Shown here: positions 1-64,000 of the stretch, one piece after another
Numbering within the stretch: the first letter of the stretch is position 1
Layout: each line of letters begins with the position of its first letter
Source: Limnohabitans sp. Bal53
GTDB lineage: Bacteria > Pseudomonadota > Gammaproteobacteria > Burkholderiales > Burkholderiaceae_C
NCBI RefSeq assembly: GCF_003063355.1
Contig: NZ_NESH01000001.1
Location: 62,001 to 126,000 of the forward strand
DNA length: 64,000 bases
Direction: 5' to 3'
Program-made: the position numbers and the translations under genes
The notes under the pieces: generated by a model
Told to the model about the DNA's origin: nothing
Seen by the model: only the letters and a program-made list of their open reading frames with translations
The model's database searches: none

Positions 1-303
1 GGCCGCGATGAAACCCAGGCCCGTGCCCACACCCCCCAAAAACAAAGGCACATGCACGCCCGCCCGGTCGGCCCAGCGGCCCATGAACAAACCTCCGACA
101 CCAAAGCCGATCATCATCAAGGTGTAAGGCAAGGAAGCATCGGCCCGGCTGACGCCAAACTCGGCCTGAACGGCAGGCAGCACCACGGCCACCACGTACA
201 TGCTGGAGCCCCCCAGCGTCATCAAGGCCAGCGTGACCATCAAACGCCTTGCGGCATAAGCGGAGTCGATCAGGTGTTCAGCAGCGGCAGTCGTTGAGCT
301 CAT
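1..303 (-). CDS. MFS transporter, N-terminal part (runs off window edge)
   Basis: Reading leftwards from an ATG at 303, the frame stays open to the window edge and gives 101 residues. A first membrane helix lies at about residues 20-43 and a second at about 60-74. It is followed by the MFS motif-A-like GRWADRAG near residues 75-82, which marks the cytoplasmic loop between helices 2 and 3. The protein is therefore the start of a major facilitator superfamily secondary transporter of the inner membrane. The substrate cannot be told from this fragment. The C-terminal three quarters lie outside the window. Confidence 0.8.
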   Translation of the reverse strand, partial: MSSTTAAAEHLIDSAYAARRLMVTLALMTLGGSSMYVVAVVLPAVQAEFGVSRADASLPYTLMMIGFGVGGLFMGRWADRAGVHVPLFLGGVGTGLGFIAA

Positions 304-382
304 GCCACCAGATTAGCAGGCACAGACCCGCAAGCTTGGCAAATGCGGGACAAGCCGCCTGCGCTCAGGGGCAGGGGCAGTC

Positions 383-699
383 TCAGCTCACCACATCCTT
401 GATGCGCGGCCAAGTGTTCCGGATGTGTTCGCCCATGATGCGCGACAGGGCCTGACCGTCCCGAGCAGCCAAGGCCTGCATCATCTGCTCATGTTCGGCC
501 ATGGCGGCATTCCAATTTTCCAGGGTGGAGTTGGCGCTGCATCACGATCGCTTCGCGCACAGGTGTGCGGCCCCCCCAGCAGCTGGGCCACCTCCACCCA
601 TTGGATGCGCTCGCTCGGTCGCTGGCGCCAGGACACGATCAGGTCGCGCAAACGATGGGAAACTTCTTTGTGGAGCGCGTTGCACATTATTGGGGACAT
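383..699 (-). pseudogene. GntR/FadR-family regulator, frameshifted and internally deleted
   Basis: The minus strand carries the start of a GntR winged helix (LHKEVSHRLRDLI, then WVEVAQLLGG). A shift of one base at the G run near 573-579 is needed to continue into RTPVREAI, the classic end of the GntR recognition helix. The frame then jumps again into NWNAAMAEHEQMMQAL and IKDVVS, stopping at 383, which is the last helices of an FCD effector domain. Most of the FCD domain is missing, because about 105 codons remain where 220-240 are usual. Two frame breaks and a deletion argue for a dead gene. It sits divergent-side of the MFS transporter, which it may once have controlled. Confidence 0.7.
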
Positions 700-703
700 A
701 TTG

Positions 704-1001
704 GAGGTGTTGCCCGTTTTGGTCAGAACCTGCTCTAGTCTGGTACGTCCATGCCAATCAAATAGCCTATGAGGGAAATCAGGTTTTGTGCTAACCGCCG
801 TGACACGATCGGCCATTCGGTCAGACTCTGCATGCTTGTCATTGTTGAACGCACAAGTGCCGCGGACACTGCGCCCAAACATCCCATACACATGAGCTAC
901 GCATGCTCCAGGGGGCTTATCGGCCTAAAAAGCGACTGCCCGAGAGGCCCGAAACCAAAGACTTTCATCCAAAATCAAGCACCTCAGGGTGGCCTCGAAA
1001 C
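704..1001. other. No gene seen between GntR remnant and hypothetical gene
   Basis: About 300 bases with only short, unconvincing reading frames on both strands. I see no RNA gene, terminator or repeat here. It may be non-coding decay next to the GntR remnant. Confidence 0.5.
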
Positions 1002-1613
1002 TCAAGCTGCCAGCAAACTGTCCTCTGAAACCGGCGCGTCCAATGTTCTGGCGGGAATCAAATCAGATGCAGCGTGTTTGAACGCAGCTACCAATTGGCC
1101 CTCGCCCATCTCGAAAATATCGTCTTGAAGGAGTCGGGTAAAGAACAGATCAGCCGACAACTGCGGCGCGTGCTGATGGCAATAGTCGGTCACCAAGCTT
1201 CGATAAAAGCCCATAAAGTCAAGCATCAGGGCACAGGTTTTCTCCACATCGACCAGTTGCATCTGCTCGGGCACAGACAACAGTTTCAGCGGATTTTCGT
1301 TGTACAAACCAAACCGGGTCCAGCCGAATTTGGGATAAGCAGTTTGCACACGCCAGTCGGCGTAATAAGGCTTGAAATACGTTTGCATGCACTGGTCTGT
1401 GGCCACCAAAGCAAACAAGCACAACACAAACATGGGACGCAACTCAGGGTCGATGTCTTGGAGATCTTCTTGGACATGTGACCAGTTTTTGCCGCCAAAC
1501 TGGATCAGGTCCTTGTCGTTCAATATATCTCTCAGCACCTGGGGCACTTCGGTGAATTGAAGCTTGCCGATGTCACTTTGAAAACCATGGTCGAAGTATT
1601 TGACGATGCTCAT
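1002..1613 (-). CDS. Hypothetical protein, 203 aa
   Basis: An ATG at 1613 is preceded by an AAAGG-like ribosome binding site. The product is a soluble, fairly acidic protein without signal peptide or membrane segment. It is rich in Leu, Phe, Tyr and Trp in its middle part (for example FKPYYADWRV and GWTRFGLYNENPL), which suggests a folded globular domain of mainly helices. I do not recognise the family. It stands alone, and its upstream 300 bases are strikingly A+T rich compared with the rest of the region, so the gene may be a transferred singleton. Confidence 0.65.
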   Translation of the reverse strand: MSIVKYFDHGFQSDIGKLQFTEVPQVLRDILNDKDLIQFGGKNWSHVQEDLQDIDPELRPMFVLCLFALVATDQCMQTYFKPYYADWRVQTAYPKFGWTRFGLYNENPLKLLSVPEQMQLVDVEKTCALMLDFMGFYRSLVTDYCHQHAPQLSADLFFTRLLQDDIFEMGEGQLVAAFKHAASDLIPARTLDAPVSEDSLLAA

Positions 1614-1917
1614 CTTTGCCTTTCAATACAACAAATGAATTCAGCAAATGACCCATCCAAAATCTATGAAGCTGACGCGGGACAGAACAAGCCCCACAAA
1701 AAAATCCGGACAGGCACCTTTTACCGCAATCACAATTTATATTTTAAAGACATCTTAATAATTAATTTTTAAAATACAGCAGACATTTGAAAAAATATTA
1801 CATTTAGATTCAATTGCAGATGGATGGGTGCGAGGAACCCACCAGCTTGAGACCCCCCCCCGCAACCGATAACGAGAACTCAGGCTCCTTCAAAAAGAAC
1901 CCCAAAACCATTCAGCC
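1614..1917. other. A+T-rich intergenic region
   Basis: This stretch separates the hypothetical gene from the binding-protein gene. Positions 1720-1820 are very A+T rich (runs such as TTAATAATTAATTTTTAAAA), unlike the surrounding G+C-rich DNA. This probably includes the promoter of the hypothetical gene. No gene is seen. Confidence 0.5.
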
Positions 1918-3189
1918 TCACGGGCGTACCATCTGACAAGTGCTGGGCAAACTGGCCTGCTCGGCCTTGATCTGGCGCACCACTTTGAAGCCATAACCCG
2001 AGCCTTCAACGTCAAAGGGCACACCAGGTGTGCCTTGGCGTGCCATTACACCGACCGCCAGCGGTTGCTGAAACTGGTGGTCTTGGGCGCGCATGCTGCC
2101 GGTTTGCCCGGCGATGCTGACGCGGGCTTTTTCCAGTTGCATGGCCACAGCCACAGGATCGGTGCCCCCGGCTTTTTGCACCGCTTGCGCCAGCGCCTCG
2201 ATCATGAGCTGCATGCGCACATGCACATAATCTTCGGACGGTTTGGGAAAGCGTTGGCGGAAGTCTTGGTAAAACTGGGCGCTGGCCTGGCCTGGCACAT
2301 TGGGCAGCCAGTCGGCCACCGCGATCACGCGGCCCACACCGGCTTCACCAATGGCCGCAGGCGCGCCCAGGGCGTTGCCATAAAAGGTGTAGAACTTGCC
2401 TTCGTAACCGGCCTCGCGTGCAGCTTTGACCAAGAGCGTCAGGTCATTGCCCCAGTTGCCCGTGATCACGGCCTGAGCACCGCTGGCCTTGATCTTGGCC
2501 GCATAGGGCAAAAAGTCTTTGACCCGGCCCATGGGGTGCAACTCGTCGCCCACGATCTGCACATCTGGGCGCTGTACGCCCAACTGCCGCCGGGCCTCGC
2601 GCAATACGGCCTGCCCGAAGCTGTAGTCCTGACCGATCAAGTAGGCCGATTTGACGCTGGGGTCTTCGCGCAAGACCTGCATGAGGGCCGCCATGCGCAT
2701 GTCGGCATGGGCGTCAAAACGGAAATGCCAGAAGCTGCATTTCTCGTTGGTCAAGGCCGGATCAACCGCCGAGTAATTGAGAAAGAGCACGCGCCGGGTG
2801 GGCTCGCGCTCGTTGTGCTTGTTGATCGCGTCGATCAGGGCCGCCGCATTGGCCGAGGAGTTGCCTTGCAACACAACCTGTGCACCGTCATCGATGGCCG
2901 ATTTAAGGGCCGACAAAGCCTCTTCGCTTTGACCTTTGCTGTCGTGGCGCGTGAGCACCAGGGGCCGCATGCCTTGTGCGGTCTGGACGCCGCCGCGGGC
3001 ATTGACCCGCTCGACCGCCCAGGCGATGTTGCGCACCACAGATTCCCCCGTGTTGGCAAACGGGCCGCTCAGGCCCTCGATCAAGGCCAACCGAATGGGC
3101 ACGGGCGACTGGGCATGTGCAGGTACAAAACACAGAGCAGCGGCACACGCGAGCACCGCACGGCGCGAGAAAAAGGGGTGTGAATACAT
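1918..3189 (-). CDS. Branched-chain amino acid-type ABC transporter substrate-binding protein
   Basis: The product resembles LivK-type periplasmic binding proteins (type 1 fold, Peripla_BP_6). It starts with a signal peptide, best begun at the ATG at 3189 (SRRAVLACAAALC then AHAQ), because the longer frame to 3264 only adds residues unlike an export signal. The twin arginine in SRRAVL could suggest Tat export, but a Sec signal is equally possible. The mature part has the usual opening IRLALIEGLSGPFA and a central VITGNWGNDLTLL. It would capture amino acids or related small molecules for an ABC importer, but no permease or ATPase genes are adjacent. The exact ligand is unknown. Length is 423 residues, somewhat longer than LivK. 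Confidence 0.85.
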   Translation of the reverse strand: MYSHPFFSRRAVLACAAALCFVPAHAQSPVPIRLALIEGLSGPFANTGESVVRNIAWAVERVNARGGVQTAQGMRPLVLTRHDSKGQSEEALSALKSAIDDGAQVVLQGNSSANAAALIDAINKHNEREPTRRVLFLNYSAVDPALTNEKCSFWHFRFDAHADMRMAALMQVLREDPSVKSAYLIGQDYSFGQAVLREARRQLGVQRPDVQIVGDELHPMGRVKDFLPYAAKIKASGAQAVITGNWGNDLTLLVKAAREAGYEGKFYTFYGNALGAPAAIGEAGVGRVIAVADWLPNVPGQASAQFYQDFRQRFPKPSEDYVHVRMQLMIEALAQAVQKAGGTDPVAVAMQLEKARVSIAGQTGSMRAQDHQFQQPLAVGVMARQGTPGVPFDVEGSGYGFKVVRQIKAEQASLPSTCQMVRP

Positions 3190-3327
3190 GGCAAGACGGA
3201 TGAAGGACCGAAACTCAGCCCCTGCAAGCAAAGGGGCGGAGTTTAACCAGTCAGCGTGCACCACATCGGGTTAACCCGAATTCCCACAGGGTTTGTCCAG
3301 GGCTTGCTCAGGGCGTGTACCGAAACC

Positions 3328-4377
3328 TCAAGGCCGAGCTAACTCGTGCAGCGGCCAGCGCGGTTTCACATCAAAGCTGTAGCGCGCCTGGGCAGTTTGC
3401 GCGCCAGCTTGTAAGCGCATGGCGGCAGCCATGGCGATCATGGCGCCGTTGTCGGTGCACAGATGCAGCTCAGGGTAGTGCACCCGCACTTGGGCTTTGG
3501 TGCAGGCCGCGTTGAGCTGCGCACGCAATTCGCGGTTGGCCCCCACGCCACCGGCCACCACCAAACGCTTCATGCCGCTGGCTTTGAGCGCTGTCATGGA
3601 CTTTTTGACCAGCACCTCCACAATGGCGGCCTGGGTAGATGCGGCCAAATCAGCCCGCTCAGGTGCGCCTTCGGTGTGGGCGGCGGGGCCGATTTTCTGG
3701 CTTTGGGTCAGTACCGCCGTTTTGAGCCCGGCAAAGGAAAAATCCAGATCGCCGCTGTGCAGTAAAGGTCGGGGCAACTTGTAAGCCGCCGGGTTGCCCT
3801 GCTCGGCCAGACGCGAGAGGCCCGGACCACCGGGATAAGGCAGGCCCATGAGCTTGGCGGATTTGTCAAAGGCTTCGCCTGCAGCGTCGTCAATCGTTTC
3901 GCCCAGCAGTTCATAGCGGCCCACGCCGTCCACCCGCATCAGTTGCGTGTGGCCACCGGAGACCAGCAAGGCAATGAACGGGAATTCAGGCGGGTCGGCA
4001 CTCAAAAAAGGCGAGAGCAAATGCCCCTCCAAATGGTGCACACCCAACACCGGCTTGCCCAAAGACGCGGCCAGCGCACAGGCCACACCCGAGCCCACCA
4101 ACAGCGCCCCAGCCAGTCCCGGCCCCCGGGTGTAGGCCACCACGTCGATATCGGCCAAAGTAGCCCCCGCCTCGGCCAGGACCTGACGTGTGAGCGGCAG
4201 CACCCGGCGGATGTGGTCGCGGCTGGCCAACTCGGGCACCACACCGCCATAGGCCTGATGCATCTCGATCTGGCTGTAGAGCGCGTGCGACAACAAGCGC
4301 GGCATGTCAGGGCCCGTGGTGGCCACCAAGGCCACGCCCGTCTCGTCGCAAGAAGATTCGATACCCAATATGTGCAT
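3328..4377 (-). CDS. tsaD: tRNA N6-threonylcarbamoyladenosine transferase TsaD
   Basis: TsaD transfers the threonylcarbamoyl group to A37 of tRNAs that read ANN codons, acting with TsaB and TsaE. The protein begins [18 protein letters not shown], the family signature, so the start is placed at 4377 and not at the longer frame that reaches 4728. The metal-binding histidines are seen in [12 protein letters not shown], followed by the ATP-binding VSGGHTQLM and [11 protein letters not shown] late [10 protein letters not shown] and CTDNGAMIA complete the ASKHA fold. At 349 residues it has the usual length. It is divergent from the ModA-like gene across about 170 bases. Confidence 0.97.
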
Positions 4378-4544
4378 GAGAGGGAGTTTAAGCGGGGCAT
4401 GAGGGGATGCTCCAGCCCTTGGCCATAATCTCAGCCAGATCGATGCCCTCTGCCCGATGAGTTTTGAGCCTTTTACCGTCCACGTGAAAGCTTTGGCCAC
4501 CGGGGCCTTGCGCCTCTCAACACCTTGCAATTCAAAGTCCACAC

Positions 4545-5234
4545 ATGACCCATCTCCAACTGATTTCTTCCATGGCCACCAAGCCGCTGCTGGCCGATCT
4601 GGTGGCGCTTTACCAAGCACAGGCCCCTGGCGTTCACATCCAGGTGGAGTCGGTCGGCGGCGTGGATGCGACTCAGCGCGTACAAGCCGGCGAGGGGTTT
4701 GATGCCGTGGTACTGGCCAGCGACGCAATCGACAAACTGATCGCCAGCGACCATGTACTGGCGGGCAGCCGGGTTGATCTGGTGCATTCGGGTGTGGCTG
4801 TGGCTGTGCCTGAGGGCCAGTCTGCGCCAGACATCGCCAGCGAAGACGCGCTGCGTCAAGCCGTGCTGGCCGCGCCCTCCGTGGGCCTGTCCACCGGCCC
4901 CAGTGGGGTGCAGCTGCGCCAACTGTTTGAGCGCTGGGGCATCCTCACGCAGATCGGGTCGAAATTGGTACAAGCCAAGCCAGGTGTGCCGGTGGGCGCC
5001 CTGCTGGCCCGTGGCGAGGTGGCGCTGGGCTTTCAGCAGCTGAGCGAAATGCGTGGCGTGGCAGGCATCACGGTGCTGGGCCCATTGCCCCAGGCGGTGC
5101 AGATCACGACCACCTTTTCAGGCTGTGTGCCCCACAGCTGCACACAGCCTGATGCGGTACGCAGCGTGTTGGCTTTTTGGGCATCGCCCGCCTGCCGGGC
5201 ATTGAAAGAACAACACGGCATGACCGCCCCTTGA
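4545..5234 (+). CDS. ModA-like extracellular substrate-binding protein lacking a signal peptide
   Basis: The 229-residue protein has the layout of the PBP type 2 fold of molybdate-binding ModA-like proteins: [10 protein letters not shown] near the start, [14 protein letters not shown], a central [19 protein letters not shown], and [11 protein letters not shown]. These match helices and strands that line the anion-binding cleft. There is no export signal at the N terminus ([16 protein letters not shown]), so it may stay in the cytoplasm or the true start may lie elsewhere. No ABC permease or ATPase is next to it. Sulfate, molybdate or an organic anion are all possible ligands. The assignment to the fold is fairly firm; the role is not. 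Confidence 0.75.
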
Positions 5235-5402
5235 CTTGCGCTTGACCCGCCGCACTCGCCGCGGATCAGACCGAGGTTCAGGCCCGTGCGCGGGCTCGCG
5301 CAAAGTCCAAACACTGGCCTTGCTGCCAACCCGTGTCCAAGTCCATGTCCACCTCCGCGTCATTCAGCATATGCCAAATATGTATTTGTGAGCCGAGTCT
5401 TG

Positions 5403-5438
5403 AGATCAGAAAATTGGAAAGATTGAATTTTCTGATCT
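5403..5438 (+). promoter_or_regulatory. Perfect 13-bp inverted repeat just before cobA
   Basis: The left arm AGATCAGAAAATT at 5403-5415 and the right arm AATTTTCTGATCT at 5426-5438 are exact complements, separated by a 10-base loop that contains GGAAAG. The right arm ends three bases before the cobA start codon at 5442. At the RNA level this hairpin would bury the sequence next to the start codon and present the purine-rich loop. At the DNA level it could be a regulator operator. It is not a terminator, because no T run follows. Confidence 0.7.
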
Positions 5439-5441
5439 GCC

Positions 5442-6242
5442 ATGACCTCTCTTTCTACCCCGCGCTGCACCCTGGTGGGTGCCGGCCCCGGCGACCCGGA
5501 ACTGCTCACACTCAAAGCCGTCAAAGCCATCACCCAAGCCACAGTGCTGCTGGTGGACGACTTGGTCAACGACGCGGTGCTGGAACATGCTTCGCCCACG
5601 GCACGCATCATTCATGTGGGCAAGCGCGGCGGCTGCGCCAGCACACCCCAAGCTTTCATCCACAAGCTCATGGTCCAGGCCGTCCATGCTGGTGAACAGG
5701 TGGTGCGCCTGAAAGGCGGCGACCCCTTCATTTTTGGCCGAGGCGGAGAAGAGGTTGAACATTTACGCGCAGCCGGCATCGACGTGCAAGTGGTCAACGG
5801 CATCACCTCGGGCCTGGCGGGCATGAGCAGCCTGGGGGCACCGCTCACCCACCGCGAGCACGCGCATGGGGTGGTGTTCGTCACAGGCCACGCCAAACCC
5901 GGCGACACCGGCACCGACTGGACTTTGCTGGCCCACACGGCCCAACAGGCCAAGTTGACTTTGGTGATCTACATGGGGGTGAACAGCTTGGCGCACATCA
6001 GCCAAGGTTTGCTGCAAGGCTTGCCCGCACGCACACCGGTGGCCGTCGTGCAAAACGCCAGCCTGCCCACGCAGCGCCAAGCCCTGTGCACACTGGGCGA
6101 TATGGTGGACACCATGAACCGGGAAGACCTGCAAAGCCCCAGCATCATCGTCGTGGGCGATGTCGTGCAAGGGGCCAGGGCTTGGGCCAGCCAAGCGAAC
6201 GTCCCAGAGCTCAAAACCCAGCCCCGAGCACTGCAAGCCTGA
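5442..6242 (+). CDS. cobA: Uroporphyrinogen-III C-methyltransferase (SUMT)
   Basis: This enzyme transfers two methyl groups from S-adenosylmethionine to uroporphyrinogen III to make precorrin-2, the branch point to siroheme and cobalamin. The diagnostic SAM-binding loop VGAGPGDPELLTLKA lies near residue 12 and the second signature RLKGGDPFIFGRGGEE near residue 90. The 266 residues match stand-alone SUMT with no CysG dehydrogenase/chelatase domain, so those steps must be supplied elsewhere. Translation starts directly after a perfect inverted repeat that could control it. No nitrite or sulfite reductase gene is adjacent to say which pathway it serves. Confidence 0.95.
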   Translation: MTSLSTPRCTLVGAGPGDPELLTLKAVKAITQATVLLVDDLVNDAVLEHASPTARIIHVGKRGGCASTPQAFIHKLMVQAVHAGEQVVRLKGGDPFIFGRGGEEVEHLRAAGIDVQVVNGITSGLAGMSSLGAPLTHREHAHGVVFVTGHAKPGDTGTDWTLLAHTAQQAKLTLVIYMGVNSLAHISQGLLQGLPARTPVAVVQNASLPTQRQALCTLGDMVDTMNREDLQSPSIIVVGDVVQGARAWASQANVPELKTQPRALQA

Positions 6243-6416
6243 AAACCCCGGTCCATGACCTGCTGGACCCATTCACCCCCAACGGCAAATTGACCAGCGC
6301 AGGCCCGATGTCGCAAGGCCTGGACATCCTCAAAGGCGTCATGAAGTCTTGAACGACTGACAGCGCGCCAGCCGAACGCCCTTCGGGGGGGGCTGCGCCC
6401 ACTACACTCTGGCCCC

Positions 6417-7646
6417 ATGAATACATGGGATGTGGTGATCGTGGGTGCCGGGGCAGCCGGTTTGTTTTGCGCGGGCTTGGCGGGCCAGCGCGGGCTGAAG
6501 GTGCTGGTCATCGACCACAGCGACAAAATCGCCGAAAAAATCCGCATCTCAGGGGGCGGGCGCTGCAACTTCACCAACCGACTGCTTGACGCCTCGGCCC
6601 CACAAAAGCACTTCATCAGCCAGAACCCGCACTTTTGCCGCTCGGCCTTGTCGCGCTACACACCGCAAGACTTCATCGACCTGGTGCAAAAGCACGGCAT
6701 CCCATTTCACGAAAAACACAAAGGCCAGCTATTTTGCGACCATTCGGCTGAAGACATCATCCGCATGCTGCTGGCCGAATGCGCGGCCGGCGGCGTCGAA
6801 ATCCGCACGGGCTGCAGCGTGAAATCGGTTGAAGCGCCCACTGACAACCACACCCGCTACACCCTGGACACCAGCGATGGCACCGTGCAAGCCACTTCGC
6901 TGGTGGTGGCCACAGGCGGTTTGTCCATCCCCAAAATCGGCGCCAGCGACTGGGGCTACCGCATCGCCAGCCAGTTTGGGCTGCGCCTGGTGGAGCGCCG
7001 CCCCGGCCTGGTGCCCCTGACCTTTGACGGCGAAGCTTGGGCTCCTTACGCCCATTTGGCAGGGCTCGCGCTGCCAGTGAGCATTGAGACGGGCGAGAAA
7101 AAAAGCCGCATGCACTTTGACGAAGACCTGCTGTTCACCCACCGGGGCTTGTCAGGGCCGGGTGTGTTGCAAATCTCCAGCTATTGGCAAGAAGGCACGC
7201 CGATTCGCCTGAACCTGGCCCCGGAGGTGAACTTGCCCGAGCGCCTGCAAGAGGCCAAGCTGCGCTCCAAAAAAATGCTGGGCAACGAATTGGCCACTCT
7301 GGTGCCCAGTCGCCTGGCCGAAGCCTGGGTCAGCCAGGACTCGGCCTTGCAGCGTACGGCCGCCGAGGTGCCCGACAAGGCCCTGAACAAACTGGCCGAG
7401 TCCCTGTCCAAGTGGCAGCTGATACCCAATGGCAGCGAAGGCTACAAAAAAGCCGAGGTCACTCTGGGCGGCGTGGACACGCGCGATGTGTCCTCACAAA
7501 CCATGGAATCCAAACAGCCCGGGCTGTACTTCATTGGCGAGGTGATCGACGTGACCGGCTGGCTGGGCGGCTACAACTTCCAATGGGCCTGGGCCAGCGC
7601 GCATGCGTGCGCTGGCGCTCTGGTCGAGCGTCAGGCGTGCCACTGA
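6417..7646 (+). CDS. NAD(P)/FAD-dependent oxidoreductase, BaiN/YhiN (HI0933) family
   Basis: The N terminus carries a dinucleotide-binding Rossmann motif, [18 protein letters not shown]. It is followed by the family signature [11 protein letters not shown] around residue 45 that contacts FAD. Near the C terminus [19 protein letters not shown] is the second flavin-binding block typical of this family. Length is 409 residues, as usual. Family members are cytoplasmic flavoproteins often annotated as aminoacetone oxidase family; their substrates in most bacteria are not known. Transcription continues towards rpsU, but rpsU has its own strong -10 element. Confidence 0.88.
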
Positions 7647-7665
7647 ATCCCTCTGGATTCGGGGC

Positions 7666-7671
7666 TATAAT
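7666..7671 (+). promoter_or_regulatory. Promoter -10 of rpsU
   Basis: A perfect TATAAT stands 130 bases before the rpsU start codon, just after a short inverted repeat GAATCC-CTCT-GGATTC at 7645-7660. The -35 region is weak. Initiation near 7678 would give a leader of about 120 bases. Confidence 0.55.
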
Positions 7672-7800
7672 CTCAGGCTTTGCTGGCAAACCCCCGTCTG
7701 CCAAATACTAGTTCGTGACGGGGAACCGCCGGAACTGGCTTTCAAGGGCCCGATCTCCCTTGCTTGCGCAGCCGGCACATTTTTTGGAAACTTTGATTCA

Positions 7801-8013
7801 ATGACCACCATCCGCGTGAAAGAAAACGAGCCGTTTGACGTTGCCCTGCGTCGCTTCAAGCGCACCATCGAAAAACTCGGCCTGCTGACCGACCTGCGTG
7901 CCCGCGAGTTCTACGAAAAGCCCACCACTGAGCGCAAGCGCAAGAAGTCGGCTGCCGTCAAGCGTCACTACAAGCGCGTGCGCAGCATGCAGCTGCCCAA
8001 GAAGATGTATTGA
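7801..8013 (+). CDS. rpsU: 30S ribosomal protein S21
   Basis: The 70-residue basic protein is the small ribosomal subunit protein S21, which sits near the 3' end of 16S rRNA and helps initiation. It begins [20 protein letters not shown] and continues with the lysine- and arginine-rich tail [15 protein letters not shown]. The start is set at this ATG by homology, although the frame is open further upstream to 7603. It is followed at once by a strong terminator and then yqeY, the usual partner of rpsU in this group of bacteria. Confidence 0.97.
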
Positions 8014-8049
8014 TCTTCTGATTTGTACGGCCTCACAAGGCCTGCAAAC

Positions 8050-8087
8050 AAGCCCGCTGGAGGACGCTCAGGCGGGCTTTGTTGTTT
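8050..8087 (+). terminator. Rho-independent terminator after rpsU
   Basis: The stem AAGCCCGC at 8050-8057 pairs with GCGGGCTT at 8072-8079 and is followed by a T-rich tract (TTGTTGTTT). It lies 37 bases after the rpsU stop codon and should at least partly separate rpsU from yqeY. Confidence 0.8.
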
Positions 8088-8123
8088 ATGCCTCTCCATT
8101 TCTAACACCACCAGGAGCCTCTC

Positions 8124-8570
8124 ATGAGCCTGAAAGAACAGATCACCGAAGACATGAAAACCGCGATGCGCGCCAAAGACGCCGAGCGTCTGGGCACCAT
8201 CCGCTTGCTGCTGTCGGCCATGAAGCAAAAGGAAGTGGACGAGCGCATCGAATTGGATGACGTGGCCGTGGTGGCCATCGTGGACAAGCTGATCAAACAG
8301 CGCAAGGACTCGATCGCCGCCTTTGAGCAAGCCGCCCGCCAAGACTTGGCCGACAAGGAAAAAGCCGAAATGGCTGTGCTGCTGGCTTACCTGCCCGCGC
8401 GCATGTCGGCCGAGGAAGTCACTGCGGCCGTGCAGGCCATCGTGGCGGACCTGGGTGCCAAGGGTCCTGGCGACATGGGCAAAGTGATGGGTGCTGTCAA
8501 AGCCCAGTTGGCTGGCAAGGCCGACATGGGCCAGGTGTCTGCTGCGGTGAAGGCTGCGCTGGCGGGATGA
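8124..8570 (+). CDS. yqeY: GatB/YqeY domain protein
   Basis: The 148-residue protein matches stand-alone YqeY. It begins MSLKEQITEDMKTAMRAKD and has the family's RLGTIRLLLSAMKQKE and later YLPARMSAEEV. YqeY resembles the tail domain of the GatB subunit of tRNA-dependent amidotransferase and is thought to bind tRNA, though its exact role is not settled. A ribosome binding site AGGAG precedes the ATG by seven bases. The gene follows rpsU, a pairing common in proteobacteria. Confidence 0.9.
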   Translation: MSLKEQITEDMKTAMRAKDAERLGTIRLLLSAMKQKEVDERIELDDVAVVAIVDKLIKQRKDSIAAFEQAARQDLADKEKAEMAVLLAYLPARMSAEEVTAAVQAIVADLGAKGPGDMGKVMGAVKAQLAGKADMGQVSAAVKAALAG

Positions 8571-8597
8571 TCGCGGTCGGAGACCGCTCCTACAAGG
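8571..8597 (-). repeat. REP-like hairpin with GTAG head
   Basis: On the minus strand the sequence reads TTGTAGGAGCGGTCTCCGAC followed by CGCGA. The arms GCGGTC and GACCGC at 8573-8587 form a 6-bp stem with a 3-base loop. A GTAG tetranucleotide next to a GC-rich imperfect hairpin is the hallmark of REP sequences mobilised by RAYT transposases. It begins right after the yqeY stop codon. Confidence 0.55.
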
Positions 8598-8605
8598 TCT
8601 AGAGG

Positions 8606-8649
8606 TGAGCGCGCCTGCAAGGCCAAGAGCTGAGCGCGCCTGCAAGGCC
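8606..8649 (+). repeat. Two 19-bp tandem direct repeats
   Basis: TGAGCGCGCCTGCAAGGCC occurs at 8606-8624 and again at 8631-8649, a period of 25 bases. The preceding segment (CTCCTACAAGGTCTAG) looks like a more degenerate third copy that merges with the REP-like hairpin. The whole cluster fills the gap between the converging yqeY and DMT transporter genes. Confidence 0.65.
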
Positions 8650-8658
8650 TAGTGTTTT

Positions 8659-9549
8659 TCAGGCCTGCATAATCAGCGCCGCCCCAGCCACTGCCATCAC
8701 CGCCCCGCCCCAGGCCCCCCAGGCCGGGCGGCGGCGGTACACCCCCCACAGCAGAGGCAACAACAAGATGGGGGTGAGCGACGAGAAAATGCCCACCAAA
8801 TTGGCTTGCCCGGTGTGCAGCGCCTGCAAGATCAAGGTCATGCCCAGCGCCATGGCCACCGCCGCGCTGGCCCAGGTGTTGAACAGGGTTTTGGCGCTCA
8901 GCGGGTTCTGCACCCGCGCCACCTGCGCACCAGCCCACAGCAGCGCCAGGTGCGCCAAAAAGCTGGCGGTGGTGCGTACGGCAGACGCCGCCACCGCGTC
9001 CACGCCCGAAGCCATCAGGGGCTTGATCATCAAGGTGGCCACCGACTGACAGACCGCGGCCAGCAGGCCTAACAAAACGCCCGTCATCAATGAACCTTGG
9101 GTGATTTCCCAGGCATGGGTTTCGCTCTCACGCCGGCCCCAAACAATCGCCACCATCACACCCGAAACCAGCAAACCACCCCCCACCAAGGTCCAGCCCC
9201 AGAGGGTTTCGCCCAGAAACAACCAAGCGAGCAAGGTGGAAAAAATGGCGTGTGTGGCAAACAGCACACCGCTGCGGCGCGGCCCCAACCGGTTCATGCA
9301 GGCAAACAGCGCGGTGTCGCCGATGAAGATGCCAATCAAGCCGGACAAGGCCAGCAGGGCCACGCTAGAGGCATCTAGGCTGCGCCACTGCCCGGTGAAC
9401 AGCGCCAGCGCCCACAGCAAAGTCAGCGCAAAAAACAAGCGCCAGCGGGTGAAGGCAAAGGCCCCCATCTGGCTGGAAGCCGCAGCTGAAAACAAACTGC
9501 CCACTGCCCACGACAAGGCGGCCAGCGCCGCCAAAAGTTCAGCCTGCAC
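8659..9549 (-). CDS. EamA/DMT-family transporter
   Basis: A 296-residue inner-membrane protein with about ten hydrophobic helices in two repeated halves, the layout of two EamA domains of the drug/metabolite transporter superfamily. The first half opens LLAALAALSWAVGSLFSA and the second half contains LLGLLAAVCQSVATLMI. The repeat ends in FSSLTPILLLPLLWGVY, the typical final-domain motif. Such proteins export amino acids, nucleobases or other metabolites, but the substrate cannot be read from sequence. It converges on yqeY and ends 88 bases from it. Confidence 0.88.
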   Translation of the reverse strand: MQAELLAALAALSWAVGSLFSAAASSQMGAFAFTRWRLFFALTLLWALALFTGQWRSLDASSVALLALSGLIGIFIGDTALFACMNRLGPRRSGVLFATHAIFSTLLAWLFLGETLWGWTLVGGGLLVSGVMVAIVWGRRESETHAWEITQGSLMTGVLLGLLAAVCQSVATLMIKPLMASGVDAVAASAVRTTASFLAHLALLWAGAQVARVQNPLSAKTLFNTWASAAVAMALGMTLILQALHTGQANLVGIFSSLTPILLLPLLWGVYRRRPAWGAWGGAVMAVAGAALIMQA

Positions 9550-9562
9550 AGCGCAGCCGGCC

Positions 9563-10972
9563 TTAACTGCCCGCCAGTTTCATGCGGTTGACCAAAATAG
9601 AGCCAGTAGTTTTGGCGCCCATGTTGTAGGTGTCCGAGCCCACGGCTTCGATGCCCATGAACATGTCCTTCAGGTTACCCGCGATGGTGATCTCGTGCAC
9701 CGGGTAGGCGATCTGGCCGTTCTCCACCCAAAAGCCGCTGGCGCCGCGTGAGTAGTCACCCGTCACGTAGTTCACGCCCTGCCCCATCAGCTCGATCACG
9801 AACAGGCCCGTGCCCAGCTTTTGCAGCATGGCGTCCAGGTCGTCGGTGGACTGCGTGAGGCGCGAGGTCAGTGTCAGGTTGTGTGAACCACCCGAGTTGC
9901 CGGTGGTCTTCATGCCCAGTTTGCGGGCTGAGTAGCTGGAGAGGAAGTAGCCCTCAACCCGGCCGCCCTTGACCACATTTCGGCGAACGGAGCGCACGCC
10001 CTCGTCGTCAAACGGCGAGCTGCCTTTGCCGCGCAACACAAAGGGATCTTCCTCAATGTCGATGTGCTTAGGGAACACCTTTTTGCCCAGCGAGTCCAGC
10101 AAGAAGCTGCTCTTGCGGTACAGCGCCCCACCGCTCACGGCCTGCACAAAACCGCCCAAGAGGCCGGCTGCCACGGGCGACTCAAACAGCACCGGGCACT
10201 CGGTCGTCGGGATTTTGCGAGCCCCCAGCCGCGACAAGGCGCGTTCGGCGGCATAACGCCCCACGGCCTCGGGTGAGGCCATCTCGTCGGCCGAGCGCAT
10301 CGAGGTGTACCAAGCGTCGCGCTGCATCTCGGCATTGCGGCCCGGCAACTTGGCAATGGGGGCCACCGAAATGCTGTGGCGCGAGCTGGCATAGCCGCCG
10401 CGAAAGCCGTGTGTGTGGGCGCTGAAAAAATGGCTTTGCTGGGCCGACACGGCCGCACCGTCGCTGTTGGTGATGCGGCGGCTGGTTTTGAGCGCAGCAG
10501 CTTCACACTGCAAAGCCAGCTTGGCGGCTTCTTCGCTGTTGATGGCCCAGGGGTGGAACAAATCCAGATCGCGGTGGTTCGTTTCGATGTCGGCCTCGTC
10601 AGGCAAACCGGCAGTCGGGTCTTCGGCGGTGAAGCGGGCGATGTCATAAGCCGCTTGCACCGTGCGCTCAATCGCCGCCTTGGAAAAGTCCGAAGTGCTG
10701 GCATTGCCACGGCGGTGATCCACGTACACCGTCACGCCCAGCGACTTGTCGCGGTTGCGCTCCACGTTTTCCAGCTCGCCCTTGCGCACGCTGACCGACA
10801 GGCCGCAACCTTCAGACGCTTCGGCCCCCGCATTGGTGGCACCGAGCTTTTTGGCGTGGTGCAAGGCGATGTCGACCAGCTCTTCAAAATGGTCACGCGA
10901 ATAACTGAAGCCGTCGTGGGCATGCGCGTGGGATGCGGTGGCAGGGGCGTTTTTTTTCACGGAACTTTTCAC
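9563..10972 (-). CDS. pmbA: Metalloprotease PmbA (TldD/PmbA family)
   Basis: PmbA (TldE) forms a complex with TldD that trims peptides such as microcin precursors and degrades the CcdA antitoxin. This protein shows the family's SVRKGELENVERNRDKSLGVTV near residue 80, a central HDISVAP-like core region, and the C-terminal SRGASGFWVENGQIAYPVHEITIAGNL. It lacks the HExxxH zinc site of TldD, as expected for PmbA. The frame reaches an ATG at 11092, but that would overlap the divergent darP gene. I prefer the GTG at 10972; a second GTG at 10960 is also possible. The gene is transcribed away from darP. Confidence 0.88.
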   Translation of the reverse strand: MKSSVKKNAPATASHAHAHDGFSYSRDHFEELVDIALHHAKKLGATNAGAEASEGCGLSVSVRKGELENVERNRDKSLGVTVYVDHRRGNASTSDFSKAAIERTVQAAYDIARFTAEDPTAGLPDEADIETNHRDLDLFHPWAINSEEAAKLALQCEAAALKTSRRITNSDGAAVSAQQSHFFSAHTHGFRGGYASSRHSISVAPIAKLPGRNAEMQRDAWYTSMRSADEMASPEAVGRYAAERALSRLGARKIPTTECPVLFESPVAAGLLGGFVQAVSGGALYRKSSFLLDSLGKKVFPKHIDIEEDPFVLRGKGSSPFDDEGVRSVRRNVVKGGRVEGYFLSSYSARKLGMKTTGNSGGSHNLTLTSRLTQSTDDLDAMLQKLGTGLFVIELMGQGVNYVTGDYSRGASGFWVENGQIAYPVHEITIAGNLKDMFMGIEAVGSDTYNMGAKTTGSILVNRMKLAGS

Positions 10973-11075
10973 GGAAGTGTTCTCAAAAAAAATGGCGGGC
11001 GCTGGGCCCGCAGTGGCCGCTATGATACTTGCCACCCAGCCCCAGCGCTGCATCTGAAAACGAGTTCCCCCAGTC

Positions 11076-11735
11076 ATGTCCCGTAAACCCAAAAAAGGCT
11101 ATTTCGTACGCGGTCAGTTTGTTGCCGAAGGCAGCGAGCTGGACCTGGAGTACAAGCGTGAGCTCAAAGGCGGCTTGGACGGCCCCAGCCGCACCGAACT
11201 CAAGCGCGAAAGCACCGAACTGCAAGAACTGGGCACAGCCTTGTTGACCCTGCGCCGCGACCTGATGGAGGGTCTGGCCCTGCCGGACAAATTGGTCGAA
11301 GGCCTGGCCGAAGCCAAGCGCATCACCAACTTCGAAGGCAAACGCCGCCAGATGCAGTTCATCGGCAAGCAAATGCGCCTGCTCAGCCCCGAAACCCTGC
11401 AAGCCGTGCGCGAAGCCCTCGACATCCAGCGCCTGGGCAGCGCCAAAGACACCCAAGCCCTGCACCTGGCCGAAGCCTGGCGCGACCGCCTGATTGCCGA
11501 CGACGCCGCTGTGGGTGAGTGGATTGCGCACTACCCACAAACCGACATCCAACAGCTGCGTGCCCTGGTACGCCAAGCCCGAAAGGACGCGGTACCTGTG
11601 ACCAACACGGCCGTCTCGCAAGGCCTGGCGCCGCGCCAAGGCCGCGCTTACCGCGAGCTGTTCAAGCTGTTGCGCAGCGTGCTGACAGACGGCCAAAGCG
11701 ATGAAACACCCGACGAGGAAGCCGAAGATGAGTGA
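11076..11735 (+). CDS. darP: Ribosome biogenesis factor DarP (YjgA, DUF615)
   Basis: The 219-residue protein matches the DUF615/YjgA family, now called DarP in E. coli, which associates with the late 50S precursor and helps its maturation. It opens MSRKPKKGYFVRG and has the typical SRTELKRESTELQELG and later YRELFKLLRSVL near the end. It is very rich in charged residues, as expected for an RNA-binding factor. The gene is divergent from pmbA, a frequent arrangement in beta- and gammaproteobacteria, and its end overlaps the start of mogA by eight bases. Confidence 0.93.
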   Translation: MSRKPKKGYFVRGQFVAEGSELDLEYKRELKGGLDGPSRTELKRESTELQELGTALLTLRRDLMEGLALPDKLVEGLAEAKRITNFEGKRRQMQFIGKQMRLLSPETLQAVREALDIQRLGSAKDTQALHLAEAWRDRLIADDAAVGEWIAHYPQTDIQQLRALVRQARKDAVPVTNTAVSQGLAPRQGRAYRELFKLLRSVLTDGQSDETPDEEAEDE

Positions 11736-12324
11736 ATCCCAGTTTGACCCGGTCAAGATCGGCATCGTGTCCATCAGCGACCGCGCCAGCACCGGCGTTT
11801 ACGAAGACAAAGGCCTGCCTGCACTGCAGGACTGGTTGACCCGGGCACTGCACAACCCGATCACTTTTGAGCCGCGCCTGATCCCCGACGAAAAAGACCG
11901 CATCAGCGCCACGCTGATCGAGTTGGTGGATGCCGGCTGCAGCCTGGTGCTGACCACGGGTGGCACGGGTCCTGCCCTGCGCGACGTGACACCCGAGGCC
12001 ACACTGGCCGTGGCCGACAAGGAAATGCCCGGTTTTGGCGAGCAAATGCGCCAGATCAGCCTGAAATTTGTACCCACGGCCATCTTGTCGCGCCAAGTGG
12101 CCGTCATCCGAGGCCAAAGCCTGATCATCAACCTGCCCGGGCAGCCCAAATCGATTGCCGAAACGCTTGAAGGCCTGAAAGACGCTGACGGCAAATCCGT
12201 GGTGCACGGTATTTTTGCGGCCGTGCCCTATTGCGTGGATTTGATTGGCGGACCCTACATGGAAACCCAGGACGAGATCTGCAAGGCCTTTCGCCCCAAA
12301 ACCGCGATCCGACCAGCCCGTTGA
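11728..12324 (+). CDS. mogA: Molybdopterin adenylyltransferase MogA
   Basis: MogA adenylates molybdopterin so that MoeA can insert molybdenum into the cofactor. The 198-residue protein carries the MoCF-fold signature VLTTGGTGPALRDVTPEAT, which binds molybdopterin, and the later INLPGQPKSIAE. The start is set at the ATG at 11728 (MSESQFDPVKIGIVSISDRAS), because the upstream part of the open frame lies inside darP. The overlap of the two genes suggests coupled translation. It converges on ispF. Confidence 0.95.
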   Translation: MSESQFDPVKIGIVSISDRASTGVYEDKGLPALQDWLTRALHNPITFEPRLIPDEKDRISATLIELVDAGCSLVLTTGGTGPALRDVTPEATLAVADKEMPGFGEQMRQISLKFVPTAILSRQVAVIRGQSLIINLPGQPKSIAETLEGLKDADGKSVVHGIFAAVPYCVDLIGGPYMETQDEICKAFRPKTAIRPAR

Positions 12325-12349
12325 ATTGAGGCCCTGGCCCGCCAAGCCC

Positions 12350-12832
12350 TCAAGCGGGTTTGTGCAGCAAGGCCACCGCCCGCGCCTCCATGCTCTGGCC
12401 CATGCCCACAGGCCCCAGCTTTTCTGCAGTCTTGGCCTTCACGTTCACCTGATTCAGCGACACGCCCAGCGCCTGGGCCACGCCTGCGTTGATGGCCGCC
12501 ATGTGCGGGGCCAGTTTGGGCGCTTGGGCCACGATGGTGCTGTCCACATTCACCAGCTCCCAGCCAAGGGCGCGCACGCGGCGCATGGCTTCTTGCAACA
12601 AAACGGAAGAATTGGCGCCCTTGAACTGCGCATCGGTGTCCGGGAAATGCCGGCCAATGTCACCCAAGCCCGCCGCCCCCAGCACCGCATCGGTGATGGC
12701 ATGCAGCAGCACATCGGCGTCAGAGTGCCCGAGCAGGCCTGCGCTGTGCACGATCTCCACGCCGCCCAAAATCAGCTTGCGTCCGGGCACCAGGGGGTGC
12801 ACGTCCCAGCCTTCGCCGATGCGGATGTTCAT
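12350..12832 (-). CDS. ispF: 2-C-methyl-D-erythritol 2,4-cyclodiphosphate synthase
   Basis: IspF closes 4-diphosphocytidyl-methylerythritol 2-phosphate into the cyclodiphosphate in the non-mevalonate isoprenoid pathway. The metal-binding GEGWDVHPL near the start and the signature [17 protein letters not shown] are both present, and the later [13 protein letters not shown] matches the flexible active-site region. The 160-residue length is normal. Its ATG at 12832 overlaps the ispD stop codon as ATGA, so the two are translationally coupled. A much longer open frame in the same phase exists but lies inside ispD. Confidence 0.97.
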
Positions 12833-13554
12833 GTTCTGCCTTTCAAAACCGCCTCGGCAAACGCGAAGTCGGCCGGGTAAGTGACTTTCAAATTCTGGGC
12901 CGAGCCGGTCACCAGACGCGGTGACAAGCCCAGGCGCTCCATGGCGCTCGACTCGTCGGTAATGCCTGCAAAAGCTGTCGCCGCTGCATCTGCCAAAGCG
13001 GCATGCAAAGCCCCCAAACGAAACATTTGCGGGGTTTGGGCCAGCCATTTGTCCTCACGCGGCACGGTACTGGCCACGCGGGCATTGTGGCTCTCCAGTG
13101 TGTGTGACTTCAAAGTGTCAGGCAACGGCAAAGCCAACAAGCCGCCCACCGGGTCATCCTGACAAGCCTTGATCAAAGCCGAAACTGCCTCGGGCGTGAT
13201 CAGGCAACGCGCTGCGTCTTGCACCAGCACCCAATCGTTAGCCGCCACACCCGAGTGCAACATGGCGCTCAGGCCATTGAACACACTCTCGGCGCGGGTT
13301 GCGCCACCACAAGCCTCACGTCTGAAATGCGCAGGCCACGTGGCTTGGGGCCATGAAAATTCATCGCCCGGCGACAGGATCACCCAGCCACTGGCCAACT
13401 GCGCCACACGCGCCAGAGCCTGCAAGGTGTGCATGACCATGGGTTGGCCCGCCACATCTTGGTACTGTTTGGGTTGTGCTGTGCCTGCGCGGCTGCCCGT
13501 GCCAGCACAGGGCACCAGCACGTGACACTGTGCAAAATTTGGGGAGGAAGACAT
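12829..13554 (-). CDS. ispD: 2-C-methyl-D-erythritol 4-phosphate cytidylyltransferase
   Basis: IspD couples methylerythritol phosphate to CTP, the step before IspE and IspF. The CTP-binding stretch [20 protein letters not shown] near residue 12 is the family signature, and [16 protein letters not shown] and [12 protein letters not shown] are the other conserved blocks. The start is the ATG at 13554, ahead of [14 protein letters not shown], because the upstream extension to 13638 has no support. It gives 241 residues. It forms a two-gene operon with ispF. Confidence 0.96.
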
Positions 13555-13730
13555 GGGAAGTGATTGTAGGACTGCACTGGGCGGCCTCGGCTGAACCTCA
13601 ACCCACTGATGGCAGCGCGTGAAAGGCTCCCGTTCCATGACCCATGGTTGGGCACACGCCCATGCACTGGCGCCAACAGCGATGCGACGGGGTGCTGTCG
13701 ACCTTCATGCCTGCAGAACGCTCGGTTGCC

Positions 13731-14678
13731 CTACCAGGTGGGCAGCATCATGAGGGCAGAGATGCTGAACATCGAAAACAAAGTGGACAGCGCAATCGAG
13801 GCAGTCACCGCGTCCTCTTCCTTTTGATAGCGCTGCGAAAACAAAAACACATTGGCCCCAATCGGCAAAGCAGCCGCCACCACCATCACCGACAAGGCCA
13901 GCCCGCGCAGCCCCAAGGCCCAGCCCACAGCGAGCATCAGCACCGGATGCAGCACCGTCTTGACCAAGGACAGCCGCACGGCCGCACCAAGGTTTTTGCC
14001 CATGGGGGTTTGCGACAGCGTGATGCCCACCAACACCAAAGCGATGGGGCCAAATGCGCTGCCCAGCAGTTGCAGGGGTTTGTCTACCACAGGGTGCAAG
14101 CCCCAACCGGTTTGTGCGTACAGCAGGCCGATCAAAATGGGCAAGGGCACTGGGTGCAGCACGGCGCTGCGAATCGCCTGCCCCACAGTGCGCCAGAGCT
14201 GGCCTTGGCGGCCCGTGGCCGCGGCTTGTTCGCGGGCCATTTGCAGCTCCAGCACCACAGTGGCCAAGGTCAGCAGCACCAGCGCATGCAAAGAAATGAG
14301 GGTGAACAGCAAGACCTGCCCCGCCTGCCCATAGGCCAGGCCAATCAACGGCACGCCGATCATCAAGGTGTTGCTGAAGATGCCGGCCAGCGCCAGCACC
14401 GAGGCCCGCGAGTCGCGGCCGTTGGCCATCACCATGGCAAAAAACAGCACCGCTGCGACCAAAAAATATTGGAACACCGGGCGCAGGTCCAGGCGCTCTA
14501 AGTGGACCGAACTCATGGTGCGAAACAGCAGCGCCTGCGTCAGCACCAAAAAGACCAAATTGGACAGATCTCGCACCGACTCGGGCCGCACCAGCCGGGC
14601 ACGCCCAGCCACAAAACCCACCCCGATCAGCAAGACCACGGGCAGGAGCGACGACAAAACGGGGTGGTCAAAATTCAT
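13731..14678 (-). CDS. AEC-family (auxin efflux carrier-like) transporter
   Basis: The 315-residue protein is an integral membrane protein with about ten helices. It opens with HPVLSSLLPVVLLIGVGFVAGR and has the conserved mid-protein pattern GIFSNTLMIGVPLIGLAYG and the later LPIGANVFLFSQRY near the end, both typical of the AEC family. Members export or import organic anions such as malonate. No metabolic gene beside it suggests a substrate. It is a monocistronic gene between ispD and a small secreted protein. Confidence 0.9.
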   Translation of the reverse strand: MNFDHPVLSSLLPVVLLIGVGFVAGRARLVRPESVRDLSNLVFLVLTQALLFRTMSSVHLERLDLRPVFQYFLVAAVLFFAMVMANGRDSRASVLALAGIFSNTLMIGVPLIGLAYGQAGQVLLFTLISLHALVLLTLATVVLELQMAREQAAATGRQGQLWRTVGQAIRSAVLHPVPLPILIGLLYAQTGWGLHPVVDKPLQLLGSAFGPIALVLVGITLSQTPMGKNLGAAVRLSLVKTVLHPVLMLAVGWALGLRGLALSVMVVAAALPIGANVFLFSQRYQKEEDAVTASIALSTLFSMFSISALMMLPTW

Positions 14679-14747
14679 GAAGGCGATGGTAGGCGCAACG
14701 CACTGGCCGCTGGCTGACCCGGGTCACCTCGGGCACAGGCACCCACT

Positions 14748-14987
14748 TCAATGGACGTGTTTCATGCCGCAGTACTTGCCCAACGCCAAACCCTTGCAAG
14801 CCGTTTGCAGCTCTTTGGTGCACTGTTCGGTTTTTTTGCCGGACTCCAGGCATTTGGCCGCCGCCTCATGGGCCTCGGCCATGGCGCGGTGGCGAGCAAT
14901 GTCTTGCTCGACTTCTTTTTTGCTGTGCTGGGCCAGAGCAGCCCAGGACAAGCTCATGGCGAAGATGAAAAAAGCAATGCGGCTCAT
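14748..14987 (-). CDS. Small secreted cysteine-containing protein, unknown function
   Basis: A 79-residue protein with a clear signal peptide (MSRIAFFIFAMSLSWAALAQ, cleavage after Ala-19). The mature part of about 60 residues is mostly helical and charged. It carries four cysteines (KCLES, EQCTK, TACKG, KYCGM) spaced to allow two disulfides. It ends in a His-rich tail, GMKHVH, that might bind metal. I do not recognise a named family. It lies directly downstream of msrA on the same strand, with a 38-base gap, so the two may be co-transcribed and share a periplasmic stress role. That link is inference. Confidence 0.7.
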   Translation of the reverse strand: MSRIAFFIFAMSLSWAALAQHSKKEVEQDIARHRAMAEAHEAAAKCLESGKKTEQCTKELQTACKGLALGKYCGMKHVH

Positions 14988-15025
14988 GGGTTTCCTCGAT
15001 GTTCAACAGTGGGGTGGACAACGGC

Positions 15026-15559
15026 TCAGTCGCGTACCAGCCGGGTAAACGTTTTCTTGAACTTGGCCACCTTGGGCGCTGCCACCGCCATGCAGTAGCC
15101 CTGGTAGGGGTTGCGCTCAAAAAAGTCCTGATGGTAGTCCTCGGCCGCGCTGTAATTGTCAAGGGCCAACACCTCGGTCACGATGGGTTGACCAAAGGCG
15201 CGGGCAGCAGTCAGCTCGGCGATCAGGGCGCGGGCTTCTTCGGCTTGCTCAGGGGTGGTGAAGTAAATACCGCTGCGGTATTGGGTGCCCACGTCGTTGC
15301 CCTGGCGGTTCAAGGTGGTGGGGTCATGGATCACAAACAAGATTTCCAGCAGCTCGCGGGTGCTGACCTGGGCCGGGTCGTATTCGAGTTTGACCACTTC
15401 GTTGTGGCCTGTGCGGCCGGTGCAGACTTGCTCATACGTAGGGGCCAAGGTCTGGCCGTTGCAGTAGCCCGACTCGACATCGGTCACACCGCGCACTTTG
15501 ACGTACACCGCCTCGGTGCACCAAAAGCAGCCGCCGCCTAAAACCAGGGTTTGGGTCAT
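15026..15559 (-). CDS. msrA: Peptide-methionine (S)-S-oxide reductase MsrA
   Basis: MsrA reduces methionine S-sulfoxide in proteins and peptides. The active site GGGCFWCTEAVY lies near residue 9 and includes the nucleophilic cysteine. The conserved YDPAQVSTRELLEIL, GNDVGTQYRSGIYF and AAEDYHQDFFERNPYQGYC regions all follow in order. The start is the ATG at 15559, before MTQTLVLGGG; the longer frame to 15712 is not part of the family. At 177 residues it has standard length and no export signal, so it should act in the cytoplasm. Confidence 0.96.
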   Translation of the reverse strand: MTQTLVLGGGCFWCTEAVYVKVRGVTDVESGYCNGQTLAPTYEQVCTGRTGHNEVVKLEYDPAQVSTRELLEILFVIHDPTTLNRQGNDVGTQYRSGIYFTTPEQAEEARALIAELTAARAFGQPIVTEVLALDNYSAAEDYHQDFFERNPYQGYCMAVAAPKVAKFKKTFTRLVRD

Positions 15560-15587
15560 ATGGGTTCCTTGTTGGAGAGGGTTTGAA

Positions 15588-16478
15588 TTATCCGTGGGGC
15601 AGTAGACCGCTTTGCACGGCCTGCACAAAGTCCCCCAGCGCCGTCTGGTCTCGGTCGCTGCGCCACAGGCAGCGCGTGTCATAGCGGGCATCGACCTCAC
15701 GCAGCGGCACAAACACCGCGCCCGCCAGCGCCGACTGCTGCAAGGCCTGCGGCACCAGCGCCACGCCCAAGCCTTGTGATACCAGGGACACCACGCTCAG
15801 CCAATGGCGCAACTCGTGCACCACCTGCGGCATCCAGCCGGCCTGCTCGCACAGCATCACGATGCGTTCGTGGTAATCGGGCGACACGGTGCGCGACACC
15901 ACCACCAGGTCTTGCCCAGCCAGTTCGGCCAGAGCCACACTGGCCGCCCCCGCCAAAGGGTGGCTGGCGGGCAAACACGCCACCAAGGGCTGGCTGGCCA
16001 CCAGAATTTGCTCAAAACCCAGCGGTACCCGGGGCGTGTGCACAAAGCCCACATCCAAGCGGTCCCGCAGCAACTCGGACAGCTGCTCAGACGAGCTGAG
16101 TTCACGCAGCACCAAGCGCAATCTCGGGTGGCTGGCCTGAAAGCGACTGAGGATTTGGGGCAGGCCGCAATACAACATGGTGCCGGCAAAACCGATGTGC
16201 AGCTGGCCCGACTGGCCCTCGGCCACATCTCGCGCCTCACGCGCTGCGGCGCTGGCCTGCGCCAGCAAGGCCCGAGCGGCAGGCACAAAAGCCTGACCCG
16301 CCGCGGTGAGCTGCACGCCCCGGCTGTTGCGGGTGAACAGCTGCGCCCCCACCGAGGCTTCGAGCTGCTGAATGTTCAGGCTGAGCGGCGGCTGAGAAAT
16401 GGACAGGCGCTGGGCGGCGCGGCCAAAGTGCAGCTCTTCGGCCAGCATCAGGAAATAGCGCAGGTGACGAAATTCCAT
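15588..16478 (-). CDS. LysR-family transcriptional regulator (likely regulator of gcdH)
   Basis: The N-terminal winged helix runs from residue 1 to about 60 (MEFRHLRYFLMLAEELHFGR, then RLSISQPPLSLNIQQLE), which is the LysR DNA-binding signature. It is followed by a two-lobed effector-binding domain. The total of 296 residues is typical. It is divergent from gcdH over about 100 bases that contain a perfect 7-bp inverted repeat. By LysR custom it probably controls gcdH in response to a catabolite such as glutarate or glutaryl-CoA; that ligand is inference. Confidence 0.92.
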   Translation of the reverse strand: MEFRHLRYFLMLAEELHFGRAAQRLSISQPPLSLNIQQLEASVGAQLFTRNSRGVQLTAAGQAFVPAARALLAQASAAAREARDVAEGQSGQLHIGFAGTMLYCGLPQILSRFQASHPRLRLVLRELSSSEQLSELLRDRLDVGFVHTPRVPLGFEQILVASQPLVACLPASHPLAGAASVALAELAGQDLVVVSRTVSPDYHERIVMLCEQAGWMPQVVHELRHWLSVVSLVSQGLGVALVPQALQQSALAGAVFVPLREVDARYDTRCLWRSDRDQTALGDFVQAVQSGLLPHG

Positions 16479-16492
16479 GAATTAAAATAATG

Positions 16493-16515
16493 TATTGATG
16501 TATAGCCAATCAATA
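16493..16515. promoter_or_regulatory. Candidate LysR operator between regulator and gcdH
   Basis: TATTGAT at 16493-16499 and ATCAATA at 16509-16515 are perfectly complementary arms with a nine-base spacer. They contain the T-N11-A core expected of LysR sites. The site lies between the two divergent start codons. Confidence 0.55.
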
Positions 16516-16578
16516 TTAGACAACTATTCATCACCACCTGACAATCGACTACAAGATTTTTTCACGGAGACACCCAAC

Positions 16579-17766
16579 ATGGCCACCACCAAAAACACCT
16601 TCAGCTGGGAAGACCCCTTCAACCTCAGCGCGCAACTGACCGACGACGAGCGTCAGGTGCAAGAAGCCGCCCGCGCCTACTGCCAGGAGCGCCTGCTGCC
16701 CCGCGTGAAAGACGCTTTCTTGAACGAGACCACCGACGTGGCCATCTTCCGCGAGATGGGCGAGCTGGGACTTTTGGGCGCCACCATCCCCGAGCAATAC
16801 GGCGGCGCTGGCCTCAATTACGTCTGCTACGGCCTGGTCGCACGCGAGGTCGAACGTGTGGACTCGGGCTACCGCTCCATGATGAGCGTGCAGTCTTCTT
16901 TGGTGATGTTGCCCATCAACGACTTTGGGTCTGAAGCCCAAAAGCAAAAATACCTGCCCAAGCTGGCGCGTGGCGAGTGGATCGGCTGCTTTGGCCTGAC
17001 CGAACCCAACCACGGCTCTGACCCCGGCAGCATGATCACCCGCGCCAAAAAGGTGGACGGTGGCTACAGCATCAGCGGCGCCAAAATGTGGATCACCAAC
17101 AGCCCGATTGCCGACGTGTTCGTGGTCTGGGCCAAAGACGACGGCGGCCAGATCCGCGGCTTCATTTTGGAAAAAGGCTGGAAAGGCCTGAGCGCCCCCG
17201 CCGTGCATGGCAAGGTCGGCCTGCGTGCCTCGATCACCGGCGAGATCGTCATGGACGAGGTGTTCTGCCCCGAAGAAAACGCTTTCCCTGAAGTGCGCGG
17301 CTTGAAAGGCCCGTTCACCTGCCTGAACAGCGCCCGCTACGGCATCGCCTGGGGCGCCTTGGGCGCTGCCGAAGACTGCTACGCCCGCGCCCGCCAGTAC
17401 GTGATGGACCGCCAGCAATTCGGCCGCCCCTTGGCCGCCAACCAGCTGATCCAGAAAAAATTGGCCGACATGCTGACCGAGATCAGCCTGGGCCTGCAAG
17501 GCTGCCTGCGCTTGGGCCGCATGAAGGACGAAGGCACCGCATCGGTGGACCTGACCTCCATCCTCAAGCGCAACAGCTGCGGCAAGGCTTTGGACATCGC
17601 CCGCATGGCGCGCGACATGATGGGCGGCAACGGCATCAGCGCCGAATACGGCGTGGCCCGCCACCTGGTGAACCTGGAAGTGGTCAACACCTACGAAGGC
17701 ACACACGACGTGCACGCCCTGATCTTGGGCCGCGCGATCACCGGGATTCCTGCTTTCTCAAATTGA
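16579..17766 (+). CDS. gcdH: Glutaryl-CoA dehydrogenase (acyl-CoA dehydrogenase family)
   Basis: The enzyme oxidises and decarboxylates glutaryl-CoA to crotonyl-CoA in lysine, tryptophan and glutarate breakdown. The 395-residue sequence shows [20 protein letters not shown], the flavin-contacting [16 protein letters not shown] and [14 protein letters not shown]. Near the C terminus [12 protein letters not shown] and [17 protein letters not shown] contain the catalytic Glu-bearing block of this subgroup. The start is the ATG at 16579 ([16 protein letters not shown]) with a GGAGA ribosome binding site; the frame to 16495 is an extension. A strong terminator follows. Confidence 0.93.
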
Positions 17767-17790
17767 TTTTTTTGATAGCTTCAAGAAGAG

Positions 17791-17817
17791 GGGCTGCCAA
17801 ATGGCAGCCCTTTTTTA
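17791..17817 (+). terminator. Rho-independent terminator after gcdH
   Basis: GGGCTGCC and GGCAGCCC form an 8-bp stem around AAAT, followed by TTTTTT. It begins 25 bases after the gcdH stop codon. Confidence 0.9.
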
Positions 17818-18435
17818 TGGTCAGGCGCTGGTTCAACTTCACCGTCACTGAAAACTGGATGCGAGCAATTTTCGGTGTCATGGGCGTACCAAATCACGTC
17901 AACCGATTGACTGCATGAACTGCACCCGACTTAGAGTTCATCGTCCGTGCGGACTTAGCTTGAACTTCAACTCAAACCTTGATGAAAAGGTTGATGCCAA
18001 TGGGAGTTGGCTGAACTCACGATGGCAGAACTTAAATTTTCTGCCCGTCCTCGAACCTCGTGTAAAACATGGATCTGCGCAAATGCGCCAGACCTGTTCG
18101 CGGCTGTACGGCGCCGAATGCAACGGCGAAATCGCGCAAGGCATCGACCTGCTTGAAATTTCTCAGAGCCGCTCAGCCAAGTGGTGCTGAGCAAGGTGGT
18201 TCTGAGCAAAACAGCTTTTCAATCGCGCTGAAGCTCTCATCTAAGGCCACTTTCTTCAAGCGTCGGTCATGGCGCTGACCGAGACAAAGTCATCAGATCA
18301 ACAGCCCGTCGGCCGCGATAGAAAATTGAAGGTTTCAAGACACTTCACCTGGCAGGTCGGCACCCATCACCCACCCAACTGATCAGGTCTGGATGCATCG
18401 ATTTTTGATGGGACCTGGGATCGACCATTTCGCCA
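17818..18435. other. Intergenic region of about 620 bases
   Basis: No convincing gene is seen. Short frames on both strands have no recognisable protein content and poor codon bias. Positions 18194-18233 resemble 22070-22108, on the far side of the next regulator group; that pair of repeats is listed separately. Confidence 0.5.
18194..18233 (+). repeat. Dispersed repeat, copy 1
   Basis: The segment AGGTGGTTCTGAGCAAAACA and the bases after it (GCTTTTCAATCGCGCTGAAG) align with 22070-22108 in the same orientation, with about six mismatches and one gap over 40 bases. The two copies bracket the AraC-to-TetR gene group. Confidence 0.5.
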
Positions 18436-19263
18436 TCAATTCAAGGCCGACTGCAGCCTGGCCTTCGTCAAAGCACGAGACAGCGCCGAGCTGTTCTCAT
18501 ACCCTGCGACCCTGGCCGCCTCTTTGAGCCCCTTACCCAAATCTACTGCTCGTTGGGCAATCGCCAAACGAATGGCGGCCAAGTATTTTCCGGGTGGACG
18601 CCGCATCGTTTCGTGGAATTTGGTGGCGAAGGCTGTTCGGGACATGCCCGCTTCCTGAGCCAGAAGCTCCAGGTCCCATCCAAACGACGGACGCTGGTGC
18701 ATCGCTACAAGCGCGCGGGCAATGCGGGGATCGGCCAGGCCATTGAACAAGCCCGCGCCTTGGACGACGGGGTTGGCCACCAGGTGCCGAAGCAGCCCGA
18801 TAAAGAGGATGTCGCCTGCACGGTTGAGCAATGCAGGTTGTCCGCAACGCGGTGCATTCAATTCGGATTCGATCATCGCCACGGCCAGACGCAGTGCCGG
18901 CTCCTCATGCGCCAGGCATACCGTTCGCGGCTGGTCGAACTCCTCCAGAAAAAGGGTGGCGACCGGGCCCGTCAGCTGCACATGGGCTGCGATCAGGCGA
19001 TGGGGGTCATCGGAACTGAATTGATGCAGGACAAAGGGCTGACAGGCCCGGACCGCCACCAAGGCCGGTGCCTCTATGCGCTCAGACGCCCCCCCGACCT
19101 CCAGCTCGGCTAGCCCACGGGTCAGAAACAGCAGTTGCAATGCGCTGTCGTTCTCAGGCCGCAGCGCCCCCTCCAGCCGCCCTTGCTGTGACAAGCGCAT
19201 TGTCACCACGGGCGCCAAGCCCTCCAGCAGGGCCGACAGTCGATCGAGTTTGGAATCGGTCAT
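18436..19263 (-). CDS. AraC-family transcriptional regulator with cupin-type N-terminal domain
   Basis: The 275-residue protein has a cupin-like N-terminal half (residues about 20-115, with LQLLFLTRGLAELEVGG) like the Cupin_6/AraC_binding_2 group. The C-terminal double helix-turn-helix is seen in DLELLAQEAGMSRTAFATKF and later LKEAARVAGYENSSALSRAL. It is divergent from a peroxiredoxin-like gene with about 106 bases between. Such regulators often sense reactive small molecules, and a link to the adjacent redox gene is reasonable but inferred. Confidence 0.92.
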   Translation of the reverse strand: MTDSKLDRLSALLEGLAPVVTMRLSQQGRLEGALRPENDSALQLLFLTRGLAELEVGGASERIEAPALVAVRACQPFVLHQFSSDDPHRLIAAHVQLTGPVATLFLEEFDQPRTVCLAHEEPALRLAVAMIESELNAPRCGQPALLNRAGDILFIGLLRHLVANPVVQGAGLFNGLADPRIARALVAMHQRPSFGWDLELLAQEAGMSRTAFATKFHETMRRPPGKYLAAIRLAIAQRAVDLGKGLKEAARVAGYENSSALSRALTKARLQSALN

Positions 19264-19369
19264 TTTGAACGAATTGCAAATTTAATTGAATTTAATGTTG
19301 CAGATCATACTTCATACTTGCATCCATGCCGCCTTACAACGAGACGGCACCCACCCGAAAGGAATTTAC

Positions 19370-19918
19370 ATGAGCACCCTCGCCTTGACCCCGCGCCAGC
19401 CAGTCCCCGCCCTCAACATACCTCTGGTCGGAGGAGATCGTTACGTGCTGGGTGCCGCACCTGCCCCAACATTTGATCTGGTCGTCTTTTACCGTGGTCT
19501 GCACTGCCCCATCTGCGCCAAATACCTGATGGAACTCGAACGCCTGATGCCCGAATTTGAAAAACGCGGTGTGCAGGTGGTTGCCGTCAGCAGCGACAAC
19601 GCCGAGCGCGCCCAGGCGATGGCTGACAAGATCAAAGCGGAGCACCTGCGTGTGGGCTACGAACTCAGCCTGCAAAGCGCCCGCCAGTGGGGCCTGTACA
19701 TCAGTGCCTCCCGTGGCCTGACCTCTATTGGCATTGAAGAGCCTGCACTGTTCAGTGAACCGGGCGTCTTCATTGTTCGTCCTGACGGAACCCTCTACTA
19801 TGGTTCCACGCAGACCATGCCCTTCGCACGTCCGCAATTCCAGGACCTGCTGGGGGCCATTGACTTTGCAGTGGCCAAGGACTACCCCGCACGCGGCGAA
19901 TACACCGGCGCACTTTGA
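19370..19918 (+). CDS. Peroxiredoxin-like (AhpC/TSA, redoxin domain) protein
   Basis: The 182-residue protein has a thioredoxin-like fold with the motif VVFYRGLHCPICAKYL near residue 40. The first cysteine sits at the peroxidatic position and the CxxC spacing (CPIC) suggests a thioredoxin-like variant. Later PGVFIVRPDGTLYYGS is the usual redoxin strand with its cis-proline. The start is the ATG at 19370, preceded by AAAGGA; the frame to 19286 has no support. It probably reduces peroxides or disulfides. It is followed by a panE-like gene after 17 bases, so the pair forms an operon divergent from the AraC regulator. Confidence 0.85.
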   Translation: MSTLALTPRQPVPALNIPLVGGDRYVLGAAPAPTFDLVVFYRGLHCPICAKYLMELERLMPEFEKRGVQVVAVSSDNAERAQAMADKIKAEHLRVGYELSLQSARQWGLYISASRGLTSIGIEEPALFSEPGVFIVRPDGTLYYGSTQTMPFARPQFQDLLGAIDFAVAKDYPARGEYTGAL

Positions 19919-19935
19919 ACGAAAGAGAGTTCACC

Positions 19936-20859
19936 ATGAACATCCTGATCCTCGGCGCTGGCGGCATTGGCGGTTATTTCGGCGCCCACCTGATCCGGGC
20001 TGGCGCGAACGTCACCTACCTGGTGCGAGACCAACGCAAAGCACTCATCGATGCCCAAGGGCTTCGGGTGGAAACCCCGCAGGGTGCCTTTGTGGTGCTG
20101 CCACGGACCATCACTGCAAAAGACGTCCAGCCCGAATACGACCTGATTCTGCTGGCGCCCAAGTCCTACGACCTCCACGACGCCTTGCAGTCATTAAAAG
20201 GCGCGTTGGGCAAAGGTATTGTTCTGCCATTTTTGAACGGACGGGATCATCTGGACACACTGGATGCAATGCTGGGTCAGGAGCGCGTCATGGGTGGCGT
20301 GGCCCATATCGCGGCGACGATCACGCCCGAGGGCGCCATCCGTCAACTGACCGAGATGCACCGGCTGACCGTCGGGGCCCGACACCCTTCACATCAAGAT
20401 GTCGCTGCTGACTTCATCGAGCTGTGCAGGAAGGCCCCCTTCGACAGCGTCCTGGCTGACGACATTGAACAGGTGCTTTGGGACAAGTGGGTCTTTCTGA
20501 CCACACTGGCGGGCATGACCACTCTTTGTCGTGGCTCGGTCGGAGACATCGTGACAACGCCCTATGGCAAGGCGACAACGGTGCAGATGTTCGAGGAATG
20601 CTGCCGTGTAGCCCACGCCTGTGGCCACACCATCGGTGCCGAAGCCGCCGCCAAAGCGGTCGAAATGCTGACCGCCTCTGGATCATCGTTCACTTCGTCC
20701 ATGCTGAGAGATTTATTGGATGGCCAACGGACCGAGCACGATCACATCCTTGGTGCCATGATTCGCAAAGGCCACAGTCTGGCCTGCCCAACACCGCTCT
20801 TGGAAGTGGCGCACACGAATATGGAAATCCAAGCCATGCGAGCAACATCCAAACCCTAA
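19936..20859 (+). CDS. 2-dehydropantoate 2-reductase family protein (PanE/ApbA-like)
   Basis: The N terminus MNILILGAGGIGGYFGAHLI is the NADP-binding Rossmann motif of ketopantoate reductases. A central LLAPKSYDLHDALQSLKG and the later VLWDKWVFLTTLAGMTTLCR are also typical, including the conserved lysine region of the C-terminal domain. The length of 307 residues fits PanE. In this setting, next to a peroxiredoxin and under an AraC regulator, it may be a paralogue acting on a different 2-keto acid. The start is set at 19936 because the ATG at 19915 overlaps the previous gene and precedes the Rossmann motif by seven odd residues. Confidence 0.85.
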   Translation: MNILILGAGGIGGYFGAHLIRAGANVTYLVRDQRKALIDAQGLRVETPQGAFVVLPRTITAKDVQPEYDLILLAPKSYDLHDALQSLKGALGKGIVLPFLNGRDHLDTLDAMLGQERVMGGVAHIAATITPEGAIRQLTEMHRLTVGARHPSHQDVAADFIELCRKAPFDSVLADDIEQVLWDKWVFLTTLAGMTTLCRGSVGDIVTTPYGKATTVQMFEECCRVAHACGHTIGAEAAAKAVEMLTASGSSFTSSMLRDLLDGQRTEHDHILGAMIRKGHSLACPTPLLEVAHTNMEIQAMRATSKP

Positions 20860-20887
20860 GGAACCGGCATTTCACAACTCATGGGTA

Positions 20888-21244
20888 TCAGTGACTTTTA
20901 CGCAGCTTTCGCACAATAAGCCGTAAAGTTGACACGTGTACCGCAGCAACAAGCAAGTTACTGATGACTACAGGATTTTCCAGAGAGCCAACGGTCAATG
21001 GCGTTGTGATCTTGTAGATCACCTGAACCAAGAGCAAGGACGCTATAGCCATGGGCTCTTGTCTCCAAAGCAGTCCAAGCGAGACAACCAGGATGGCTGT
21101 ATAGATGGAGAGCAAGATACCCCGGGCCGGACTGAATTCTCCCCAGCCATTCGGTACCCAGGGGGCATTCAGCCACAAGCTCAAGCACACGGGGGTGAGC
21201 ACCAAAATATTGATGATCAGTGAAAGCTGCATCATTTTTTTCAT
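20888..21244 (-). CDS. Small membrane protein, unknown function
   Basis: The 118-residue protein has about four hydrophobic helices (LSLIINILVLTPVCLSLWL, GILLSIYTAILVVSLGLLW, MAIASLLLVQVIYKI and VVISNLLVAAVHVSTLRLI) and a basic C-terminal end, RKLRKSH. No catalytic motif is visible, and I do not recognise a named family. It starts at the ATG at 21244, directly next to a TetR-type operator shared with the divergent TetR gene. It is therefore probably the target of that repressor. Its role may be in membrane transport or resistance, but this is only context. Confidence 0.75.
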   Translation of the reverse strand: MKKMMQLSLIINILVLTPVCLSLWLNAPWVPNGWGEFSPARGILLSIYTAILVVSLGLLWRQEPMAIASLLLVQVIYKITTPLTVGSLENPVVISNLLVAAVHVSTLRLIVRKLRKSH

Positions 21245-21253
21245 GTCAAACCC

Positions 21254-21298
21254 TTTCCATAACACCGTTATGAGCGGATGATAACAGCGTTATGGAAA
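21254..21298. promoter_or_regulatory. Tandem palindromic TetR operator
   Basis: Two near-identical palindromes, ATAACACCGTTAT at 21259-21271 and ATAACAGCGTTAT at 21281-21293, are 22 bases apart, about two helical turns. Together with the flanking TTTCC and GGAAA they make a larger imperfect inverted repeat. The right half overlaps the start codon of the TetR gene at 21292, while the left half sits 10 bases before the start of the membrane-protein gene, so binding could silence both. Confidence 0.75.
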
Positions 21299-21918
21299 AA
21301 GCAACAGCAGCCCAAAGATCTGACAGTTCAACGCCGCAGCCATTGCCTGCGTCAGGGGACGATACGTCTGCTGCGTTGCTCCGTGCTGCACGAGAGATCC
21401 TCATGACCAGTGGTCTGCCTGGTTTGTCGCTGCGCCGAATTGCAGAGGCCGCAGGCTGCACAACCATGCAGGTCTACAGCCGCTTCCAAGGCAAGAATGG
21501 TTTGTTGCAAGCCCTGTTTGACGAAGGGTTTGAGGTTCTGGCGGCTGCACAGCGCGCTGTTCCGTTGTCATTGCCTGCTGACCAGCGGGTACAGCAGCTA
21601 TGTCGTGCGTACCTGCACATCGCTGCCGAGTATCCGCAACACTACGCACTCATGCTTGGCGGCCACAGCGCTGACTTCAAGCCACCCAAGGAGAGCCAGG
21701 ACCAGGCCATGGCCACCCTACAACATTTAATCGAAGCGGTCGCCAACGCTTTGCCTACAGGGCCTGATCAAGCCCAGCACGCCTCGGTCGTCGCACACCA
21801 GATCCTTGCTTTTTGTCACGGCTGGGCCACGCTCAGCGCGATTGGCATCACGGACAATACCAACGTCGAAGCTATAGACCGCGCCGTCTCCTCTTTGCTC
21901 ACCGGCGCAGAGGCCTGA
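21292..21918 (+). CDS. TetR-family transcriptional regulator
   Basis: A TetR helix-turn-helix is seen at about residues 27-75 (SAALLRAAREILMTSGLPGL, then LRRIAEAAGCTTMQVYSRFQ and GKNGLLQALF). The rest is a helical ligand-binding domain ending in a TetR_C-like FCHGWATLSAIGI. At 208 residues the length is usual. Its ATG lies inside the operator and no ribosome binding site is visible before it, so the mRNA may be leaderless or a later start may be used. It is divergent from a small membrane-protein gene that it likely represses, and it may repress itself. Confidence 0.92.
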   Translation: MEKATAAQRSDSSTPQPLPASGDDTSAALLRAAREILMTSGLPGLSLRRIAEAAGCTTMQVYSRFQGKNGLLQALFDEGFEVLAAAQRAVPLSLPADQRVQQLCRAYLHIAAEYPQHYALMLGGHSADFKPPKESQDQAMATLQHLIEAVANALPTGPDQAQHASVVAHQILAFCHGWATLSAIGITDNTNVEAIDRAVSSLLTGAEA

Positions 21919-22069
21919 AAATGACGTTCGAATCCCCATCTATCGCCCCCTCATGAAACAGGGGTTCACGCAAAAGTTCCTGACTTTTTGGTGCCAGTGC
22001 GGCAACAGGGATTAAAGCGAAATCACATAAGTCTTTGTGCAATCAGCATTTTGGGGAACTGACTCGGTC

Positions 22070-22108
22070 AGGTGGTTTTAGCAAAACAGCGTCTCAATAG
22101 CGCTGACG
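22070..22108 (+). repeat. Dispersed repeat, copy 2
   Basis: The segment AGGTGGTTTTAGCAAAACAG and following CGTCTCAATAGCGCTGACG align with 18194-18233 in the same orientation. It abuts the end of the histidine kinase gene. Confidence 0.5.
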
Positions 22109-22111
22109 CCA

Positions 22112-23404
22112 TCACAAGTTGATGGGCCAGCGCATGCAAACGATGTTCGCGGATCCATCAGCAGAACGGCTGAAGCCTACCTTGCCCCCCATGCGTTCAG
22201 CCACCCGCTGCACAACCGCCAATCCAAGCCCTAGCCCGGGGCGTTGTCGGCTGGAGTCTGATCTGGCGAATGCCTGAAACAAAAAAATCTCCTGATCTGG
22301 CGCAATTCCAAACCCTTGATCCTGTACCTCAATGACAACCTCACCACCCTGCTGCATCACACGCAGGTGCACAGGCGGCAGGCCATGGGCAAAGGCATTC
22401 TCGAGCAAGTTGCTGATCGCCCGCTCAAGCAAACTGGCGTTGGCGTTTGGCACCTGCAAAGTGGTCGGCGCATCAATCACCAGGTCGGTCTTTGAACGGT
22501 TCTGTTGGTCCGCAACACGGCGCGCAACGGCGCAGAGGTCAACAACTTCATCCATCGGCAACTCGCCGCTGCGCACATGGTCGAGGAAATTACCCACCAA
22601 TCTGTCGGCCAACATCGTATTGCGCACGATGGCTTCACGTCCCGACGCCACGGCATCCAATTCGGGCAGCAGCTCTGCCGCCATGCGAATGCGGCCAAGA
22701 GGGCTACGGAGGTCGTGTGAGACACCCGCCAGCAGCAATGCGCGTTCACGTTCTTGACGTTCAAGACTGCGTCTAAGCTGACGCCAGGCCTCATCGATGG
22801 CCAGAATCTCGGTGGTGGCGTTCGGCATGGCCTCCCCCGAACTGTCATCGGCGGCGATCCGTGTCCGAAGCGACTCCAGTGGTTTCGCAAGCCGACGCGC
22901 AACGAGGGCGCTGGCCAAGATGGCAAAGCCAACAATAAGTGACACGGCCAGCAGAACCCGCTCGCCCAGTTGTGTCTCCACCCAGCCGCTGTCAAACCCT
23001 ATCCAGCGCTCGTTGCCATCGCGCGGCTGCAACTCCAGCCACACCATGGTTGTTGTAGTCGAAGACTCCTCTGTGAGCCCCAACATCGCACCACGTATCG
23101 GAATGCCTTGCTTGAGCAACTGCTCTCGAACCATGCCAAGCCGGGGCGCCATGCCTGTGGCTTTGATCACGCCGTCTGGACGTGTCGTTCGAATTTGTAT
23201 GGCGCCTGGAGCACGGGCCATGACAACATCGAACGGTGCCCCCTGATCCAGCAGCTTCAAAGTGGGCGACCAAACCGTGGCCACCAGTTGCGCAACGGTG
23301 GTATTGCGTTCGCCGTAAAAGATCACAGCGAGCATGACTGTCAGCGCAACCGCCAGGAGTCCCTGGGCCAACAGCATGCTGACGAACAAACTTTGTGATC
23401 GCAT
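22112..23404 (-). CDS. Two-component sensor histidine kinase with HAMP domain
   Basis: The 430-residue protein has an N-terminal membrane helix (VSMLLAQGLLAVALTVMLAV), a periplasmic sensor part of about 110 residues, and a second helix (VLLAVSLIVGFAILASALVA) followed by a HAMP linker. The phosphoacceptor block is AGVSHDLRSPLGRIRMAAEL with the active histidine. The ATPase domain shows ISNLLENAFAHG (N box), QDQGFGIAPD (G1) and GLGLGLAVVQ (G2). The ATG at 23404 lies two bases beyond the response-regulator stop codon, so translation is coupled. The arrangement resembles EnvZ/OmpR-type pairs. The stimulus is unknown. Confidence 0.94.
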   Translation of the reverse strand: MRSQSLFVSMLLAQGLLAVALTVMLAVIFYGERNTTVAQLVATVWSPTLKLLDQGAPFDVVMARAPGAIQIRTTRPDGVIKATGMAPRLGMVREQLLKQGIPIRGAMLGLTEESSTTTTMVWLELQPRDGNERWIGFDSGWVETQLGERVLLAVSLIVGFAILASALVARRLAKPLESLRTRIAADDSSGEAMPNATTEILAIDEAWRQLRRSLERQERERALLLAGVSHDLRSPLGRIRMAAELLPELDAVASGREAIVRNTMLADRLVGNFLDHVRSGELPMDEVVDLCAVARRVADQQNRSKTDLVIDAPTTLQVPNANASLLERAISNLLENAFAHGLPPVHLRVMQQGGEVVIEVQDQGFGIAPDQEIFLFQAFARSDSSRQRPGLGLGLAVVQRVAERMGGKVGFSRSADGSANIVCMRWPINL

Positions 23405-23406
23405 GG

Positions 23407-24114
23407 TCAGGAAACGCCTCCACGCGGCACGAATACGTAGCCTTCGCCGCGCAACGTGTCGATCCACTCCGCGCCAGGACTCGCTTCACGCAGCTTGCGC
23501 CGAAGTCGGGCAATTTGCACGTCGACTGTTCGTTCCTGTGGTTGATAACCGCCCCATTGCACTGCCTCAGAAAGTTCGTCTCTTGAAAGGGGTTTCCCTG
23601 GCTGTTTGGCCAGGGACAACAGCAGTTTGAACTCGATGCTGGTGAGCGCAACGACGCGGGTGCCAACGGTGACCTCGCGTTTAACAAGGTCCATCGACAA
23701 ACCCGAGAAGCGGAGTGTTTCGGGTTCGATACGGCTGGATGCAGCGCGGCGCAGCAGAGCGCGCAAGCGCGCTACAAGTTCGCGTGGCTCGAACGGTTTT
23801 GGAAGGTAATCATCCGCACCGATTTCAAGTCCAAGAACACGGTCAAGAGGATCTCCTCGAGCGGTCAGCATGACGATCCCAAGAGTTGGGTGCGCGCTGC
23901 GCCAACGGCGTGCAAGGTCGAATCCGTTCCCGTCTGGCAGCATGGCGTCGAGCAGCACGATTGCAGGCAGTTGCAGGCGCAACGCGCTCTCTGCAGCTGC
24001 TGCGGAAAGTGCCGTGCGCGTCAACCAACCCTCACGCGAGAGGAGCATCACCAACATGGCAGCAAGTTCAGCGTCGTCGTCGACGATGAGGATCATTGGT
24101 TGATCTGTAGACAT
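23407..24114 (-). CDS. OmpR-family response regulator
   Basis: The 235-residue protein has a receiver domain with the acidic pocket (LIVDDDAEL), phosphoacceptor aspartate in IVLLDAMLPDGNGF, and the conserved lysine in DYLPKPFEPREL. The C-terminal winged helix is seen in VALTSIEFKLLLSLAK and YEPQERTVDVQIARLRRKLR-like sequence ending in TLRGEGYVFV. It is transcribed with the downstream histidine kinase and faces a Cys-rich secreted protein and a desaturase-like gene, with two large palindromes in the intergenic space that are likely its own binding sites. Confidence 0.95.
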   Translation of the reverse strand: MSTDQPMILIVDDDAELAAMLVMLLSREGWLTRTALSAAAAESALRLQLPAIVLLDAMLPDGNGFDLARRWRSAHPTLGIVMLTARGDPLDRVLGLEIGADDYLPKPFEPRELVARLRALLRRAASSRIEPETLRFSGLSMDLVKREVTVGTRVVALTSIEFKLLLSLAKQPGKPLSRDELSEAVQWGGYQPQERTVDVQIARLRRKLREASPGAEWIDTLRGEGYVFVPRGGVS

Positions 24115-24163
24115 AGTGTCTCAGTCTACTAGGCCTCCCCAAGTGGGCCACTGGCGTTTTTGC

Positions 24164-24187
24164 AATTGCTACAGATTTGTAGCAATT
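24164..24187. promoter_or_regulatory. Palindrome 1 upstream of response regulator
   Basis: Perfect 10-base arms AATTGCTACA and TGTAGCAATT surround GATT. It lies about 50 bases before the response regulator start and 130 bases before the divergent secreted-protein gene. Confidence 0.65.
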
Positions 24188-24196
24188 CGTCTTGCA

Positions 24197-24219
24197 ATGT
24201 AGGCATCACGCGCCTACAT
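24197..24219. promoter_or_regulatory. Palindrome 2 upstream of response regulator
   Basis: Perfect 8-base arms ATGTAGGC and GCCTACAT surround ATCACGC. It shares TGTAG/CTACA core ends with palindrome 1, and the two centres are about 32 bases (three helical turns) apart. Confidence 0.65.
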
Positions 24220-24314
24220 CAGCCTTCTAATGCAGGCATGGATTTCTCGATGCACAAGTGGGCCGATGGCTGACCTTCGAGAACCATGAAACACAACAAC
24301 CAAGGAATCAAAAA

Positions 24315-24614
24315 GTGAATCGACTTGCCAGACCCCCAGGTCTTTTCGTCACATCGTTGATCTTGCTCACTGCGCTGACCCTGACAACCAACGTGCACGC
24401 GCAGATCCCAACCAAGGAGCAAAGGGCAGCGATGCAAGCCTGCCGTGAGGATGCCAGCAAGCACTGTGCTGGCGTGATGCCAGGCGGTGGGCGCATGGCA
24501 ATCTGCCTGCGGGAAAAGAAAGCCAGCCTGACCCCGGGCTGCTCGACCCAGATCGAGAAGTTGGAAGTTTGTGGGGCCGATACCAAGAGGGCCTGTAATG
24601 AATCTGGAAAGTGA
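24315..24614 (+). CDS. Cysteine-rich repeat secreted protein
   Basis: A GTG at 24315 lies nine bases after AAGGA and begins a protein of 99 residues. A signal peptide (LFVTSLILLTALTLTTNVHAQ) is followed by a mature part with six cysteines in the pattern QACREDASKHCAGV, ICLREKK, GCSTQI, EVCGADTKRACNES. The ACxxDxxKxCxxVxPGGGRM-type spacing matches the Cys-rich GLG1-like repeat found in many small proteobacterial periplasmic proteins. Its function is unknown. It faces an OmpR-type regulator and leads into a desaturase-like gene, so envelope control is likely. Confidence 0.8.
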   Translation: MNRLARPPGLFVTSLILLTALTLTTNVHAQIPTKEQRAAMQACREDASKHCAGVMPGGGRMAICLREKKASLTPGCSTQIEKLEVCGADTKRACNESGK

Positions 24615-24695
24615 GTCTGCCATGCGACGCAGTGAACATGAGCGACATGAAAAGCACAGCGGCGTTTGCCGCGCAATGACAGAAAGTTGATAACC

Positions 24696-25607
24696 ATGGA
24701 TCCCACAGCACTGCACCATCTTGTACCCGCCGAGTTGAGACCTTGGATAGCAGCACTCCTATTCGCCATGTTTGCCATCGCCGTAATCGAAGGAGTCGTA
24801 CTCTCACGCAAGACTCACGGCGCCTACGATTGGAGGGCGTTTGCCGCGTCGATGTTCGACGCCGTCGGCCGGCAATTGATCAACACTTTTGCCGCCGGAG
24901 CAGGTCTCATCATTGCCATTCCGCTGTTGGACTGGATCTACACCCATCGACTGTTCACCATCACGATGGACAGCGCATGGGCTTTTGGACTCCTGTTCAT
25001 CGGAGTTGAATTTTGCTACTACTGGTACCACCGCAGCGCACACCGTGTGCGATGGTTCTGGGCAACCCACGCGGTGCACCACTCCCCCAACCAGTTGACA
25101 TTGGCGACAGCTGTGCGCTTGGGATGGACCGGCAAGATTACCGGCACCACACTGTTCTTTGCGCCGCTGGTATGGCTTGGCTTCACCCCACTGTCGGTTT
25201 CAGCCGCGCTGGCCGTAAACCTCTTGTATCAATTCTGGCTGCACACGACCTGGATTCCCAAGCTGGTGCCCTGGTTTGAATGGGTGTTTAACACGCCGTC
25301 TCACCACCGGGTGCACCATGGCAGCAACCCGGAGTACCTTGATTGCAACTATGGGGGTGTCGTGATTATTTTCGACAGGATCTTTGGCAGCTTTGTGCAA
25401 GAGCGGGTCGAACTTCCGCCGACCTATGGGCTCACCACACCTTTACGGACGAGCAACCCACTGTTTATTGCCTTTCACGAATGGATCAATCTGGCGCGTG
25501 ATCTGCTCGACGCAAGAAGTACTGGCGACGTTTACCGGGCGTTGTTCGCACCACCGTCAGCGCGCGACGACTTTAAGCTGAAACAAGACAGGGCTAAGGT
25601 GCGTTAA
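24696..25607 (+). CDS. Sterol desaturase-family (fatty acid hydroxylase superfamily) protein
   Basis: A 303-residue membrane protein with four or more helices and the diiron histidine clusters of the family: WYHRSAHRVRWFWATHAVHH (HxxxH and HxxHH), then HTTWIPKL and PSHHRVHHGSNPEYLDCNYG. These bind two irons to hydroxylate or desaturate a membrane lipid chain. The start is the ATG at 24696. The upstream cysteine-rich gene lies 81 bases away on the same strand. The bacterial substrate is unknown and may be a membrane lipid, a carotenoid or a hopanoid. Confidence 0.88.
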   Translation: MDPTALHHLVPAELRPWIAALLFAMFAIAVIEGVVLSRKTHGAYDWRAFAASMFDAVGRQLINTFAAGAGLIIAIPLLDWIYTHRLFTITMDSAWAFGLLFIGVEFCYYWYHRSAHRVRWFWATHAVHHSPNQLTLATAVRLGWTGKITGTTLFFAPLVWLGFTPLSVSAALAVNLLYQFWLHTTWIPKLVPWFEWVFNTPSHHRVHHGSNPEYLDCNYGGVVIIFDRIFGSFVQERVELPPTYGLTTPLRTSNPLFIAFHEWINLARDLLDARSTGDVYRALFAPPSARDDFKLKQDRAKVR

Positions 25608-25640
25608 CGCCTTGACGAAGAATGACTCAGGTCGTATATT

Positions 25641-25654
25641 ACTAACCAGTCAGT
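25641..25654. promoter_or_regulatory. Candidate operator of the efflux-linked TetR regulator
   Basis: ACTAACCAGTCAGT is a near-perfect inverted repeat (ACTAAC/GTCAGT around CA) and ends 13 bases before the TetR start. Similar sites control AcrR-type regulators of RND pumps. Confidence 0.6.
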
Positions 25655-25667
25655 CATTAAATAACCT

Positions 25668-26318
25668 GTGAACACGACCGAGACTTTCCCCCCCCACAAA
25701 CGCGAACGCCGCAAACAAGACCGCCCGGGTGAACTGCTCGAGGCGGCTTTGGACCTGTTTGTAGAAAAAGGTTATGCCGCGACCCGCGTGGAAGAGGTGG
25801 CTGCTCGGGCAGGCGTGTCCAAGGGCACCTTGTTTTTGTACTACCCCAGCAAAGAAGACCTGTTCAAGGCCGTGGTACGAGCCAGCGTGGTCGAGCCGGT
25901 GGCTCAAGGTGCCGCCGAAATCGCAAATTTTCAGGGCACCACGGGTGCTCTGTTGGAATGGATGATGGTGCAGTGGTGGCACCGTTATGGCGACACCAAA
26001 GCCTCGGGCATATCCAAGCTGATCATGAGCGAGGCCAGCAATTTCCCGGAATTGGCACAGTTTTATCGCACCGAAGTCATCGAGCCAGGCCATGCATTGT
26101 TGCGAAATGCCTTGCAAAAAGGCATCAACCAGGGCGAATTTCGCGCGGTCAACGTGGAATTGGCCATGCACTCCTTCATGGCTCCATTGATCTTTTTGGT
26201 GATGTGGAAACACTCCATGGGCCCATGCTGTCCCAGCCACGAACAAATTGCCCCAGAAGCCTTCATCTCACAACACGCCCAATTGCTGATCAAAGGCCTT
26301 TCACGGTCCAGCGACTAA
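25668..26318 (+). CDS. TetR-family regulator of the RND efflux operon
   Basis: The start is a GTG at 25668. The 216-residue protein shows a typical TetR helix-turn-helix (LLEAALDLFVEKGYAATRVE, then VAARAGVSKGTLFLYYPSKE) followed by a ligand-binding region that resembles AcrR/NalC-type repressors. It lies 30 bases before an RND adaptor gene on the same strand, which suggests a local repressor of the pump. The operator-like inverted repeat just upstream supports autoregulation. Confidence 0.93.
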   Translation: MNTTETFPPHKRERRKQDRPGELLEAALDLFVEKGYAATRVEEVAARAGVSKGTLFLYYPSKEDLFKAVVRASVVEPVAQGAAEIANFQGTTGALLEWMMVQWWHRYGDTKASGISKLIMSEASNFPELAQFYRTEVIEPGHALLRNALQKGINQGEFRAVNVELAMHSFMAPLIFLVMWKHSMGPCCPSHEQIAPEAFISQHAQLLIKGLSRSSD

Positions 26319-26348
26319 CGACTCCTTTTGTTTTTGCCACCTATCGCT

Positions 26349-27509
26349 ATGAAAAAATCAACCCTCTGGATCCTCTCGGCCGTGGCCGTGGCCGCACTTC
26401 TGGCAGGCGGTGCCCGCTGGATCGGCCAGCGGCAAGCAGCCCAAACACCCCAAGTCCCCACTGCCGCCGTGGAGCCCAGCATCGAGCTTGCCGCCTCTGA
26501 CGTGTTCAGCGCTCGCACACAGACCCTGAGCCTGGGCATCGCGGTCTCGGGTGCACTCAAGGCGACCCAAAGCGCCATTGTCAAAGCCCGTGTGGCCGGT
26601 GAATTGCAAGAGCTGAGCGTGCGCGAAGGCGATCGTGTGCAGGCTGGACAAGTCATCGCCCGCATCGACCCCACCGAATACCAGGCGCGCGTGCGCCAGG
26701 CGCAGCAGCAAGCCGATGCGGCCAAAGCCCAGGTGGACATTGCACAGCGACAGTTTGACAACAACCAGGCACTGGTCAACCAGGGCTTCATCTCACAAAC
26801 CGCCCTGCTCACCTCGCAGGCCAGCTTGAATGGAGCCAAGGCCACACACGCGGCCGCGCTGGCCGCGCTGGACCTGGCCAACAAATCGCTGGGCGATGCC
26901 ACGCTGCGATCGCCCCTGTCGGGCGTGGTGGCTCAGCGCCTGGCCCAGCCGGGTGAGCGGGTGGCCATCGAGGCCCGCTTGGTCGAAGTCATCAACCTCT
27001 CGGAACTGGAGCTCGAAGCAGCCCTGCCGGCCGAAGACGCCGGCCGCGTGCGGGTGGGGATGACCGCGCAGCTGCAGGTCGAAGGTGTGGACGCACCGGT
27101 CTCAGCCAAAGTCCTGCGCATCAACCCCAGCGCCCAAATGGGCAGCCGCAGCATCTTGGTCTACTTGGGCGTCAAAGGCCGCGAGGGCTTGCGTCAAGGC
27201 CAGTTTGCCCAGGGCAGCCTGGGCACACAAAGCGTGCAGGTGCTGGCCGTGCCTGTGACCAGTGTGCGCACCGACAAACCCCAGCCCTACGTGCAGGTGG
27301 TGCAAGACGGCAAAGTGGCGCACATCACGGTGCGAACCGATGTGCGCAGCGAGGGCGATCAGGAAAGCCTGGTGGCGGTGACCGGCGTCTCTGAGGGCGC
27401 ACAAGTGCTTTCAGGCAGCGTAGGTGCGGTGCGCGAAGGGGTGCTCGTGAAGTTCACGACCCCGGCCAGCCCGGCCGCTGCGGCCAACGCCATTTCCACC
27501 AAGCCATAA
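26349..27509 (+). CDS. RND efflux periplasmic adaptor (membrane fusion protein)
   Basis: The 386-residue protein begins with a membrane anchor or signal segment (LWILSAVAVAALLAGGARW). A lipoyl half-motif follows, IVKARVAGELQELSVREGDR, then a coiled-coil hairpin of about 60 residues (YQARVRQAQQQADAAKAQVD onwards) and the second lipoyl half, DATLRSPLSGVVAQRLAQPG. The rest is a beta barrel. These are the hallmarks of MexA/AcrA-like adaptors that link an inner-membrane RND pump to TolC. It is followed 13 bases later by the pump gene. Confidence 0.94.
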   Translation: MKKSTLWILSAVAVAALLAGGARWIGQRQAAQTPQVPTAAVEPSIELAASDVFSARTQTLSLGIAVSGALKATQSAIVKARVAGELQELSVREGDRVQAGQVIARIDPTEYQARVRQAQQQADAAKAQVDIAQRQFDNNQALVNQGFISQTALLTSQASLNGAKATHAAALAALDLANKSLGDATLRSPLSGVVAQRLAQPGERVAIEARLVEVINLSELELEAALPAEDAGRVRVGMTAQLQVEGVDAPVSAKVLRINPSAQMGSRSILVYLGVKGREGLRQGQFAQGSLGTQSVQVLAVPVTSVRTDKPQPYVQVVQDGKVAHITVRTDVRSEGDQESLVAVTGVSEGAQVLSGSVGAVREGVLVKFTTPASPAAAANAISTKP

Positions 27510-27522
27510 GGGAACCCTCAAC

Positions 27523-30500
27523 ATGTGGTTCACCCGCGTCAGTCTGCAAAACCCGGTTTTTGCCACCATGGTCATGTTGGCCCTGGTGGTGCTGGGCATC
27601 TTCTCTTTCCAGCGCCTCAAAGTCGACCAGTTCCCCAACATCGATTTTCCGGTGGTGGTCATCACCACCGAATACCCCGGGGCCTCGCCTGAAATCGTCG
27701 AGAGCGAAGTCTCCAAAAAAATCGAGGAAGGCGTCAACTCGATTGCCGGCATCAGCACCCTGACCTCGCGCAGCTATGAAAACCAGTCGGTTGTGGTCAT
27801 GGAGTTCCAGCTCCAAATCGATGGCCGCAAGGCGGCCGAAGATGTGCGCGAAAAAGTCGCCTCGCTGCGCCCCCTGCTGCGCTCCGAAGTCAAAGAGCCT
27901 CGCGTACTGCGTTTTGACCCGTCCAGCCGCGCCGTGTGGTCGCTGGCCGTCATCCCCGAGGGCAATCAACTCAATGCGGTGGAGCTGACCAACTGGTCCG
28001 AACAGGTGCTCAAAAAGCGCCTGGAAAACGTGCGTGGCGTGGGCTCGGTCAGTTTGGTGGGCGGCAGCAAGCGCGAGATCAACCTGTACCTGCAACCGGC
28101 CAACATGGAGGCGCTGGGCGTCACGGCCGACCAGGTGGTGAGCGCTGTGCGCAATGAAAACCAGGACCTGCCCGTGGGCGCGATCCGCTCGCTCCAACAA
28201 GAGCGCATCGTGCAAATCAGCTCCCGCATGGAGCGGCCCGAAGACTTTGGCCGCATCATCGTGGCGCGCAAAAATGGCACCCCGATTCGCCTGTCCCAAG
28301 TGGCCACGGTGCAAGACGGGGCGCAGGAGCTGGAGAACCTGGCGCTTTACAACGGCCAGCGCACCCTCTTGATGTCGGTGCAAAAGTCGCAAGACGAAAA
28401 CACCATCCAGGTGGTTGAAGGCCTGATCAAGGCCGTGACCGAGTTGCAGGGCCAGCTGCCGCCGGGCGTCAAACTCGAACCCATCACCGACGGCTCGCGG
28501 CCCATCCGCGTGTCGGTGAACAACGTGCGCCAGACCCTGATCGAGGGGGCCATCCTCACGGTGCTGATCGTGTTTTTGTTCCTCAACTCATGGCGCTCCA
28601 CCGTCATCACAGGCCTGACGCTGCCGATCTCTCTGATCGGCACCTTCATGTTCATGCAAATGTTCGGCTTTACCATCAACATGATCACGCTGATGGCACT
28701 GAGTTTGTGTGTGGGCCTCTTGATCGACGACGCGATTGTGGTGCGCGAGAACATCGTGCGCCATGTGCAAATGGGCAAAAACGCCTACCGCGCATCGATG
28801 GAGGGCACACAAGAAATTGGCCTGGCCGTGCTGGCCACCACCTTGTCCATCGTGGCGGTGTTTTTGCCCATCGGCTTCATGGAAGGGGTCATCGGCAAGT
28901 TTTTCCACGAGTTCGGCATCACCATCGTGGCGGCCGTGTTGATCTCGATGTTTGTGAGCTTCACGCTCGACCCGATGCTCTCGAGCATCTGGCATGACCC
29001 GGCCATCGACGCGCACGGCAAAAACCAAGCACCCGCCAACTGGTACGACAAAACCATTGGCCGCGTGACCGGTTGGTTTGACCGGGGCACGGAACGCTTG
29101 GCCAATGGCTACCAAGGCATCTTGCGCTGGGCGTTGGTGCACAAAAAATCCACCGTCTTTCTGGCGCTGAGCATTTTTGTGGCCAGCGTGTTCATGGTCC
29201 GTTTGCTGGGCACAGAGTTCGTTCCCAAGGCTGACTTTTCCGAGACTTCGCTCAAGTTTGAAACCCCGGTGGGCACCTCGCTCGAGGCCACCGAGGCCAA
29301 AACCCGCCAGGTCGAGGCCATCTTGCGCGACTTCCCCGAGGTGCGCTACACCCTGAGCACCATCAACACCGGCAATGCGCAAGGCAAGAACAACGTCAAC
29401 CTGTACATACGTCTGGTGGACCGCAAAAACCGCGACCGCAATGCCGACCAGATGTCGGCCGTGCTGCGCGAGCGCCTGAAAAAGGTGCCCGGCATCGCGG
29501 TCACCCACGCCGGTTTGCTCGACGCCATTGGCGGCAACAAGCAAGTGGAGTTTTCGCTGCAAGGCCCAGACCAAAAAGAGCTGGAGCGCTTAGCCCTGCT
29601 GGCGCTGGCCAAGGTGCGTGACATCCCTGGACTGGTCGATCTGGACTCCAGCGTGAAACCCAACAAGCCCGTCATTGGTATCGAGGTGCTGCGCGACGCA
29701 GCCTCCGACCTGGGCTTGGGCACGGCGCAACTGGCCGGGCCCCTGCGCACCTTGGTGGCCGGGCAAACCGTGGGCAACTGGCGCGCCCCGGACGACCAGA
29801 CCTACGACGTGAATGTGCGCTTGTCGCCCGAGGCCCGCAACAGCCCGCAAGACCTCGAACGACTGCCTTTCATGGTCTCACCCGCTGCCGATGGGAGCCC
29901 ACGCATCGTTCGCTTGGGGCAGGTGGCGCGGGTCAGCGAAACCACGGGCTCCAACCAAATCAACCGGCGCGACATGATGCGTGAGGTCGCCATCAACGCC
30001 AACGTGTTCGGGCGCTCGGCTGGCGAAGTCTCGGTTGATGTGCGCAAAGCCATGGACAGCCTGAACCTGCCACCGGGCTACCGCTACAGCTTTGGCGGCT
30101 CGACCAAGAACATGACCGAGTCCTTTGGCTATGCGTTGTCGGCCCTGGCCATGGCGGTGATCTTCATCTACATGATTTTGGCCAGCCAGTTCAAGAGCTT
30201 CCTGCAGCCCTTGGCGCTCATGACGTCCCTGCCCCTGACCTTGATCGGCGTGGTGCTGGCCCTGATGGCTTTCCGCTCCACCTTGTCGATGTTCTCCATC
30301 ATCGGCGTGATCATGCTGATGGGTTTAGTGACCAAAAACGCCATTTTGCTGGTGGACTTTGCCATCCGCGCCCGAGAGGACGGCCTGGAGCGCAGCGAGG
30401 CCTTGCTGCTGGCGGCCAAGGTGCGGCTGCGCCCCATCTTAATGACCACCTTGGCCATGATTTTTGGCATGGTGCCGCTGGCCTTTGCCCTGACCGAGGG

Positions 30501-30678
30501 CGCCGAGCAACGCGCCCCCATGGGCCAGGCGGTCATTGGCGGGGTCATCACGTCCTCGCTGCTGACCCTGGTGGTGGTGCCCGTGGTGTACTGCTACATG
30601 GACGATCTGGCCCAATGGTTGCGCACAAAAGCAGGCCTTGGCCCGGCCCGTCCGGGCCATGACACCAGCGCCCCTTAA
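27523..30678 (+). CDS. RND-family efflux permease (HAE1/AcrB-like)
   Basis: A 1051-residue inner-membrane pump with the usual duplicated layout: helix 1 at residues 10-30, a large periplasmic domain, helices 2-7 near residues 335-550, a second periplasmic domain and helices 8-12 after about 865. The proton-relay acids are in [15 protein letters not shown] and the partner lysine in [14 protein letters not shown]. Such pumps expel drugs, dyes or metabolites from the periplasm with proton energy. The substrate cannot be assigned here. It overlaps no other gene and ends 45 bases before pcm. Confidence 0.95.
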
Positions 30679-30723
30679 AATCAGTGGATATTTGACCAAG
30701 ACCCCCGCAGGAGTAAGAAAAAC

Positions 30724-31383
30724 ATGGATCTGAACCAGGCCCGCTTCAACATGATTGAGCAGCAAATTCGTCCCTGGGAAGTGCTGGACCCGCAAGTGCT
30801 GGCCCTGCTGTCCACCGTGCGCCGCGAAGACTTTGTGCCCCTGGCGCACAAGGCCCTGGCTTTTGTGGACATGGAAATCCCGCTGGGCGCTGCGCCCAAC
30901 CAGGTCATGCTCGCCCCCCGCGTGCAGGCCCGCTTGTTGCAAGACCTGGCCGTGCAAAAAACCGACAAGGTGCTCGACATCGGCACCGGCTCGGGCTTCA
31001 TGGCCGCTTTGCTGGCCCACCAAGCCGCCAGCTTGCTGAGCCTGGAGATTGACCCGGCTTTGGCCGCCCAGGCCCAGGCTAACCTGCAAAAAGCGGGCAT
31101 CAGCAACGCGGTCGTGCGCTGCGCCGATGGCAGCCAAGGCGCAGCCGCCGACGGCACTTTTGACGCCATCGTGATCAGCGGCTCGGTCGCCGAAGTGCCT
31201 GCCGCCTTGCTGCAGCAGCTGAGCGTGGGAGGCCGTTTGGTCACCATCGTGGGCGACGAGCCCATGATGCGCGCCACGCTGATCACCCGCACCGGCACCA
31301 ACAGCTGGACCACCACCGAGCCTTGGGACAGCAACGCCGCCCGCTTGTCCGGCTTTGCCCAGCCCTCCCGCTTCAAATTCTGA
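30724..31383 (+). CDS. pcm: Protein-L-isoaspartate O-methyltransferase
   Basis: The 219-residue enzyme repairs isoaspartyl residues by methylation. The SAM-binding motif DKVLDIGTGSGFMAALLAH lies near residue 80, followed by VLALLSTVRREDFVPLAHKA-type N-terminal and QLSVGGRLVTIVGDE C-terminal family motifs. The ATG at 30724 is preceded by GGAGTAAG. It begins the pcm, rhodanese, tolC gene string that is common in Burkholderiales. Confidence 0.93.
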   Translation: MDLNQARFNMIEQQIRPWEVLDPQVLALLSTVRREDFVPLAHKALAFVDMEIPLGAAPNQVMLAPRVQARLLQDLAVQKTDKVLDIGTGSGFMAALLAHQAASLLSLEIDPALAAQAQANLQKAGISNAVVRCADGSQGAAADGTFDAIVISGSVAEVPAALLQQLSVGGRLVTIVGDEPMMRATLITRTGTNSWTTTEPWDSNAARLSGFAQPSRFKF

Positions 31384-31390
31384 GACCGCT

Positions 31391-31720
31391 ATGCAGCAAC
31401 TCTATCCCGCCCAAATCGCTGAATGGGCCAGCCAACAAGCCCAGCGTCCCGTCTTGCTCGATGTGCGTGAGGGCTGGGAAGTGCAAACCGCCAGCGCCAA
31501 GCCCGAGGCTTTGGACCTGCTGCACATGCCCATGCAAACCATCCCGGTGCGCCTGCACGAACTCGACAAAACCCGCCCGATTGCCTGCCTTTGCCACCAC
31601 GGCGGGCGCAGCATGCAAGTGGCCAACTTCTTGATGCAGCACGGCTTTGAGGTGGTCAATGTGGCCGGGGGCATTCATGCCTGGTCGGCCCAGGTAGACC
31701 CCAGCATTCCGGTCTATTAA
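31391..31720 (+). CDS. Rhodanese-like domain protein
   Basis: A single rhodanese domain of 109 residues. The opening LYPAQIAEWASQQAQRPVLL leads to VLLDVREGWE, the domain's typical entry strand. The catalytic loop is IACLCHHGGRSMQVANFL with an active-site cysteine followed by the CxxGxR-like arrangement. The protein probably moves sulfur to a thiophilic acceptor in the cytoplasm. The start is the ATG at 31391, seven bases after the pcm stop codon, so the two are likely in one transcript. Confidence 0.9.
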   Translation: MQQLYPAQIAEWASQQAQRPVLLDVREGWEVQTASAKPEALDLLHMPMQTIPVRLHELDKTRPIACLCHHGGRSMQVANFLMQHGFEVVNVAGGIHAWSAQVDPSIPVY

Positions 31721-31782
31721 GTCTGTTTGTTGAGTCAGCTTTTGGCCCCCAATGGGCCCGATATTTTTTAAAAAGACCCGCC

Positions 31783-33093
31783 ATGAAACTGCGCACCTTG
31801 CCCCTGACTTTGGCCTTGATGGCCGCCTTTGCAGGCACCGCACAAGCCCAGAGCTTGGCCACGCTCTACGAAGCGGCCAAAAGCCACGACGCCAACTTCA
31901 AGTCGGCACGCGCGCAGCACGAGGCCACACTGGCCAAGGCCGAGCAAGCCAAGGCCTTCCTGCGGCCTACAGCGGGTTTGGGGGCCAACCTCTCTGAGAC
32001 CGATTTGGAGAATCAGTCAACCAACAGAGACAGCCAATTCGGGACCCGCTCAGTCACGTTCAGCGCAAGCCAGCCGTTGTACCGCCCTGCCAACCAGGTC
32101 AGCTACGAACAAGGCATGAAGCAAGTGGCCTTGGCGCAGGCCCAGCTGAAAGTGGCCGAGCAAGAACTCATCGTGCGCCTAAGCCAGGCCTACTTTGACG
32201 TGCTGACGGCGCAGGAAGGCCTGAATTTCGTCAAAGCCCAGAAATCGGCTGTGTCCGAACAACTCGCTGCCGCCAAGCGCAACTTTGAAGTGGGCACCGC
32301 CACCATCACCGACACGCGTGAAGCACAGGCCCGCTTTGACTTGGTCACTGCCCAGGAAATCGCCGCCGACAACGATCTGCGCATCAAAAAATTGGCCCTT
32401 GACGACACCGTGGGCAAGAGCAATGTGACCCCCAAACCCCTGCTGAGCGCTGTCAACATGGATGGCCTGCAAAGCGGCAGCATCGAGTCGTGGGTGGCGC
32501 AATCGGCCCAAGACAACGGCAACCTGGCGCAGGCCCGCATTGCCCAGGAAGTGGCCCAACTTGAAATCACCAAGGCCAAAGCCGCCCTGCGCCCCACGCT
32601 CGACCTGACCGGCAGTTACGGCATGACTCGTTATCGCAACGGCGCAACATCTCAACCCAACACCAACGCCGCCACCGTTGGCTTGGCCTTCAACCTGCCG
32701 CTGTACACCGGCCAGGCCACACAAAACCGCATCAAGGAAGCCGTGGCTCTGCAAGACAAGGCCCAAAGTGACCTCGAAGCAGCCCAGCGCAACGTGGCCC
32801 AAGCCACCCGCGCCGCTTTCTTGGGCGTGCAATCGGGTCTGAGCCAAGTCAAGGCCCTGCAGGCGGCCGAAGCCTCCAGCCAAAGCGCTTTGGACGCCAA
32901 TAAACTGGGCTACCAGGTGGGTGTGCGCATCAACATCGATGTGCTCAACAGCCAAAGCCAGCTCTTCCAAACCAAGCGCGACCTGGCCAAGGCCCGCCAC
33001 GATGTGTTGGTGGGGCAGTTGCGGCTGAAGCAGGCCGCAGGGGTTTTAAAGTCGGAAGATTTGAAGGAAATCAGCCTCCTCCTACAGAAGTAA
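31783..33093 (+). CDS. tolC: TolC-family outer-membrane efflux channel
   Basis: A 436-residue protein with a signal peptide (LRTLPLTLALMAAFAGTAQA) and the two homologous helical halves of TolC. It opens SLATLYEAAKSHDANFKSAR and shows the family's YDVLTAQE-like segment, RLSQAYFDVLTAQEGLNFV. The second half contains PLYTGQATQNRIKEAVALQD. As a trimer it forms the outer-membrane tunnel for type I secretion and RND pumps. Being downstream of the RND genes, it could complete a full efflux system, though the pcm-rhodanese-tolC linkage is conserved on its own. Confidence 0.92.
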   Translation: MKLRTLPLTLALMAAFAGTAQAQSLATLYEAAKSHDANFKSARAQHEATLAKAEQAKAFLRPTAGLGANLSETDLENQSTNRDSQFGTRSVTFSASQPLYRPANQVSYEQGMKQVALAQAQLKVAEQELIVRLSQAYFDVLTAQEGLNFVKAQKSAVSEQLAAAKRNFEVGTATITDTREAQARFDLVTAQEIAADNDLRIKKLALDDTVGKSNVTPKPLLSAVNMDGLQSGSIESWVAQSAQDNGNLAQARIAQEVAQLEITKAKAALRPTLDLTGSYGMTRYRNGATSQPNTNAATVGLAFNLPLYTGQATQNRIKEAVALQDKAQSDLEAAQRNVAQATRAAFLGVQSGLSQVKALQAAEASSQSALDANKLGYQVGVRINIDVLNSQSQLFQTKRDLAKARHDVLVGQLRLKQAAGVLKSEDLKEISLLLQK

Positions 33094-33289
33094 AATCACC
33101 TACCATCATGATTTCTTTAGGACTCAAATAACATGGTGAACGCCTAGAAATGAACAGCGTCGTCAAAACTCCTTAAGAATCAAATGTGAGTTATGACGAC
33201 CACTCAATTGACTTATATGACTCACAGGGTTGGTACAGATTGATTGCGGTTTTCTTCAAACTGGAGAATCGACAATTAACCTAAAAATC

Positions 33290-33986
33290 ATGAACCCAAT
33301 CAACTTATTCATTTTTTTTCAAAGGGTTTGCGGAAATTTTCATAACAACGCCTTGTTAATGGCAAGAATAGGTGTCTTGGGAATGGCTTGCAGCATGCCC
33401 GTGTCGCGTGCAGCCTTCAATATAAGTGCGTTTTTGATGATCACAGGCTGGCTGTTGTCAGGCGGATTCAAGTACGAACTGCAACACGGTTTAACGAGGC
33501 GTTATGGAAGCCTCAACATACAAAACCGATGGGGAGCACACCTCTGTTGGTGCACGCCTGAAGGCCTGGGAATATTCGATTGAATTAATAGGTAAGTCAC
33601 CATGGCTCGGTCACGGAGTAGGCTCCTACAAAGCAAAAGCTTTGCAAAATTTTGAAAGTATCAGCGTTTGCAAGTTAGGTATCTGCGATCAACCCCACAA
33701 CCAATTCATAACGACAGTAACTGAAACAGGTGTCATTGGTATCCTTGGGCTTTTTGTTTGGATGCTATCACCATTTACCCATTTAAGAAAAGCAGCCACA
33801 AGAGGTATTGCAGACCATAAAAATTTACTCTCGCCCTTGATGGTTATTTTTTTAATCACCGCCATGTTTGATAGCAGTCTAAAGATTCAAGGACAATTAT
33901 TTTTCATGGTCATTAAGCTTGGGCTGATATCCTGCGCCGTCAAAAATAGTCAATCAGATGGGGCTTCCGCTGTTCCAATAAACTGA
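33290..33986 (+). pseudogene. O-antigen ligase (WaaL/Wzy_C), internally deleted
   Basis: An upstream frame encodes MARIGVLGMACSMPVSRAAF and FLMITGWLLSGGFKYELQ, which look like the first helices of an O-antigen ligase. A second frame from 33504 encodes SVGARLKAWEYSIELIGKSP, WLGHGVGSYKAKAL, DQPHNQFITTVTETGVIGIL and GLFVWM, the C-terminal Wzy_C region that faces the periplasm. Everything between, about 250 residues including the core loop, is missing and the two parts are in different frames. The protein that normally joins O-antigen to lipid A core is thus lost here. The sequence is also more A+T rich than its neighbours, which suggests recent arrival. Confidence 0.7.
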
Positions 33987-34715
33987 CATCCAGTCAACAA
34001 CTCCATGTCCGTAGTGAGGAAACCGTTCCCAGTTGCCTTTGGGTGGCCGCACCAAGTCAATTGGCCGGGGTTTACCATGAAAAATCACCAGCTTGGCCTC
34101 TGGTGGTGGCGACTTGGGTGGTAAAAATCGGTCCAGCACCAGTGGTTGGCGCAAATGGTATTTGAAACTGACCAACCAGTCTTGCGGCCAATACGCGATG
34201 CCGTCGACGGCGTGGTGAAGGTATTCCTGCTCGATTTTGTGTTGGGCCACCAAAGCATCGCGCTGGCTTTTCAGTTTATCGACCACATGACCCAGGCTGC
34301 CAATGTCAAAAGCAAACACGCTTGACATGGTTCTGGGTGGCAAGCTGGGGCTAGACCAAGGGGCGTTGTTGATGGCCACCAGCGGGCCGGGCACGTTAAA
34401 CAGGGGGTCTAGGCTGTCCAGAATAACGGTGTCCAGATCGATAAACAAGCAACGCCCCTGCAGGCCGTACAGGTCGCTGCTGAACACGCCAATTTTGGGC
34501 CAGGCCCCGTCGTAGTAGTGGCTGTGCTCAAGCCCGATGTCGGGAATGGGGAAGACCTCAATACCGGGCAACAGGCCTTGCGACTCGCCTGTCAGGCACA
34601 CAAATCGAAATTCGCCAGATATGTGGCGCTGGCAAGCGCGGTACAGCACGTTCACGTATTCGGCGGGATACAAGGTGCCCCACTTCATGCAAAGCACTAC
34701 TTTTGATTGATTCAT
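33954..34715 (-). CDS. Putative glycosyltransferase, 253 aa
   Basis: The N-terminal part MNQSKVVLCMKWGTLYPAEY is followed by YRACQRHISGEFRFVCLTG and GRCLFIDLDTVILDSLDPLF. The last has the DxD acid pair of nucleotide-sugar-binding GT-A enzymes. This layout is typical of LPS glycosyltransferases of unknown linkage. The end overlaps the downstream O-antigen ligase remnant by 33 bases on the opposite strand. The gene probably shares the nonulosonic acid operon upstream, since it follows the GT25 gene after four bases. Donor and acceptor sugars are unknown. Confidence 0.75.
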   Translation of the reverse strand: MNQSKVVLCMKWGTLYPAEYVNVLYRACQRHISGEFRFVCLTGESQGLLPGIEVFPIPDIGLEHSHYYDGAWPKIGVFSSDLYGLQGRCLFIDLDTVILDSLDPLFNVPGPLVAINNAPWSSPSLPPRTMSSVFAFDIGSLGHVVDKLKSQRDALVAQHKIEQEYLHHAVDGIAYWPQDWLVSFKYHLRQPLVLDRFLPPKSPPPEAKLVIFHGKPRPIDLVRPPKGNWERFPHYGHGVVDWMSVYWNSGSPI

Positions 34716-34719
34716 GGCA

Positions 34720-35490
34720 TTATTTCTTTGGAAAAAGTTGGCCTGATTGCATCAGGTAGAGCTGTTTGCGCACCAGGTCGCGCAGGCGCCTTTTGAAGGT
34801 GGGCATGCGCCGGTACCAAGGGTACTTTTTGACGCCGGCAAACCCCTGCCCTGTGATGGTGCTTTGGTTTTCGTCATTCACATGGCTGGGAAAGGGCTCA
34901 AGCCCTAAGCGGCGCAATTGGTGGCGGTGCACCCGGTCAAGCTCAAGATCGATGGGCAAAACAATGGGCAACATGGCAGGCAACAAGCGCGCTGCCGTGT
35001 CACGGGAAATCAAATACGCGCCCATGCCTGTGAGAGGCCCCATATAGGCATTGAGCGAATACCGCCCCACACGGGTTTGACACACGGGCTGTTTGGCGCG
35101 GATTTTGTTGAGGTTAAGCATGTCCCAGCTGTGGCGGTGTTGCAGTGCCTCGCCAAGAGCCGCCATAAAGTCTTCACCAAACACCACATCGTCTTCAAGG
35201 ACCAAAAGGGTGTGGCGATCTGACTGCAACAAAGCCTGCCACGACTGCAGGTGTGAGTGGTAGCAGCCGATTTCACCGGGCATGAGGTCGCGGCCTACAT
35301 GGCGCTCGAATGCGACCTGGTCTACTGTGCTGCGCAGCGTGTCCCACTGAGCCTTGCCGTCCACAGCCGACAAACGGGTATAGGCCAACCCCAAGGCGAG
35401 GAGGCGCTGTTCCATCTGTTGGCGGCGCTGAATGGACCTGTCCAGATTGATGAGGATGACCATCAAACCGGGGAAGCTGCGCTGGGTCAT
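34720..35490 (-). CDS. Glycosyltransferase family 25 (LPS biosynthesis)
   Basis: The 256-residue protein begins VILINLDRSIQRRQQMEQRL, typical of GT25, followed by LPGEIGCYHSHL-like MPGEIGCYHSHLQSWQALL, then LLVLEDDVVFGEDFM with the DxD-like acid cluster. The C-terminal NDENQSTITGQGFAGVKKYP is also seen in the family. GT25 enzymes such as the LgtB and LpsA groups add galactose or glucose to LPS. The start overlaps the neuC stop as ATGA, so they are translated together. Its presence suggests a sugar that carries or follows the nonulosonic acid. Confidence 0.85.
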   Translation of the reverse strand: MTQRSFPGLMVILINLDRSIQRRQQMEQRLLALGLAYTRLSAVDGKAQWDTLRSTVDQVAFERHVGRDLMPGEIGCYHSHLQSWQALLQSDRHTLLVLEDDVVFGEDFMAALGEALQHRHSWDMLNLNKIRAKQPVCQTRVGRYSLNAYMGPLTGMGAYLISRDTAARLLPAMLPIVLPIDLELDRVHRHQLRRLGLEPFPSHVNDENQSTITGQGFAGVKKYPWYRRMPTFKRRLRDLVRKQLYLMQSGQLFPKK

Positions 35491-36647
35491 GACACTGTCT
35501 CGGCAAAGGCTTTTTGTTGCCCTTGGTTCCAGTAGTCTGAAGTTTGCAGCACCGACACAAATTGCTCGGACGAACGCCCGCTGCCAAAGGCTTGGCTGGC
35601 CACGGCGTGGCGAGCCCAACGGGTGGTCAAAAAGTCGGCGATGGTGGCGGTGTCAAGCGCAGACGCGCTGACGATGGATGACCCACTGGCCCGCTGGTTT
35701 TGCCGCGTGCCCACATCCAGGCTGGGCAAGCCCAAAAACGGCGCCTCGCGCACGCCGGCGCTGCTGTTGCCCACCATCACCGCCGCGTTTTTCATCAGCT
35801 CGCTGAAGTAGTTAAAGCGCATGGACGGGATGAGGCGAAAACGCTCGAGGGGCAGTTGTTCGAGCACGGCAAAAATGTCTTCGGTGCCGGGGTCGTTGTT
35901 GGGGGCGATGACCACAAAACACTTGCCACTGGCTTGTAGCGCGCCAAACAAAGACTTGGCTTGGGCGCCAATGGTGTCTTGCTCGGACGTGACCGGGTGA
36001 AACACGGCGATGCCGTAGTCGTCAAACGGGATGGCGTAGCGGGCTTTGACTTCTTGGATGCTGACGCCAGACGGCCGGGCGTGGGTGTCCAGCTCGGGTG
36101 AACCGATGTTGAACACGCGCTCAGGCGATTCGCCCAGCGCCAGCACGCGGGCTTTGGCCGATTCGCTGCTGACGAAGTGGGTGGCACAGAGTTTGGTGTT
36201 GCAGTGGCGAATGCTTTCGTCGATGGTGCCGGACACCTCGCCACCTTCCACATGGGCCGAGCGGATGTAGCGCATGGCGCAGACGATGCTGGCGGCCAGC
36301 GCTTCAACACGGTCGCCGTGGATGATGACCAAGTCGGGCCGGTGTTCGTGCACAAAATCCGAAAAGCCGAGGATGGTCTTGCTGAGAATAAAGTCCAGCG
36401 CATCGCCTTCGCGCTGGTTCACAAACTCAAAAAACTCGGCACCGGCAAAGCGTTTCACTTCCAGGCGGGTTTCGCCATAGCGCTTCATCATGTGCATGCC
36501 AGTGATGAAGAAGCTGATGTGAAAGCCCGCGTCTTGAGCGGCTTTGGCCAGGGGCTCGAGCTTGCCGAAGTCAGCCCGGGTGCCGGTGACAAACAGCAGG
36601 CGTTTGCCCGTGACCGCTGTGCCGGACACGCTTGGCGCGTCGCTCAT
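35487..36647 (-). CDS. neuC: UDP-N-acetylglucosamine 2-epimerase, hydrolysing (NeuC-like)
   Basis: The 386-residue enzyme makes N-acetylmannosamine from UDP-GlcNAc in the first step of sialic acid synthesis. The N terminus RLLFVTGTRADFGKLEPLAK, the central DLVIIHGDRVEALAASIVCA and AHVEGGEVSGTIDESIRHCN (with the conserved acid and histidine groups), and NSSAGVREAPFLGLPSLDVG are all family signatures. Start and stop overlap neuB and the GT25 gene as ATGA, showing tight operon design. Whether the product is ManNAc or a modified sugar cannot be read from sequence. Confidence 0.9.
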   Translation of the reverse strand: MSDAPSVSGTAVTGKRLLFVTGTRADFGKLEPLAKAAQDAGFHISFFITGMHMMKRYGETRLEVKRFAGAEFFEFVNQREGDALDFILSKTILGFSDFVHEHRPDLVIIHGDRVEALAASIVCAMRYIRSAHVEGGEVSGTIDESIRHCNTKLCATHFVSSESAKARVLALGESPERVFNIGSPELDTHARPSGVSIQEVKARYAIPFDDYGIAVFHPVTSEQDTIGAQAKSLFGALQASGKCFVVIAPNNDPGTEDIFAVLEQLPLERFRLIPSMRFNYFSELMKNAAVMVGNSSAGVREAPFLGLPSLDVGTRQNQRASGSSIVSASALDTATIADFLTTRWARHAVASQAFGSGRSSEQFVSVLQTSDYWNQGQQKAFAETVS

Positions 36648-37690
36648 GCTTGGGGCTCCACACCTTCTAGGTCGGCCCACTTGAGCTGCTGATTGCGTTT
36701 AAGGGCACCCCGGGTGCGCGCACCGATCAAACGGTCAAAGTGCTGCACCGAGATGTCGCCCGAGCCGGGGCGGCGGGCCCAAATGTCTTTTTCGGTGATG
36801 ACGTGGCCCGCAGGCAGATCGCGGTCGGCCACGATGGAGCCGCGCGCAAAGCGATAGACGTCTTCTTCAGGGGCGGTGCGCACCTTGGGGTTGTTGAGCG
36901 CGGTGTGGATTTCTTTGGAGCGGTCGATGATGAAACGCAGTTCGGCTGGGTCCATCGAGCAGCTGATGTCGGGGCCTTTGCGGTAGCGGGTGTCGGTGAA
37001 GTGGCGCTCCAGAATGCAGGCGCCCAAGGCCACGGCGCTGATGGCCATGCTGGGGCCGATGCTGTGGTCGCTAAAGCCGATGACGGCTCGGGGGAAGGCC
37101 TGGCGCAGCTCGGTGATGCCTTGCAGGCTGACGATCTCGGGTGGCGAAGGATACAGGTTGGTGCACTCCAGCAAGGCGTAGTCCACGCCAGAGGCATCGA
37201 GCGCGGCCACGGCGGGGCGCATGCTGTCAACGGTTTGCATGCCGGTGCTCATGATGATGGGCTTGCCAAAGCTGGCGATGTGGCGAATCAGCGGCACGTG
37301 GTTGCATTCGCCCGAGCCAATCTTGAAACCAGCCACACCAATGTCGGCCAAAAAGTCGGCTGCGGCGCGCGAAAACGGGGTGGAGATGTAGATCAGGCCC
37401 AGGTCTTCGGCGTGTTTTTTGAGGGCGATTTCGTCGTCTTTGGACAGCGCGCATTCCTGCATCACGTCCCAAATGGATTTGTCGGCGTTGGGCGGGAAGA
37501 TGCTTTTGGCTTCGTCGGTCATTTCGTCGTCAACGAAATGGGTCTGGTGTTTGACCATTTCACAGCCGGCCAGGCGCGCGGCGGTGACCATGGCTTTGGC
37601 CACCTCAAGGCTACCGCCGTGGTTGATGCCGATTTCGGCAATGACCAAGGGAGGGTGTTGGGGGCCGATGTGGCGGTGGGCGATTTTCAT
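36644..37690 (-). CDS. neuB: N-acetylneuraminate synthase family protein (NeuB)
   Basis: NeuB condenses ManNAc (or a related sugar) with phosphoenolpyruvate to make a nine-carbon nonulosonic acid. Motifs include VIAEIGINHGGSLEVAKAMV near residue 15, VKHQTHFVDDEM, GFKIGSGECNHVPLIRHIAS, KPIIMSTGMQTVDSM and GFSDHSIGPSMAISAVALGA. The C-terminal SAF/antifreeze-like domain is seen in RGSIVADRDLPAGHVITEKD. Length is 348 residues. The ATG at 37690 overlaps the neuA stop codon. No pseB/pseC-type genes are near, which favours a sialic-acid or legionaminic-type product over pseudaminic acid. Confidence 0.92.
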   Translation of the reverse strand: MKIAHRHIGPQHPPLVIAEIGINHGGSLEVAKAMVTAARLAGCEMVKHQTHFVDDEMTDEAKSIFPPNADKSIWDVMQECALSKDDEIALKKHAEDLGLIYISTPFSRAAADFLADIGVAGFKIGSGECNHVPLIRHIASFGKPIIMSTGMQTVDSMRPAVAALDASGVDYALLECTNLYPSPPEIVSLQGITELRQAFPRAVIGFSDHSIGPSMAISAVALGACILERHFTDTRYRKGPDISCSMDPAELRFIIDRSKEIHTALNNPKVRTAPEEDVYRFARGSIVADRDLPAGHVITEKDIWARRPGSGDISVQHFDRLIGARTRGALKRNQQLKWADLEGVEPQA

Positions 37691-38388
37691 GGTGGGTTTC
37701 CTTGGGTGGCGCTGCTGAGCAGGGCTGCGCACCGCTCAAAATCATCCCTATTATCGATGTCAAAGCTGCGTTCAGCGGGCATGACCACGGTGCCAATGCG
37801 TTCGCTGACAAAACTTTTCTGTTCAATGAACCATTGCGCATCCATGGCGTAGACCGCGCCGTTGGGTTTGTAGACAGGGGGCAGGCTTTGGCGGTTGGCA
37901 AAGCAATGCTCGGGTCTGGACAGCGGAACAAAGCGGCCATCGGGCATCACTTGGCCCCACTTGAGCACGCCGCGGTCGGCATCGGTGACGGATATGACCA
38001 AATCAAACACACCACGCGCCAGGCGCGCCAGGGCTTGTTGCACGTCGACCACCTGGCGCAGCGGCGATGTGGCCTGCAGCAACACCACCGGGCCTTGCAC
38101 CTGGGCGGTTTGCAAGGCATGCATCAGCACCGGGGCCATGGGCACGTTGTCGCCACACAGTTCGTAAGGACGCTGCAGGGCTTGCACGGCTTGAGGCAGC
38201 TCAGCAGTCAGCACCTCGTGGATGTCGGTGCTGATGAGTACCCGGCAGGCCCCTGCTGCCAGGGCCAGGTCCACCGCATGACGGTAAAGGGGTTTGCCGG
38301 CGAGCGGGCGGGTATTTTTGCCGGGCAAGCCTTTTGATCCCCCACGCAAAGGGATGACGGCTGTCCAGGGTCTAAGGGTGGCGGGCAT
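37687..38388 (-). CDS. neuA: Acylneuraminate cytidylyltransferase (CMP-nonulosonic acid synthetase)
   Basis: The enzyme activates a nonulosonic acid with CTP to CMP-NulO. The N terminus TAVIPLRGGSKGLPGKNTRP matches the CTP-binding motif of NeuA/KdsB-like transferases, followed by LLQATSPLRQVVDVQQAL. The late block ERSFDIDNRDDFERC holds the conserved acidic pair. The open frame extends to 38418, but I prefer the ATG at 38388; both are possible, and the gene is divergent from the KdtA-like gene that begins 43 bases away. It completes a NeuC-NeuB-NeuA set for CMP-nonulosonate. Confidence 0.88.
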   Translation of the reverse strand: MPATLRPWTAVIPLRGGSKGLPGKNTRPLAGKPLYRHAVDLALAAGACRVLISTDIHEVLTAELPQAVQALQRPYELCGDNVPMAPVLMHALQTAQVQGPVVLLQATSPLRQVVDVQQALARLARGVFDLVISVTDADRGVLKWGQVMPDGRFVPLSRPEHCFANRQSLPPVYKPNGAVYAMDAQWFIEQKSFVSERIGTVVMPAERSFDIDNRDDFERCAALLSSATQGNPP

Positions 38389-38430
38389 GGGCGTAACTAT
38401 ACTGAAGGGTTGAGCCATTTCACCGCACCC

Positions 38431-39810
38431 ATGACTTCACCCCATCGATCAGCCGCGCCGCCTTTCCCTTCTTGGGGTTTGGGCTGGGCCATTCGGGCTT
38501 ACGAGCTGCTGTGGCACCTGTTGCTGCCACTGGTGCTGCTGATGCTCTGGCGGCGCGGGGCGAAGGAACCCTTGTACCGTCAATTCTGGGGGGAACGCTT
38601 TGGCGGCGTGAGCTGCACGCTGCACCGACCGGTATGGGTGCATTCGGCATCGATGGGCGAGATGCGGGGGGCCGCACCTTGGGTACATGCCTTGCTACAA
38701 AAGGGGATGCCGGTCTTTTTGACCACCTTGACCCCTGCCGGGCGGCACACTGCGCTCAAGCTGTTTGCCCATGCCATGGACAGCGGGCAGCTGCAGCTGG
38801 CCTATGCCCCGATGGAGCTGAGTTGGGTGGTGCGCCGTTTTCTGGCCCGGGTGCAACCGCGCTGTGCGGTGATGACCGAAATTGACACCTGGCCGGTGCT
38901 TCTGGCCACCCTGCGCCGCGCTGGGGTACCGCTGGCGATGGCGAACGCGCAGTACCCCCAAGCGAGCTTCGAGCGCGACCAGCGCTGGGGCGGGTTCAGA
39001 GCACGCCTGTTCAAGGCCTATGAACTGGTGATGTGCAAGTCCGATCTGCAGGCTCAGCGTTTTGCTGAGGTGGGCTGTGCGCGGGTGGCGGTGGTGGGTG
39101 AGACGCGTTTTGACTTGCCTGTGTCGCAGGCGCAGCTCGCCGCTGCGGCCCAAACGCTGCAAATCGGGCAACTGCAGGCGCGCCCGGTGGTGTGTTTTTC
39201 CAGCACCATTGTGGGTGAGGACGAGTTGTTGATTGGCACCATGCGGCGCATGCAACAGACCTTGGCCCAGGCAGGGTGCCCTGCACCGCTGTTTGTGTAT
39301 GTGCCGCGCAGTCCGCAGCGCTTTGATGCGGTGGCGCAGCTGCTGCAGGACGCGGGCATGCGCACGGTACGGCGCAGCCACGCGCTGGATGCGCACTTGC
39401 AGTGGCACACCCAGCCCGACTGGCCTTGCACCGATGTGCTGCTGGGTGATTCGATCGGCGAGATGTACTTTTACCTGGCCTTGGCGCAGGTGGTGGTGGT
39501 GGGCTCGTCGTTTGGCGACCGGGCGGTACACAACATCATTGAGCCTCTGGCCATCAACAAACCGGTGTGGACTGGCCCGAGTGTGCGGGGCATTGAATAC
39601 CCGGCTATCGAGGCGCTACAGGCCGGGGTGCTGCACCACGCCCAGGACGGCAATGACCTGGCGGACCAACTGAGCGACGTGTTGGCCAACCCGGCCGCTT
39701 ACGCGAGCTTGGTGCAAAAAACGGAACACTTCAATGCGGCCCACGCGGGTTCGGCCGCGAAACACATGGCAGTTTTTTTGCCCTGGCTGTTGGAGCGCAG
39801 CCCACCATGA
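38431..39810 (+). CDS. KdtA/WaaA-family glycosyltransferase, first of two
   Basis: The 459-residue protein has the N-terminal membrane anchor (LLWHLLLPLVLLMLWRRGAK) of 3-deoxy-D-manno-octulosonic acid transferases, then VWVHSASMGEMRGAAPWVHA with the conserved GE pair, MTEIDTWPVLLATLRRAGVP, VVGETRFDLPV and LLGDSIGEMYFYLALAQVVV. Where E. coli WaaA has GGHNxLEP this protein reads AVHNIIEPLAINKPV, a notable change. WaaA normally attaches Kdo to lipid A. This gene begins next to a divergent neuA and leads, by an ATGA overlap, into a second family member. It may be a standard WaaA or a nonulosonic acid transferase. Confidence 0.85.
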   Translation: MTSPHRSAAPPFPSWGLGWAIRAYELLWHLLLPLVLLMLWRRGAKEPLYRQFWGERFGGVSCTLHRPVWVHSASMGEMRGAAPWVHALLQKGMPVFLTTLTPAGRHTALKLFAHAMDSGQLQLAYAPMELSWVVRRFLARVQPRCAVMTEIDTWPVLLATLRRAGVPLAMANAQYPQASFERDQRWGGFRARLFKAYELVMCKSDLQAQRFAEVGCARVAVVGETRFDLPVSQAQLAAAAQTLQIGQLQARPVVCFSSTIVGEDELLIGTMRRMQQTLAQAGCPAPLFVYVPRSPQRFDAVAQLLQDAGMRTVRRSHALDAHLQWHTQPDWPCTDVLLGDSIGEMYFYLALAQVVVVGSSFGDRAVHNIIEPLAINKPVWTGPSVRGIEYPAIEALQAGVLHHAQDGNDLADQLSDVLANPAAYASLVQKTEHFNAAHAGSAAKHMAVFLPWLLERSPP

Positions 39811-41066
39811 AACCACGCCCCCTGGCAATTCGCCTTTATGGTCAGGTGTTTGAGATCCTGACTCCCCTGTGGCAATGGTGGCTGCAGCAGCGCCTGCGGC
39901 GCGGCAAGGAAACGCTGACCAGTTTGGACCAGCGCTGGATGCGCAGCCCTCCTGCGCGCCCCGAAGGCACATTGGTGTGGGGCCACGCCGTGGGGGTGGG
40001 TGAGGCTCTGGCACTGGCAGGCTTGCTCAAGCGCCTGCAGGAGCAGCGCCCCGACCTGCATTTTTTGATCACCACCACCGCCCGCACGTCGGGCCAGGCC
40101 CTGGCCAAGCAAGCGCTGGGGCCCCAATTTACCCACTGGTTTGCGCCGGTGGACACACCGAGCAATGTGGCGCGCTTTGTCAATCACTGGCAACCCGACT
40201 TGGCGCTGTGGTGTGAAATGGATTTGTGGCCGGCGCTGATCGACGCCACAGCGCAGCGCAGCACACCCCATGTGCTCGTGAACGCCCGCTTGAGCGCTGC
40301 AGCTGCGGCCAAACGCCGTTGGGGGCGCGCTGTGTATGCACCCTTGCTGGCGGGCTTTGATGCCATCTGGGTGCAAAACGCCGAAACCGCCCAGCACCTG
40401 CAAGCGCTGGGCGCGCTGCCTCAGCGCATGGACATCACCGGCACCATCAAGGCCATGGTGCCACCCCTGGCCGCGAACCCCAGCGACGTGGAACGATGGA
40501 GACAGGCGCTTAGCGGCCGTTGTGTGTGGGTGCTGGCGTCCAGCCACCCTGGTGAAGAAGAATTGGCCTTGGCTGCGCACAAGCTTTTGCGCGACAAATA
40601 CCCCAATGCCCTGCTGATACTGGCCCCACGCGATGCGGGCCGGGGTGCCACTGTGGCGGCAATGTGCGGCCCGGACACACCATTGCGCAGCCAAGGCGCG
40701 CTGATGCCCGGCACGGCACCCTGCTATGTGGCCGACACCATGGGCGAATTGGGCCTGTGGTACCGCCTGAGCCAAGTGGCCATGGTGGGTGGCTCATGGG
40801 CACCTGTGGGTGGGCACAACCCCTATGAGGCGACCGCCTTGGGAAACACCGTGTTGCACGGCCCCCATGTGGCCAACTTCAGTGAAAGCTACGACGACCT
40901 GGATGCACAGGGCTTAAGCGTGCTGGCACTGAGCGCAGAGCAACTTGCCGCCACCGTAACCGAGGTGTGGGCCTCAACCAGAGCAGACGGGGCCAGTGAG
41001 CAAGCGCTTACGGAGCGCTGTGCTACAAATATTCAGAAATTGTTGGCCATGCTTGTTCCGGCTTGA
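39807..41066 (+). CDS. KdtA/WaaA-family glycosyltransferase, second of two
   Basis: This 419-residue protein is clearly homologous to WaaA: LVWGHAVGVGEALALAGLLK, LWCEMDLWPALIDATAQRST, VLVNARLSAAAAAKRRWGRA, WVLASSHPGEEELALAAHKL, CYVADTMGELGLWYRLSQVA and GGSWAPVGGHNPYEATALGN. It keeps the GGHN block that the first copy has lost. But it has no long N-terminal membrane anchor (IRLYGQVFEILTPLWQWWLQ is the only hydrophobic stretch). It overlaps the first copy by four bases. Two diverged copies in tandem suggest two sequential ketosidic additions, perhaps Kdo and a nonulosonic acid. That split is inference. Confidence 0.85.
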   Translation: MKPRPLAIRLYGQVFEILTPLWQWWLQQRLRRGKETLTSLDQRWMRSPPARPEGTLVWGHAVGVGEALALAGLLKRLQEQRPDLHFLITTTARTSGQALAKQALGPQFTHWFAPVDTPSNVARFVNHWQPDLALWCEMDLWPALIDATAQRSTPHVLVNARLSAAAAAKRRWGRAVYAPLLAGFDAIWVQNAETAQHLQALGALPQRMDITGTIKAMVPPLAANPSDVERWRQALSGRCVWVLASSHPGEEELALAAHKLLRDKYPNALLILAPRDAGRGATVAAMCGPDTPLRSQGALMPGTAPCYVADTMGELGLWYRLSQVAMVGGSWAPVGGHNPYEATALGNTVLHGPHVANFSESYDDLDAQGLSVLALSAEQLAATVTEVWASTRADGASEQALTERCATNIQKLLAMLVPA

Positions 41067-41117
41067 CCCACCATAGCAACTTAATAGGGGGGCTAAGGAG
41101 AGTTTGCGTTGCCCAAA

Positions 41118-42521
41118 TCAGTGGGCGGCGTCACCCAGCAACGCGTCGGGTTTGACCGAGCGCAGCAGCGCCAGCATTTCGCCCTCGATGCGGTGCAGGG
41201 CCGCTTCGGTTTGGCCCTCAAAGCGCAGCACCAACACAGGCGTGGTGTTGGAGGCACGGATCAGGCCAAAACCATCGGGCCAGTCGATGCGCAGGCCGTC
41301 GATCGTGAAAATTTGAGCGGGCGGCTTGAACGCATCACCAGCGAGCACCTGCAAAGCGCGGGTCACGCTGTGCGGCTCACCTTCCACGCAGGCCACGTTC
41401 AACTCCGGCGTGCTGAAGCTGGTGGGCAAGGCATTGAGCACGGCGTTGGCGTCAGGGGCTTTGCTCACAATTTCGAGCAAACGGCAGCCTGCATACGTGC
41501 CGTCATCAAACCCATACCAGCGCTCTTTGAAGAAGATGTGCCCGCTCATCTCGCCGCCCAAGGGGGCTTGGCCACCTGCTGCCTCGATGGCGCGCATTTG
41601 GGCTTTGATCAGCGAGTGGCCGGTTTTGAACATCAAGGGCTTGCCGCCAGCGGCTTCGATGGCCGGGGCCAGGCGCTGTGAACACTTGACGTCAAACAAG
41701 ATGGTGCCGCCGGGTACGCGGCTGAGCACGTCTTGGGCAAATAACTGCATCTGGCGGTCGGGGTAGATGTTGTTGCCGTCGGCAGTGACGATCCCTAAGC
41801 GGTCGCCGTCGCCGTCAAAGGCCAAGCCCAGTTCTGCGCCACTGGTTTTCAGGGCGTTGATCAGGTCTTGCAGATTTTCCGGTTTGCTGGGGTCGGGGTG
41901 GTGGTTGGGAAAGTTGCCGTCCACTTCGCTGAACAACTCGATCACCTCGCAACCCAGGGCGCGAAAAATGCCAGGAGCCGAAGCGCCCGCGATGCCGTTG
42001 CCCGAGTCGATCACGATCTTCATGGGCCGCGCCAGCCGGATATCGCCCACAATGCGCTGCGTGTAGTCGACCAGCACGTCCAGCTGCGTGACGCTGCCGC
42101 CGCCTTGCAGCTGCCAGGTCTCGTCTTCCATCATCTGACGCAGGCCCTGGATTTCGTCGCCATAAATGGCGCGACCGCCCAGCAACATCTTGAAGCCGTT
42201 GTAGTCCTTGGGGTTATGGCTGCCCGTCACCTGGATGCCGCTTTGGCAAGCGGTGCTGGCCGCAAAGTAAAGCATGGGCGTGGTGGCCAAACCGATGTCG
42301 ATCACCCGGATGCCTGCAGCCACCAAGCCGCGAATCAGCGCCGCAGACAGGCTTGGCCCGCTCAAGCGGCCGTCGCGCCCCACCGCCACGGTGCTTTCCC
42401 CGTGAGCCAGCGCGTGTGTGCCAAAGGCCTTGCCCAGGCCTTCGGCCACTTGTTCGTTCAGGGTCGAGGGCACCACGCCGCGGATGTCGTAGGCTTTGAA
42501 GATGGAGGGGGTCACTTGCAT
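41118..42521 (-). CDS. Phosphomannomutase/phosphoglucomutase (AlgC-like)
   Basis: The 467-residue enzyme interconverts hexose 6-phosphates and 1-phosphates for sugar nucleotide synthesis. The opening SIFKAYDIRGVVPSTLNEQV, the phosphoserine loop VTGSHNPKDYNGFKMLLGG, the metal-binding GLAFDGDGDRLGIVTADGN and the substrate loop LGGEMSGHIFF are all standard. The start is the ATG at 42521. Placing it next to WaaA-like genes is common in Burkholderiales. It converges on the second WaaA-like gene with a 51-base gap. Confidence 0.94.
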   Translation of the reverse strand: MQVTPSIFKAYDIRGVVPSTLNEQVAEGLGKAFGTHALAHGESTVAVGRDGRLSGPSLSAALIRGLVAAGIRVIDIGLATTPMLYFAASTACQSGIQVTGSHNPKDYNGFKMLLGGRAIYGDEIQGLRQMMEDETWQLQGGGSVTQLDVLVDYTQRIVGDIRLARPMKIVIDSGNGIAGASAPGIFRALGCEVIELFSEVDGNFPNHHPDPSKPENLQDLINALKTSGAELGLAFDGDGDRLGIVTADGNNIYPDRQMQLFAQDVLSRVPGGTILFDVKCSQRLAPAIEAAGGKPLMFKTGHSLIKAQMRAIEAAGGQAPLGGEMSGHIFFKERWYGFDDGTYAGCRLLEIVSKAPDANAVLNALPTSFSTPELNVACVEGEPHSVTRALQVLAGDAFKPPAQIFTIDGLRIDWPDGFGLIRASNTTPVLVLRFEGQTEAALHRIEGEMLALLRSVKPDALLGDAAH

Positions 42522-42681
42522 GAAAAAAACCAATCAAAAGCCACCAGGCTTGGTTGATGAAATGATGAATTGAATACGCATTGTAGGCGGCCAAGGCTGA
42601 CGAAAAGGGCATCAGCATGGGTCCGAAAACAGCACAAACCCCCAGGTCATAGGCACCCGTTTGCCGATAACATGACCGCCA

Positions 42682-44220
42682 ATGCGCCGCCTTCCAACCC
42701 AACCACACCCACAAGCTGCCAGTGACTCAGGCCTGAACGCGCAGCGCTGCTACCAAGCCATGGCCGACAAAGATGCGGCGTGGGATGGGCTTTTTTTCAC
42801 CGGTGTGACCTCCACCGGCATATATTGCCGCCCAGTTTGCCGGGTGAAACTGCCCCGCCAAGCCAACTGCCGCTTTTTTGAAACAGCCGCTCAAGCCGAA
42901 GCGCACGGCTTCAGGCCCTGCCTGCGCTGCCGTCCGGAACTGGCCCCCACACGTCGCTTTTGGTCCACCACCGATGCCCAGGCGGTACTGGCCGAATGCG
43001 CGGCCCAACAGCTGCAATCGGCCATTCAACAAGGCCTCAAGCCGCCCAGCATGGCGGCATTGGCGGCGCAGCTGGGCGTGAGCGATCGGCACCTGAGGCG
43101 TCTGTTTTTGCGCCATTGGCAGGTGTCGCCCCTTCAATACCTGCAAACCCAAAGGCTGCTGCACGCCAAACAGTGGCTGCAAGACAGCCCCTTGTCGGTG
43201 GCCCATGTGGCGCGTGCCAGTGGCTTTGGCTCGGCCAGGCGCCTGTACGCCGCATTTGCCCAGCACTACCAACTCAGCCCGGGGCAACTTCGAACCGCCA
43301 GCGCCCCCCTGCGCAAGGCCTCCGACCCCTGCACTGAGCTGGTATTGCACTACCGCCCGCCTTGTCAAATGGCCACGCTTTGGCAGTTTCTGCAAGACCG
43401 CAGCTTGAGCGGCATGGAAAGCTGGGAGGGCCAAGGCCAGAACGCCGTGTTGCGCAGGACGGTGCGCTGGCCCCATGCAAGCTGCGCCATCACCGGCTGG
43501 CTGGAGGTGCGCTGGGACCAAACACAAGCCGTGGTGCACCTGCGGGTCAGCGCCTCGTTGGAGCCCGTATTGCCCCAGGTGGTGGCGCAGGTGCGGAGCT
43601 GGCTGGACCTGGACGCCGAACCCGCGCGCATCGCACAGGTGATTGGACGTGATTTTCCAGAGGCCCTGGGCCAACGACTACCCGGATGCTTGGATGGTTT
43701 TGAGCTGGCCGTGCGCGCTATTTTGGGCCAACAAATCAGCGTCAAAACCGCCCGCACTTTGGGCCAAAGGCTGGTCAACACCCTGGGTGAGCCCTGCACC
43801 ACCCCCTGGCCCGAGCTGAACCGCAGGTTTCCCAGCCCGGCCACTTTGGCGCGCGAAGAAAACGCCGCACGCATGGGGAGTCTCGGCTTGGTGCGGCAAC
43901 GTCAAAAAGCCATTCAGGCCTTGGCGCGGGCAGTCGAATCGGGCAGCCTGGACCTCAGCCGCCAAGCCAAGCTGGAGCCCACCTTGCAGGCGCTTATGGC
44001 TTTGCCTGGCATTGGCCCCTGGACGGCACACTACATTGCCATGCGCGCCCTGAGCTGGGCAGACGCCTGGCCCGTGCAGGACGTGGCCTTGCAAACCGCC
44101 TTGGGTGTGCGTCAGCACCCACGCCCCACCCAAGCACTGGAAGCCTTGGGCGAAGCTTGGAGGCCCTGCCGCAGCTATGCCCTGATCGCGGCCTGGCAGC
44201 GCTTAGTCCACCCCCCCTGA
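42682..44220 (+). CDS. Ada/AraC-AlkA fusion, DNA repair and regulation protein
   Basis: The 512-residue protein carries three domains. An N-terminal Ada zinc domain (about residues 20-100) has cysteines in GIYCRPVCRVKL, ANCRFFET and FRPCLRCRPE. An AraC helix-turn-helix follows (MAALAAQLGVSDRHLRRLFL and VAHVARASGFGSARRLYAAF). The C-terminal AlkA domain has the HhH-GPD motif LPGIGPWTAHYIAMRALSWA with catalytic aspartate in WPVQDVAL. Such fusions sense alkyl damage by the first Cys, act as transcriptional activators and excise alkylated bases. The ogt gene is directly downstream. Confidence 0.93.
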   Translation: MRRLPTQPHPQAASDSGLNAQRCYQAMADKDAAWDGLFFTGVTSTGIYCRPVCRVKLPRQANCRFFETAAQAEAHGFRPCLRCRPELAPTRRFWSTTDAQAVLAECAAQQLQSAIQQGLKPPSMAALAAQLGVSDRHLRRLFLRHWQVSPLQYLQTQRLLHAKQWLQDSPLSVAHVARASGFGSARRLYAAFAQHYQLSPGQLRTASAPLRKASDPCTELVLHYRPPCQMATLWQFLQDRSLSGMESWEGQGQNAVLRRTVRWPHASCAITGWLEVRWDQTQAVVHLRVSASLEPVLPQVVAQVRSWLDLDAEPARIAQVIGRDFPEALGQRLPGCLDGFELAVRAILGQQISVKTARTLGQRLVNTLGEPCTTPWPELNRRFPSPATLAREENAARMGSLGLVRQRQKAIQALARAVESGSLDLSRQAKLEPTLQALMALPGIGPWTAHYIAMRALSWADAWPVQDVALQTALGVRQHPRPTQALEALGEAWRPCRSYALIAAWQRLVHPP

Positions 44221-44274
44221 GTGAGTGCATCCCCCTGAGCTTTCCAATCACCACACTCACACTGTCCCCGCACC

Positions 44275-44805
44275 ATGACACCTCTTTTGACTCAACAATG
44301 GAACAGTCCCTTGGGGCCGATGATCCTGGCCGCTTCAGACTTGGGTTTGTGTGGCGTCTGGTTTGAAGGCCAAAAGCATGGCCCCAGCGTTGAACGCATG
44401 CGCGGCTGGACAAGCGTCACCGGCCATTCACTGCTGCAAGACGCCAGCGCGCAATTGCAGGCCTATTTCGCCGGCGATCTGAAGCGCTTTGATTTGCCCT
44501 TGGACCTGTCGGCAGGCACCACATTCCAACAATCGGTTTGGCGGGCATTACTGCACATCCCGTCTGGCCACAGCCAAAGTTATGGCGATCTGGCCAGGCA
44601 TCTGAACAACCCCAAGGCTGTTCGGGCGGTGGGCGCGGCTGTAGGACGCAACCCAGTGAGTATCATCGTGCCCTGTCACCGCATCTTGGGCGGCGGTGGC
44701 CAACTCACCGGCTATGCAGGTGGGCTGTGGCGCAAACAGGCACTGCTCAAAATTGAAGGCCACCCCATCGCCCTGCCGACCACTGTTGCTCTTTTTCCTG
44801 AATGA
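44275..44805 (+). CDS. ogt: Methylated-DNA-protein-cysteine methyltransferase
   Basis: The 176-residue protein removes alkyl groups from O6-guanine and O4-thymine in a suicide reaction. The active-site block is VSIIVPCHRILGGGGQLTGY with the acceptor cysteine, followed by GGLWRKQALLKIEG. The DNA-binding winged helix is around FQQSVWRALLHIPSGHSQSY. It lies 54 bases after the Ada-AlkA gene, which probably induces it. Its end overlaps the next gene as ATGA. Confidence 0.95.
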   Translation: MTPLLTQQWNSPLGPMILAASDLGLCGVWFEGQKHGPSVERMRGWTSVTGHSLLQDASAQLQAYFAGDLKRFDLPLDLSAGTTFQQSVWRALLHIPSGHSQSYGDLARHLNNPKAVRAVGAAVGRNPVSIIVPCHRILGGGGQLTGYAGGLWRKQALLKIEGHPIALPTTVALFPE

Positions 44806-45698
44806 ACACTTCTCCCGCCAAAGGCTGGCTGGCCGACTTTCTGATCCTGGCCGCCATTTGGGGCTCGTCCTTCTTGTTCATGCGCTTGGCCGCTGTTGAA
44901 TTGGGGCCTCTGCCCACGGCCGCCCTGCGTGTGGCGATTGCCGCGACCTTTTTGCTGCCGATCATGCTGGCCAAAGGGCACTGGGCGCAATTGCGCCAGC
45001 ACTGGAAGCCAGTGCTCTTTGTCGGGGCACTCAACAGCGGCATTCCCTTTGCCTTGTATTCGTTTGCAGTGCTGCACATCACCACCGGTTTTTCTTCCAT
45101 CCTGAATGCCACGGTGCCCTTGTTTGGCGCGGTCGTGGCCTGGATCTGGCTGGGGGACAAGCCCACTCTTTCGCGCACGGTGGGTCTGGCCATCGGTTTT
45201 GGGGGCGTGGTGCTGCTGGCCGGTGGCCAAGCCAGCTTCAAGCCCAACGACTCGGGCATCGCCCCGGCCTGGGCGGTGGCCGCTTGCCTGGCCGCGACCA
45301 TCTGTTATGCACTGGCCGCGAGTTTCACCAAAAAGCACATCCCCAGCATGCCGCCTCTGGTCACCGCCACCGGCAGCCAAATTGGGGCGACTCTGATTCT
45401 GGCCTTGCCCGCGCTGTGGTATCGACCAGACCACTGGCCCAGCGCCTCGGTCTGGTGGTCCTTGCTGGTGGTGGGCGTGCTGTGCACCGGGGTGGCCTAC
45501 ATCCTGTACTTCAAGTTGATCGAAAACTCGGGGCCCGCACGGGCGCTGACGGTCACCTTCTTGGTGCCGGTGTTTGCCATCGCTTACGGCGTGCTGTTTT
45601 TGGGCGAGAGCGTGACAGCCTGGATGCTGCTGTGCGGCGGCGTGATTTTGCTGGGGACGTCGCTCTCGAGCGGCCTGATCAAGCTGCCGGGGCGCTGA
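44802..45698 (+). CDS. EamA/DMT-family transporter
   Basis: A 298-residue inner-membrane protein with about ten helices. The first half has LILAAIWGSSFLFMRLAAVE and FALYSFAVLHITTGFSSILN. The second half contains AVAACLAATICYALAASFTK and PARALTVTFLVPVFAIAYGV, which is typical of the second EamA domain. The substrate is unknown. Coupling to ogt by a four-base overlap is probably accidental or due to a shared transcript. It converges with the RlmN-like gene, with 20 bases of tail-to-tail overlap. Confidence 0.9.
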   Translation: MNTSPAKGWLADFLILAAIWGSSFLFMRLAAVELGPLPTAALRVAIAATFLLPIMLAKGHWAQLRQHWKPVLFVGALNSGIPFALYSFAVLHITTGFSSILNATVPLFGAVVAWIWLGDKPTLSRTVGLAIGFGGVVLLAGGQASFKPNDSGIAPAWAVAACLAATICYALAASFTKKHIPSMPPLVTATGSQIGATLILALPALWYRPDHWPSASVWWSLLVVGVLCTGVAYILYFKLIENSGPARALTVTFLVPVFAIAYGVLFLGESVTAWMLLCGGVILLGTSLSSGLIKLPGR

Positions 45699-46728
45699 CG
45701 GGCCGGTGCACCGTGACAGGGTGTGAACGCTGCACATCCCGCGCCCTGAGTTGGCCGCATCCCCCGTCCACATCCTGCCCCGCCGACTGGCGCAACTTGG
45801 TCAATACACCGCGTTGGTGCAAAGTGCGCGCGATGGCCGCTGCTTTTTCCCAGCTGGGGCGCGCATAGGGCAAATCAGGCACCGCGTTGTAGGGGATCAT
45901 GTTCATCAGCGCGTATTTGCCCTTCAGCAATCGCACGATGCCCTCGATTTCGTCGTCGCCGTCGTTCACCCCGTCGATCAGCGTCCACTGGTACTGAATC
46001 GGATAACCCGTGGCGCGGGCATAGGTCTCGCCCGCCTCCACCAAATCCTGAGGGTCAAAGCGCGGGGCCCGGGGCAGCAGTTGCGCCCGCAAATCGGCCC
46101 GCGTGGTGTGCAGCGACAAAGCCAAAGCAGGTTTCACCCGGCCTTGCGGCAAGCGTTCAAACACCCGCGCATCACCCACCGTAGAAAACACCAGATTTTT
46201 GTGGCCGATGTTGCCCACTGTGCCCAACAGGTCAATCGCCTCCATCACCGCGTCCAGGTTGTGCGCGGGCTCTCCCATACCCATGAACACCACTTTTTTG
46301 ACCGGCCTGAGGGTGCGCGCCAGCGCCACCTGGGCCACGATTTCGGCGCTGCCCACCTGCCGTATCAGGCCCTCGCGCCCAGTCATGCAAAACACACAGC
46401 CCACCGCGCAGCCAACTTGAGACGACACGCACAGGCCATCGCGCGGCAAGAGCACGCTTTCAACGGTCAGGCCGTCTTTGAGGCCCACCAGCAAACGGGC
46501 CGAGCCGTCTTGGCCCGGGTGCTGTTCACGCAAGGTGGCCAAACCATTGAGCGTTTGACTGAGTGCAGGCAAAGCCTCACGCACCGCAGTGGGCATGAAG
46601 CTCGCCAAAGGTCGGCGGCCACTGTCCTGCGGTTTGGCCTGGGTCCAAAGACGCAGCACACGCTGTTCGTGCAGGGCGTTGGCCCCCAATGCGCGCAAGT
46701 GGTCGCGGATGTCCTGAACGCTGTGCAT
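45679..46728 (-). CDS. RlmN-like radical SAM RNA methyltransferase (paralogue)
   Basis: The 349-residue protein has the radical SAM cluster cysteines in GCAVGCVFCM (C107, C111, C114), the upstream LCVSSQVG cysteine (C100), and the late DVDGGCGQL cysteine (about C324) that forms the methyl carrier. These match the catalytic set of RlmN, which methylates A2503 of 23S rRNA and A37 of some tRNAs. But the N-terminal domain is short and unusual, and the gene lies next to slyX, not with ndk/pilF as in standard rlmN loci. It is therefore probably a second, divergent copy. The start is the ATG at 46728. Confidence 0.8.
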   Translation of the reverse strand: MHSVQDIRDHLRALGANALHEQRVLRLWTQAKPQDSGRRPLASFMPTAVREALPALSQTLNGLATLREQHPGQDGSARLLVGLKDGLTVESVLLPRDGLCVSSQVGCAVGCVFCMTGREGLIRQVGSAEIVAQVALARTLRPVKKVVFMGMGEPAHNLDAVMEAIDLLGTVGNIGHKNLVFSTVGDARVFERLPQGRVKPALALSLHTTRADLRAQLLPRAPRFDPQDLVEAGETYARATGYPIQYQWTLIDGVNDGDDEIEGIVRLLKGKYALMNMIPYNAVPDLPYARPSWEKAAAIARTLHQRGVLTKLRQSAGQDVDGGCGQLRARDVQRSHPVTVHRPVSAPAA

Positions 46729-46733
46729 GGGTT

Positions 46734-46955
46734 TCAATAATGGGGCGGGATTTCGTCGCGCAGGTTGCGCACCTCGGCACCGCCACCCGATTCGGGCAGG
46801 CGGTCGCGCATCTGGCGCAATTCGGTGATCAGCGCGTCAATTTGCTGCTGCTGGCGGTAGACCTGCGCGTTGAGTTGGTCCAGCAGGTCTTCGGTGAAGC
46901 CGGCCTTGATTTCCAAGTCGACCAGGCGGTTTTCAATAGGGGTGGGAATGTCCAT
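46734..46955 (-). CDS. slyX: SlyX-family protein
   Basis: A 73-residue coiled-coil protein with heptads in NRLVDLEIKAGFTEDLLDQL and YRQQQQIDALITELRQMRDR, the SlyX family pattern, and a short charged tail LRDEIPPHY. SlyX is a small cytoplasmic protein of unknown function. It lies five bases upstream of the RlmN-like gene and is likely co-transcribed with it. The open frame extends to 47111, but the ATG at 46955 begins the conserved part. Confidence 0.85.
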   Translation of the reverse strand: MDIPTPIENRLVDLEIKAGFTEDLLDQLNAQVYRQQQQIDALITELRQMRDRLPESGGGAEVRNLRDEIPPHY

Positions 46956-46997
46956 GGGCTGTATTGGACATGATTTTGAATCCACTGCCGTCAAGAT

Positions 46998-47170
46998 GGA
47001 TCGCTTCGTACCTCGCGATGACAGGAAAACGGAAAACCACACTTCAGTGCCATGGCGTGTGCAGCGCGGAAATCCACTCAGCGTCATGGCGAGCGCAGCG
47101 CGGCTATCCATCCGGCGTCATTGCGAGCGCAGCGCGGCAATCTGTCGATCGCTTGGCATATCGCGATGAC
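46998..47170. repeat. Cluster of 34-bp palindromic repeats
   Basis: Three adjacent copies of a 34-bp unit, starting near 47049, 47083 and 47117, share GTCATGGCGAGCGCAGCGCG or close forms. Two copies of GATCGCTT-n-TCGCGATGAC stand at 46998-47022 and 47147-47170. The last unit's GTCATTGCGA and the final TCGCGATGAC are complementary in nine of ten positions, so the cluster can fold into hairpins. Units are contiguous with no spacers, so it is not CRISPR. It fills the gap between the divergent slyX and metK. Confidence 0.75.
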
Positions 47171-47231
47171 TTTTTGAGCGCCACGACCCAGGCCATAGGG
47201 ACTTGGCAGTCAGATGGTCAAAGGGCCTCGC

Positions 47232-47237
47232 TATAAT
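47232..47237 (+). promoter_or_regulatory. Promoter -10 of metK
   Basis: A perfect TATAAT lies 128 bases before the metK start. Initiation near 47243 would give a leader of about 120 bases. The -35 box is not clear. Confidence 0.6.
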
Positions 47238-47243
47238 GTTTGC

Positions 47244-47357
47244 ATCGCCGAGTTATCTGAACTACTTGCAGGGCGATTCATAAAACCTGCTAAAGCGTTC
47301 GCCAGGCTCCGGGTTATCAGGGTCGGCAACGCCGACAAACCACTGAAACCTCAGGAG
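47244..47357 (+). promoter_or_regulatory. Structured metK leader with SAM-II-like sequence blocks
   Basis: A 6-bp helix pairs ATCGCC (47244-47249) with GGCGAT (47272-47277) around a 22-base loop. GCAG in that loop (47268-47271) can pair with CTGC at 47287-47290, giving an H-type pseudoknot. The sequence blocks TTGCA, ATAAA and GCTAAA appear in the same order as in SAM-II riboswitches, although the U-rich loop motif of SAM-II is not obvious. Downstream come a GTCGGC-AAC-GCCGAC hairpin and CTGAAACCTCAGGAG, which partly hides the ribosome binding site AGGAG (47353-47357). S-adenosylmethionine feedback on its own synthase gene is plausible but unproven. Confidence 0.45.
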
Positions 47358-47365
47358 TTTTTTTC

Positions 47366-48547
47366 ATGTCCAGCAATTTCCTCTTCACTTCCGAGTCCGT
47401 CTCCGAAGGCCACCCCGACAAAGTCGCCGACCAGATCTCCGACGCGATCCTCGACGCGATCTTTGAACAAGACCCCCGCAGCCGCGTGGCCGCCGAGACC
47501 CTGACCAACACCGGTTTGGTCGTATTGGCCGGTGAGATCACCACCAACGCGCACGTCGACTACATCCAAGTCGCCCGCGACACCATCAAGCGCATCGGCT
47601 ACGACAACACCGACTACGGCATCGACTACAAAGGCTGCGCGGTCATGGTTTGCTACGACAAGCAGAGCAATGACATCGCCCAGGGCGTGGACCACGCTTC
47701 TGACGACCACCTCAACATCGGTGCGGGCGACCAGGGCCTGATGTTCGGTTACGCCTGCTCTGAAACACCTGAGCTGATGCCCGCCCCCATTTATTACGCC
47801 CACCGCCTGGTCGAGCGCCAGGCTCAGTTGCGCAAAGACGGTCGCTTGCCATTTCTGCGCCCCGACGCCAAAAGCCAGGTGACCATGCGTTACGTGGACG
47901 GCAAGCCCCACAGCATCGACACCGTGGTGCTGTCCACCCAGCACAGCCCTGACCAGTCCGAAACCTCGACCAAGATGAAGGCCAGCTTCACAGAAGCCAT
48001 CATCGAAGAGATCATCAAGCCCGTGCTGCCCAAAGAGTGGCTGCAAGACACCAAGTATTTGATCAACCCCACCGGCCGTTTTGTCATCGGCGGCCCCCAA
48101 GGTGATTGCGGTTTGACGGGTCGCAAGATCATCGTCGACACCTACGGCGGCGCCTGCCCCCATGGTGGTGGCGCGTTCTCGGGCAAAGACCCCTCCAAGG
48201 TCGACCGCTCGGCCGCTTACGCAGCACGTTACGTGGCCAAAAACATCGTGGCTGCAGGCTTGGCGACCAAGTGCCAAATTCAAGTGGCATACGCCATCGG
48301 CGTGGCACGCCCTATGAACATCACGGTGAACACCGAAGGCACAGGCGTGATCTCAGACGACCAAATCGCCGCCTTGGTGGCCGAGCACTTTGACCTGCGC
48401 CCCAAAGGCATCATCCAGATGCTGGACCTGCTGCGCCCCATCTACAGCAAGACCGCCGCCTACGGCCACTTTGGCCGCGACGAGCCCGACTTCACGTGGG
48501 AGCGCACCGACCGCGCCGCTGCTTTGAAGGCCGCTGCTGGCCTGTAA
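47366..48547 (+). CDS. metK: S-adenosylmethionine synthase
   Basis: The 393-residue enzyme makes S-adenosylmethionine from methionine and ATP. The N-terminal [20 protein letters not shown], the central [20 protein letters not shown] and the C-terminal [20 protein letters not shown] are all signature regions. The start is the ATG at 47366, nine bases after AGGAG. It has its own -10 box and a long folded leader, and a strong terminator follows. Confidence 0.98.
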
Positions 48548-48570
48548 GCCAATCTGAGTTTGGCTGACCC

Positions 48571-48601
48571 AACCGCTCGACATCCGTTGAGCGGTTTTTT
48601 T
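48571..48601 (+). terminator. Rho-independent terminator after metK
   Basis: AACCGCTC and GAGCGGTT form an 8-bp stem around a ten-base loop, followed by TTTTTTT. It begins 24 bases after the metK stop codon and lies before the converging amidase gene. Confidence 0.9.
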
Positions 48602-48608
48602 ACGCCTG

Positions 48609-50084
48609 TTAACCCTTGGTCACATGCACCTGAGGCACGCGCCCGGCATGCCACTGCCCGCCCAAGGCGCGTTCGATTTGCGCGGCCAGTTGCAACAACA
48701 TGCCGTCGTTGGCTTGGCGGGCCTGCGCATGGATGCCCAAGGGCAAGCCGTTTTCTTGCCAGGCCATGGGCATGGAGATACCCGGCATGCCACACAGATT
48801 GGTCAGCGGGGTGTAGGCAAAGTTGCACCACAGATGGTTGAACCAATCGAGCACCGAAGGGTTGTCGCTGGTCGTCAAATATTCCAACGTGCCGATTTTG
48901 GGTGTGGGCAATGCGGTGATGGGCGTGAGGATGATGTCCCAGTCTTCAAAGAACTGACCAAATGCACGCGAGGTGGTGTTGAACACCGCCTGCATGCGGG
49001 CACGCTCGGTGAAGCTGGTGTTCATGCCCATCTCCCAAATCTTGATGTTGATCGGCTCAACCAGATCCGCTGGTGGGCGCGTCAGGCCCCGAGGGGCGAG
49101 CAAGTTAGAAATCGTCTGCGCAAAGTTGCTGATGTAGCAAGTGGTCTGCGCATCGAACGCAGCGCGAAAATCCACCTCGGGCAAGGCCCAGTCCACCTGG
49201 TGGCCCAGGCCCTCCAGAAAGCGCCCTACGCGTTGCAACTCGTCCACAAAATGCGGCACCGCCCGAAAGTCGCCCCACTCGTGCGACAGCGCAATACGCA
49301 GCCGCGGCGGGTCACGCCGAATCAAATCGCTGTAGGGCTCGGGGGGCATCCAGTAGGGCATGAACTCGCCCGGCGCACCACCGCGGCAGTGGTCCACAAA
49401 AGCAGCCGTATCGCGCACCGTTCGGCTTTGGCAACCCTGCGTAGAAACCAGACCTGTCAGGTCCGAGGCCGCAGGCGCGATCGAAAACACCCCGCGTGAA
49501 GGCTTCAAACCAATGTTGCCATTGGCCCCCGCCGGTATGCGGATCGAGCCACCGCCGTCGGTGGCATGCGACAGCGGCAACACGCCGGCCGCCAGGGCCA
49601 CCGCGGTGCCCGCCGAAGAGCCATAACTGGTGTACTCGGGGTTCCAGGGGTTGCGCGTGACATACACCGCCGGGTTTTCTGCAGAACTGCACACCCCGAA
49701 CTCGGGTGTGGTGGTGCGGCCGATGATGTTCAGACCTGCCCGTCGCATTTGAGCCGTGAGGAAAGTGTCTGCCGTGGCGCGGTTGCCGCGCATCATCTGA
49801 GCACCCATCTCCTGCAGGCGACCCTTGAGCGTCGGCCCCAAATCCTTGATGAAAAAGGGCACCCCCGCAAAGGGCCCTGCGGGGTCCATGCCGTCCTGCA
49901 GCGGGTTGGCCACCACGTCGTCAAACACCTCGACCACCGCGTGCACCGCCGGGTTGATGCGAGCCACCCCCGCCGCCGCCTGCGCGGCCAGTTCTGCGGC
50001 CGACACATCACCACGGCGCACGCAGTCGGCCAGCCCCACCGCATCGTGCTGCACCCATTCCTGCCACGTCATTGCCAAAGTCAT
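48609..50084 (-). CDS. Amidase (amidase signature family)
   Basis: The 491-residue protein has the amidase signature in SYGSSAGTAVALAAGVLPLS and HATDGGGSIRIPAGANGNIG, with the catalytic lysine in GVPFFIKDLGPTLKG and the serine pair in GSSAG and GGGSIR. The fold is that of GatA and related carboxamide hydrolases. There is no signal peptide. The substrate is unknown; it could be an amide, nitrile-derived amide or amino acid amide. It converges with metK. Confidence 0.92.
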   Translation of the reverse strand: MTLAMTWQEWVQHDAVGLADCVRRGDVSAAELAAQAAAGVARINPAVHAVVEVFDDVVANPLQDGMDPAGPFAGVPFFIKDLGPTLKGRLQEMGAQMMRGNRATADTFLTAQMRRAGLNIIGRTTTPEFGVCSSAENPAVYVTRNPWNPEYTSYGSSAGTAVALAAGVLPLSHATDGGGSIRIPAGANGNIGLKPSRGVFSIAPAASDLTGLVSTQGCQSRTVRDTAAFVDHCRGGAPGEFMPYWMPPEPYSDLIRRDPPRLRIALSHEWGDFRAVPHFVDELQRVGRFLEGLGHQVDWALPEVDFRAAFDAQTTCYISNFAQTISNLLAPRGLTRPPADLVEPINIKIWEMGMNTSFTERARMQAVFNTTSRAFGQFFEDWDIILTPITALPTPKIGTLEYLTTSDNPSVLDWFNHLWCNFAYTPLTNLCGMPGISMPMAWQENGLPLGIHAQARQANDGMLLQLAAQIERALGGQWHAGRVPQVHVTKG

Positions 50085-50223
50085 CTCTGCCGCCCTCGCT
50101 TTTGAATCTGCGCAGCACGCGCCTCAGTCTGCACGCATCTGTTCACAGTTCCAATCATTTTGCAGCGCCCAATAGAACACGCATGTACCGAAAGCGACCG
50201 ATCTTTTGAGGCTGCCTGAAGGC

Positions 50224-50256
50224 AAAAAAAAACCAAGCTCGAAAGCTTGGTTTTTT
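50224..50256. terminator. Bidirectional hairpin terminator
   Basis: AACCAAGCT and AGCTTGGTT (50231-50239 and 50244-50252) form a perfect 9-bp stem around CGAA, with an A run on the left and TTTTTT on the right. It can end transcripts coming from either side, mainly the AAA ATPase gene to its right. The rest of 50085-50342 holds no gene. Confidence 0.8.
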
Positions 50257-50342
50257 ACGGTTTGGTGGTGCTGTGGCGACTGGTTTCGAACCAACCCTCA
50301 AAGCTCCTGAGTACTGCTGAGTATCAGTGAGGAAACATGGGG

Positions 50343-51581
50343 CTATTTGCCCCATAGGGTAGCGAGCGGAGCGGCCCAGATGTTATCGCCCAACGGCAAA
50401 GTCTCGTCACCGTCGTAAAGCAATATGCCCATCTTGAATTGATTGCCTGCCAGACTGGCCAGCTTTCTCAAGCCCCGCAGATCACTTTCCTTGACGGTGG
50501 CAGAGGCCTTGACTTCAACGCCGACCAAGTGCCCAGCCGCGTTTTCAATGACCACATCGACCTCGACTTTGTCGGCATCACGGTAGTACATCAGCGAGTA
50601 GCTGCCTTCTGCAGTGGTTGTCGCTTTCAGCAGCTCGCCATAGACAAACGATTCCAGTACGTTGCCAAATCGAGTACGGTCCTGCTGCACCTCTTCAGCG
50701 GTCAACTCGAGCAGGGTCGCCAGCAATCCAGAATCAATGAACTGCAACTTGGCCGATTTGACGACACGGCTGAGCCGGTTACGCGCCCAAACATCCACAC
50801 GGCGCAGCAGGTACATCTGCTCCAACACGCCGACGTACTTCGCTGCGGTTTTACTGTCCAAACCCACCTGGCCTCCCAGCTGGGTGTAGTTGCACATTTG
50901 ACCGGCAGTCTGCGCCAGGGCACGCAAAAAACGTGGCAACTGATCCAACTTTTCGATCCCTGAAACATCGCGGACATCGCGCTGAATCAACGCGTCGATG
51001 TACTGCCGCGCCCAAGCAATCCGACGCCTTGGCGTGGACCGTGAAATGGCTTCGGGATAGCCGCCGCTCAACACCCGGTCGACCAAGTCGCTACCCAGCG
51101 CTTGCGTACCCTGCCGAGGGATCTGGCCTGCAAACACGCTGTCAAGCCAGTTGACTGACTGCCCCTCTATTTCACTTTGTGACAGTGGCAGCAACAACAA
51201 TGTCTCCATCCTCCCAGCCAAGGAGTCGGCCACTGTCGGCAATGCCATCAAGTTGGCGGAGCCCGTCAGCAAAAAACGGCCTGGCCGCCTGTCTTCGTCA
51301 ACGCTTTTCTTGATGGCCAACAACAAGGAAGGCGCTCGCTGAATTTCGTCAATGACCGCACGATCCAAACTGCGAATCATCCCGACGGGGTCTTCCCTGG
51401 CGGACATCAGCGTCAGTTCATCGTCCAGGGTCAGGTAGCGTGCCCCGTTGCCAGAAATATGACGAACCAAGGTCGTTTTGCCCGCCTGACGTGGCCCAGC
51501 AAGTAAGACCACCGGCGTGTCTTGCATGGCTTCGGCGATGCGTGATCCGATCTGGCGCGGGTACAGAGAGGGCTCAGTCAT
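50343..51581 (-). CDS. AAA ATPase with DUF4143 domain
   Basis: The 412-residue protein opens with an AAA_14 P-loop (VVLLAGPRQAGKTTLVRHIS), a Walker B-like RAVIDEIQRAPSLLLAIK, and a sensor-like GRFLLTGSANLM. The C-terminal DUF4143 domain follows with NVLESFVYGELLKATTT and DVVIENAAGHLVGVEVKAS, the last resembling a restriction-endonuclease-like core. Such proteins are widespread singletons of unknown role, often near mobile DNA. It starts at the ATG at 51581 or 51590 and is the first gene of a mobile-looking region. Confidence 0.88.
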   Translation of the reverse strand: MTEPSLYPRQIGSRIAEAMQDTPVVLLAGPRQAGKTTLVRHISGNGARYLTLDDELTLMSAREDPVGMIRSLDRAVIDEIQRAPSLLLAIKKSVDEDRRPGRFLLTGSANLMALPTVADSLAGRMETLLLLPLSQSEIEGQSVNWLDSVFAGQIPRQGTQALGSDLVDRVLSGGYPEAISRSTPRRRIAWARQYIDALIQRDVRDVSGIEKLDQLPRFLRALAQTAGQMCNYTQLGGQVGLDSKTAAKYVGVLEQMYLLRRVDVWARNRLSRVVKSAKLQFIDSGLLATLLELTAEEVQQDRTRFGNVLESFVYGELLKATTTAEGSYSLMYYRDADKVEVDVVIENAAGHLVGVEVKASATVKESDLRGLRKLASLAGNQFKMGILLYDGDETLPLGDNIWAAPLATLWGK

Positions 51582-51673
51582 GCGCCACATAATAACGTAA
51601 ATTTTGGATTTTATCCCCGTAGTTCACGGAAAATGATATTTGAATTATCGGAGCGACACGACACATATTGTGC

Positions 51674-51810
51674 ATAATCAGGCGATTTTTGCCCATGCTC
51701 GTTTGGCTCTTCGCGCTGGTCACGCTTTTGCTCGTGACACCAGAGCTATTCGCTTTGGCCCACCCGGCAAAGCGCCTCAGACGGCAACAACGTCAAGGCT
51801 TCGCACGACC
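51674..51810 (+). pseudogene. Truncated 5' copy of the DD35E transposase gene
   Basis: This 137-base segment matches 52504-52640, the start of the complete transposase gene, at DNA and protein level. It encodes MLVWLFALVTLLLVTPELFA, then KRLRRQQRQGFARP, nearly the same as the intact protein's first 40 residues, including the membrane helix and the bases just upstream of the ATG. Similarity stops near 51810 and the rest of the gene is missing. It lies in the same orientation as the intact copy with hicBA between them. Confidence 0.75.
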
Positions 51811-51839
51811 ACTGCCCAACATTCCCCGTGCACTCTGCA

Positions 51840-52175
51840 TCAGCCAGGCTGAGCCGCGTGCTGCAACACCTCGGTCGCCCATTGGTTCAGGCTTTTGCCG
51901 GCGGCCTGCGCAGCAACGAGCGCGCGACCATGGATTTCAGGTGGTACGCGTAACAAGAGCTTGCCAGATGCTGGCTTCTCGGGGTGTAGGCCATGTTCCT
52001 TGCAGTCGGCAAGATAGTCCTTGATCGCAAGCTCGAATTCCGTACGCAATTGGGCAACCGTCTCGCCGTGAAAGCTGATTATGTTGCGTATTCCGAGAAT
52101 GCGTCCCGCAAAAATGTTGTCCCGTTCGTCATATTCGACGCGCGCGGTATAACCCTTGTAAGTCATAGTGTTCAT
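51840..52175 (-). CDS. hicB: HicB-family antitoxin
   Basis: The 111-residue protein has an N-terminal HicB fold (YKGYTARVEYDERDNIFAGR and IISFHGETVAQLRTEFELAI) and a C-terminal ribbon-helix-helix type DNA-binding part (LLLRVPPEIHGRALVAAQAA, then GKSLNQWATEVLQHA). It would neutralise HicA and repress the operon. Its start overlaps the hicA stop codon as ATGA. The pair sits between a broken and an intact transposase copy. Confidence 0.92.
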   Translation of the reverse strand: MNTMTYKGYTARVEYDERDNIFAGRILGIRNIISFHGETVAQLRTEFELAIKDYLADCKEHGLHPEKPASGKLLLRVPPEIHGRALVAAQAAGKSLNQWATEVLQHAAQPG

Positions 52176-52426
52176 TGCTGCACTCCTGCACGTTCCAATA
52201 ATTCCCGAGCTTCCTCCACCTGATACCGCTTAGCCTCCTTGCCCGGATGTGGCCGATGACAGCGCCACTGCGCGCCATTGAGTTCGATCCTGACGCGTGA
52301 GCCCTCGCGCTCTAAAACGGAGCCGCCCAGCGCTTTGATCAGCGCCTCAATGTCTGCGAACACGATCGATGCCGACGTCGGGCGAGTAAAGATCGCAGCA
52401 AGCGTCTTACGGTGTTTGGTGTTCAT
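52172..52426 (-). CDS. hicA: HicA-family mRNA interferase toxin
   Basis: The 84-residue protein begins MNTKHRKTLAAIFTRPTSAS, followed by FADIEALIKALGGSVLEREG and SRVRIELNGAQWRCHRPHPG. In classic HicA the active histidine follows a GSH motif. Here the position reads GSR, and the histidines of CHRPHP occur instead, as in the common longer HicA subtype. It cleaves mRNA unless bound by HicB. It starts at the ATG at 52426; the frame to 52441 adds only five residues. Confidence 0.88.
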   Translation of the reverse strand: MNTKHRKTLAAIFTRPTSASIVFADIEALIKALGGSVLEREGSRVRIELNGAQWRCHRPHPGKEAKRYQVEEARELLERAGVQQ

Positions 52427-52524
52427 GGCAAATGCTATCACAAAACGATATCAAATCAAGTCCCAAACATCCCGTCTGTGCTGCCGCCTAACCTGCGCCC
52501 CTCATAATCGGGCACTTTTTGCCC

Positions 52525-53463
52525 ATGCTAGTTTGGCTCTTCGCGCTATTCACTCTTTTGCTCGTGACACCAGCGCTCTTCGCCTTGATCCTACTGGCCA
52601 GACGCCTACACAGGAAAAAACGCCAAGGCTTCGGACGTCGTCCCGCTCCAGATCTGACCACCGTTGCCGCCCCTGCACCCCTGACCCGCAAAAAGCCTGA
52701 ATGGGTCGTGCACGAAGTGCTGCGCCTCAAGGCCCTGATGGGCAAGCAGGTCGGTTGCCGCAAAGTCGCTGACACCTTCAACCGGTTGCATGCGCCAACA
52801 AGAGTCGGCAAATCCTTTGTCAGCAACACCATCCGCAACAACCAGTACGCGCTGCTCAACATTTCCCGCGATCTGCGCAACAAGCGCCCTGCACCGGTGA
52901 GTGTCAACAGCGTCTGGGGCGTTGACCTGACTTTTGTGCGAGACCACTGTGGCACACCACGCCCCGTTCTGGGCGTCGTCGATCACGGCTCGCGCGTCTG
53001 CACCCGATTGGCGGCGGTGGTCAACAAGCGCAGCTGGACGCTGATCGGCCACTTGTGCCTGGCCATCGGCCAGCATGGCAAACCCCACGCCATCCGCACC
53101 GACAACGAACTGGTCTTCAAAAGCGCTGTGTTCAAGACCTTCCTGAAGTTGGTGGACATTCGTCACCAGCGAATTCCAGTCTGCGCCCCCTGGTGCAACG
53201 GCCACATCGAAAGCTTCTTTGGTCGGATCAAACCGTTCATCGGGCAGATCCAGATTCACAGCCCAGCCGGTTTGCAAAATGCGCTCAACGAGATGCGACA
53301 CTTTTTCAATCACGTTCGCACCCATCAAAACCTCGCAGGCCTGACGCCAGCAGAAGCATGGGCAGGACTCACCCCGACTGACCTTGCGCAAACACCACCC
53401 AAATCAACCCAGCTCGTTCAGGCACTGGACGGTCTGCTAGTGGGCTATCACATCCGAAGATGA
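52525..53463 (+). CDS. DDE transposase with N-terminal membrane helix
   Basis: The 312-residue protein begins with a long hydrophobic helix (MLVWLFALFTLLLVTPALFA, then LILLARRL) followed by a basic stretch, like an inner-membrane anchor. A helix-turn-helix region follows around residues 75-105 (VGCRKVADTFNRLHAPTRVG). An rve integrase core then carries the catalytic acids D134 (WGVDLTFVRD), D193 (AIRTDNELVF) and E229 (NGHIESFFGRIK), a DD35E spacing like IS3/IS481 enzymes. The ATG at 52525 is chosen; the TTG at 52519 is an alternative. A membrane anchor on a transposase is unusual. Confidence 0.85.
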   Translation: MLVWLFALFTLLLVTPALFALILLARRLHRKKRQGFGRRPAPDLTTVAAPAPLTRKKPEWVVHEVLRLKALMGKQVGCRKVADTFNRLHAPTRVGKSFVSNTIRNNQYALLNISRDLRNKRPAPVSVNSVWGVDLTFVRDHCGTPRPVLGVVDHGSRVCTRLAAVVNKRSWTLIGHLCLAIGQHGKPHAIRTDNELVFKSAVFKTFLKLVDIRHQRIPVCAPWCNGHIESFFGRIKPFIGQIQIHSPAGLQNALNEMRHFFNHVRTHQNLAGLTPAEAWAGLTPTDLAQTPPKSTQLVQALDGLLVGYHIRR

Positions 53464-53471
53464 CGACACAC

Positions 53472-53511
53472 AATCCTCCAAAAAACACACTGTCCAGCTA
53501 ATCGGAGGATT
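53472..53511. repeat. Inverted repeat at the element's right side
   Basis: Arms AATCCTCC and GGAGGATT are exact complements around a 24-base loop, just after the transposase stop codon. It may be a terminator-like hairpin or part of the element's end. Confidence 0.5.
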
Positions 53512-53633
53512 TCGCCTGTCTATCCACTTTTGATCACCAATGAAAGTTATTGGCAATCAATTTTTTACTTCTTTTGGTTATATAAAACCAGGTAGATCAC
53601 GCCTGATTTTTTGAAAATCGGGTCAAAACCGTC

Positions 53634-53942
53634 ATGGAAAAGTGCTTCGGACACTTGGACATGTCAACGCCGCAGGAGATCGATTTCATCGACTGGGTGT
53701 TCAATGCATCGCCCGTGCTGAAGGAGCGCGCCGAGATGATGGCGCTGCATGAGGGCATGACCTACGAGCGAGACCCTGAAAAGCGCACACCGTACGCACA
53801 GCGATCATTGGATTTCATTGACCGCATCACAGACGCGCTGTCCAAGAAGATGGTGCGGAAGATCAAAAACCGATGGGGCGATGAGATCTGGCCGTGGGAT
53901 CGTGATGGGTTTCAGCGCCCGCCCATTCGATCACTTCAGTGA
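53634..53942 (+). CDS. Orphan hypothetical protein, 102 aa
   Basis: The frame has good coding character (MEKCFGHLDMSTPQEIDFID, then WVFNASPVLKERAEMMALHE and FIDRITDALSKKMVRKIKNR). The product is a soluble, charged, helix-rich protein without signal peptide. I do not recognise it. It may be cargo or a remnant of the mobile region. It converges on rfbC with one base between stop codons. Confidence 0.5.
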   Translation: MEKCFGHLDMSTPQEIDFIDWVFNASPVLKERAEMMALHEGMTYERDPEKRTPYAQRSLDFIDRITDALSKKMVRKIKNRWGDEIWPWDRDGFQRPPIRSLQ

Positions 53943-53943
53943 C

Positions 53944-54495
53944 TCAGGCAAAGCAATCCGCCTCAGCCAAGACCTTACCCGCCGCGTCCTTCGCTGCCAG
54001 CTTGGGCTCACCATCCACCGGCCATTGAACACCGACAGTCGGATCGCACCACAGCAGGCTTCGTTCATGTTCCGGGTACCAGTAGTCGGTGGTTTTGTAC
54101 AGAAACTCTGCCGACTCACTGGTGACAACAAAGCCATGCGCAAAACCCGGCGGAATCCACAACTGGCGCTTGTTGTCTGCCGACAGCTCAACGCCCACCC
54201 ATTTGCCGAAGCTGGGCGATGAGCGGCGAAGGTCAACCGCCACATCAAACACAGCCCCTTGCGTTACCCGCACCAGTTTCCCTTGCGGGTGCTGAATCTG
54301 GTAATGCAGACCACGCAGCACCCCTTGGCTGGATTTGCTGTGGTTGTCTTGAACGAAGTCCACGTTCAGGCCTGTGGCCTGCTGGAAATCGCGTTGATTG
54401 AAGCTCTCGAAGAAGAAACCACGGTCGTCACCGAAGACCTTGGGCTCCAGAATCAACACTTCTGGCAGAGTGGTTGGCGTTACTGTGTAGGGCAT
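53944..54495 (-). CDS. rfbC: dTDP-4-dehydrorhamnose 3,5-epimerase
   Basis: RfbC epimerises dTDP-4-keto-6-deoxyglucose at C3 and C5 on the way to rhamnose. Motifs include VLILEPKVFGDDRGFFFESF near residue 13, VDFVQDNHSKSSQGVLRGLH, and LWIPPGFAHGFVVTSESAEF, which include the catalytic histidine and tyrosine environment. The length of 183 residues is normal. It is the last gene of the minus-strand O-antigen operon and lies eight bases after rfbA. Confidence 0.96.
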   Translation of the reverse strand: MPYTVTPTTLPEVLILEPKVFGDDRGFFFESFNQRDFQQATGLNVDFVQDNHSKSSQGVLRGLHYQIQHPQGKLVRVTQGAVFDVAVDLRRSSPSFGKWVGVELSADNKRQLWIPPGFAHGFVVTSESAEFLYKTTDYWYPEHERSLLWCDPTVGVQWPVDGEPKLAAKDAAGKVLAEADCFA

Positions 54496-54503
54496 TTCTC
54501 AGC

Positions 54504-55373
54504 TCACTTCAACAGGCTGAGCAGGTACTGCCCGTAGCCGTTCTTTTTCAGCGGGTCTGCCAATGCTGCCAGCTGCTCGGCGTTGATCCAGCCCTGGCGG
54601 AAGGCAATCTCTTCGGGGCAGGCAACCTGCAGGCCTTGGCGCTTTTGCAGGGTGGCAATGAAACTGGCGGCCTCCAGCAAGCTGTCGTGGGTGCCCGTGT
54701 CCAGCCATGCGTATCCCCGCCCCATGATCTCCACGTTTAGTTGTCCTTGATCCAGGTAGCGGCGGTTCACATCGGTGATTTCCAGCTCGCCCCGGGCAGA
54801 AGGCTTGATGTCTGCGGCTATGTCACACACCTGCTGGTCGTAAAAATACAGCCCGGTCACCGCGTAATTGCTTTGAGGCGCCTTGGGCTTCTCTTCAATA
54901 CTGATGGCTCGCTGCTGCGCATCAAACGCCACCACGCCGTAACGCTCAGGGTCGTGTACATGGTAGGCAAACACGCTGGCACCGGTGGTGCGTTCATTCG
55001 CGCTGTACAGTTGCTTAACTAGGTCGTGCCCGTAGAAGATGTTGTCGCCCAGCACCAGCGCGCTAGGGTTGTTACCCACAAAGTCGCGCCCGATGAGGAA
55101 GGCTTGCGCCAAGCCGTCCGGACTTGGTTGAACGGCATACTGAATGTTCATCCCCCAACGCGCACCGTCGCCCAACAGCTCAGCAAAGCGTGGCGTGTCC
55201 TGCGGGGTGCTGATGAGCAGCACATCGCGAATGCCACTCAGCATCAATGTGCTTAGTGGGTAGTACACCATCGGCTTGTCGTACACCGGCATGAGCTGCT
55301 TGCTCACTGCCTGCGTCACGGGGTACAGCCGGGTGCCAGAGCCCCCGGCCAGGATGATGCCTTTACGTGTCAT
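54504..55373 (-). CDS. rfbA: Glucose-1-phosphate thymidylyltransferase
   Basis: RfbA makes dTDP-glucose from glucose 1-phosphate and dTTP. The opening [20 protein letters not shown], the [20 protein letters not shown] block, the [20 protein letters not shown] metal-binding part and the [20 protein letters not shown] end are all family signatures. At 289 residues it is standard. Its ATG at 55373 overlaps the rfbB stop codon, so the two are translated as a unit. Confidence 0.97.
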
Positions 55374-56437
55374 GCGGCTTCTCCCTCATATTGTTTGGCC
55401 ACCCATTCTCGGTATGCGCCGCTTTGAACATTGGCTACCCACTCCGGGTTGTCCAGGTACCACTGCACCGTCTTGCGGATGCCGGTCTCGAAGGTCTCGG
55501 CGGGCCTCCAGCCCAGTTCGCGCTCGATCTTGCGCGCGTCGATGGCATAACGCCGGTCGTGGCCAGGGCGGTCAGTCACGTAGGTGATTTGTTGGGCGTA
55601 AGGCTGGCCATCCGCACGCGGGCGCAACTCGTCGAGCAACTGGCAGACCGTGTGCACGATTTCGATGTTGGGCTTTTCGTTCCAGCCTCCGACGTTGTAG
55701 GTTTCGCCCAGCTTGCCCGCCTCCAACACGCGGCGAATGGCGCTGCAGTGGTCTTTCACATAGAGCCAATCGCGGATCTGCATGCCGTCGCCGTAGACCG
55801 GCAGGGGCTTGCCGGCCAATGCGTTGACGATCATGAGCGGGATGAGCTTTTCCGGGAAATGGTAAGGCCCGTAGTTATTGCTGCAGTTGGTGGTGACTAC
55901 CGGCAGGCCGTAGGTGTGGTGCCAGGCGCGCACCAGGTGGTCAGACGCGGCCTTGCTGGCCGAATACGGGCTGTTGGGTTCGTAGGGTTTGGTTTCTGCA
56001 AACGGTGGGTCGTCTTTGGACAGCGTGCCGTACACCTCGTCGGTGCTGACGTGCAGGAAGCGAAAGGCCGCCTTTTCGGCCTCGGGCAACCCGCTCCAGT
56101 ATGCGCGCACGGCTTCGAGCAAGCGGAAGGTGCCGACGATATTGGTCTGAATGAAGTCTTCGGGGCCGTGGATGGAGCGGTCCACATGGCTTTCGGCCGC
56201 AAAGTTGACCACGGCACGAGGTCGGTGCTGAGCCAGCAGCGCATCCACCAGCGCGCGGTCACCCAGGTCGCCTTGAACAAACACATGGCGGGCATCGCCT
56301 TGCAGGCTTGCGAGGTTCTCTAGGTTGCCGGCATAGGAGAGTTTATCGAGGTTGATGGCGGGCTCATCCGACTGGGCCAGCCAGTCGAGCACGAAGTTGC
56401 TGCCAATGAAGCCGGCACCGCCAGTTATAAAAATCAT
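55370..56437 (-). CDS. rfbB: dTDP-glucose 4,6-dehydratase
   Basis: RfbB makes dTDP-4-keto-6-deoxyglucose. The Rossmann motif is [20 protein letters not shown], followed by [20 protein letters not shown]. The catalytic [11 protein letters not shown] and [15 protein letters not shown] contain the Asp-Glu and Tyr-Lys pairs. The late [19 protein letters not shown] fits the family. Length is 355 residues. The usual rfbD reductase does not follow: rfbA and rfbC do. Confidence 0.97.
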
Positions 56438-56460
56438 ATAAAAATATATAGGCGTGTTTT

Positions 56461-57324
56461 TTAACCCAAAATCTTACTTACGTTGGATTTGATATTTTTT
56501 TTGCTTGAGGATCCAAATAGGATGGCGTCAACATGCCCCTTGTGCAAATGATCTACAACGTAATTCATTGCTTCGTTAGGACTGGCGCGTCCGGATGCGA
56601 GCACAGACATGGCAATGTTGTTTGATCTACCACTAGCAAATGACGCTTCACAAGAAGTTTGTGAAGGATTCATTCGAAACCCATCAATGTTGTAGTTCGC
56701 ACATATCCAAGGCTTGTTAATACCAGCTTTATCGCACAGGAATTCAGTGGCAATTGAATGGTTCATAGTAATAAATCCTGGGTGAGCTCCGAGCTTGTTT
56801 GTGACAACCTCAGCGAAATTTTCAATCACCCCATGCAGCTCCATTGACATCAGAAAGTCAAAAGCCAGGTTCTGTAAGAAAATGCCGCGTACAGGTAGCC
56901 CCTTGCACATGAGAGTTTCAATTTGAGTTAAAACTTGAGTAATGCCTTTCGTACTGCCGACAAACAATCCAAGTGTTGCCGGAATCAAACTCAGCGGATT
57001 AATCTGGAATACCGTTGATGTGAGCATTCCGACCGGCCCTAAGTCCGATAGCTTATTCCAATACTTGTGCGCATAGGGAAGACATGGCGTGTAGTACATC
57101 CCAGGGAAAAGGTTGGATCGTCGGATCTCGTCAAAGACAGGCTCATATCGATCATGGGTTGTGAACATGAAGTCTCGCACCCCTGCCTCGTAGGCGAATC
57201 CAATCACCTCTATGATTGCATCGGGGTTCTTGAAGCGATCAAATAGTTCAGCGGCCTTGGCCTGGTTCGCATGGTTAACGCCAAGAAACTGGTTGTCTCC
57301 GAGAATTGCTTTTCCATAGCTCAT
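56461..57324 (-). CDS. Unknown TIM-barrel-like protein in O-antigen cluster
   Basis: The 287-residue protein begins [20 protein letters not shown] and has [20 protein letters not shown] and later [20 protein letters not shown] near its end. Together these resemble the barrel strands of aldo/keto-reductase-like or other TIM-barrel proteins, but the catalytic residues of aldo/keto reductases are not plain. I do not recognise the family. Its start overlaps the upstream Gfo/Idh-type gene as ATGA, so both probably act on the same sugar. A+T content is higher than in its neighbours. Confidence 0.6.
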
Positions 57325-58355
57325 TTCAAACCAGCCTTTCGCGCGATTTCATCAATGATGCGATCCACTTCGCATCCATCCTCCAGTCGTGCCATTGTGT
57401 CGGCAGGTATTGAATCGTCGACACTCAATCGACGCCCAACACACGTCCCCAAAAACTCTTCGAGTTCTAATGAAAACTCTTCGCCACGGAGGTAGTAGGC
57501 GACATTGCTCGGTCGGATCGGCACATCAATCTCTAGGCGCTTCTCCTCGTTAATGGTGCACCCGTCATTCCACGTGATTTCAACGGCCGAGTTGTCCACA
57601 CGGACCTCGGCTTCCTCGAACTTCACCTTGAACTCCACGACTGATTTGCGCTTGGTGGTATCGCACCAGTCGATTTCCACCGCCCCCACACTGCCGTTGC
57701 GGTGGGACCAAGCCAAGTCAATCCGATCATCCGCATGGGCGCAAAAAACCTGGCTCATGCGGACATCGCCGACCCGATCCACTGGACCAAAAATGAACTG
57801 GCACAAGTCGATGATGTGTGGACCGTACTCATTCAAACAGCCCCCCCCCATCTTGAACTGACCTTGCCAACTGTCGGCTGCGGGCGGCTTTAGAATGACA
57901 TTCCCGCGCATGGATGCTGTGTAGTCAAGCATCGCGCCCAGCTGTTTGCTCTGCACTAGGTGCCGCAGGCGCTGGAACGACGCAACATAGCGCAGCACGA
58001 AACCAACCTGCACCGGCACGCCCTTGGCCGCTGCCAGCGACTTTAGCTCGGTGCTGGCCTCAACGTTGAGCGTCAGCGGCTTCTCGACAAAGCACGGCAC
58101 GCCTTTTCCGATCGCCCACTTCGCCAGCGGGGCGTGCGAGGGCGTCGGGGTGGCGATCAGCACGCCCTCCAGTCGGTCCACCTTGGATGCGGCCACCTCA
58201 ATATCCGCAAACGTCTTGTAGCCCAACAGACGAAACAGGACGCGGGTACTGAACTTGGTATCGCATAGTGCCACATTGCTCTTTCCCACATATTGGGTTG
58301 CCAAGGCCAAGTGGGACATGCCCATCTTCCCGCCACCAATCACAAGTATCGTCAC
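57321..58355 (-). CDS. Gfo/Idh/MocA-family oxidoreductase
   Basis: The 344-residue protein opens TILVIGGGKMGMSHLALATQ, the NAD(P) Rossmann motif. The family's conserved EKP triad is in GVPCFVEKPLTLNVEASTEL near residue 90, and GGGCLNEYGPHIIDLCQFIF holds the C-terminal substrate-binding block with its conserved acid and histidine. Such enzymes oxidise or reduce sugar hydroxyls, often the 3-keto step of amino sugar synthesis. Next to an epimerase and an unknown protein, it is likely part of a special O-antigen sugar pathway. Confidence 0.88.
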   Translation of the reverse strand: MTILVIGGGKMGMSHLALATQYVGKSNVALCDTKFSTRVLFRLLGYKTFADIEVAASKVDRLEGVLIATPTPSHAPLAKWAIGKGVPCFVEKPLTLNVEASTELKSLAAAKGVPVQVGFVLRYVASFQRLRHLVQSKQLGAMLDYTASMRGNVILKPPAADSWQGQFKMGGGCLNEYGPHIIDLCQFIFGPVDRVGDVRMSQVFCAHADDRIDLAWSHRNGSVGAVEIDWCDTTKRKSVVEFKVKFEEAEVRVDNSAVEITWNDGCTINEEKRLEIDVPIRPSNVAYYLRGEEFSLELEEFLGTCVGRRLSVDDSIPADTMARLEDGCEVDRIIDEIARKAGLK

Positions 58356-58367
58356 TATTACGTCCTC

Positions 58368-59516
58368 TCAAACACTAACGCCGAGCATTAGCCCGCGTTC
58401 TTTCATTTCGGAAAGCGAGCGCTCGTAAGCGCTATCCTTGTGCCCTTGGGTGGCCGCCCACGCGGCGAACTGCTGGATGCCGTCCGCGAAATTGACCTTG
58501 GGCACAAATCCCACCAAGCCGTTGATCTTTGTCAAGTCGGCATAGTTGTGGCGAATGTCGCCCAGACGGAAGTTGCCCGTCACATTGGCCATAATGTCCG
58601 AATTGAACGCCGCCTTGAGATGCTTAACCACCTCCAGCACCGTGGTGGCCACGCCGGAACCCACGTTGAAGACCTGTCCCGCTGCGTTGGCGTGCTCCAC
58701 AGCCAGCACCGTGGCGGTGACCACGTCGTCAATGAACACGAAGTCGCGGCTCTCCAGCCCATCCTCGAACACATTGATCTTGCCGCCACCCATGATCAGA
58801 TTGGAGAAGATCGACAGAATGCCGGTATAAGGGTTGCTCAGCGACTGGCCCGGACCATAGACGTTCTGGTAACGCAGAGCCACCGGCTCGATGCCGAGCA
58901 GAGGGCACACCGTCATTACCAACTGTTCTTGCACCTGCTTGGTGATGCCGTACACCGACGAGGGGTGTATGAGCGATGACTCGTCTGTGGCCACCAGCGT
59001 CAGTGGCGCATCGGTCTGCGTGTCGTACAACTCGAACCGCCCCGCCTGCATGTGGCGCTCATCGCGATGCGACGGGTAGGTTGCCGCACCGGTGGCCGTC
59101 AGGTACTTGCCTTCGCCGTAGATCGAGCGCGACGATGCCACAACCATTCGCTTGATTCCGTGGTCCTTTCGCGCACCCAGGATGTCGAGCATCATGGCCG
59201 TGGCCTGAATGTTGACCTGGGTGTAGTGGTCCACCATGTACATCGACTGCCCGGTGCCAGTCTCGGCGGCATAGTGCACCACCACGTCCTGGCCTTCGAG
59301 CGCCTGCTCCATCGTTGGACGGTCGCAAACAGACCCGCGGATAAAACGCACCTTTCCACTGATAGCGGCGAACAGTGGCGAGGCCTCGGGGTCGGCACCG
59401 TGAACCTGCTCCGACAGATTGTCCAGCACCGTGATCTCATAACCCTTTTGGTGGAGGGCCTCGACAAGATTCGAGCCTATAAAGCCGGCACCGCCGGTGA
59501 TGAGGATTTTGGTCAT
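58368..59516 (-). CDS. NAD-dependent epimerase/dehydratase (extended SDR)
   Basis: The 382-residue protein has the Rossmann motif [20 protein letters not shown] at the N terminus, the YAAETGTGQSMYMVDHYTQV segment, and the catalytic SSVYGITKQVQEQLVM (Tyr-Lys). The late HNYADLTKINGLVGFVPK region resembles UDP-sugar epimerases. It probably acts on a nucleotide sugar, as a 4-epimerase, dehydratase or reductase. The start at 59516 is preceded by a purine-rich stretch; the frame to 59603 is not supported. Confidence 0.88.
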   Translation of the reverse strand: MTKILITGGAGFIGSNLVEALHQKGYEITVLDNLSEQVHGADPEASPLFAAISGKVRFIRGSVCDRPTMEQALEGQDVVVHYAAETGTGQSMYMVDHYTQVNIQATAMMLDILGARKDHGIKRMVVASSRSIYGEGKYLTATGAATYPSHRDERHMQAGRFELYDTQTDAPLTLVATDESSLIHPSSVYGITKQVQEQLVMTVCPLLGIEPVALRYQNVYGPGQSLSNPYTGILSIFSNLIMGGGKINVFEDGLESRDFVFIDDVVTATVLAVEHANAAGQVFNVGSGVATTVLEVVKHLKAAFNSDIMANVTGNFRLGDIRHNYADLTKINGLVGFVPKVNFADGIQQFAAWAATQGHKDSAYERSLSEMKERGLMLGVSV

Positions 59517-59539
59517 AGTTGACACTCCAAAAAAGAAGG

Positions 59540-60535
59540 TTACTTGTTCGATGAAGAAGGGGGAGAAAGAAGATCGTCCAGGAAATCCCCAAGGCTGCGG
59601 CAACGCGGCTCGGCACGTTGCTCCAGCAAGCGGGAAATCAGTGCCGATGCCGTAGCCCGATCAGCATCGCGGGGAAGATAGGCGATCGAATCCTGTGAAA
59701 ACAGGCCAGAACGTACGGCGTCCTGGTTGTTGGTCAAGATGGCAACCCCCAGGCTCTGCGACTCAAAGCAGCGAATCGTCACACCGCTTTGAAGCGGGTG
59801 GGCATAGTCAAACGTAATGCGCGAGCTACCCAAAATCTCCATCGCCTTGGCGTGCGACAACGGTTTGAACGAAATATGCTGCCACAGCCGCACATAGAGT
59901 AACGGATGCCTGAGTAAACCCAGCGTGAAAGTGAGCCAACTGCTCTCGTAGAGAAACACAAAATATCGCGCATCATCGGGAAGCGCCCGGAGGATGAGTT
60001 CAGCAAACGCCAATCGATCCGAGTGCACCCGCTGGATGATCGATAAGTCATACGAACGCTCGCGGTTATGCGGAACCGTCACGGCACTGAAAAGATGAAC
60101 CAGCGGGAGGCCCCACGACTGAGCATCCTGGATGTCAAACGTGCAGTAGCGGTCAGTCAGGTGATGCCAATCCAGCGGTGACGGATTGAAGCGGAAACTG
60201 TCAAAGTTATAGCCTACCACCCGCTCGGCACGCGACTTCAGATACTGGATCGCATCGGGGCCCAGACCACGGCCCTTGATGATCATTACAAGATCAAAGC
60301 GCGGCCGCTCATTCAGCAGGCGTTGCAGAGAGCGTAGGGTAAGGTTGCGCAACAACGGGAGGGCAACTTTACCCAGCACCTTGCCGAAGCTGTTGGAGGG
60401 GTACTCTTCGTTAAGCGTCTCAACCACAAACCCCATCTGCTCCAGCCCGGCCGCGACCGTCTTATGAAAAGAGTAAAAAGATAGTGGGGCAATAAGGAGG
60501 CAGCGTCTTTTGTTTGATCCAAAACTACTAGTCAT
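59540..60535 (-). CDS. Putative glycosyltransferase (CgeB-like), 331 aa
   Basis: The N terminus RRCLLIAPLSFYSFHKTVAA is followed by DLVMIIKGRGLGPDAIQYL and VVGYNFDSFRFNPSPLDWHH. The C-terminal half has ITFDYAHPLQSGVTIRCFES and QSLGVAILTNNQDAVRSGLF, reminiscent of the nucleotide-binding end of GT-B (CgeB/GT1-like) enzymes. It follows a similar gene after eight bases, so the two may act in sequence on the repeating unit. Donor and acceptor are unknown. The start is the ATG at 60535. Confidence 0.7.
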   Translation of the reverse strand: MTSSFGSNKRRCLLIAPLSFYSFHKTVAAGLEQMGFVVETLNEEYPSNSFGKVLGKVALPLLRNLTLRSLQRLLNERPRFDLVMIIKGRGLGPDAIQYLKSRAERVVGYNFDSFRFNPSPLDWHHLTDRYCTFDIQDAQSWGLPLVHLFSAVTVPHNRERSYDLSIIQRVHSDRLAFAELILRALPDDARYFVFLYESSWLTFTLGLLRHPLLYVRLWQHISFKPLSHAKAMEILGSSRITFDYAHPLQSGVTIRCFESQSLGVAILTNNQDAVRSGLFSQDSIAYLPRDADRATASALISRLLEQRAEPRCRSLGDFLDDLLSPPSSSNK

Positions 60536-60543
60536 TAACGAAC

Positions 60544-61512
60544 TCAACACGCCGACAGCAGTGAAAGGCCCAGAAGTTTACGCACGAAACTCTGTATGTG
60601 ATAGTCAGAAAAATCGGCATCTTTGTCGACAATGTCCCCAAACATGAAGTCAGCCACGCCGGAGTAATTCAATCCGTCAAAAACGTGAATTCGATCCGGG
60701 CTGTAAAACGGTTCCTGCTTGACCCATGTATTGCTGGTCACGATCTTCTTGCCCAAGCAGAGATTTTCCATCATCCGCATGGTCTGACCCGTCTGCGAGT
60801 GGTTAGCAAAGTCAAAGGCGGCCGACGACGTCTCGATCATGTCGCAGAATGCTGACTTGTCTATCTGGCGGAAACTCACGTCCCGAGGATAGAGGCCGCT
60901 ACGAACTAGGTTGAACCAAACAACCGGGCTAACCTTCAGGTGCTGCTTGAAAGTGAGTCGGCTTTTTGCGCAATAGCGACGGAAGGACTCAACAGCCTCA
61001 TACCGTCCTGGCTTGACGATGTTACCCACCATGAACAACGAAGCGGGCTCAACACGATCACGCCGCAGACCCTGCATAAAGCGTGAGCAGAAAAGCGGGA
61101 GATAACCGTAGCCGTTGTTCCTCGCGTCGACCGGATCAAACGTCAGAACCCGGTCGAACCACTTGGCCTGAACTCGGTAGTCGTGGTTGGACAGCGAATC
61201 CCAATTGTAGAGAGTGAACTCGGCCTTAGGCTGAGCGGCACGAAGGTCCGTCAGGTTCCTGATGCTCATCTGATGTGCTTGCAGGAAGACCACCTTGTCG
61301 TACGCCGTGGACTTCGACTGCCTGACGGCCGACCCGTGATGTACCTCCAGGTACTGGTCGTACAAACCCCTGCCCGCCGTGCGGAGCACCTTGAAAATCA
61401 ACGACCGTGGCTGAATATCGACGTAGTTGACGTCGCCACCAGCTGCGCGCATCTCGTTGATGATGTTGCGTGTGTAGTCGTGATAGTCAAGACCAAAAAA
61501 AAGAACCTTCAT
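60544..61512 (-). CDS. Putative glycosyltransferase (CgeB-like), 322 aa
   Basis: The protein opens KVLFFGLDYHDYTRNIINEM and shows YDKVVFLQAHQMSIRNLTDL, FTLYNWDSLSNHDYR and WFDRVLTFDPVDARNNGYG. The C-terminal half includes AAFDFANHSQTGQTMRMMEN and LCLGKKIVTSNTWVKQEPFY, a GT-B style donor-binding region. It is similar in layout to the next gene, with about 320 residues and the same order of blocks. I read it as an O-antigen glycosyltransferase; the sugar is unknown. Confidence 0.72.
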   Translation of the reverse strand: MKVLFFGLDYHDYTRNIINEMRAAGGDVNYVDIQPRSLIFKVLRTAGRGLYDQYLEVHHGSAVRQSKSTAYDKVVFLQAHQMSIRNLTDLRAAQPKAEFTLYNWDSLSNHDYRVQAKWFDRVLTFDPVDARNNGYGYLPLFCSRFMQGLRRDRVEPASLFMVGNIVKPGRYEAVESFRRYCAKSRLTFKQHLKVSPVVWFNLVRSGLYPRDVSFRQIDKSAFCDMIETSSAAFDFANHSQTGQTMRMMENLCLGKKIVTSNTWVKQEPFYSPDRIHVFDGLNYSGVADFMFGDIVDKDADFSDYHIQSFVRKLLGLSLLSAC

Positions 61513-61525
61513 GATATCAATTGCA

Positions 61526-62119
61526 TTAACTCAAAACATCCGCTCTTCTCCATGTATTGGAGTCAGGGTCATATCGTTTGATGATTTTGGCTGGCGCACC
61601 AACGGCCACACAATAATCAGGAATGTCATGTGTCACAACAGAATTAGCACCTATGACACAGTTTCTCCCAATGCGCACACCTAAAACACAGGCATTGTGG
61701 CCAATCCAAGTGCCCTCCCCAATTTCAACATGGCCACCTTGTAGCACAGGTTGATTAACGATGGGGCTCTGAATATCTCTGTAGTCGTGATAATTGTCGG
61801 AAATATAGACCCCATTAGCAGTAAGAACATTTTGATGCAAAATAATACTACCTGTTGCATATATATGATTGAATCTACCAATTTTACAGCCATCACCGAT
61901 GCGCAACGTACAGGGGCTATACGGAGACAAAGGTCTCGTAGCAAGACACGTTTGCGCGGCAATATAAATATCATCCCCAAGAGAGATGTTTCCGGGTGAC
62001 TCAATTGCAATTGGAAAAACTAACCGGGTACGCCTTCCAAAGTTTTTGAATTTATTTTTATAAATTATTTCAAATAACTTTGCATAAAAATAATTTAAAA
62101 TTCGTATATGGAATATCAT
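61526..62119 (-). CDS. Hexapeptide-repeat (LbH) acyltransferase
   Basis: A 197-residue left-handed beta-helix protein. Hexapeptide rungs are seen from about residue 45 in SLGDDIYIAAQTCLATRPLS and GDGCKIGRFNHIYATGSIIL, and again in VEIGEGTWIGHNACVLGVRI and GRNCVIGANSVVTHDIPDYC. The end VAVGAPAKIIKRYD is the standard closing motif of acetyltransferases of the NodL/WbbJ type. The enzyme probably O-acetylates an O-antigen sugar. The start overlaps the Wzy-like gene stop as ATGA. Confidence 0.9.
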   Translation of the reverse strand: MIFHIRILNYFYAKLFEIIYKNKFKNFGRRTRLVFPIAIESPGNISLGDDIYIAAQTCLATRPLSPYSPCTLRIGDGCKIGRFNHIYATGSIILHQNVLTANGVYISDNYHDYRDIQSPIVNQPVLQGGHVEIGEGTWIGHNACVLGVRIGRNCVIGANSVVTHDIPDYCVAVGAPAKIIKRYDPDSNTWRRADVLS

Positions 62120-63381
62120 GAGATTCGTTCCGATTGATTTTTATTAATTTTTTTGGATCCAACTAATGCGCTATAAGCCACGAGAAGAATAAAGGGAGTG
62201 TAAATAATTGCCTCACTTAAAAGCGAGAGAAAAATAATTGCAAAGAAAATTTTTCTGTGCGGAAAAAGCTTTTGTTTATATATACTAAATAAAATAATCA
62301 GGCCCAACGGGATCCCGAGCGAGTAAAATAAATAAATAATACCATTGGATGAAGATCTAGATAAAGCACTCTCTTCGGACAAAAGAGTATCCGTAAATGC
62401 AGCATAGGGCAGTAGCTCTAAGTATCGTTTATGATCAAAACCAATACCTAGCAACGGATACTCCCTGATGATGTTTAAGCCTGTAAAAAGATCATATTGT
62501 CTTGCGATCGCAGAACCTTGCATCTCTCCAGTGAATTTGTCTTCTACGTTCGAATAGGTAATTAAAAAAAGAATAGGAATAATTGCCGTCAATAACAAAA
62601 TTGACATTATATTTTTCTTTCTTGTTCTTTGTAAAGGTGACGTTGTCAAAAAACTGGCAACCCAAATTAGAGATGCAATAATTAGACCAGTGGTGGATAA
62701 GGTGCAAAATACGGCCGCAGTGGAAATGGCAATATGTCGGCGGATTTTGTAAACCATAAGTGATAAGTATAGATATATGTTTAAATATATCTGAAATACG
62801 CCGGGCTCATAGAAAAAACCATTGGGACGCTTAAAACCGGTGGAATCTGCCATTAACTCATGGTAATTGAATAGCAAAAATATCGTACTAAACTGAAAAT
62901 CCTCTATATTGATTGTAATGAAAAGAAACGGAGCAATGTTTGCCAGAAGAAAAGTGAATATCGCCTGCCATCCGAACCATGGAAGGATGCTCATTAAGTC
63001 GGACTGAACGGCATCTGAACCGGATTTTATATATAAGCACAATAACAGCAATGCCGCAGTAAAGTTCGCATAGCGAATCACGAGGGATGATGGATCAACC
63101 GGACCCGGTCGGATTAAAGTAATCGCCAATATCATAGCCAAAAGCCCCCATATGAGGGCGGTACTTCTTCTCAACAGTCCATTGCCTTTGGATGCCAAAA
63201 GAATAAATACAAGTAATAACATTAACAACAGTGGCCGCGGGAATAGAAGCATCCCGCCACTGAGTAATATCGCAACAAGTAAAGCCCAGCGGCGAAATAG
63301 AATACTTACATGGCGATCAACGTAAAACGTTTTGACATTGGCGTTGGTCTCGGCAGGCATTGAAAATATATTAATATGCAT
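62116..63381 (-). CDS. Wzy-like O-antigen polymerase/ligase membrane protein
   Basis: A 421-residue integral membrane protein with about eleven helices (WALLVAILLSGGMLLFPRPL, LLLMLLLVFILL, ALIWGLLAMILAITLI and further on). The periplasmic loop pattern of Wzy-type proteins is seen at YPLLGIGFDHKRYLELLPYA. The last helices are LGIPLGLIILFSIYKQK and AIIFLSLLSEAIIYTPFIL. The sequence is A+T rich and poorly conserved, as O-antigen polymerases are. The start is placed at 63381 to avoid overlap with the previous gene; an ATG at 63453 is also in frame. Confidence 0.75.
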   Translation of the reverse strand: MHINIFSMPAETNANVKTFYVDRHVSILFRRWALLVAILLSGGMLLFPRPLLLMLLLVFILLASKGNGLLRRSTALIWGLLAMILAITLIRPGPVDPSSLVIRYANFTAALLLLCLYIKSGSDAVQSDLMSILPWFGWQAIFTFLLANIAPFLFITINIEDFQFSTIFLLFNYHELMADSTGFKRPNGFFYEPGVFQIYLNIYLYLSLMVYKIRRHIAISTAAVFCTLSTTGLIIASLIWVASFLTTSPLQRTRKKNIMSILLLTAIIPILFLITYSNVEDKFTGEMQGSAIARQYDLFTGLNIIREYPLLGIGFDHKRYLELLPYAAFTDTLLSEESALSRSSSNGIIYLFYSLGIPLGLIILFSIYKQKLFPHRKIFFAIIFLSLLSEAIIYTPFILLVAYSALVGSKKINKNQSERIS

Positions 63382-63388
63382 TAAAGGG

Positions 63389-63997
63389 TTATTCAGATTC
63401 GGCTCCAGATACTGCGTGAATAGTGACGAATTTTTCAGTATCACTAAAATCATGAACACTATGCTTGATCTTTGATAACGGCCAATCCCACCATCTAATT
63501 TGAAGTAGTGCCCTAATGATTTCGTCTGAGAATCGGTATCTAATCAATTTCGCAGGCACGCCGCCGAAAATGGCGTATGGCGGCACGTCGCGCGTAACCA
63601 CCGAATTGGCAGCCACAACTGCACCATCACCGATCGAAACCCCCCTCATTATCATGCTATTGATGCCGATCCAAACGTCATTCCCAATGACCGGCGGTGC
63701 CTTTTGCTTCAACGGCACGACGGTATCGACAAGGCCGCCATAGGCGGGTGAGAGCCGGAAAGGATGGGTAGAGACACCCGCTAGGTCGTGGTCACCTGGG
63801 CCGATTGTGACCTGCCGGGCGATAGAACAGAACTTTCCGATTCGCGCTGCTTCGACGTAGGAGCTCGGGCCGCTGATGTACGAGTAGTCGCCGAGCACCA
63901 CGTCCGGACCAACCTCGGTGCCAGCGCGGACGATGGCACGTCGGCCGATCTTGGCGCGGTGCGAGACGCCGACGCTTTCCACCCTGGCATTTCGCAT
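63389..63997 (-). CDS. CatB-like hexapeptide acyltransferase
   Basis: The 202-residue protein has hexapeptide rungs at GVSHRAKIGRRAIVRAGTEV and VLGDYSYISGPSSYVEAARI. It also has GPGDHDLAGVSTHPFRLSPA, typical of xenobiotic (CatB-type) acetyltransferases, then IGNDVWIGINSMIMRGVSIG and GAVVAANSVVTRDVPPYAIF, ending in GGVPAKLIRYRFSDEIIRAL. It would acetylate an O-antigen sugar. The ATG at 63997 is three bases from the window edge, so a start further upstream cannot be excluded. Confidence 0.88.
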   Translation of the reverse strand: MRNARVESVGVSHRAKIGRRAIVRAGTEVGPDVVLGDYSYISGPSSYVEAARIGKFCSIARQVTIGPGDHDLAGVSTHPFRLSPAYGGLVDTVVPLKQKAPPVIGNDVWIGINSMIMRGVSIGDGAVVAANSVVTRDVPPYAIFGGVPAKLIRYRFSDEIIRALLQIRWWDWPLSKIKHSVHDFSDTEKFVTIHAVSGAESE

Positions 63998-64000
63998 ACG

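Follow-up and report, generated by a model that had tools for sequence, protein, structure and literature searches.

A tandem WaaA-family gene pair linked to neuABC at the waaA locus of Limnohabitans sp. Bal53 and its relatives

Gene content of the locus

The window, a 64,000-nt stretch of the Limnohabitans sp. Bal53 genome, contains among its open reading frames a neuC-neuB-neuA group divergent from two overlapping genes of the WaaA family, whose reading frames share 4 bases (Table 1). An earlier note on this DNA had described neuABC and a GT25 gene divergent from such a pair, and both the arrangement and its coordinates hold. WaaA/KdtA (CMP-Kdo:lipid IVA Kdo transferase) is taken here to be CAZy family GT30, and the two proteins are called GT30a and GT30b. 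GT30a may start at TTG (38410) or at ATG (38431).

Table 1. Features of the cassette and its flanks (positions within the window)
Feature	Position	Strand	Evidence
tolC, conserved left flank of the waaA locus	31783..33093	+	TIGR01844, 295.3 bits
GTx, accessory, unnamed family, adjoins GT25 in part of the cassettes	33954..34715	-	tblastn recurrence
GT25 glycosyltransferase, accessory, in part of the cassettes	34720..35619	-	PF01755, 101.8 bits
neuC, hydrolysing UDP-GlcNAc 2-epimerase	35487..36680	-	NeuC_NnaA TIGR03568, 357.5 bits (cut-off, 235.9)
neuB, nonulosonate (Neu5Ac-type) synthase with SAF domain	36644..37732	-	PF03102 and PF08666
neuA, CMP-nonulosonate (acylneuraminate) synthetase	37687..38418	-	PF02348, 56.4 bits
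GT30a, WaaA family, 466 aa, predicted CMP-nonulosonate transferase	38410..39810	+	PF04413, 143.6 bits
GT30b, WaaA family, 419 aa, predicted Kdo transferase of alphaproteobacterial descent	39807..41066	+	PF04413, 167.6 bits
Phosphomannomutase/phosphoglucomutase gene, conserved right flank of the waaA locus	41118..42533	-	Pfam/NCBIfam; shared with G087

Both GT30 proteins exceeded the PF04413 gathering cut-off (23.9). Scores against NCBIfam WaaA models fell short for GT30a (315; cut-off, 524) and GT30b (279.8; cut-off, 438), as also for the ordinary waaA of genome G087, of the same genus (456.2; cut-off, 524). AF2 models (pLDDT, 90.7 for GT30a and 89.0 for GT30b) had WaaA structure 2xci as top PDB match (Z 34.2, 3.6 Å over 350, and Z 27.6, 4.7 Å over 351, respectively), with the top non-WaaA structures at Z 24.5 and 21.6; the modelled fold of both is that of WaaA.

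The sugar made by the pathway is probably of the Neu5Ac type. The nearest solved structures to the neuA product, 6ifd and 1eyr, are CMP-Neu5Ac synthetases; its top NCBIfam match was PseF (89.9 bits, under the cut-off of 205.7). The neuB product matched NeuB_NnaB (TIGR03569) at 340.1 bits, under the cut-off of 399.65, and is 73-74% identical to NeuB of a Sinorhizobium meliloti pSymB cluster, which also contains neuC and a polysialyltransferase gene. GT25 had tblastn matches at 6 of 29 further betaproteobacterial carriers (L054, L056, L057, L059, L072, and L083, the last in the genome of L067) and at several alphaproteobacterial loci. GTx, matched by tblastn in some cassettes of both groups, had no Pfam or NCBIfam match at E 0.001, and an acidic motif suggests that it is a glycosyltransferase. 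Sialyltransferase families GT38, GT42, GT52, and GT80 (as numbered in PMC12887879) had no Pfam or NCBIfam match at E 0.001 among 10 window proteins.

Genomic place and recurrence

In G087, a single ordinary waaA lies directly beside the mutase gene (tolC-waaA-mutase; locus L020). The order in G000 and G114 is tolC-cassette-mutase, so that the cassette stands where G087 has its ordinary waaA. The earlier note had proposed a search for another waaA in the genome; a PF04413 profile search found no other full-length GT30 in the window genome, and the sole other match (L003; 22.3 bits, below cut-off; partial, in a 565-aa frame) was rejected as a second WaaA. Exactly one PF04413 match was present in 113 of 120 genomes of the family; the remaining seven were G000 and G114 with the tandem pair (G000 with a 22-bit match below cut-off besides), G043 with a second weak match, and four without any. 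A low score is not by itself diagnostic of the pair: low GT30 scores were also seen in two genomes of the family that have just one GT30 (G089, 161 bits; G019, 168 bits, partial).

Searching with two short peptide patterns gave 63 stretches, of which 29 were confirmed as further loci; carriers lacking these patterns escape such a search, which makes the carrier count a lower bound. Exactly two GT30 matches were present in 28 of these genomes and one in the last, where the contig ends within the pair. No further WaaA was found in any of the 31 pair-bearing genomes searched (Limnohabitans, Hydrogenophaga, Rhodoferax, and kin). Some carriers are freshwater bacteria; Limnohabitans sp. Rim11 and 2KL-17 and Hydrogenophaga sp. 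IBVHS1 and IBVHS2 are among the pair-bearing strains.

All 31 genomes have neuA by the GT30 pair; it is ~10 kb away in L064, and for L067 only part of it is present, where a contig ends. A search for cassette-type NeuB succeeded in 30; in the exception (G533, locus L073), the contig stops after neuA. L064 was discarded as a carrier lacking neu genes (neuA, neuB, and neuC lie ~10-14 kb away, behind an insertion), as was G083 as a broken cassette (its NeuB is merely 35% identical). Among 29 control relatives with NeuB and one ordinary waaA, the two genes shared a contig in 9, at least 37 kb apart; in the other 20 they were on different contigs, which makes the distance unreadable there. The earlier note had counted a lack of co-occurrence of the pair with neuABC in relatives among the things that would refute its reading; the two do co-occur, and the reading is not refuted on this ground. 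Found in 31 distinct genomes and again in a second bacterial group, the arrangement cannot be due to chance.

A KdsB-type gene (PF02348 score) was present in 28 of the 31 carriers and in none of the other three assemblies, and KdsA was present in both carriers examined (G000 and G114); complete loss of Kdo is therefore unsupported for most carriers. Loss of heptosyltransferases was dismissed as a cassette-specific trait, since PF01075 was absent from all 27 genomes, including 3 with ordinary waaA.

The pair with neuABC recurs in a second family (f95). We infer that f95 belongs to the Alphaproteobacteria, and Rhodobacteraceae would be our guess: several of its genomes have WaaA in the order CysQ-DUF4170-WaaA-LpxK, as in S. 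meliloti, and L115 contains 94 bases that match Paracoccus at 90% identity. Twenty-two loci around GT30a were chosen non-randomly from 69 GT30a genomes (most for their high scores, and two with low scores); all had a NeuA- or NeuB-type gene near, so that linkage to a CMP-nonulosonate pathway holds for the pair in 31/31 betaproteobacterial genomes and for GT30a in 22/22 of these loci. GT30b was present in 17. The other five had GT30a with neu, pse, or like genes: L170 and L177 have it beside neuABC, and L183 and L184 beside pseudaminic acid (Pse) genes (PseB, 527 and 550 bits, and PseC, 516 bits in L184, above cut-off; PseI, 317 and 314 bits, below cut-off). In L165, GT30a lies beside a CMP-sugar synthetase, an aminotransferase, and a GMC oxidoreductase with no NeuB, so GT30a may not always serve nonulosonic acid. 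Conversely, none of 20 loci fetched via GT30b-like matches had neu genes without GT30a.

None of the 22 alphaproteobacterial loci has lpxK alongside, and at least G605 and G636 have a third GT30 match; the pair would thus be an addition in that group, and its acceptor could differ from lipid A. Six f95 GT30a genomes (G1067, G1080, G1172, G1210, G1219, and G1233) gave GT30a as their one match to P0001, in a search that can miss other WaaA proteins. Plasmid carriage of GT30a was rejected: of 32 PLSDB matches, the 30 listed reached at most 32.5% identity, and many of them are annotated waaA.

Descent and conserved residues of the two GT30 proteins

Trees were built from random picks of 185 rows (82, then 60, with one long-branch row dropped from the second); model alignments were made without L070 (GT30a) and without L073 and L075 (GT30b). 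GT30a formed a clade (support, 100/100) that groups with betaproteobacterial WaaA, and GT30b a clade (100/99) on the S. meliloti (alphaproteobacterial) WaaA side. By tree placement, the two proteins differ in origin. The earlier note had allowed that one copy could be an ordinary WaaA, which is right only in part: GT30b keeps most canonical residues, but it is a divergent lineage of alphaproteobacterial affinity that has lost 3 conserved positions.

Of 60 columns at least 80% conserved in both canonical WaaA sets, GT30a has lost 10 in both taxa, including R154, Q183, K208, and F355 (R154Q, Q183K, K208R, and F355I), and GT30b 3, among them S57 (S57G) and H270. GT30b keeps R154, Q183, K208, E245, Y316, N354, and F355; E60 (E. 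coli numbering), which we take to be the catalytic base of WaaA, is present in both window proteins with R269, E311, N335, and E338. Mean mismatches at the 60 columns were 17.3 for GT30a, 11.7 for GT30b, and 5.2 for four outside references. With S57 and H270 lost, GT30b may also have changed donor or acceptor.

The earlier note had proposed that one copy switched to transferring nonulosonic acid. We favour this, with GT30a as the changed copy, on the strength of R154, Q183, K208, F355, and the other lost positions. The argument given in the note, loss of a GGHN motif (AVHN) in the first copy, fails as a marker, because canonical betaproteobacterial WaaA mostly reads GGQN (20/29 rows); GT30a of the beta lineage mostly reads GAHN (26/31 rows), with AVHN in 2 (the window and L051). 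Nor does GT30b lack a long membrane anchor, as had been thought: counted up to the conserved Glu, its N-terminal part has 66 residues, a normal length (E. coli WaaA, 60; GT30a, 84).

That the roles are reversed, GT30b transferring nonulosonic acid and GT30a Kdo, is very unlikely in our judgement. GT30b does depart from canonical residues (S57G and H270), and GT30a is the one that groups with native betaproteobacterial WaaA; the five alphaproteobacterial loci with GT30a and sugar genes but without GT30b, the 0/20 loci with neu genes lacking GT30a, and the retention by GT30b of the residues lost by GT30a all speak against it.

Predicted function and meaning

We lean slightly toward reading the region as a transferable cassette ("sialo-WaaA") that took the place of the ordinary waaA, with GT30b transferring Kdo and GT30a nonulosonic acid to give a mixed inner core. 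NeuC would convert UDP-GlcNAc to ManNAc, NeuB would condense ManNAc with PEP to a Neu5Ac-type acid, and NeuA would activate the acid to the CMP-sugar. GT30b would add Kdo; GT30a, a predicted GT-B enzyme that keeps the WaaA catalytic Glu and has changed fixed residues, would then attach the nonulosonic acid to Kdo or to the adjoining lipid A, filling the position of a second Kdo. GT25 and GTx, where present, may extend the new branch. Donor, acceptor, and linkage of both GT30 proteins are predictions from sequence. This suggests that the cells carry a sialic-acid-type sugar right beside lipid A in the outer membrane.

A bifunctional WaaA might instead have been split, both GT30 proteins transferring Kdo (first and second residue) and NeuABC being neighbours that feed GT25, GTx, or another transferase. 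Neither protein has lost the GT30 fold or the conserved Glu, 28/31 carriers retain a KdsB-type gene, and divided inner-core Kdo transfer has a precedent in Acinetobacter KdoT (PMC12856342). We nonetheless consider this unlikely, as it leaves unexplained why neuABC travels with GT30a across two bacterial groups, why GT30a occurs in pse clusters without GT30b, and why 10 residues that are fixed in Kdo transferases have changed in GT30a.

Also quite improbable is a role outside the lipid A inner core, at least in alphaproteobacteria, with the pair making a different glycolipid or a linker for capsule. The lack of lpxK at the 22 loci would fit, as would the third GT30 match that G605 and G636 have and an Acinetobacter KpsC-type Kdo transferase homologue described as a capsule pseudaminic acid transferase (PMC12887879). 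In Comamonadaceae carriers, however, no GT30 besides the pair was found, and the pair occupies the waaA locus in G000 and G114, so at least one member should do the work of WaaA unless Kdo-lipid A is dispensable there.

Compared with WaaA/KdtA (PDB 2xci and 4bfc), the cassette GT30 proteins share domain, fold, conserved catalytic Glu, and waaA-locus position, and presumably a CMP-keto-sugar donor and a lipid A-side acceptor. The cassette differs in having, in place of a single protein, a tandem pair whose members differ in descent, in the absence from GT30a of residues fixed in Kdo transferases, and in the accompanying CMP-nonulosonate genes. In Acinetobacter, KdoT adds a third Kdo after ordinary WaaA (PMC12856342), so that there, too, more than one keto-sugar transferase builds the inner core; the cassette carriers, in contrast, lack WaaA itself, and the second donor that we predict for them is a nonulosonic acid. 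The Acinetobacter KpsC homologue (PMC12887879) is likewise a member of a Kdo transferase family using a nonulosonic acid (pseudaminic), but it concerns GT107 and capsule instead of GT30 and lipid A. Rhodobacter capsulatus 37b4, an alphaproteobacterium, has Neu5Ac in its LPS (Krauss 1992, as cited in review PMC9631793) and may be a chemical counterpart of the alphaproteobacterial cassette. A literature search, covering few subscription papers or preprints, found no publication on a WaaA-family nonulosonate transferase or such a cassette.

We give an even chance to the broader proposal that GT30a founds a WaaA branch using CMP-nonulosonates (mostly of the Neu5Ac type; pseudaminic acid in L183 and L184) and that, as a transferable unit with foreign GT30b and neuABC, it displaced the essential waaA in many Comamonadaceae, placing a sialic-acid-type sugar in the inner core where it joins lipid A. 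The top NCBIfam matches of both proteins are WaaA-type models, so automatic annotation would probably name both waaA and hide the change. To our knowledge, WaaA and the Kdo-lipid A linkage are regarded as near-universal in Gram-negative bacteria, and we know of the WaaA family only in connection with Kdo. If the proposal is true, replacement of waaA by a chimeric pair tied to sialic acid synthesis would mean that the lipid A junction can be rebuilt, and a nonulosonate transferase lineage would be added to the WaaA family, with R154Q, Q183K, K208R, and F355I as residue changes for probing donor choice in WaaA. Sialic acid so near lipid A could also change how grazers, phages, and host receptors recognise the cells.

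The waaA locus in carrier genomes

An earlier note placed a neuABC-GT25 operon divergent from two KdtA/WaaA-family genes, and its gene positions were borne out by the ORFs of the window. Both forward genes (GT30a and GT30b, overlapping by 4 bases) carry the WaaA domain (PF04413). Of the three Neu proteins of the window, NeuC alone exceeded the curated cut-off of its family profile; NeuB and NeuA fell short of theirs.

PF04413 was searched in a family sample of 120 genomes, matching in 116 (singly in 113 of those) and giving no match in 4. The tandem pair occurred, with low scores, in Limnohabitans sp. Bal53 (G000; 167 and 146 bits) and in G114 (165 and 145 bits); the window spans G000:C1:62001-126000. 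G000 had an additional partial match below cut-off (22 bits), and G043 a second, weak match. Single copies spanned 161 to 229 bits, so two of them (G089; G019, a partial match) score as low as the pair. In the congeneric G087, a single ordinary waaA sits between tolC and a phosphomannomutase gene; in G000 and G114 exactly this place is occupied by the pair and its neu genes (the cassette).

With the GT30a proteins of G000 and G114 as queries, a scan of named genome contigs yielded 29 further GT30a loci (49 to 89% identical to the queries), titled Limnohabitans, Hydrogenophaga, Rhodoferax or Comamonadaceae (two say only Betaproteobacteria or Burkholderiales). GT30b follows GT30a in 28 of these, the sole exception being a contig end. 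Exactly two PF04413 genes were present in 28 of the 29 genomes and one in the other, whose contig ends after GT30a; the PF04413 search found no further WaaA in the 29. Together with G000 and G114 the carriers number 31, and the GT30a sequence differs in each of them. Many carriers are draft or metagenome assemblies, in which a single missing gene weighs little and the overall pattern counts. The data give good support to the replacement of waaA by a neu-linked, chimeric pair of GT30 genes.

Descent and conserved residues of the two copies

GT30 trees were built from 82 rows and, with bootstrapping, from 60 rows. In both, GT30a of the Comamonadaceae-type (beta) carriers and of the alpha loci (family f95, inferred alphaproteobacterial) formed one clade (100/100 in the 60-row tree), which joins WaaA of betaproteobacteria together with a single outside reference (100/99; in the 82-row tree this is Neisseria). 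GT30b of both groups formed one clade (100/99) on the opposite side, its neighbors in the 82-row tree being WaaA of other-class families and S. meliloti. Given this placement on opposite sides, the cassette is chimeric, combining two WaaA lineages that travel jointly. Among the matches listed, the best for GT30b outside its own group belonged to families in a different class, mainly f95 (about 40 to 44% identity), and were not betaproteobacterial; the GT30b side is labeled alphaproteobacterial because of the S. meliloti placement and shared gene order.

AlphaFold models were good (pLDDT 90.7 for GT30a, 89.0 for GT30b), with WaaA (2xci) as the best structural match of both. Out of 60 reference columns (at least 80% conserved in both canonical WaaA sets; E. 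coli numbering), GT30a of both taxa lacked 10 (V58, R154, S156, Q183, K208, E245, H270, Y316, N354, and F355) and GT30b lacked 3 (S57, H270, and L384); E60, R269, E311, N335, and E338 were kept in both. Mean mismatches at these columns were 17.3 for GT30a, 11.7 for GT30b, 5.2 for four outside references, and 2.2 and 2.3 for the column-defining canonical sets; GT30b, too, diverges from canonical WaaA. The pseudaminic-acid-type GT30a (L183, L184) had a partly different changed set: position 154 is A or N, 156 is T, and the E of 245 is retained. This would fit contact of some of the changed positions with the sugar.

Linkage to nonulosonate genes

A NeuA-type gene lay by the pair in all 31 carriers (about 10 kb away in L064; for L067, a fragment at a contig end). 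Cassette-type NeuB (about 222 to 234 bits) was found in 30, split over two contigs in G530; the carrier without it, G533, has a contig that stops just past neuA. The control was the 33/120 family genomes with NeuB irrespective of type, 29 of which have a single ordinary waaA; the two genes shared a contig in 9 of the 29, at least 37 kb apart, and lay on separate contigs, where distance is unreadable, in 20. With a KdsB-type gene (PF02348, at least 173 bits) in 28/31 carriers and KdsA in both carriers examined, most carriers probably continue to synthesise CMP-Kdo. Six beta cassettes (L054, L058, L062, L072, L073, and that of the L067 genome, via L083) carry a different-type neuA (27 to 33% identical), accompanied in L054 by an SDR and a Gfo/Idh oxidoreductase; alpha locus L181 has the same trio. 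These variants suggest that the sugar varies between carriers with the GT30 pair constant. G000 itself has additional nonulosonate-type pathways outside the cassette (see table).

By score, GT30a-type proteins (215 to 374 bits) were present in 69/394 f95 genomes; other listed f95 GT30 reached at most 121 bits, with one partial match in between. Around GT30a, 22 alpha loci from these 69 genomes were examined. All had a NeuA- or NeuB-type gene nearby, and 17 had GT30b, usually in the order neuB..neuC-GT30b-GT30a..neuA. GT30a occurred without GT30b beside neuABC (L170, L177), inside a pseudaminic-acid cluster (L183, L184; PseB exceeds its cut-off in both loci, as does PseC in L184, and PseI falls slightly short in both), and with CMP-sugar synthetase, aminotransferase, and GMC oxidoreductase genes (L165, perhaps an amino-keto-sugar variant with, e.g., an 8-amino-Kdo-like donor). 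Out of 20 loci reached through GT30b-like matches, 18 lacked both neu genes and GT30a, and 2 had them together. GT30a, found with neu- or pse-type genes even without GT30b, is thus the constant partner of nonulosonate genes, whereas GT30b-like loci mostly lack neu genes.

No lpxK was seen in the 22 alpha loci, and G605 and G636 each had a third GT30 match; the pair therefore supplements waaA in at least these two alpha genomes and replaces it in the Comamonadaceae carriers.

Additional features by location
Location	Strand	Feature
Window 33504-33986	+	O-antigen ligase fragment (Wzy_C profile positions 75-148 of 149 only) between tolC and cassette; apparently decayed
Window 54504-63459	-	O-antigen-like cluster: nucleotidyl transferase, sugar dehydratase/epimerase genes, Gfo/Idh oxidoreductase, hexapeptide transferase, Wzy_C ligase
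G000:C1:129090-132634 (just right of window)		NeuB gene, higher-scoring type; cytidylyltransferase gene nearby
G000:C12:798976-805513		NeuB gene, higher-scoring type; cytidylyltransferase gene nearby
L064/L081 (Hydrogenophaga sp. Bet4)		About 10 kb between GT30a and neuA, splitting the cassette halves: ferredoxin-reductase-like, choline-dehydrogenase-like, aldehyde-dehydrogenase-like genes
L165 9279-13949	-	GT30a-type gene adjoining GMC oxidoreductase, CMP-sugar synthetase, LegC/PseC-type aminotransferase; no NeuB
L125, L128 (9.2-10.9 kb; two alpha genomes, each giving two GT30 matches)		Another GT30 setting: GT30 gene between MoaA-type and GT4 genes, near GlmS-like gene; no lpxK seen

Sugar, inner core, and candidate transferase

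Cassette NeuB is 73 to 74% identical to NeuB of an S. meliloti pSymB cluster that also includes neuC and a gene for a polysialyltransferase. The family model makes NeuC a hydrolysing UDP-GlcNAc 2-epimerase; the likely product is Neu5Ac or a close derivative. No member of known sialyltransferase families (Pfam, NCBIfam) was found in the window cassette, so the transfer candidates are the GT30 proteins, the accessory GT25 and GTx (an unnamed family, putatively a glycosyltransferase), or a transferase elsewhere.

In the literature searched, nothing recognisable concerned this neu-linked GT30 pair. According to PMC12887879, pseudaminic acid is transferred by a KpsC homologue, a donor switch like that proposed for GT30a but in a different family. 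A review (PMC9631793) includes Rhodobacter capsulatus in its list of bacteria whose LPS contains Neu5Ac.

GT9 heptosyltransferase (PF01075) had no match in a search of 27 genomes (24 cassette carriers and 3 that have an ordinary waaA, including G000, G114, G087, G004, and G013); the same search was positive in five controls, E. coli among them. A heptose-free inner core may be a family trait. The best inference is that GT30a transfers the nonulosonic acid, which we consider rather probable; that it would do so at the lipid A-core junction is somewhat less certain, and only slightly favored.
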